Shown here: positions 1 through 21,420 of the stretch, in pieces
Layout: each line of letters opens with the position of its first letter
Position numbering within the stretch: the first letter of the stretch is position 1
Origin: a virus
Strand: one strand, 5' to 3'
IMG/VR virus record: IMGVR_UViG_3300038301_000339
Location: 1 to 21,420 of that record
DNA: 21,420 nt
Made by a program: the position numbers and the translations under genes
Notes under the pieces: model-generated
Seen by the model: only the letters and a program-made list of their open reading frames with translations
Database searches by the model: none
Told to the model about the DNA's origin: nothing

Positions 1-167
1 TGACCCCGTATGAGTGGATGATTCGAGGTTGGTTCACCAGCATCATCACTGAACTGGTCAGTTCCAATCCAAAAGTAGTTGAGCACCGACTGTCCAAAGC
101 GGCTCTGTACCGGGTTAAACCTTACGAGCTTTACGGAGACTACTGGCAGGAAAGCGAGGCGATATGA
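1..167 (+). CDS. 3' end of an unrecognised gene (partial)
   Basis: An open frame enters from the left edge (first full codon at 3) and ends at TGA 165-167, giving about 54 residues that begin TPYEWMIRGW and end YWQESEAI. The stop overlaps the ATG of the next gene (ATGA), the tight coupling used throughout this window, which supports it as a real gene end. The tail is aromatic-rich (several Trp and Tyr) and mixed in charge. No domain is recognisable from this fragment and no function is proposed. Confidence 0.6.
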   Translation, partial: TPYEWMIRGWFTSIITELVSSNPKVVEHRLSKAALYRVKPYELYGDYWQESEAI

Positions 168-412
168 GTTTGACAAACGATCTGATCGTCACCCTCACTA
201 TTAGGATTTCTAATGCTGGTAGGGCGGAGGGGGATCAAGCTGTGGAGGATATGATTACAACTCTCCAGAAATTTGAAACGGAGGGCATGGAGGTCACCAT
301 CAATGATCTCAGACCCTCCTTTAACACCCCTGTGAGCGGCGATCAGACGGTCTCTAAGCCTGAAGATGATCCGATTACTTACATGGACGTAGACGCCATT
401 TTTGACGACTAA
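164..412 (+). CDS. Small acidic hypothetical protein (82 aa)
   Basis: This gene starts at the ATG that overlaps the preceding stop, with AGGAAAGCGAGG upstream as a possible ribosome site. The protein is 82 residues. An N-terminal part reads like beta strand then helix (LIVTLTIRIS, then AVEDMITTLQKF), followed by a polar linker and a strongly acidic C-terminus (DVDAIFDD). There is no cysteine, membrane segment or signal peptide. It could be a small adaptor or anti-host protein, but nothing in the sequence decides this. The coupling to the upstream gene is the main reason to accept it. Confidence 0.6.
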   Translation: MSLTNDLIVTLTIRISNAGRAEGDQAVEDMITTLQKFETEGMEVTINDLRPSFNTPVSGDQTVSKPEDDPITYMDVDAIFDD

Positions 413-467
413 CTGTCCAATCCTATAGACCTCTCAAATTCAGCCGTACTCTACAAAAGGATCTCTA

Positions 468-1325
468 GTGAATCTACCCCCTAAACTCTACCACGGAACT
501 TCTCTCAAAGCTGCCCAAACGATTCTACAAGAAGGGCTTATGCCCCGAGGCAATCGAGAGAACCGCTGGGGAAAGTCTGACGTTAGAATGACACATCAGG
601 ACATACTAGACACGGAGCTACCTAGTCGGGATGACTGTGTGTATCTAACAGAAGCCTACGCACCATATTATGCTTCATCCGCTTCGGCGGAAGCGGAGCC
701 CTGGGCTATTCTGGAGGTGGATCTCAAGTACCTAGACCCTCTTCGGTTTTTACCAGATGAGGATGCTATCGAGCAAGGCACCCGAGGTCTTTTAGGCGCT
801 CAGTTAGTAGACTTGGAATTAGTGGACTCTGAGCAAGATGCCAAGGGTATGCTCGGCTGGGAAGAAAATCTAGAGAGTCTATGTCATAGGACAAAGTACT
901 TCCGTGAAAGGCTTCACACATACCCCCATCTGACGAATGAATCACTTAGGTTGCTAGGCAACGTAAGTTATCAGGGATCGGTTCCTGTGGATGCGATCTC
1001 AAGAGTCTCGTTCTTCGACTCTGAGAAGAATCCAGTGGTGGCTTTGTCTTGTCTAGATGCTCAAATATCTACGTTGAATTATCAACTGTGTGGCGCGAAA
1101 TATCGTGCCATTACAAAATGGTTCTTCGGTGACAACTACGACTGGGCGGAACACGCCATTTCTCCTTTGCCTGGAGCGAGGGCAAACAAAGAAATGTTTG
1201 AGATGCTAAATCCAGGGAGGAAGTGTCACGAAGGTTATCTTCAGGAAATAGCCTCTCCTTGGATCCACCCGGCTCCGAGTCTACAAATTATCGGCGCATC
1301 ATGGGAGCATGTGCTGTCGAGCTAA
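468..1325 (+). CDS. ADP-ribosyltransferase-fold protein (PARP/Tpt1/DarT-like)
   Basis: This is a 285-residue protein starting at GTG 468, with AAAGGA about 7 nt upstream. The N-terminus carries the layout of the H-Y-E class of ADP-ribosyltransferase folds. KLYHGTS has His9 in the usual NAD-binding position, a helix with ILQEGL follows (residues 19-24), then CVYLTEAYAPYYAS (57-70) as the second conserved strand and helix, then an acidic stretch around E98-E102 that could hold the third motif. A later segment, LGNVSYQGSVP with ISRVSFFD, resembles the closing strand of phage members of this group. Such enzymes use NAD+ to modify proteins or nucleic acids, or to remove 2'-phosphates from RNA; the substrate cannot be told here. 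It sits outside the replication operon, which fits an accessory or host-takeover role. The fold call is moderately safe, the reaction is not. Confidence 0.6.
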   Translation: MNLPPKLYHGTSLKAAQTILQEGLMPRGNRENRWGKSDVRMTHQDILDTELPSRDDCVYLTEAYAPYYASSASAEAEPWAILEVDLKYLDPLRFLPDEDAIEQGTRGLLGAQLVDLELVDSEQDAKGMLGWEENLESLCHRTKYFRERLHTYPHLTNESLRLLGNVSYQGSVPVDAISRVSFFDSEKNPVVALSCLDAQISTLNYQLCGAKYRAITKWFFGDNYDWAEHAISPLPGARANKEMFEMLNPGRKCHEGYLQEIASPWIHPAPSLQIIGASWEHVLSS

Positions 1326-1355
1326 TCAATTATAACTATACAAAGGAAACTTAAA

Positions 1356-1640
1356 ATGCCTAAACCCTTCAATCGAAACTACGGTGGAATAAACCCTCAC
1401 GAAATAGCTGACGTAGGTCGTCCCGTAATCGCAGGTGAGCTATGCGATCAAGAATGCCCCAACTGCGGCTGTAGTAAGCTGTTCACAATCCGAATCAAGC
1501 TGGACGCGAAGAACGATCCCAAAGGACAGATGATCTCTTCTATGACGGGGACTGCTGACCTGATGGGAACTTACCTGGGATGTGCAGCATGTCCGTGGGC
1601 ATCTCAGATGGGCATAGTGGCAGCACCTCCGACCCTTTAA
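1356..1640 (+). CDS. Small zinc-ribbon-like protein (94 aa)
   Basis: The gene starts at ATG 1356 with AAAGGA about 11 nt upstream. Cysteines group as CDQECPNCGC (about residues 30-39) and GCAACPW (about 75-81), two CxxC-like knuckles about 40 residues apart, as in zinc ribbons. The segment between has basic and hydrophobic stretches (FTIRIKL) and a flexible SSMTGTADLMG part. Zinc ribbons of this size in phages may bind DNA, RNA or RNA polymerase; nothing here chooses between them. It is the last gene before a long noncoding region. Confidence 0.6.
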   Translation: MPKPFNRNYGGINPHEIADVGRPVIAGELCDQECPNCGCSKLFTIRIKLDAKNDPKGQMISSMTGTADLMGTYLGCAACPWASQMGIVAAPPTL

Positions 1641-1713
1641 AGGTAGTAAAGGATGTGGTCATAACCGAAACTACTTTGGTAAAGGACGAAACTATTTACC
1701 CCTATCTTGACCA

Positions 1714-1905
1714 CTAAGCTATACAAAGGGGGTCAAGGGGGTCAAGCGTAAAAAACGTCTGTCCCGCAAGTACTTACATACAAGTTACACTGAATCTTGA
1801 CCCCCCATCCGATTTTTCCATACCTTCTATGGAATGCTCTAAGTAGTTAACATTCTTTAATCCAACTCACATAACATATACAAGTATCTCGCCTAAGCTA
1901 TACAA
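1714..1905 (+). repeat. Direct repeat CTAAGCTATACAA (two copies)
   Basis: Exact 13-bp copies lie at 1714-1726 and 1893-1905. The shorter core TATACAA also occurs near 1877 and 2032, and CTATACAAAGG stands just before the zinc-ribbon gene at about 1335. The core could be a -10-like promoter box or a regulator site. The second copy runs into the palindrome at 1901-1912. Confidence 0.4.
1816..1834. repeat. Inverted repeat TTCCATA-5nt-TATGGAA
   Basis: A perfect 7-bp inverted repeat with a 5-nt loop inside the gene-free region. There is no T-run after it, so it is not a clear terminator. It may be an operator or a cruciform. Confidence 0.4.
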
Positions 1906-1912
1906 TATTGTA
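1901..1912. repeat. Perfect 12-bp palindrome TACAATATTGTA
   Basis: A self-complementary AT-rich 12-mer overlapping the second CTAAGCTATACAA copy, followed by another inverted repeat (GTAAAC-6nt-GTTTAC at 1925-1942). A dimeric DNA-binding protein would fit such a site. Confidence 0.4.
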
Positions 1913-1958
1913 CTTATGTAATAGGTAAACCGCTGAGTTTACTACAGAAAGATTTTGA

Positions 1959-1980
1959 CCCCCTGACCAAAAACAGGGGG
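1959..1980. repeat. Hairpin CCCCCTG-8nt-CAGGGGG
   Basis: A perfect 7-bp, GC-rich inverted repeat with the A-rich loop ACCAAAAA. It shares bases 1977-1980 with the next hairpin, so the two structures compete. It also overlaps one TTGACCCCC copy. Confidence 0.5.
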
Positions 1981-2014
1981 GCATCTTGACCCCCTTGCTG
2001 GTCAAGATGCCTCC
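1977..2014. repeat. Hairpin with arms GCATCTTGAC / GTCAAGATGC
   Basis: A 10-bp perfect inverted repeat (1981-1990 and 2001-2010) with a 10-nt loop. It extends outward by one G-C pair, one G-T wobble and two more G-C pairs. The left arm and loop contain a TTGACCCCC copy. No T-run follows, so an ordinary intrinsic terminator is unlikely. Confidence 0.55.
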
Positions 2015-2180
2015 AAGTAGAAAAACTCTTATATACAATCGAAACTAGCTGAAACGAAGTGTTTCTGTTTTAGAGCGTAATTTGTAAACAGTTTTGTACA
2101 AAGTAGTTACAGGAAGAAAAGATTTGAAAAAAACAGTAAAACTTCTTGTCTACTTGGGAGATGTGTTCTACAACCTCAGT

Positions 2181-2208
2181 CAGGTAAGGCGTTGTTTGAC
2201 TTTACCTG
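2181..2208. promoter_or_regulatory. Inverted repeat CAGGTAA-14nt-TTACCTG upstream of the RHH-like gene
   Basis: Perfect 7-bp arms (2181-2187 and 2202-2208) lie 24 nt before the start of a ribbon-helix-helix-like protein. Such proteins often repress their own gene by binding inverted or direct repeats at the promoter, so this is a plausible autoregulatory operator. There is no direct evidence of binding. Confidence 0.3.
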
Positions 2209-2231
2209 GAACCACCCTCAAGGAGAATCGC

Positions 2232-2540
2232 ATGGACAGCAATGCTTTAAACTTATTAAAGAAGCGCGTTGACGCGCCAGCTACTTCCACCCCTACCCCT
2301 GTAGAGTCTACGGAGAACACTGAATTCTTAGGGATTCATTGTCCTACTAGCATGAAACAGTCTTTGCAAATGTACGCAGGAATCGAGCGCATTACCCTCA
2401 GTCAGTTTGTACGTGAGGTACTCCAAATGGAACTCATGCGCCTTGCTAGGGGCGAGACATCTTCTAGAGAGCAGCTTATGCGAGAGCGTCGCGCTGCTAT
2501 GGCACACCAAGTAACGGCGAAAGCGAACATATTAGACTAA
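2232..2540 (+). CDS. Ribbon-helix-helix-like DNA-binding protein (102 aa)
   Basis: I set the start at ATG 2232, which has AAGGAG 6 nt upstream. A longer TTG frame from 2094 lacks a ribosome site. Residues 1-35 are a polar, Thr/Pro-rich arm. From about 37 to 68 the order beta strand (FLGIHCPTS), helix (MKQSLQMYAG), turn and helix (LSQFVREVLQME) matches the Arc/MetJ/CopG ribbon-helix-helix layout. The C-terminus is a basic helix (REQLMRERRAAM). Such proteins act as dimers and repress transcription or bind plasmid origins. Lying between the repeat-rich region and the primase-helicase gene, it is a candidate for the protein that reads the 9-mers or controls the replication operon; that link is inference. 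Confidence 0.6.
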   Translation: MDSNALNLLKKRVDAPATSTPTPVESTENTEFLGIHCPTSMKQSLQMYAGIERITLSQFVREVLQMELMRLARGETSSREQLMRERRAAMAHQVTAKANILD

Positions 2541-2551
2541 GGTAGGTGATT

Positions 2552-5089
2552 ATGAATCCAACGATTCTTCCAAACTACTATTTGGATGGATTCAACGGCA
2601 CCAACCTTCACGAGTTAGTTGACAAGGGACACGTAGGTGGAAGCGATCTTTCGTTTGAAGAAGCACTAGAGAAAGATCACTCACCTTTAGCACCACATTT
2701 CGTTCAGTACGCGCTTGTTCACGAGGACGGGACTCAGCTTCCTGTTTGCCCCCGGTTGAACATGGACTGCCTGTCATATTTTGACGGGGAAGACAGCGTT
2801 GTAGATGTGCGTATGGCGTATGTAATGGTGGACATGGACCTTGACGGACATCGGGAATGGAATGACGGTGAATTCGATAGATGGTATTTCAAAACTGTCT
2901 CCGCGTACCCCCTCCTCGACCAAGGAGTCGTGTATAGCTCCCCTCATGGATGTAAGGTAGTCTGGCGTTTATCTGACCCTTTGATACCTACTAACGATGG
3001 TTGGGATGAGTTCTACCGACATTTTTGCGATAAGTTGACTGGCTTCGGTCCATCTGGGGAAGGCATCGATATTCAGCGCAGTCCATGGGTAAGCACTTTC
3101 CGAGTCCCGCGAGGCGAAGACTACTGTGCTCCTTCCGTCATGTATGGGACTAAATACAAAGAGGGGCTTATCTTAACGGATTCTCAGGTAAATATTGTTT
3201 TAGGGGTAGAGCAAATAGTTAGTTCCGCTATTGCTCTTAATCAGGTATCCGCTGGAGGTAGCTCGGTTGCTGTCGCCAAAGCCACTATACCCACAACTAA
3301 TGTCCTAAAACTAAAGACTGCGTTGACTGTTGCGAGAGAGCTTCAAGAAAAAGCGGTGGAGGAATTCAAGTCGTTGCCTTTGTACCAATGGTGCGTCAAT
3401 AACGCATCTCTTATCGGCTACAAGACATGGTGGTACATGGGGACGAACATCTACGCCGTCACTAAAGGAGGAGATCGTGGCAGAACGCTTTGGCACGATT
3501 TCAGTCAGCTTGACTCTGGTCGCTATAATCCACAGGAGTGCGACCGACAGTTCGATGAGATGACGCGATATTTCGGGCGAGGTAAGGGTCCCGTAACCTA
3601 CAAGCGATTCCGAGATCAAATAGGCGAACAAAAATGGGCGCTTGTTTTCAACAATGCTGGACCGTCGCCCTCAAGTAGTCCCGCAGGGAGGGCAAACAAG
3701 AATTCTAGGCGTCGTTTACCTGCCTTAGTGCAGCAGAGTAAGGATGCTGAAGAAGGTCCGATGCCTCCTGACAAGGTATTCCAAATACTAGCTAAGAAAC
3801 AGATAGGACCTAAAGACTCTAAAGAGACAATAGTTAACAAAGGCAGGATAGATAATCTTGAGACCATTCTGAGGGTAGATGAACATTTCCACAGTAGGCT
3901 CAGATGTGACCTGCTAGGAGCTATAGATAGATGGGACCACCCTACCCAGGGGGAGAAGACCGCTAACGACCCTGACTGTTTCACTGATGCTCGTAGCTAC
4001 ATTTCCAAACACTACTCGGTCGATTTTGGGGATTTAGAGACGAGGAAATGGTTTACGGCGGCGTCCTTCAAATCAGCTTACCACCCAGTACAGGATTATT
4101 TGTACAGCCTCACTTGGGACGGCGTGGACAGGATTTCGGATCTTATAGAGTGTCTGTCGTGCGAAGTCACAGAATACACCCGACTTATCGCCCGCAAATG
4201 GCTGATAAGTGCGGTTGTTAGACCCCTTCAACTACAGACGGCAAATGTCAGAGACTATGCTTACTTGGACGATGGTAGGCGCAAGCCTATGAAGGTAGAC
4301 AATACGTTAGTCCTTATGGGGGAGCAGGGCAGTGGTGACTGGGGAGGTAAGACCGCATTCTTTGAAACAATGTCAGTTAAACCTGATTGGTATACGGACT
4401 TTCTTCCGAGCATCACCAAGAATCGCAAAGACGCTGCTCTTACTGTTTTAGATAGTTGGATCGTAGAGATGGGGGAAGTGGACGACTATAAATCTAAGAA
4501 TGATGAAGGGACTATGAAGAGGTTCCTAAGCTCGACGAGAGAGAAGTTCCGTAGACCTTATGACACAGGAAATAAATCCTGGTGGCGTGGATGTGTGTTC
4601 GTAGGCACTACCAACAAAAAACAATTCTTGAACGACCCTACAGGGGATAGGCGCTACTGGGTATTACCCGTAGGGCAGACGGTAGATGTACCTAGAATTC
4701 AAGCAATTCGAGATCAACTATGGGCGCAGGCAGTCTATCTGTTCGAGAGTGGGGAAGTCTGGTGGCTAATGGGAGCGGAGCGAGAACTACAAGAGCGCAT
4801 GAATGCAGAGTTCCGATGTCTAGACGCCACTGAAGAGTATATCAGGGAGTGGGTCGCTAGTAAGAACCCTCAATACTTGGACGCCGATGGCAAGTTTGGA
4901 CCTAAAAACGCTGTATATTCTGGAGGCATAACTCCCCTAGAAATAGCGCAGGGCGCATTAGGCAAGCTCTTAGGCGACGCAAACAATGCGGACCTACAAA
5001 GAATCGGCATGACCATGCACAATTTAGGGTACAAGAAAGTGCGAAAGACTGTTGACGGAATAGCGAAGAAGTTTTACATTAAGACCTGA
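2552..5089 (+). CDS. Fused PrimPol primase and VirE-type P-loop helicase
   Basis: An 845-residue protein. I chose ATG 2552, with AAGGTAGG upstream; GTG 2546 is an alternative. The N-terminal half fits an archaeo-eukaryotic primase/PrimPol core: DMDLD (D94, D96), SSPHG (129-133, with H132) and GIDIQRS (D173), followed by STFRVPRG. The C-terminal half (about 520-800) matches the virulence-associated protein E family (PF05272), related to phage superfamily 3-type replicative helicases. It has an altered P-loop (590-601), an acidic Walker B region with E639 and E642, FVGTTN as sensor, and GDRRYW (698-703) with the arginine finger. It probably melts and primes the origin. The P-loop reads GEQGSGDWGGKT, three residues longer than the usual GxxGxGK[ST]. 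It heads the replication operon and is followed with 1 nt spacing by the nuclease. Confidence 0.85.
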   Translation: MNPTILPNYYLDGFNGTNLHELVDKGHVGGSDLSFEEALEKDHSPLAPHFVQYALVHEDGTQLPVCPRLNMDCLSYFDGEDSVVDVRMAYVMVDMDLDGHREWNDGEFDRWYFKTVSAYPLLDQGVVYSSPHGCKVVWRLSDPLIPTNDGWDEFYRHFCDKLTGFGPSGEGIDIQRSPWVSTFRVPRGEDYCAPSVMYGTKYKEGLILTDSQVNIVLGVEQIVSSAIALNQVSAGGSSVAVAKATIPTTNVLKLKTALTVARELQEKAVEEFKSLPLYQWCVNNASLIGYKTWWYMGTNIYAVTKGGDRGRTLWHDFSQLDSGRYNPQECDRQFDEMTRYFGRGKGPVTYKRFRDQIGEQKWALVFNNAGPSPSSSPAGRANKNSRRRLPALVQQSKDAEEGPMPPDKVFQILAKKQIGPKDSKETIVNKGRIDNLETILRVDEHFHSRLRCDLLGAIDRWDHPTQGEKTANDPDCFTDARSYISKHYSVDFGDLETRKWFTAASFKSAYHPVQDYLYSLTWDGVDRISDLIECLSCEVTEYTRLIARKWLISAVVRPLQLQTANVRDYAYLDDGRRKPMKVDNTLVLMGEQGSGDWGGKTAFFETMSVKPDWYTDFLPSITKNRKDAALTVLDSWIVEMGEVDDYKSKNDEGTMKRFLSSTREKFRRPYDTGNKSWWRGCVFVGTTNKKQFLNDPTGDRRYWVLPVGQTVDVPRIQAIRDQLWAQAVYLFESGEVWWLMGAERELQERMNAEFRCLDATEEYIREWVASKNPQYLDADGKFGPKNAVYSGGITPLEIAQGALGKLLGDANNADLQRIGMTMHNLGYKKVRKTVDGIAKKFYIKT

Positions 5090-5090
5090 A

Positions 5091-6314
5091 ATGAGAAAGA
5101 CTGAAACCAACATGCGAAGACCCTTAACCCACGTTAGCGCGTCTCAAGTACAGTTATTTAGAGATTGCCCACGTAAATGGTACACTACTTACGTGCTGGG
5201 GCACTTTCAGCCGTCCACTCCCAGCCAGGAGTTAGGTACTGCTATCCATACGGTAGCAGAGAACTATCTACAGCATGGAATTGAGCCGCCTGAGTCCAAG
5301 CCCGGAGATATATTCAAACTAGGGCTCCCTTACTTACCTGCGCCAGGTACAGGCGTAGTGGAGGGCTCCATTTTGATGGAGGACGGGAAAGTCCCAGTAA
5401 AAGGGTTTGTTGACTTCCTGTATCATGCGGATGACGGAACCCCGATTATTCTAGACCATAAAACTACGAGTTCAAAGCGATGGATGAAGGCTCCTCACGA
5501 GTTAGCTTTGAACATCCAGATGAACACCTACGCCAGATGGTATTTAACCCAGCACCCAGATACGGAACGCATCATTTTGCGTCACTTGTATTACGGAACT
5601 CGAAGCAAGTTCAGCGAACTGGTCGAAGTATCCGTAAAAGCGGAGTCGGTTTATTCTATCTGGAATGACATTGAAGCCACCATTTCTCAAATGATTGAGG
5701 CGCACGCAAAGGGAGAGAAAGAAGCGGTCCAGCGCATTTCCTCGTGTAGTGCGTATGGAGGGTGTCCCTTTCAAAACCGATGCTGGACCAAGGAGAAAAT
5801 AACCATGCCTCGACTCATTGACCAGATTTTGTCTGGACAGACCCCTAAGCCTAAGAAAGCCAAGCCGGATACGAATCTACAATCCGTAAATCCTCCTGAC
5901 GAGGAGGTAATGCCGATTGTTCCAGATGATTTGCCTGAAGCACTTCCGGCGACAAAAGCCACTTCTTCGGTGAGACTTATTCCTACGAAATATCCAGAAA
6001 TGGGCAAGCCGCCTAAGATTCTTTTTATCAAGTGTCTTCCGTCAAAGGACTATTCCAAGCGTTTTGGTGAGCCCAAACATTACTCTGACATCATCAAAGA
6101 TTACGCAGCGGACATTTGCGAAGCATACGATGTACCTCACCTGAGTATGGCGGGTAGTTATGGGGATGGATATAAGCAACTTGCTGCTAAAGTGGCTCAG
6201 AATGGTTGGGGCGACACCTCCTGCATTTATATTAACCCCATGCGTTCTAAGGGATGCGACCACGTATTAGATGTACTTGTCGCTTTAGCGGACATCGTTG
6301 TGGAAGGTACATAA
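5091..6314 (+). CDS. Cas4/AddB-like PD-(D/E)XK nuclease with extra C-terminal domain
   Basis: A 407-residue protein; start ATG 5091, with ATG 5112 possible. The RecB/Cas4-type nuclease fold (PDDEXK_1) is clear: SASQVQLFRDCPRKW, GTAIH (H53), D108 in GFVDF and D122/K124 in ILDHKTT, then a QMNTYARWYL helix. C26, C219, C225 and C231 (CxxxxxCxxxxxC) are spaced like the four ligands of the 4Fe-4S cluster in Cas4 and AddB. It should cut DNA ends or single strands, for example in recombination or genome processing. After residue 250 comes a Pro-rich linker and a separate domain of about 110 residues (from ILFIKCLPSKDY), seemingly alpha/beta, which I cannot name. With no Cas1, Cas2 or repeat array nearby, a CRISPR role is unlikely. 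Confidence 0.8.
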   Translation: MRKTETNMRRPLTHVSASQVQLFRDCPRKWYTTYVLGHFQPSTPSQELGTAIHTVAENYLQHGIEPPESKPGDIFKLGLPYLPAPGTGVVEGSILMEDGKVPVKGFVDFLYHADDGTPIILDHKTTSSKRWMKAPHELALNIQMNTYARWYLTQHPDTERIILRHLYYGTRSKFSELVEVSVKAESVYSIWNDIEATISQMIEAHAKGEKEAVQRISSCSAYGGCPFQNRCWTKEKITMPRLIDQILSGQTPKPKKAKPDTNLQSVNPPDEEVMPIVPDDLPEALPATKATSSVRLIPTKYPEMGKPPKILFIKCLPSKDYSKRFGEPKHYSDIIKDYAADICEAYDVPHLSMAGSYGDGYKQLAAKVAQNGWGDTSCIYINPMRSKGCDHVLDVLVALADIVVEGT

Positions 6315-6541
6315 TGAAGGTTACTCCTGAGAAGTTTGTGACAATTTGGATGACATCTGAATCTCGCGAAGAAGTCGCGAAACGCACGGGGCTTACGTTG
6401 AAAACCGTCATTAGGTACGGCTGGACTTATAGATCCAACGGAGTTGCTTTAAAGAAGTTGGCTGAAGAGAGGAAAGGAGCTAACTGGGACCAACTCAGTA
6501 CGTTGTGTGACAGTCTCCACCCTATTAAAGAGCATGTTTAA
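6314..6541 (+). CDS. Small helix-turn-helix protein (75 aa)
   Basis: The start is ATG 6314, overlapping the previous TAA (TAATG) with GGAAGG 8 nt upstream; the longer frame from 6254 lies inside the preceding gene. The text FVTIWMTSESREEVAKRTGLTLKTVIRYGWTYRSNGVALKK is not shown whole by one motif, but SREEVAKRTGLTLKTVIRY is a standard helix-turn-helix, and the RSNGVALKK turn after it is common in small phage HTH proteins. It overlaps the helicase gene in the same TAATG manner, so all three genes are translated together. It may be a DNA-binding adaptor for the replication proteins or a regulator. Confidence 0.65.
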   Translation: MKVTPEKFVTIWMTSESREEVAKRTGLTLKTVIRYGWTYRSNGVALKKLAEERKGANWDQLSTLCDSLHPIKEHV

Positions 6542-8202
6542 TGTCGGGAGAGATTGACAGAATTCTCGCCTTACCAATCAAGTCCCCTAAACCCCCGCCG
6601 GACCTTACCCGTAATTTTATGCGTAAGGGCGGCAAAATGACCTTGAGGTCAATTCAAAGTGAGATTCTTTACGAAGCATCTCGCGCTAACGGGTTGCTAG
6701 GTCTGGTAGGTGTGGGAGAAGGTAAAACACTAGCATCCATGCTTTTACCCCATGTGGTAAAGCGAGAAGACGGGTCCCCAGTTTTACGCCCCCTTCTGCT
6801 AATCCCCGCAGCGATGAGAGCGCAGTGCATACACGATTGGGGTATTTACCAAGAGCACTTTTTACTTCCAGACACCTTAATGGTCAGAAGTTATGAGGAG
6901 ATCAGTAACAATACCTCGATGCTTAGAGAGTTGCGCCCCGATCTGATTATATGTGACGAGGCTCACAAGTTGAGAAACTTGGAAGCGTCTAGAACTAAGC
7001 GTGTCCGTAGGTATATGCGTTCCCATCGTCCTCGCTTCATTGCGTTGTCAGGTACCTTGACGGCTACGACAATCAAAGACTTTGCCCACTTGTCTAAATG
7101 GGCACTGGAGGAGGGTTCTCCTGTCCCTAATAGGCTTACCTACCTAAATTCCTGGGCAGCGTGCATCGATCGAGATGGTAGACCTAGTAAGGGTGACAAG
7201 ATGTCTATGACTAGAATGGTCAAGACATTCGGAGGGGATGCTAGGGAAGCATTCCAGAAAAGACTAGAGACTACCACCGGAGTAGTCTTATCAAAGAACG
7301 AAGGACCGCCGTGTTCTCTCATCATCGATATTCGGAAACCCGATCGTGATCCTAAAATAGAGAACTACTTGGATCAGATACGCGATACCTGGACTACACC
7401 TGGAGGTGAGGAGCTTGATTCCGCCTTGAGCTTTACCAGAGCCTGTAGACAGATCGCTTGCGGGTTTTACTACGTCTGGAAGTGGAAAAATGGGGTAGTG
7501 GACGAGGAATGGCTCGACGCTAGGTCAGAGTGGAACCGCGCAGTTAGAAGAGTTCTAAGTAAAGCGGGGGAAGGGTACGACAGTCCGTCATTACTAGGAG
7601 CCGCGTGTGAGAGGTTGTTAGCTGGAGAGCCGGAGAGACTTCCTAAATCTCTAATAGTAGCGTACCAGAAATGGCTGCCCCAGAAGGACAAACCCCTACC
7701 TCCAGTAGCTGCCAGATGGTTTTCAGACACGTTCATAAACCAAATTAAAGACGCCGTTGACGCGAGAGAGGAGCCCCCGATCATCTGGTACGGGCACCAA
7801 GCCGTAGCGTTAAGACTACATAAGAGCACGGGCTACCCTATTTTCGGACCTGGAACGGATGCCAGTGAACGCCTTGTTAAGCTCACCCAACCTACCCCGA
7901 TCATTGCATCGTTGTCCGCACATGCGACAGGCAAGAATCTCCAGATGTTTGGGCACTCCATTTTTGCCCACCCATTAAGTGACGGAGCCCGGTATGAGCA
8001 GGCGTTAGGAAGGCATCACAGGCAGGGGCAGCGTAGAGATGAGGTGACATCTACTGTCTTCGCACACCGCATTTTTGATAAGGCGTTCCACCAAGCGCAG
8101 AACAGCGCGGAGTATATAGAAGAGACAACGGGGCTACCTCAGCGCTTGAGATATGCGAGCTACCAAACTCTTGAAGAAAGTGACGAATCTTACACGAATT
8201 AA
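6541..8202 (+). CDS. SF2 (SNF2-like) DNA helicase/translocase
   Basis: A 553-residue protein with the full set of superfamily 2 motifs: Walker A GVGEGKT (57-63), Walker B DEAH (139-142) in IICDEAHKLRN, motif III SGT (170-172), motif V around ATGKNLQ, and motif VI QALGRHHRQGQRR with the arginine fingers (491, 494). The order and the motif VI sequence are closest to SNF2-like phage helicases. It lacks an obvious nuclease or DNA-binding extension. In this operon, between the nuclease, a possible ssDNA-binding protein and the polymerase, it probably remodels forks or recombination intermediates. The start overlaps the HTH gene. Confidence 0.85.
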   Translation: MSGEIDRILALPIKSPKPPPDLTRNFMRKGGKMTLRSIQSEILYEASRANGLLGLVGVGEGKTLASMLLPHVVKREDGSPVLRPLLLIPAAMRAQCIHDWGIYQEHFLLPDTLMVRSYEEISNNTSMLRELRPDLIICDEAHKLRNLEASRTKRVRRYMRSHRPRFIALSGTLTATTIKDFAHLSKWALEEGSPVPNRLTYLNSWAACIDRDGRPSKGDKMSMTRMVKTFGGDAREAFQKRLETTTGVVLSKNEGPPCSLIIDIRKPDRDPKIENYLDQIRDTWTTPGGEELDSALSFTRACRQIACGFYYVWKWKNGVVDEEWLDARSEWNRAVRRVLSKAGEGYDSPSLLGAACERLLAGEPERLPKSLIVAYQKWLPQKDKPLPPVAARWFSDTFINQIKDAVDAREEPPIIWYGHQAVALRLHKSTGYPIFGPGTDASERLVKLTQPTPIIASLSAHATGKNLQMFGHSIFAHPLSDGARYEQALGRHHRQGQRRDEVTSTVFAHRIFDKAFHQAQNSAEYIEETTGLPQRLRYASYQTLEESDESYTN

Positions 8203-8203
8203 G

Positions 8204-8232
8204 TTGACGTTCAAATTGCGAGAGATTACTGT
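8204..8232 (+). promoter_or_regulatory. Possible promoter before the 8283 gene
   Basis: TTGACG (8204-8209, 5 of 6 to the sigma70 -35 consensus) is followed after 17 nt by TACTGT (8227-8232, 3 of 6). It sits in the only sizeable gap (80 bp) in the replication operon. The weak -10 keeps confidence low. Confidence 0.35.
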
Positions 8233-8237
8233 CTACC

Positions 8238-8256
8238 TTCACACGTTAGATGTGAA
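8238..8256. promoter_or_regulatory. Inverted repeat TTCACA-7nt-TGTGAA, possible operator
   Basis: Perfect 6-bp arms with a 7-nt spacer lie just after the possible -10, where a repressor site or a 5' hairpin would act. The AAGGAG ribosome site follows 14 nt later. Confidence 0.35.
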
Positions 8257-8282
8257 AAACTAAGGAACTAAGGAGCTAAGAA

Positions 8283-8765
8283 ATGGATTATAAGGATCTA
8301 GCGAAATTACTCGCAGAACAGAAAATTAGTGGCTACAGCACTGAGTACTTTAACAAGGTAGACGCAGTTTATGAGTGTGTAGTTGACAATGTATTAATGA
8401 CCCAGAACAAGAAGTTTGAGAACAAGGTGGTTTTTGAGGTTAAGGTTGACAGCAATGACGGGAGCGAGGGCGCTAATCTGCCTGGGGCAGATTGCAAAAT
8501 AATCTACTCCCTTGATCCATGGAACTTGGAAAAAGTCAAGATGCACTTGCAAGGCATGTTGAGCGTAGAGTTCGGGTCGCTTGAGGATGACGTTCAGGAG
8601 CAACTACTTGTCGAAGCCCTTGAACCTTGCGAAGAGAAGGACGGAAAATCAGCGCTAAGTGGGCTGCGTATTCGATTAGTCTCTTCCCTACGAAACACTG
8701 AGAGCCGAATTGCTGAAGGCAAGGGTAGCTTTGTTAACTTCAAGATCACTCGGCTTAACCCTTGA
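8283..8765 (+). CDS. Hypothetical protein, possible phage ssDNA-binding protein (160 aa)
   Basis: The start at ATG 8283 has a strong AAGGAG site 7 nt upstream, unlike its neighbours, and possibly its own promoter, which would suit a protein needed in high amount. The pattern fits an OB-like fold of alternating strands: AVYECVVDNVLMTQ, NKVVFEVKVDSND, KIIYSLDP, then LSGLRIRLVSS and SFVNFKITRL. A helix (LEKVKMHLQGML) follows the Trp-containing segment. Phage single-stranded-DNA-binding proteins of this size share that order and commonly sit beside the polymerase. The C-terminus is not acidic as in bacterial SSB. The name is inference from layout and neighbourhood. Confidence 0.55.
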   Translation: MDYKDLAKLLAEQKISGYSTEYFNKVDAVYECVVDNVLMTQNKKFENKVVFEVKVDSNDGSEGANLPGADCKIIYSLDPWNLEKVKMHLQGMLSVEFGSLEDDVQEQLLVEALEPCEEKDGKSALSGLRIRLVSSLRNTESRIAEGKGSFVNFKITRLNP

Positions 8766-10753
8766 GTGAGGTCGCAACCCCTGAGTACCTTGCTTTTATG
8801 GAGCAGGGTGCTTGGGTCTTTGACCTTGAGACCCACCTTATCAAGGCAGGTAGCCAAGCTCCTCCTGTAGTGTGCATGTCACGCAGATTTTTACCTGCAA
8901 GGGATGACACTGAAAGCCAAATTATCGATGACATACATTCTGAGGGAGATATACCTCAAAAGTTCCTCGATATGGTGGATTCGGGATGTGCCATTGTGGG
9001 TCATAATGTTGCTTTTGATGTGACCGTGTTGATCCAGAACTTCCCTCACTTAATACCCCGTATTTTTGAGGCTTTGGACAAGGGACAAATACTTTGCACG
9101 ATGCTGATGAGCCGACTTTTCGAGAATGCAATGGGGCGACTTCAGAGGCAGGGTAGGAGGAAATTGAAGCATGAGACTGTATCTCCCTTTTCTCTAGCCG
9201 GGTGTGTCCACAGGTACCTTGGAAGGGACATAAGTGAAGGTAAGCAGGTAGGTGCATGGCGCTATCGGTACGAGGAACTTACAGGCATACCAGTTAGTCA
9301 GTATCCACAGGCAGCAATCGAGTACGCTCTTTCAGACGTTGAGCATACCGGCGACCTTTTTACGGCGCTAGTTCTCTTGGCTCGACATAGGGGACTCCCT
9401 AAAGGCGAGGCTAAAGACAGTCGCCATAGTTTGAATGTCTTATTTGATGCGTCAGCAAGAACCCGAGCGGCTGTCGCCTTGAGATTGATGGAGTGCTGGG
9501 GGATACGGACGGATCCCAATAGAGTCATTAAGCTAGAATCCGCTGTCGAGGAGGTTATCGAAGCTGCGAACAAAATAATGATGAGAGAAAACCTAATGCG
9601 TGCCGACGGGAGCACCGACATGGCGCTTCTGCGCGAAAGGGTAGAGACAGCTTATTTGAGTCGTGGCTTAGGGGTCCCTAAGACAGACAAAGGTAATATC
9701 AGGACCGACCGAGCAACTTTAAGAGAGAGCGGGGATTCTATACTAGAAGGGTGGGCGGCGGCAGGGTTTGCCTTTAAAGTCAGAAGCACTTTTTTACCGG
9801 CGGTTAAGTTAGGTACAACGCAGCCGGTACATTGCAGGTATCAGGTGATGGTAGAGACCGGACGAACATCCTGTAGCAGTCCCAACCTTCAGCAGATACC
9901 TCGTGCATCAGGAAGACTAGCCGTTAGAGAGACTTTCATACCTAGAAAGGGATACGCATTTTTGGCGGCAGACTATGACGCGGTTGAGATGCGTACCTTT
10001 GCCCAGGTGCTTCTAGACGATGTAGGGCAGAGCGAAATGGCAGAGCAATTTCAATCTAACCCTGATTTTGACCCTCATGTATTTTTTGCGGAGCATTTAG
10101 CACAGGGCAAGTGGGATACATTGGTAGATTCAGACAAGAAAGATCTTAGAACTCGAAGCAAGGCAGCTAACTTTGGTTTTTCGGGAGCTTTGGGTATCAC
10201 CACGTTCGTTACATTCTGCAAAAATTTTGGACTTCATCTAACTGAGAATGATGCCCAACGATTGAAGACTATGTGGTTCAACAAGTATCCTGAAGTGAGG
10301 CAATACTTTAGAAACATTAGTTCTCGCCTAGATCCCTTCGAGAATACCGGCACCGTTATCCACCGTCGTAGTAATAGGATTCGAGGCGACTGTTCGTTTA
10401 CCCAATGTGCGAATAGCCCTTTTCAGGGTATGAGCGCAGATGGGGCTCTCCATGCTCTTTATTTAGTAGTCAAAGAGTGTTTCGGTGCAACGGGTACGGA
10501 ATCTCCCTTATTTGGATCGCGTCCGGTCTTATACATCCACGATGAGATCGTAATGGAAACCCCTATCGACAAGGTACATGTGGCAGGACACAGGCTGTGC
10601 GAGTTAATGGTGGAGGGTATGGAGATGTATGTACCAGATGTCCCTATCCGAGCATCGCCCATCGCAATGGATCGCTGGTCTAAAGACGCTGAAGCGGTGT
10701 TTGATTCTTCAGGGAAACTAGCGGTTTGGAAGAGTGATTTAGTAAAACACTAG
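8762..10753 (+). CDS. polA-like: Family A DNA polymerase with 3'-5' exonuclease
   Basis: A 663-residue protein with TTG 8762 overlapping the previous TGA (TTGA); the next in-frame ATG is about 13 codons on, still before the first catalytic residue. Exonuclease motifs are complete: D21/E23 in FDLET, N82-D86 in GHNVAFD, and Y188-xxx-D192. Polymerase motif A is ADYDAVEMR (D404, E409), motif B runs R463-K467-F471, and motif C is HDE (593-595). Both halves therefore look active for copying and proofreading. In motif B the Tyr of Escherichia coli Pol I (Y766) is replaced: NFGFSGALG puts Gly475 there, a variant I recall from other phage polymerases. There is no 5'-3' exonuclease domain. It is the replicative polymerase and closes the operon. 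Confidence 0.9.
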   Translation: MSEVATPEYLAFMEQGAWVFDLETHLIKAGSQAPPVVCMSRRFLPARDDTESQIIDDIHSEGDIPQKFLDMVDSGCAIVGHNVAFDVTVLIQNFPHLIPRIFEALDKGQILCTMLMSRLFENAMGRLQRQGRRKLKHETVSPFSLAGCVHRYLGRDISEGKQVGAWRYRYEELTGIPVSQYPQAAIEYALSDVEHTGDLFTALVLLARHRGLPKGEAKDSRHSLNVLFDASARTRAAVALRLMECWGIRTDPNRVIKLESAVEEVIEAANKIMMRENLMRADGSTDMALLRERVETAYLSRGLGVPKTDKGNIRTDRATLRESGDSILEGWAAAGFAFKVRSTFLPAVKLGTTQPVHCRYQVMVETGRTSCSSPNLQQIPRASGRLAVRETFIPRKGYAFLAADYDAVEMRTFAQVLLDDVGQSEMAEQFQSNPDFDPHVFFAEHLAQGKWDTLVDSDKKDLRTRSKAANFGFSGALGITTFVTFCKNFGLHLTENDAQRLKTMWFNKYPEVRQYFRNISSRLDPFENTGTVIHRRSNRIRGDCSFTQCANSPFQGMSADGALHALYLVVKECFGATGTESPLFGSRPVLYIHDEIVMETPIDKVHVAGHRLCELMVEGMEMYVPDVPIRASPIAMDRWSKDAEAVFDSSGKLAVWKSDLVKH

Positions 10754-10836
10754 ACATTGCAATAATTATCCTACACTATCTGGAAATGTATGTTGCGTAG
10801 ACCCTGGCGTTAAACTATCAAAGGGATAGGTGTGTC
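10754..10836 (+). promoter_or_regulatory. Gap between replication and late operons, likely holding a promoter
   Basis: This 83-bp AT-rich gap separates two functional blocks on the same strand, so a late promoter is expected. TTGCGT (about 10793) with TATCAA 17 nt later is one weak sigma70-like match. AACTATCAAAGGG resembles the CTATACAAAGG element seen before the zinc-ribbon gene. No hairpin with a T-run is visible, so there is no clear terminator for the upstream operon. Confidence 0.3.
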
Positions 10837-11637
10837 ATGGGAATTTATACTGCTCCAGGAAGAATCGTTTTCGCAGAAAACGCATTATCCCAACAGGTAG
10901 GAAATGAGCCTTTACGGGGGCTTGGCTATCGGAAGCTCGGGGAAAACCGCAGCGGCATTGGAGGGGTGAAAAGGTTTAACACCAATTCATCCGCAGGGCG
11001 TCAGGGACCCGGACCATGGTCAGTAAAGGGTCGATTCTTCTCAGGACCTAGCGACGCTAAACTCGCAGAATGGGTCTATCGATTTCAACACGACTATCAA
11101 AACTGCCCAGGTAAGCCCAGTGCTCAGAGTCTAAACTCACAAAACAATCCTTGGGACGTATACAGGGCAATCGATTATTGTAAGAATCGCGATGGAATGA
11201 TTGGGCACGCGACGATGTGCCAGATTGTACAAGCGATTGTTAAAAATCTGCCCTTCTGGGGAGCCTTTTGGTCGGCAAATCTCGATCCCAAACAGAACCT
11301 AGCTCACTACGCAGCTAACGGTGCTGAAGGATGTTCTTTCCTTTGCAGCGACGTAGCTTGTGATAAACGAGCCGTCACGAACTGCCAGCCGTGTGGAGAC
11401 CCCGCAGCAGGGCGGACCCAGACTGGGGCGCACAATGAGAAAAATGACGGAAAACGACGTTCTTACCAACCACCTCCAGGGCGACGCACCCGTCAACCTG
11501 TAAAGCCTACACCTCCCAGCATTAGGCGCTCAGACTCACTCAAGAAAGAAGATAATACCCTTCTTTGGGTTGGAGGAATTAGTCTTCTAGCGGTTGGCGG
11601 GTATCTTGTAGCCAAAAAAAGAGGGTTGATTAAGTAA
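10837..11637 (+). CDS. Cys-rich, C-terminally membrane-anchored late protein, possible peptidoglycan-binding domain
   Basis: A 266-residue protein preceded by AAAGGGATAGG. The N-terminal arm contains LRGLG (26-30). The middle (about 75-140) has a Q-rich helix WVYRFQHDYQNC and later RDGMIGHATMCQIVQAI, which resembles the DG-x-x-G-x-x-T core of peptidoglycan-binding domains. Eight cysteines follow in paired spacing (GCSFLCSDVAC, CQPC), an even number. Then comes a basic, Pro-rich linker (PPPGRRTRQPVKPTPP), a single membrane span (241-259) and a basic tail KKRGLIK. There is no N-terminal signal peptide. As first gene of the late operon it is probably a virion or envelope-contact component. The wall-binding assignment is tentative; the membrane anchor is clear. 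Confidence 0.6.
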   Translation: MGIYTAPGRIVFAENALSQQVGNEPLRGLGYRKLGENRSGIGGVKRFNTNSSAGRQGPGPWSVKGRFFSGPSDAKLAEWVYRFQHDYQNCPGKPSAQSLNSQNNPWDVYRAIDYCKNRDGMIGHATMCQIVQAIVKNLPFWGAFWSANLDPKQNLAHYAANGAEGCSFLCSDVACDKRAVTNCQPCGDPAAGRTQTGAHNEKNDGKRRSYQPPPGRRTRQPVKPTPPSIRRSDSLKKEDNTLLWVGGISLLAVGGYLVAKKRGLIK

Positions 11638-12177
11638 ATGAGGTTGGACCGCAAATCTGCGCCCGTCGCTCGTTACACTACCACCAGTAAAACGTACCGT
11701 GGAATACCTCAGACGATCGAATGGATGCGAAAACTGGCGAGGCAGGGACAAAGTGACCCGCAAGTTCGGCGCTATGCAATCAATTGTATAAGAGAAGTTC
11801 GCCCAAAGGACCATCTGAGCGAAGTCGCGGCTCTTTACTACGACACTGCTCGCAGGATTCGATACACACGAGATCCCGCAGAAGCAGAGTTAGTGCAGCA
11901 TCCGTTGGTAACGCTTAGGGAACGCTCTGGCGACTGCGACGACATGGCTACGCTATTAGTGGGTCTACTAGGGACCCAAGCCTTAGCAGTCGGAGCGCCT
12001 ACGGAATTCATCACAGCAGGGTTTAAAGAGAACCCAGGTGTAAATAAGTTTACGCATGTTTTTATGAGAGTTCAGGACCCGAACACAGGGGGCTGGCTAG
12101 TTATGGACCCTGTAGCCGGTCCAGAGACCTCCAACATGATTACTAAAACCAAGCGCTGGAAGCAGTATCACACCTGA
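11638..12177 (+). CDS. Transglutaminase-like cysteine enzyme (C-H-D triad)
   Basis: A 179-residue protein whose ATG directly follows the previous TAA. The transglutaminase-like superfamily triad is readable: Cys100 in SGDCDDMATLL, His140 in FTHVFMR, and Asp157 in VMDPVAG, with the expected helix after the Cys and strands around His and Asp. The N-terminal part is helical and basic. Bacterial and phage proteins of this fold are mostly cysteine proteases or amidases rather than cross-linkers. It has no membrane segment, unlike most of its neighbours, so it could act on them, for example as a maturation protease or cross-linker. That role is inference; the fold is well supported. Confidence 0.75.
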   Translation: MRLDRKSAPVARYTTTSKTYRGIPQTIEWMRKLARQGQSDPQVRRYAINCIREVRPKDHLSEVAALYYDTARRIRYTRDPAEAELVQHPLVTLRERSGDCDDMATLLVGLLGTQALAVGAPTEFITAGFKENPGVNKFTHVFMRVQDPNTGGWLVMDPVAGPETSNMITKTKRWKQYHT

Positions 12178-12213
12178 AAAGCGCCCAAGGTTACGGAAAG
12201 AAAGGTAGTTAAA

Positions 12214-12642
12214 ATGGCTCAGGGTTCAAGATTTGTAGCACCTAGATTTAACGGTCCCGGCTTGTGGGATCCTCGCATACCAGGACAGGCTTACCCCGAG
12301 CCACAAGAAGGCGTGCCGTATGTAGAGGGTACAGCGGGACTATCGGGTGACTGCGGATGCTCAGGAGTGGGAGCACTTCCCTCGCCAGTTAACTTGGGAG
12401 CACGAGCATCTATAAGATTCCCTACTTCATTGTTGAGAGCACCTAATAACATCGCTGATTTGTCGAGAAGTCTCTCAAATCGCAGTGGCGCGGCACAAAT
12501 TGCTCGGATAGGTAATCCGAATCTTATAGGCAGAGGTACCTACCCATCGACTGCCGAAGGCGGCATGAGCACGGTAAAGAAAGTAGGTCTGGGAATAGGC
12601 GGATTAGTCGGCATCTATGTCCTTTACGAGCTAATGAAGTAG
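12214..12642 (+). CDS. Small C-terminally anchored late protein (142 aa)
   Basis: The ATG has AAAGGTAG upstream. The N-terminal half is Gly/Pro-rich and disordered in look (RFNGPGLWDPRIPGQAYPEP), with DCGCSGVGALP (46-56) carrying two cysteines and a GVG motif. A helical stretch (NNIADLSRSLSN) follows, and the protein ends with KK then a Gly-patterned span GLGIGGLVGIYVLYELM (about 124-141) and one final Lys. No signal peptide. The plan of variable head plus terminal span is shared with at least five genes downstream. Function is unknown; a minor membrane protein of the virion is likely. Confidence 0.6.
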   Translation: MAQGSRFVAPRFNGPGLWDPRIPGQAYPEPQEGVPYVEGTAGLSGDCGCSGVGALPSPVNLGARASIRFPTSLLRAPNNIADLSRSLSNRSGAAQIARIGNPNLIGRGTYPSTAEGGMSTVKKVGLGIGGLVGIYVLYELMK

Positions 12643-12650
12643 GGAATCTT

Positions 12651-13397
12651 ATGGAAGCAGTCACACCAAAGTTTGGTCGAGGGAATCCCCTTCTTGATCG
12701 TATCAACGACATGCGTGAGCGAGCAGGAATGGGTCCGTTGGATAACCAGCCGGACGAGCCAGACGCTCACATCATTGATGCTCGCAGAGACGGTCCTGTA
12801 GGGATGGGTGATCCTTTGCCGGAATTGCCTGAGATGCCTTACACAGGAAGTGATGGCGACTTCGGAGGAGCGGGAGCTAGTGATAGCTGGGACCCTGAAC
12901 TTGATACGGAAACTTCTCTGCCTCCTGAAAACAACGTAAAAGCCGTAACCGTGTCTAAGTCGTCAGCACCTACGTGTAAGCCGAAAGCATTTTACCAAGA
13001 GACATCTTTTCTTTTGGGCGGATTAATCGCACCTATCCCATTCGCTGCATATCAGGCTTACAAACGCAAAGCTCGACAAGTTACGTGCAGTACAAACGGT
13101 GGAACTCAAGTTTCCCCGCAGTGTAAGAATCTGGCAGTAGAAAGCGCCAATCACCTACGTTGCCACAAGGAAAGTCTCGAATCTGACGCTGGTGATTCAG
13201 TGAAGATGATGATGCGTAGACAGTCTTGGGGATTACCTCTTGCTATTGCAGGCGGATTAGTAGGGGCATATCACGGTCACAAAAAACAAGACGGCTGGAA
13301 AACTACTACTGCGTGGGGTGCAGCAGGACTGTTGTTTCCTTTCGTCGCTGCGGGTGTAGCTGCGTGGCAAGGTTTTCCTCTTTACAGGAAGAAGTGA
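12651..13397 (+). CDS. Three-span membrane protein with acidic N-terminal arm (248 aa)
   Basis: ATG 12651 follows TAGGGA. Residues 1-100 are acidic, Pro/Gly-rich and likely disordered (LPELPEMPYTGSDGDFGG). Three hydrophobic segments follow: FLLGGLIAPIPFAAYQAY (about 122-139), WGLPLAIAGGLVGAYHGH (about 195-212) and TAWGAAGLLFPFVAAGVAAW (about 221-240). Between the first two lies a polar loop with three cysteines (TCST, QCKN, RCHK), and one more cysteine (TCKP) precedes the first span, four in all. The C-terminus is basic (YRKK). No known family is recognised. A pore, scaffold or membrane-curving role in a virion is possible. Confidence 0.6.
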   Translation: MEAVTPKFGRGNPLLDRINDMRERAGMGPLDNQPDEPDAHIIDARRDGPVGMGDPLPELPEMPYTGSDGDFGGAGASDSWDPELDTETSLPPENNVKAVTVSKSSAPTCKPKAFYQETSFLLGGLIAPIPFAAYQAYKRKARQVTCSTNGGTQVSPQCKNLAVESANHLRCHKESLESDAGDSVKMMMRRQSWGLPLAIAGGLVGAYHGHKKQDGWKTTTAWGAAGLLFPFVAAGVAAWQGFPLYRKK

Positions 13398-13405
13398 GTT
13401 AAAAG

Positions 13406-14593
13406 ATGTACGCAGAAGATCCGAGCTACCCAAAGTCTAGACTATACGACTCATTTGACCTAGCACATACGCCTAAGCGAAGCTCCTCGGAACTTCCCCC
13501 GGGAGCAGGCATTTTCGCATACAGAAATCCTAACGAACGCCAACGTGCTTTTATGCAATGGCTCGAAAGTGTGGACGGGCTGGGCGCGTATGATGCTATC
13601 AGGGGCTTAGGACTATCCTGGAGTGATGTAAAAGATGCCGGTCGGTGGGTCGGACGTCAAGCAAAGACCGGATACGACGCCACCATAGGCGCAGCGGTAG
13701 ATTATGTTGGCGAGGGGGTGAATTGGGTCGTAGAGCAGGTCAAAGATTTTGATACTTGGATGGAAGACCAGCTAGAAAAAATCGGCTTAGGTGGAATGTA
13801 TCGGGACATAGCGGACACTGTTGTCAAAATAGGAAATAAGGCTTTAGTAGCGGTAGGTAAAACTATCGATGGCGCTATCAACATAATAGTGGTTGAGGGC
13901 GGTAAATATGTTGGGGCGATAGCTGCCGGAGCAGCATGTGCAGCAGGCAATGTAGTAGGTATTGCTATCCCGCCACACGCATGTGCCGCAATTGGTGCCC
14001 AGATTGGCGAAATCGCAGGTGAGACAATTGGCGATGTAATGAACCACATCAAGGCGGAGACCATAGACGCTTTACGCCCCCAAGACGTATCACAGGGCAC
14101 ACAGCAGTTGGCACGCGGACTCACGATGGAGCAATGCCCCCTTCCTGATCCTAGTACTATTGTACTAATGTTTAATGAACCGCTGGCTAAGTGGACTGCG
14201 GCAGCCAAACGAAGCTACTTTGCAGACCTCCAAAGGCGAGCCACGCACCCGGTAGCTAAACAGTATTATCAGTGCCGTGCAACCCAGTATAATTTTGGCT
14301 CGGTTATGGATCGATTGGGCATAAATAGCATTACCGCAATGCTTAATCGGGGGGCTCCGAGTACGCGAAATTTGAACTTTCAAAGAAGCATAACTGCTTT
14401 GAACAAAATAGGAACCCGGCGCAAGGCATACGATAAGTTTCTTACAACAGGAGGCAGAAATGTGCGCCTGTCCAAGCACGCAACAACAACAACTCCTCCT
14501 CCAGAAGAAGAATCCAATCTACTTCTTTTCGCAGCTTCAGGGCTCGCGGTTGTGGGGTTAGCGGTTGTGGGTAAAAAGAAAGGGTGGTTTTAA
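13406..14593 (+). CDS. Large late membrane protein with GLGLSW motif and C-terminal anchor (395 aa)
   Basis: The start has GGAAGAAG upstream. Residues 1-55 form a polar arm; then VDGLG (56-60) and IRGLGLSW (65-72) are followed by amphipathic helices (VGRQAKTGYDATIGAAVDYVGEG not counted as one motif; about 76-115). The middle (about 165-215) is Gly/Ala-rich with small-residue zippers (GAIAAGAACAAGN, IGAQIGEIAGETIG), typical of membrane-inserting helices. A helical basic region (ATHPVAKQYYQCRATQYNFG) precedes a Thr/Pro/Glu linker, then a single span (about 371-389) and KKKGWF. Four cysteines. The 19 bp coding GLGLSW are repeated exactly in the gene at 18827. This might be a membrane-penetrating virion protein; no family is recognised. 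Confidence 0.6.
   Translation: MYAEDPSYPKSRLYDSFDLAHTPKRSSSELPPGAGIFAYRNPNERQRAFMQWLESVDGLGAYDAIRGLGLSWSDVKDAGRWVGRQAKTGYDATIGAAVDYVGEGVNWVVEQVKDFDTWMEDQLEKIGLGGMYRDIADTVVKIGNKALVAVGKTIDGAINIIVVEGGKYVGAIAAGAACAAGNVVGIAIPPHACAAIGAQIGEIAGETIGDVMNHIKAETIDALRPQDVSQGTQQLARGLTMEQCPLPDPSTIVLMFNEPLAKWTAAAKRSYFADLQRRATHPVAKQYYQCRATQYNFGSVMDRLGINSITAMLNRGAPSTRNLNFQRSITALNKIGTRRKAYDKFLTTGGRNVRLSKHATTTTPPPEEESNLLLFAASGLAVVGLAVVGKKKGWF
13603..13621 (+). repeat. 19-bp exact repeat, copy 1 (encodes GLGLSW)
   Basis: GGGCTTAGGACTATCCTGG is identical to 18862-18880, in the same reading frame, near the start of the conserved part of both proteins. Flanks differ at once on both sides. Confidence 0.8.
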
Positions 14594-15075
14594 TGTACGT
14601 TGACAAATTACAAGGCGTCGGAATCCTAGACGACCTGAAAGAAGCGTTTGGAAGTGGCGGAGGACTGGGAACAGAGATTCTCACATCTAAGGCTTCCCGA
14701 GAACTTCTACAGCGTAAGTTACAAGAAGCGAAAGCAGGAGAGCGCCTCGGCAAAGAAATCGGTTGTGGTATAGCCTCAGCGTTCGATTCGGCTATACCTA
14801 AAGCAGTGTGGGGCACCTCGGACGTCCAGAAGGAATGTAAGCCCCCTAAAAAGGGTGGGATAAAGATCATTCACGCACCCAACGAGTATGCTGACTTCGC
14901 ACTAGCCGTCGCCAATCCGACTATCCAACGCGCTCAGAGAGTTGCGGCAGGAATTGCAGAGCCAAGAATTAAGGCGAGGCTTATGCCGTGGTTCGTAGGT
15001 CTACCCATTGCAGGGCTGCTAGTTGGTGCAGGCGTAACTTACTTGGTAATGAACAGAATGAGACCAAAACGATGA
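14593..15075 (+). CDS. C-terminally anchored late protein with N-terminal LQGVG (160 aa)
   Basis: I start at ATG 14593, overlapping the previous TAA (TAATG), rather than the upstream GTG. MYVDKLQGVGILDD places the L-x-G-V-G motif at residues 6-10, followed by an amphipathic helix and a Gly run (GSGGGLG). The middle is helical and charged; two cysteines (GCGIAS, KECKPP). The C-terminus has a long span WFVGLPIAGLLVGAGVTYLVM (about 133-153) and the basic tail NRMRPKR. Its stop overlaps the next ATG (ATGA). Function unknown; the plan matches the neighbouring anchored proteins. Confidence 0.6.
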   Translation: MYVDKLQGVGILDDLKEAFGSGGGLGTEILTSKASRELLQRKLQEAKAGERLGKEIGCGIASAFDSAIPKAVWGTSDVQKECKPPKKGGIKIIHAPNEYADFALAVANPTIQRAQRVAAGIAEPRIKARLMPWFVGLPIAGLLVGAGVTYLVMNRMRPKR

Positions 15076-15209
15076 AGACTTCCCTAGATGCCGCAGCGCG
15101 GGAAGCAGCAAGCTCTAGCACCGCCCCGCCAAGCTACAACTGGGTCTACGTGTCTCTAGCAGGTGTGGCTGCCTATTATGCCTATAGCTATTTCACAAAG
15201 GGGAAATGA
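15072..15209 (+). CDS. 45-residue single-span membrane miniprotein
   Basis: ATG 15072 overlaps the stop of the previous gene (ATGA). The protein has a short helical head (SLDAAAREAASSS), a Pro-containing turn (TAPPS) and one membrane span (about 24-41) rich in Tyr and Ala, ending TKGK. It is below usual annotation cut-offs but has the coupling and the anchored plan of its neighbours. Minor virion membrane proteins and small lysis proteins both look like this; the sequence does not decide. Confidence 0.55.
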   Translation: MKTSLDAAAREAASSSTAPPSYNWVYVSLAGVAAYYAYSYFTKGK

Positions 15210-15212
15210 ACC

Positions 15213-16817
15213 ATGCCGATGACAGCAGCACAGCGTAAAAGGATACCCGCAAAAGATTTCGTTTATCCTCGTGAGCGCAAGTACCCAATTAACACGAAGA
15301 AGAACGCTCAAAGTGCGTTGAGTCTTGCTGCTCTTCATGGGTCCCAACTGGGCGGAGCAAAGGGAAAGCAGCTTATAAACAAAGTGTACGGAAGTGTGCT
15401 GAAAAAGTATCCTGCTTTGGCGGAGTCAGATTCCAAGACTATGAGGGCATTTCTTCGTGGGAATAAGCGCAAGAACCCAGGTCACGCTCGCAGTCCAATG
15501 CGGACCCACTCGGCTTTGTATACACACACCGTCTTAGGCGAGCAGGTGGATACATACCTAACAAGGTCAGGCGAAAGGTATAAGGTGTTCATCGTGAGTG
15601 AGGATGTCGAGCTTCCAGGCACCCACTCAAGCAGAAGTGGCGCGGTTTCGGCGGCTAGGGCTTACTTAAAGAAGCGCAAGAACCCCGGTCACGACACCGA
15701 TATTCTGCGACTTGAAGGCGTCGGAGGGCGTTTTCGACAGGTCTCGATTGCTCGTATCAAGCGAATGTCAAAAAGGCAGCTGCAAGAGTACCTTGAGTTT
15801 CGCGGAATGATGGTCAGGGACGAATTGAAGGCTGAACTTCTGGATGATGCCTTGGCGGATTTTCAAGAAGAGGTTAAGTACAGATCTCGCAAGAACCCCG
15901 GTCACGCTCGGCATAACCCACCAAACAATTTGTTTGTGACGCCAAAGAGTTTTGCAGAACTTCAGTCGTACATCGACAGTACTTCGGCACCTGCGAACAA
16001 CATGCTTATTGCTACAGCGGTAATCAATTTCGTGGCATTTGAGACAGGGAACAAGAAAAAAGTTCAAAAGTTTTACCCTGCTCCTGAAACAGAAGCTGAA
16101 TTACAGGCGGTATTTAACGCAGGTGTTCAGGGACGAAATAAAAAGCAAGTAGGCGAAGCGACAACAGTAGCAAACATGGCTCAGAATTTTGCTTATCATG
16201 TGCTGCGTGTTCCTCGAAAGAATCCACGAGAATTTCCTCACCTGCATGAGATGGGACACAAGCGACAGAGCGAGCGTGAAGCAGAGTCAATGGTGAATTA
16301 CGACGTAATTTACGAAAAGAAAACTCGCAAGAATCCCACCTATTCTACTGAGAAGACAAGGCGTTGGAAGGGTGTTGAGTACGTCACTTTTTACAATGAA
16401 GACTCGGCAAGCCCGTTTGCATGGAGTGCTTGGGCGCTTGGTTTTGGCGACTTGGCGACTGGGAGATCCGAAGCCGAGGTGATAGAACGTGCGCGAGGTA
16501 TAATCTCGGCGGGGCACAAAACCCTAGAAGGTCGGAAGGGGATGGCAAAACTATATATCTCCGCCGATGAACAAGCAGCCTACAAAAGAGGTCTGCACAA
16601 GCGGAAGAATCCTGCTCCTACACGCAAGATGGCCCCGGCAGTAAAGGGCCGAGCCGCATTGGTTAAGATGGCCCCGGCAGTAATAAGGAGCCGAGCCGCA
16701 TTGGTTAAGAAAGCCTTCGCATTGCGAGAAAAAACTGGTTCACGAATGTCGCCTCGGACGATCATGAAAGACCCCGCTAAAGTGATTCGCATCTTTGAGA
16801 AAAGGCTGACGCGCTAA
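15213..16817 (+). CDS. Multi-domain protein with six RKNP linkers; N-terminal DUF6582-like domain
   Basis: A 534-residue protein with AAAGGGGA upstream of ATG 15213. It has no cysteine and no membrane span and is very basic. RKNP occurs at residues 86, 155, 226, 335, 372 and 464, three times as RKNPGH, each marking a boundary between different small domains. Domain 1 (MTAAQRKRIPAKDFVYP, then RKYPINTKKNAQSAL) resembles DUF6582, a phage-associated domain. Domain 2 is a beta-rich 55-residue unit; domain 3 includes MSKRQLQEYLEFRGM, loosely SAP-like; domain 4 (about 235-330) is helical; domain 5 (WKGVEYVTFYNED) is alpha/beta; the end is a basic repeat. It may be a DNA-associated internal virion protein or a precursor cut at the linkers. 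These roles are inference. The next gene overlaps by TAATG. Confidence 0.6.
   Translation: MPMTAAQRKRIPAKDFVYPRERKYPINTKKNAQSALSLAALHGSQLGGAKGKQLINKVYGSVLKKYPALAESDSKTMRAFLRGNKRKNPGHARSPMRTHSALYTHTVLGEQVDTYLTRSGERYKVFIVSEDVELPGTHSSRSGAVSAARAYLKKRKNPGHDTDILRLEGVGGRFRQVSIARIKRMSKRQLQEYLEFRGMMVRDELKAELLDDALADFQEEVKYRSRKNPGHARHNPPNNLFVTPKSFAELQSYIDSTSAPANNMLIATAVINFVAFETGNKKKVQKFYPAPETEAELQAVFNAGVQGRNKKQVGEATTVANMAQNFAYHVLRVPRKNPREFPHLHEMGHKRQSEREAESMVNYDVIYEKKTRKNPTYSTEKTRRWKGVEYVTFYNEDSASPFAWSAWALGFGDLATGRSEAEVIERARGIISAGHKTLEGRKGMAKLYISADEQAAYKRGLHKRKNPAPTRKMAPAVKGRAALVKMAPAVIRSRAALVKKAFALREKTGSRMSPRTIMKDPAKVIRIFEKRLTR
16626..16706 (+). repeat. Tandem repeat encoding KMAPAVxxRAALVK
   Basis: Two units, 16626-16664 (39 bp) and 16665-16706 (42 bp), are almost identical apart from a codon-sized insertion and nearby changes, so they arose by recent in-frame duplication. 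They encode a basic Ala-rich helix near the C-terminus of the RKNP protein, resembling histone H1-like tails. Confidence 0.75.
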
Positions 16818-17218
16818 TGGGAACCCCGTCAGCCGCAGGAGTCGCCTTTTTAAAAGGGGATAGAATGCTAGTACTAAAGCGGTCAAAGCATGTGGACGCT
16901 CCAAACACTTGGGCGCTTCCCGGCGGAACGCTCGAAGACGGAGAGACGTATGAAGATGCCGCAGTGCGAGAAGTTGACGAAGAAATTCTCAACGCGCCTG
17001 ACGATTACTTGATTACAGGGGAGTACGCATTCCGTAACCCCCAAATGAATTATTCGATGTTTGTAGCACATTTGCCTACAATGTTTACTCCTGTGCTCAA
17101 CTATGAGCATAGTGCCTACAAGTGGGCTACGCCCCGACAGCTAGACCGACTGAACTTACATCCTGGATTCCGGGCAGGTTTAGAGCGGATTAAGGAGATG
17201 GAAAATGCAGTTTCTTAG
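16817..17218 (+). CDS. Nudix hydrolase (133 aa)
   Basis: ATG 16817 overlaps the previous stop. The Nudix box is G37-x5-E43-x7-R51-E52-V53-x-E55-E56, in GGTLEDGETYEDAAV followed by REVDEE; all metal-binding glutamates are present. The final Gly of the classic box is replaced by Leu (EEILN). The protein has a normal Nudix size. Family members cleave nucleoside diphosphates linked to another group (NTPs, NADH, ADP-ribose, RNA caps); the substrate cannot be read from this sequence. It is unusual to find it amid presumed virion genes. Two ADP-ribosyltransferase-like genes in the window make ADP-ribose or NAD chemistry one possibility. Confidence 0.85.
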   Translation: MGTPSAAGVAFLKGDRMLVLKRSKHVDAPNTWALPGGTLEDGETYEDAAVREVDEEILNAPDDYLITGEYAFRNPQMNYSMFVAHLPTMFTPVLNYEHSAYKWATPRQLDRLNLHPGFRAGLERIKEMENAVS

Positions 17219-17870
17219 TGGACTAGGACGCTATTTTGAGACCCCACAGGCTTATGAGGATGGCGAACGGTTCGACATCACGGGCGTGGACAACAATTAT
17301 CAAGCGCCTGTGGCTGGGCTGGGGGCAAGAGTGCTTGGGCTCACCCACGAGCACCCCCACCATCATCGCTACGCTCGGGGCTATACCCACTTCGGTGCCC
17401 ACGACAGGGCTCCTTCGCAGAAAAGGGTGTCGAACGTGTCGTCCCTTCGTGGACGTGTGAAGGGAGGAATGGGTCGGTACTTCGAGACCCCCGCTGCGTA
17501 TGCAGCCGGTGAGCGTTTTGAAATGGTCGGTGCTGAAGGTGATTATCAAGCGCCTGTCGAGGGTGTTGGTCGTTACTTTGAGGATGCTTATGGTATCGAG
17601 CATGGTGAGCGATTTGACATCGCCGGAGCCAACACAAACTACCAAGCTCCCCTCGTAGGCGGCGTTGGACGCTATATGCTCGACGACACAGCCTTCAAGG
17701 GAGTAGGTGCGATTCCACAAACTACTGTGGCGCAACTTCAAAGAGAGGGCGTGTTAGGTGTTAGCGGATACCGAGAAACTCTCGAAAGCGCGAATCCGTA
17801 CCTTCTTATTGGTGCAGGGGTAGCGTTAGGCGCTTTGATTACTTATGCCGCCCATCGGATGAAGAAGTAA
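17205..17870 (+). CDS. Repeat protein GRYFETP...NYQAP with His-rich insert and C-terminal anchor
   Basis: A 221-residue protein with AAGGAG 8 nt before ATG 17205, overlapping the Nudix gene by 14 bp. Three units of about 31 residues (8-38, 90-120, 122-152) share GRYFETP, GERFD and NYQAP, and a fourth starts at GRYM (155). Each unit follows a G[LVM]G motif (LSGLG at 4-8, VEGVG at 118-122). Between units 1 and 2 is a stretch with seven histidines in 19 residues (48-66), a possible metal site. After unit 4 comes one span (about 198-216) and RMKK. No cysteine. The Tyr/Phe repeats could be a fibrous or wall-contacting part exposed on the virion. No family is recognised. Confidence 0.6.
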   Translation: MQFLSGLGRYFETPQAYEDGERFDITGVDNNYQAPVAGLGARVLGLTHEHPHHHRYARGYTHFGAHDRAPSQKRVSNVSSLRGRVKGGMGRYFETPAAYAAGERFEMVGAEGDYQAPVEGVGRYFEDAYGIEHGERFDIAGANTNYQAPLVGGVGRYMLDDTAFKGVGAIPQTTVAQLQREGVLGVSGYRETLESANPYLLIGAGVALGALITYAAHRMKK

Positions 17871-17871
17871 C

Positions 17872-18489
17872 ATGACGACTCGGAAGGAGAAACTTGTAAA
17901 CGCTGGAGCCGTTGGCTTGGGAGCGTTAGCGGGTTACGCTGTTACAAAGCACTTTGGGCGAGAAGACATGCTCGCAGGATGGGGTGTACTGGGGATCGTA
18001 GGTATTGGAGGTATGCTTCTCCGACCGGATCCTTTAAAGCGATACGGAATGACATCACTCTCCGCCGGACTATTGGCAGGTCTGATTACAGCCGCTTTTG
18101 AGGAAGGGGGATCCTTATCGAACAAGCCTGTAATGACGGGTCCGCCTAGCGTGGACTGGAAGCGGACTTACGACGAAGCAGTCGCCGGATGCCTTGAGGG
18201 GAATGCAGGGGCATGTTCTACCGTGGAACGTCTCAGGAACAGGTTAAAAGGGGCACCCGTCGAGGTCAAGGTCGCTAACCGTGATCCCAGCACTCCTCAA
18301 GTATCTATTGACCCTGCAAGAGCGAATGCCATTTCTGCATGTAATGGAGGAGACGTTCAGGCGTGCTGCTATTTGCAGAACGTAAAGGGCGAGGTTCCTC
18401 CAAAGCCTTGCGTGACCAACACGGCTGCGAAAGCTCGTAATTTCAAGGAGACTGGTGTGAGTGGATACTCGCCTGGGCTCTGCTGTTAG
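17872..18489 (+). CDS. N-terminal multi-span membrane protein with Cys-repeat domain (205 aa)
   Basis: ATG 17872 follows the previous TAA by one base; no clear ribosome site, so coupling is likely. Hydrophobic segments lie at about 9-25 (GAVGLGALAGYAV), 34-50 (LAGWGVLGIVGIGGMLL) and 61-75 (SLSAGLLAGLITAAF). The C-terminal half is soluble and has eight cysteines. Two stretches look related: GCLEGNAGACSTVERL and ACNGGDVQACCYLQ, a C-x-x-G-[ND]-x-x-AC pattern like Cys-containing Sel1-type helical hairpins. The protein ends LCC. Paired cysteines suggest disulphides outside the cytoplasm. No family is certain. Confidence 0.6.
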   Translation: MTTRKEKLVNAGAVGLGALAGYAVTKHFGREDMLAGWGVLGIVGIGGMLLRPDPLKRYGMTSLSAGLLAGLITAAFEEGGSLSNKPVMTGPPSVDWKRTYDEAVAGCLEGNAGACSTVERLRNRLKGAPVEVKVANRDPSTPQVSIDPARANAISACNGGDVQACCYLQNVKGEVPPKPCVTNTAAKARNFKETGVSGYSPGLCC

Positions 18490-18496
18490 GGGAATT

Positions 18497-18817
18497 ATGT
18501 CAACGAGACCACCATGCACTACCGCAGTGAAAGAGGGACCGTGGAACAATCCACAGTTTCCGTATAACCCTCAAGCAGATCAGCCTTGTCCCGAGGGGTA
18601 TCACCGGGTAGAAAAGGAAATGGACATAGAAATTGATGGACGCAAAGTTCAGTATAATTTTTGTGCTCCCATAGGGGCTACTGACTGTAAAGGCTTTGGT
18701 GTCAATGCAGGCAAAGATTTAGACGCTTATTTTGGCGCAAAATCCAACTGGATACTATGGATCGGTGGCGGGATTCTCTCCATCGCACTTATTTCACGAT
18801 GGCGAAATCTACAATAG
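18497..18817 (+). CDS. Small Cys-containing C-terminally anchored protein (106 aa)
   Basis: I prefer ATG 18497, with AGGGGA 5 nt upstream, to the longer frame starting at 18461 inside the previous gene. Four cysteines (PPCTT, QPCPEGYHRV, NFCAPI, DCKGFG) suggest a small two-disulphide domain around a beta hairpin (EMDIEIDGRKVQYNF). KGFG precedes the single span WILWIGGGILSIALIS (about 85-100), and the tail is RWRNLQ. Function unknown; its plan matches the other anchored late proteins. Confidence 0.6.
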   Translation: MSTRPPCTTAVKEGPWNNPQFPYNPQADQPCPEGYHRVEKEMDIEIDGRKVQYNFCAPIGATDCKGFGVNAGKDLDAYFGAKSNWILWIGGGILSIALISRWRNLQ

Positions 18818-18826
18818 GGGAAAACA

Positions 18827-19756
18827 ATGTACATCGAAGAAGGCTCAAACAGTAAAGTGCAGGGCTTAGGACTATCCTGGGACACAATATCGAACGCAGC
18901 GTCCAACGTCGCTAGTGGAGCGCGTGACGCAGCGTCCGACGCCGTTAGTGGAGCGCGTAGTTGGGTACAGGGCACAGCTAGCTCGGCAACTCGTGGGGCG
19001 CGCCGGGAAGCGGAGCGAGCAGCGGGATCAGCGGTCGATAGTGTGTTTTCAGCCGGTAGGCGGATAGGAAGCGGTCGGGCGGGCGGCACCAGGAGCGCGA
19101 ACGATGCCATTAGCTCCTTATTCGGCGGGCAGGAACGGGTCAAGATGCAGAGGGAGGCAGAGGCGGCTGCCGAGGCGGCTGCCGAGGCAGCGCTACGAGC
19201 CGCGAATCCCTCCGCCTATGACCGTGCAGTAAAGAGGGTTGCGATGGAGCTAGGATCACGAAACGCTCTTCCACCGTTGGTCAGTTCCGCAATGATTAAG
19301 AGCCTTGCGGGGCAAGCAGCAAAAAGAAAGGCACCTAGCCTACGCACGTTCTCAAAGCCGTTACTGAGCAAAGGTATTCGTCTTCCTTTCGGCGTTCGAC
19401 CCGGACAGGTTGGACCTGCTCCAGAGCCTATGCCTTTGAATAGGGAGTCTATGGCAGCCCTACAAAGTTTACGCACTCAGAGATCAGGCACATCTTTAAT
19501 GATGCCTGGAGCAATGCCTGGGATGCAGTCAGAACAACCTATGCACCAAATGCCTGATGGTACAATGATGCCTGGAGCAACGCATTCTGAAATGCGCCAG
19601 TACTCATCATCTGCTCCCGAATCACAAGTCGAGATTCCTGGAGCGCCTCCAGCGGCTCCAGCGGCTCCAGCGGCTCCAAAGGCAGATAAAATGCCGTTAT
19701 ACCTGGGAGTCGGACTTGGGGTAGCTATAATCGGGATCCTAGTTCTCAAGAAATAA
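18827..19756 (+). CDS. Late protein with GLGLSW, 11-residue amphipathic repeats, Met/Pro-rich linker and C-terminal anchor (309 aa)
   Basis: ATG 18827 has AGGGGA 9 nt upstream. VQGLGLSW (11-18) matches the gene at 13406 down to the DNA. An Ala/Ser/Arg helix with 11-residue repeats follows (ASNVASGARDA, ASDAVSGARSW), the pattern of apolipoprotein- or LEA-like membrane-surface helices, then a repeated AAE helix (about 110-122). Residues 225-265 are Met- and Pro-rich with a duplicated MMPGA; APAAPAAPK leads into a single span (290-307) and KK. No cysteine. The composition is low-complexity and GC-richer at the start than neighbours. Possibly a membrane-coating or curvature protein of a virion; no family recognised. 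Confidence 0.6.
   Translation: MYIEEGSNSKVQGLGLSWDTISNAASNVASGARDAASDAVSGARSWVQGTASSATRGARREAERAAGSAVDSVFSAGRRIGSGRAGGTRSANDAISSLFGGQERVKMQREAEAAAEAAAEAALRAANPSAYDRAVKRVAMELGSRNALPPLVSSAMIKSLAGQAAKRKAPSLRTFSKPLLSKGIRLPFGVRPGQVGPAPEPMPLNRESMAALQSLRTQRSGTSLMMPGAMPGMQSEQPMHQMPDGTMMPGATHSEMRQYSSSAPESQVEIPGAPPAAPAAPAAPKADKMPLYLGVGLGVAIIGILVLKK
18862..18880 (+). repeat. 19-bp exact repeat, copy 2 (encodes GLGLSW)
   Basis: Identical to 13603-13621 and in the same frame, about 5.3 kb away. Synonymous choices are also shared, so this is a copied segment rather than protein convergence. Confidence 0.8.
18896..18961 (+). repeat. 33-bp tandem repeat (two units) in the 18827 gene
   Basis: Units at 18896-18928 and 18929-18961 share GCAGCGTCC and TAGTGGAGCGCGT with a few changes. 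Each encodes 11 residues, keeping the helical hendecad phase. Confidence 0.75.
19498..19580 (+). repeat. 17-bp direct repeat AATGATGCCTGGAGCAA
   Basis: Exact copies at 19498-19514 and 19564-19580 encode the duplicated MMPGA in the Met/Pro-rich linker. A nearby GCGGCTCCA triplet repeat (about 19651-19677) encodes the Ala-Pro run. Confidence 0.75.
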
Positions 19757-19761
19757 ATGCT

Positions 19762-20031
19762 ATGAAAGAGCCCAAGTCGCAATACATCCGAGTCCTTGAT
19801 GTTCTCGTGATAGGTCCCCTTATGATTTATGGTGGACTTCACTTGAGCAGGGATAAAAGCCAGAGATTGACAGCGCTTGGACTGACGTTTTTTGGAGTCA
19901 CTACCATTGGCTACAATCTGATGAACTACTTTGAAATTCAGAGAAGAGGGAAGCACATAAGCCATGGGAAGATACATTGCCGCAGGGTACCTTCTTCTCC
20001 AGAAAGATTAAAGCGAGCGCAGGAAGGTTGA
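19762..20031 (+). CDS. Two-span small membrane protein, holin candidate (89 aa)
   Basis: ATG 19762 lies 5 nt after the previous stop. Two hydrophobic segments occur: VLDVLVIGPLMIYGGLHL (about 11-28) and LTALGLTFFGVTTIGYNLMNYF (about 36-57), joined by a short charged turn (SRDKSQR). The C-terminus is very basic. The pattern IRVLDVLVIGPLMIYGG with a later TIGYNLMNY is one I recall from uncharacterised phage proteins. Two spans, small size, basic tail and a peptidase gene directly downstream would fit a holin, but so would a structural membrane protein in this operon. Confidence 0.55.
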   Translation: MKEPKSQYIRVLDVLVIGPLMIYGGLHLSRDKSQRLTALGLTFFGVTTIGYNLMNYFEIQRRGKHISHGKIHCRRVPSSPERLKRAQEG

Positions 20032-20052
20032 ATTCTTAAAAAGAAAGAATTC
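20030..20052 (+). promoter_or_regulatory. Hairpin GAATTCTT-7nt-AAGAATTC before the peptidase start
   Basis: Perfect 8-bp arms (20030-20037, 20045-20052) lie between an AGGAAGG site (20021-20027) and ATG 20061. Unfolded, that site is 33 nt from the ATG; with the hairpin folded only about 10 nt remain, a workable distance. This could bridge the ribosome site to the start. Confidence 0.4.
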
Positions 20053-20060
20053 TTAAAGCT

Positions 20061-20705
20061 ATGTTTATGAGAACTAATTCCTCAAAAGGTAGTTTACCTG
20101 TAGTTGTTCTAGGCTCTGCCGCTATTGGCGTCTTGCTCGTCGGACTCTTCAGGAACCGAGGGACTAGGGGAAGAGAAGCGGACGACTTTCCTAGCGCCCC
20201 CGTCTTTACCCAAAACAGAGTCAAAGTCGATGATTACGGTAGCTTATCTCCAAGCGATTCACGTCTCGTTGAAGTGCCAGGAATTAACTCACGAACTATT
20301 GTCGTACATAGCGAGATGGCAGATAGGCTCAATGCTTTAATTCGCGATGCGGGGTCTGATGGATTCCCAGATATTCGTATTGCAAGCGGACATCGCCCCC
20401 ACCGTTGGGAGTCGTGGGACCAGTATGCAGAAGCTATGCGTAGGGAATATGGGTCGGCGGAGGAGGGAAGACAGTGGAGGGCGTATAAAAGTCCTCACGA
20501 GACAGGGCTTGCTGTGGACTTTGGATCACATGGACTCTACCCCTCACGTTCGGGACAGGGACCCTTTGGTCTTTCCAATGAGCAGCAAAAACAAACTCCT
20601 TTTTACAAGTGGCTGAAGGCGAATGCACACAAGTACGGGATTACACCTTATAAACTTGAAGCGTGGCACTGGGAAGCGCGAATACCTTACAAGGACTGGG
20701 TGTAG
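20061..20705 (+). CDS. Membrane-anchored M15 (VanY-like) peptidase
   Basis: A 214-residue protein. One N-terminal span (about 10-30, LPVVVLGSAAIGVLLVGLF) is followed by RNRG, a linker, and a peptidase domain with the M15 zinc motifs: SGHR (H111), SPHETGLAVDFG (zinc ligands H146 and D153) and EAWHWE (E200 catalytic, H203 ligand). Members cut peptidoglycan stem peptides as D,D- or L,D-carboxypeptidases or endopeptidases. The anchor places the enzyme on a membrane, either of the virion (local wall opening at entry) or of the cell (lysis). No cysteine. ATG 20061 has no close ribosome site; a hairpin may bring one near. It follows a two-span protein and precedes the RKNP/ART-like gene. Confidence 0.8.
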   Translation: MFMRTNSSKGSLPVVVLGSAAIGVLLVGLFRNRGTRGREADDFPSAPVFTQNRVKVDDYGSLSPSDSRLVEVPGINSRTIVVHSEMADRLNALIRDAGSDGFPDIRIASGHRPHRWESWDQYAEAMRREYGSAEEGRQWRAYKSPHETGLAVDFGSHGLYPSRSGQGPFGLSNEQQKQTPFYKWLKANAHKYGITPYKLEAWHWEARIPYKDWV

Positions 20706-20707
20706 GC

Positions 20708-21420
20708 ATGAAGGTAAAGCTACCACAGTCTGTTATTAAAGGACTTCGTACAGGTCTTGAGTTATACGCCAAAGGTCTTGGAGGCAAAGGGCTGGTAGAC
20801 GATACGATCCGAATGGCTCGTACAGGCGTTCGCACAGGCATGTGGGACGAGTGGAAAGTCGTTAAAGCAAGCGCATGGTTTGCCCGACACGTAGCCGATC
20901 GTACTCGCATGACGAACCCAAAGTCTTGGAACCAAGCGCCTCGCTACTCCCCAGCATATGTCGCATGGGCTTTGTGGGGAGATGATGGTACGAACTCAGG
21001 TAAACGGTGGATTGACAAAAAGGCTAAAGAGTTGAAGGCGCAGGGGGTTAAAGCCTCACCGCGTAAGAATCCGCAAAATAAGAAAGGCATGTCAAAAACC
21101 ACTGACTATCATCGAGCGGGAGCCGCTGCATGGTCTGAGCTAGGCATCTTCCCTTTGGCGCACCCCGACGGGCTTAGTACTCTGTGGCTGGCAATGTATG
21201 GATCCCCATTACCTGCCGACAGTCCGACTGGTTTAAGCCGCGCATGGCGAAAAGCGGGCAGTAAGGAAATGATTGCCGCGCTCAGGGATTTGCGGAACGG
21301 GACTGTATTGCCACGTACCAAAGGGGTACGGTTGCACCATTCTATCCTCAAAGGAGATTCCCAAGACATAATAGACTCGATCATACGGTCGGGGTTAAGG
21401 GCAGACCCTAAAGGCGTGGG
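20708..21420 (+). CDS. Late protein with RKNP motif and start of an ART-like domain (partial)
   Basis: ATG 20708 lies 2 nt after the previous stop; the frame stays open to the window end (237 residues seen). The N-terminal part has a helical, basic region (RTGVRTGMWDEWKVVKAS) and RYSPAYVAWALWGDDGTNSGKRW, a pattern I recall from phage structural proteins. KGLGGKG lies at about 17-23. SPRKNPQ (RKNP at 119-122) starts a linker to a second domain. Near the end, GVRLHHS (H210, H211) followed by IIDSIIRSGL matches the first motif and helix of the ADP-ribosyltransferase fold, as in the gene at 468. If right, this is a structural protein carrying an NAD-using enzyme. The catalytic remainder is outside the window. 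Confidence 0.6.
   Translation, partial: MKVKLPQSVIKGLRTGLELYAKGLGGKGLVDDTIRMARTGVRTGMWDEWKVVKASAWFARHVADRTRMTNPKSWNQAPRYSPAYVAWALWGDDGTNSGKRWIDKKAKELKAQGVKASPRKNPQNKKGMSKTTDYHRAGAAAWSELGIFPLAHPDGLSTLWLAMYGSPLPADSPTGLSRAWRKAGSKEMIAALRDLRNGTVLPRTKGVRLHHSILKGDSQDIIDSIIRSGLRADPKGV

Follow-up and report, generated by a model that had tools for sequence, protein, structure and literature searches.

The window analysed here is the full IMG/VR record IMGVR_UViG_3300038301_000339, a contig of 21,420 bases classed as linear. It carries replication genes and, downstream of them, a late operon of fifteen genes, followed by one further gene that is cut by the contig end. All open reading frames described in an earlier note, made from the sequence alone, were present where it had placed them, and its reading of the replication genes as PolA and PrimPol-VirE agrees with Pfam, which confirms PolA and PrimPol-VapE. 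The features are as follows.

2546..5089, + strand: PrimPol-type primase, with PriCT_2 and a VapE-like helicase domain (Pfam)
8762..10753, + strand: family A DNA polymerase with 3'-5' exonuclease (Pfam)
10837..11637, + strand: 266 aa, C-terminal span and KKRGLIK tail, internal LRGLGY (hydropathy, motif scan)
11638..12177, + strand: Transglut_core fold with Cys100-His140-Asp157, homologue of gp34 of Salisaeta icosahedral phage 1 (SSIP-1), marker gene of the group (Pfam, sequence search)
12214..12642, + strand: 142 aa, C-terminal span (hydropathy)
12651..13397, + strand: 248 aa, C-terminal span and YRKK tail (hydropathy)
13406..14593, + strand: 395 aa, central Gly/Ala-rich hydrophobic stretch, C-terminal span and KKKGWF (hydropathy); motifs VDGLGAYD and IRGLGLSW
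14593..15075, + strand: 160 aa, C-terminal span and NRMRPKR, N-terminal LQGVG (hydropathy, motif scan)
15072..15209, + strand: 45 aa, C-terminal span and FTKGK (by eye, below the hydropathy threshold)
15213..16817, + strand: 534 aa, soluble basic protein with seven [K/R/H/E]xNP hits, mostly RKNP (motif scan)
16817..17218, + strand: Nudix hydrolase (family search)
17205..17870, + strand: 221 aa, three full G[LMV]GRYFE...GERF...YQAP repeats, C-terminal span and HRMKK (hydropathy, motif)
17872..18489, + strand: 205 aa, two spans close to the N-terminus (hydropathy)
18461..18817, + strand: C-terminal span and SRWRNLQ, ATG at 18497 (hydropathy)
18827..19756, + strand: 309 aa, N-terminal VQGLGLSWD, C-terminal span and LKK (hydropathy, motif scan)
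19762..20031, + strand: 89 aa, borderline hydrophobic segments, possible membrane protein (by eye)
20061..20705, + strand: VanY-type D-Ala-D-Ala carboxypeptidase (family search) with an N-terminal anchor (by eye), probably a membrane-bound peptidoglycan hydrolase
20663..21418, + strand: next gene, cut by the contig end, with LQGLGVG and RKNP motifs (motif scan)

By hydropathy, a prediction from sequence only, eight of the 15 late proteins (those starting at 10837, 12214, 12651, 13406, 14593, 17205, 18461/18497 and 18827) combine a single C-terminal span with Lys or Arg in the last 10 residues. The 45 aa product of 15072 is a ninth anchor protein, recognised by eye and missing from the hydropathy count because it is too short and weak for the threshold. 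The earlier note had listed eight C-terminal-span genes; the series is real, but it comprises nine members, 12651 having been overlooked. As for the 12 of 15 late genes that were said to have spans, this number is reached if the borderline 19762 protein and the N-terminal anchor of 20061 are included, whereas the strict threshold gives 10, among them one probable false call on a segment of the soluble 11638 protein. Composition-preserving shuffles (300) contain 0.20 anchor proteins on average and 3 at most, against the eight observed, and none is found among the 10 early genes of the same contig. The view that such a series is abnormal for tailed phages was also upheld: the late regions of lambda (1/27), HK97 (0/21), P2 (0/26) and T4 (0/30) together contain one such protein among 104. 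The same test applied to gp33-57 of SSIP-1 gives 9 of 24 (gp34, 36, 39, 41, 42, 50, 52, 53 and 54); three of these, gp34, gp41 and gp53, carry a structural annotation. A tape-measure identity considered for the 13406 and 18827 proteins was rejected, the weak PHROG matches being likely to come from Ala/Gly-rich composition.

The protein encoded at 11638 links the operon to a known virus. Searched against 50,697 phage records, it has a sole match, SSIP-1 gp34 (32% identity, E 3e-11; two accessions of this one phage appear in the matches), which is annotated 'structural protein' in its GenBank record. Reciprocally, the best match of gp34 in the sequences collected is the 11638 protein of the contig (E 7e-15). 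Across the 15 sequences aligned, the Cys and His of the triad are invariant and its third position is either Asp or Glu. SSIP-1 is an icosahedral phage that has no tail; it measures ~100 nm, with T=49 and an internal membrane, a circular dsDNA genome of 44 kb and two major capsid protein types (PMC6356626, PMC6260650). Described in 2012, it is reported to show hardly any similarity to GenBank sequences (PMC6356626). The tree of this enzyme family places the contig as sister to a clade of 111-140 kb genomes (support 94/92), and SSIP-1 near, at a position that is unsure because of its long branch. Two features expected of SSIP-1-like viruses (an informal grouping), namely a gp34-type transglutaminase-like protein and a flanking series of C-terminal-span proteins with Lys/Arg tails, are found in the contig.

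Scans of viral contigs for the marker gene yielded 14 loci at first and then further ones, in contigs of about 35-140 kb (designated here by G or L numbers). Some 20 IMG/VR contigs carry the marker, usually followed by a run of small C-terminal-span proteins with Lys/Arg tails, and in most of them the anchor series surrounds it; gene order in related contigs, to which the earlier note had looked for confirmation, shows the series recurring around the marker. In 6 of the 10 contigs tested, anchor proteins are enriched within 11 kb of the marker when compared with the remainder of the genome (Fisher p at most 0.002, the lowest being 6e-5 in G008). The C-terminal region of the 12651 protein, moreover, matches proteins encoded just downstream of the relatives' transglutaminase-like gene (41-44% over ~46 aa). 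In five contigs, at least the first 60 bases recur close to the end, with an overlap of roughly 125-145 bases; these contigs are therefore circular and probably complete: G002 (136 kb), G012 (73 kb), and G011, G016 and G019 (about 35 kb each).

The anchored proteins have heads with no relationship to one another, though many share the motif [LIVMF]xG[LVMI]G. It occurs at 10 sites in the C-terminal-span proteins of the contig, against 1.2 in shuffles, and the corresponding figures for the relatives are 22 against 3.9 in G001, 20 against 6.0 in G002 and 23 against 3.1 in G008; no excess was found in the other proteins of these three genomes, nor in more distant contigs. In G001 and G002, some sites fall inside hydrophobic spans. 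An extended version, GxG(R/E)YF, occurs as a repeat in the 17205 protein of the contig, in G001 (4965-5384 and 73385-75898) and in L084 (12579-12995); searching with the GxGRYFE repeat gave no confirmed relative in viral contigs and nothing significant in phages. Near the N-terminus of SSIP-1 gp36 lies QGMGDIWD, a sequence similar to the QGLGLSWD of the contig's 18827 protein. The NP motif, found seven times in the 15213 protein, occurs twice in SSIP-1 gp41 and once in gp44, both basic structural proteins, this being a likeness of motif and not of alignment.

The contig ends before any capsid gene, and no packaging ATPase lies in the fragment, nor was a large terminase, portal, HK97-fold capsid or tail gene found there. 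In the 111-140 kb clade, the capsid candidates are three adjacent genes of 259, ~330-369 and ~300 aa (alignments A2, A3 and A4). The 259 aa candidate is 58-86% identical between contigs, comes after a spanning protein rich in Lys/Arg, and gave no matches among known phages, in 72,556 plasmids or in the PDB. G011 and L087 show this arrangement too, with an Arg-rich spanning protein and, after it, a strongly conserved protein of ~256 aa. A capsid-candidate search of genomes matched one MAG contig, which is probably a co-binned virus. When the clade candidates were compared by profile with the known capsids of PM2, FLiP, P23-77 and SSIP-1, nothing was found, the only match being between gp45 and gp46 of SSIP-1, its paralogous major capsid proteins. 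AlphaFold models built from 10-row alignments reached a pLDDT of 35 for the 259 aa candidate and, for the 369 aa candidate, a weak beta-sandwich with a pLDDT of 47; Foldseek lists for the latter include numerous jelly-roll capsid proteins, the scores not being significant. With such low confidence and scores, the capsid fold is therefore unproven.

Searches of the relatives for terminase PF03237, phrog_2 and portal PF04860 gave no match, but they also missed some tailed controls, and the argument against a terminase is therefore carried by a P-loop motif scan of the genes predicted in circular relatives. In G002, the credible P-loop proteins are ChlI, a DnaC-like ATPase and DnaB, none of them terminase-like; G019 has none and G016 none that is convincing. 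A P-loop protein of G011 has an FtsK/HerA-like first motif and no Pfam match. PHROG and Pfam scans of G002 gave no tail genes among the matches listed, which are those of the commonest families, such that single-copy genes could escape. As to the SSIP-1 virion ATPase gp40, a counterpart was not found in the 111-140 kb clade, and none was seen in the contig fragment. The earlier note had held that adjacent tail tube, baseplate and terminase genes would speak against a membrane virion; such genes were sought in the relatives and not found, with controls that are imperfect.

We are confident, on the strength of these observations, that the late operon is a module encoding the membrane proteins of the virion, in a new SSIP-1-like lineage that replicates with PolA and PrimPol-VapE. 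Of the two possibilities raised in the earlier note, a virion with a lipid membrane or an envelope-spanning delivery device, the former is supported by the gp34 homology and by the anchor series in SSIP-1 and the relatives, while the latter is now much less likely. The membrane virion of this particular virus is one that we infer, the contig having no capsid gene.

Three other explanations were weighed. The operon could belong to a tailed phage endowed with unusual inner-membrane or periplasm-spanning ejection proteins and a borrowed transglutaminase-like gene. PolA (28%), the nuclease and the SNF2 helicase of the contig do resemble a tailed-phage record (MW202816), a PolA query against viral contigs giving no matches, and PHROGs returns weak tape-measure matches for 13406 (E 1e-4) and 18827 (E 9e-4). 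However, no tail, portal or terminase gene is seen in the contig and none was found in the complete relatives, anchor proteins are as rare as 1/104 in the tailed controls, and the marker matches only a tailless phage among the 50,697 records, so that we consider this explanation improbable.

A plasmid-like or conjugative element, whose operon would build an envelope-spanning DNA-delivery device and no virion, would fit the many membrane-anchored proteins, the peptidoglycan hydrolases and the circularity of several relatives. Yet the contig proteins scanned gave no match to secretion-ATPase, relaxase or pilus families, SSIP-1 has gp34 in its virion, the clade capsid candidate has no match among the 72,556 plasmids, and every record comes from a viral collection; such an element is highly improbable here. 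Finally, the membrane might be an outer envelope or a pleomorphic vesicle instead of lying inside an icosahedral shell, given that the contig has no capsid gene and that C-terminal anchors alone cannot separate an inner from an outer membrane. This also seems very unlikely, because in SSIP-1, which has the homologous virion protein, the membrane is enclosed by an icosahedral capsid (PMC6356626, PMC6260650), and strongly conserved candidate shell proteins adjoin the module in the relatives.

Returning to a virion with an internal membrane, what the sequences show is that late proteins carry predicted spans, that one of them is homologous to a virion component of a membrane phage that has been isolated, that the module recurs and that the motif is enriched. 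For topology, assembly route, DNA contact and enzyme substrate, a likely model can be proposed. The late proteins would insert post-translationally into the host inner membrane via their C-terminal spans, their varied heads remaining in the cytoplasm, where they would attach to the inside of the capsid as it assembles. The shell would thereby wrap a membrane patch into a vesicle, with the short Lys/Arg tails facing its interior, where they could contact the packaged DNA. The membrane-anchored VanY enzyme may open the peptidoglycan when the virus enters or leaves the cell. Presumed to be a cysteine hydrolase, the transglutaminase-like Cys-His-Asp protein would be carried in the virion, as gp34 is in SSIP-1, and could target either cell-wall peptides or virion proteins at the shared [LIV]xG[LVM]G sites; cross-linking is also considered. 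The marker enzyme may recognise the shared site, as a signal either for a maturation protease or for docking, and the G-x-G site resembles the cleavage consensus of adenain, a lead only. That the enzyme actually processes the GxG sites is a tentative idea, which we rather doubt.

A broader proposal, towards which we lean slightly, is that tailless bacterial viruses with an internal membrane form a large assemblage, so far unrecognised, to which this contig belongs and for which the gp34-type cysteine enzyme is a marker. The sister group of the contig, at 111-140 kb (one circular, 136 kb), would then have the largest genomes of any bacterial virus with an internal membrane, about three times that of SSIP-1, and the [LIV]xG[LVM]G site may be a signal in these viruses. 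If this is true, the genomes of tailless phages with a membrane extend to 140 kb, which is usually associated with tailed phages. The contig and its relatives provide distant kin for SSIP-1, a virus of a nearly unsampled kind, and a one-gene marker is now available for finding more. What could be labelled 'virus with no recognisable structural genes' becomes a testable statement on an internal-membrane virion.

The closest known virus is SSIP-1, which is unclassified, and not a tectivirus or a corticovirus. PRD1 (Tectiviridae) is likewise tailless and membrane-containing, with many small membrane proteins, but it has few or no C-terminal-span proteins (0/23 in the same test) and a protein-primed PolB. 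Such a family B DNA polymerase is the criterion for Tectiviridae; the contig polymerase is of family A, and a tectivirus assignment was therefore dropped. The corticovirus PM2 has small virion proteins (P3, P8 and orf j) with a C-terminal span and Lys/Arg tail, and its DNA is circular and double-stranded, as in the circular relatives. However, PM2 has a 10 kb genome, a rolling-circle initiator, the packaging ATPase P9 and no transglutaminase-like protein, and shows no sequence similarity to the clade candidates; in the contig fragment, no P2-like protein was seen, and the replication genes are PolA and PrimPol-VapE. The finnlakevirus FLiP has a structural protein with a C-terminal span and RKK, and its capsid gene is immediately preceded by that of an Arg-rich spanning structural protein, an order also found for the capsid candidates of G001 and G011, but its genome is 9 kb of ssDNA and no homologous proteins were found. 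P23-77 (Matsushitaviridae) has an internal membrane, two major capsid proteins and many single-span proteins, and a PAPS reductase gene that SSIP-1 and G019 also have; its genome is 17 kb, and its capsid proteins are without detectable homology to the clade candidates. SSIP-1 itself differs in that gp34 has its own C-terminal span, which the 11638 protein has not, and in that the contig replicates with PolA and PrimPol-VapE and, as a fragment, holds no gp40-like ATPase or gp45/46-like capsid pair. Beyond 11638/gp34, no contig gene is recognisably homologous, the remaining likeness being one of architecture and motif: GMG occurs in gp34 and gp36, and gp34, of the same catalytic-triad fold as the 11638 protein, lies like it amid a long series of C-terminal-span proteins with Lys/Arg tails.

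In its replication region the window encodes a nuclease, an SNF2 helicase and PolA (5091-10753) that have collinear matches, at 26-29% identity, in the tailed-phage record MW202816.1. This suggests that the replication block is common to different virus types. The gene at 468-1325 adjoins the replication genes, and the N-terminus of its product is weakly similar to KptA/ADP-ribosyltransferases (E 0.06).

Among the late proteins, the N-terminal ~45 aa of the soluble, basic 15213 protein (window 15213-15350) match phrog_16160 (E 1e-6) and, weakly, crAss-like phage proteins annotated 'putative transmembrane protein'. The head domain of the 18827 protein contains Ala-rich repeats, encoded by a duplication:

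Window 18894-18958, near-perfect 33-base tandem duplication within the 18827 gene

Further features lie in three uncultivated contigs with a homologue of the window's 11638 marker gene (G002, G016, G019), a metagenomic bin and the tailless, internal-membrane phage SSIP-1:

G002 (L033-L039), circular genome, 136,226 bp
G016 (L049-50), circular, 35 kb
G019 (L047-48), circular, 35 kb
L073 (CAUJHX010000182.1), 122,730-bp contig binned into a Pseudomonadota MAG
SSIP-1 L079:34635-35959, adjacent structural proteins gp45 and gp46

G002 is a large, probably tailless virus. Its genes specify magnesium chelatase ChlI, Thy1, six proteins with collagen repeats and a protein of 1,249 aa related to the tyrosine-integrase protein of G001, another of the related contigs. 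No convincing P-loop ATPase was found in the 35-kb genomes; they encode ~218-aa proteins in tandem duplicate, glycosyltransferases, an SLT lysozyme and a pilin-like gene.

The 259-aa capsid candidate of the clade, the window's sister group, is 73% identical to a protein encoded on L073, whose binning is a possible hint at the host. In SSIP-1, profile comparison identifies gp45 and gp46 as paralogues (E 4e-8), which fits the two capsid protein types reported for this phage.
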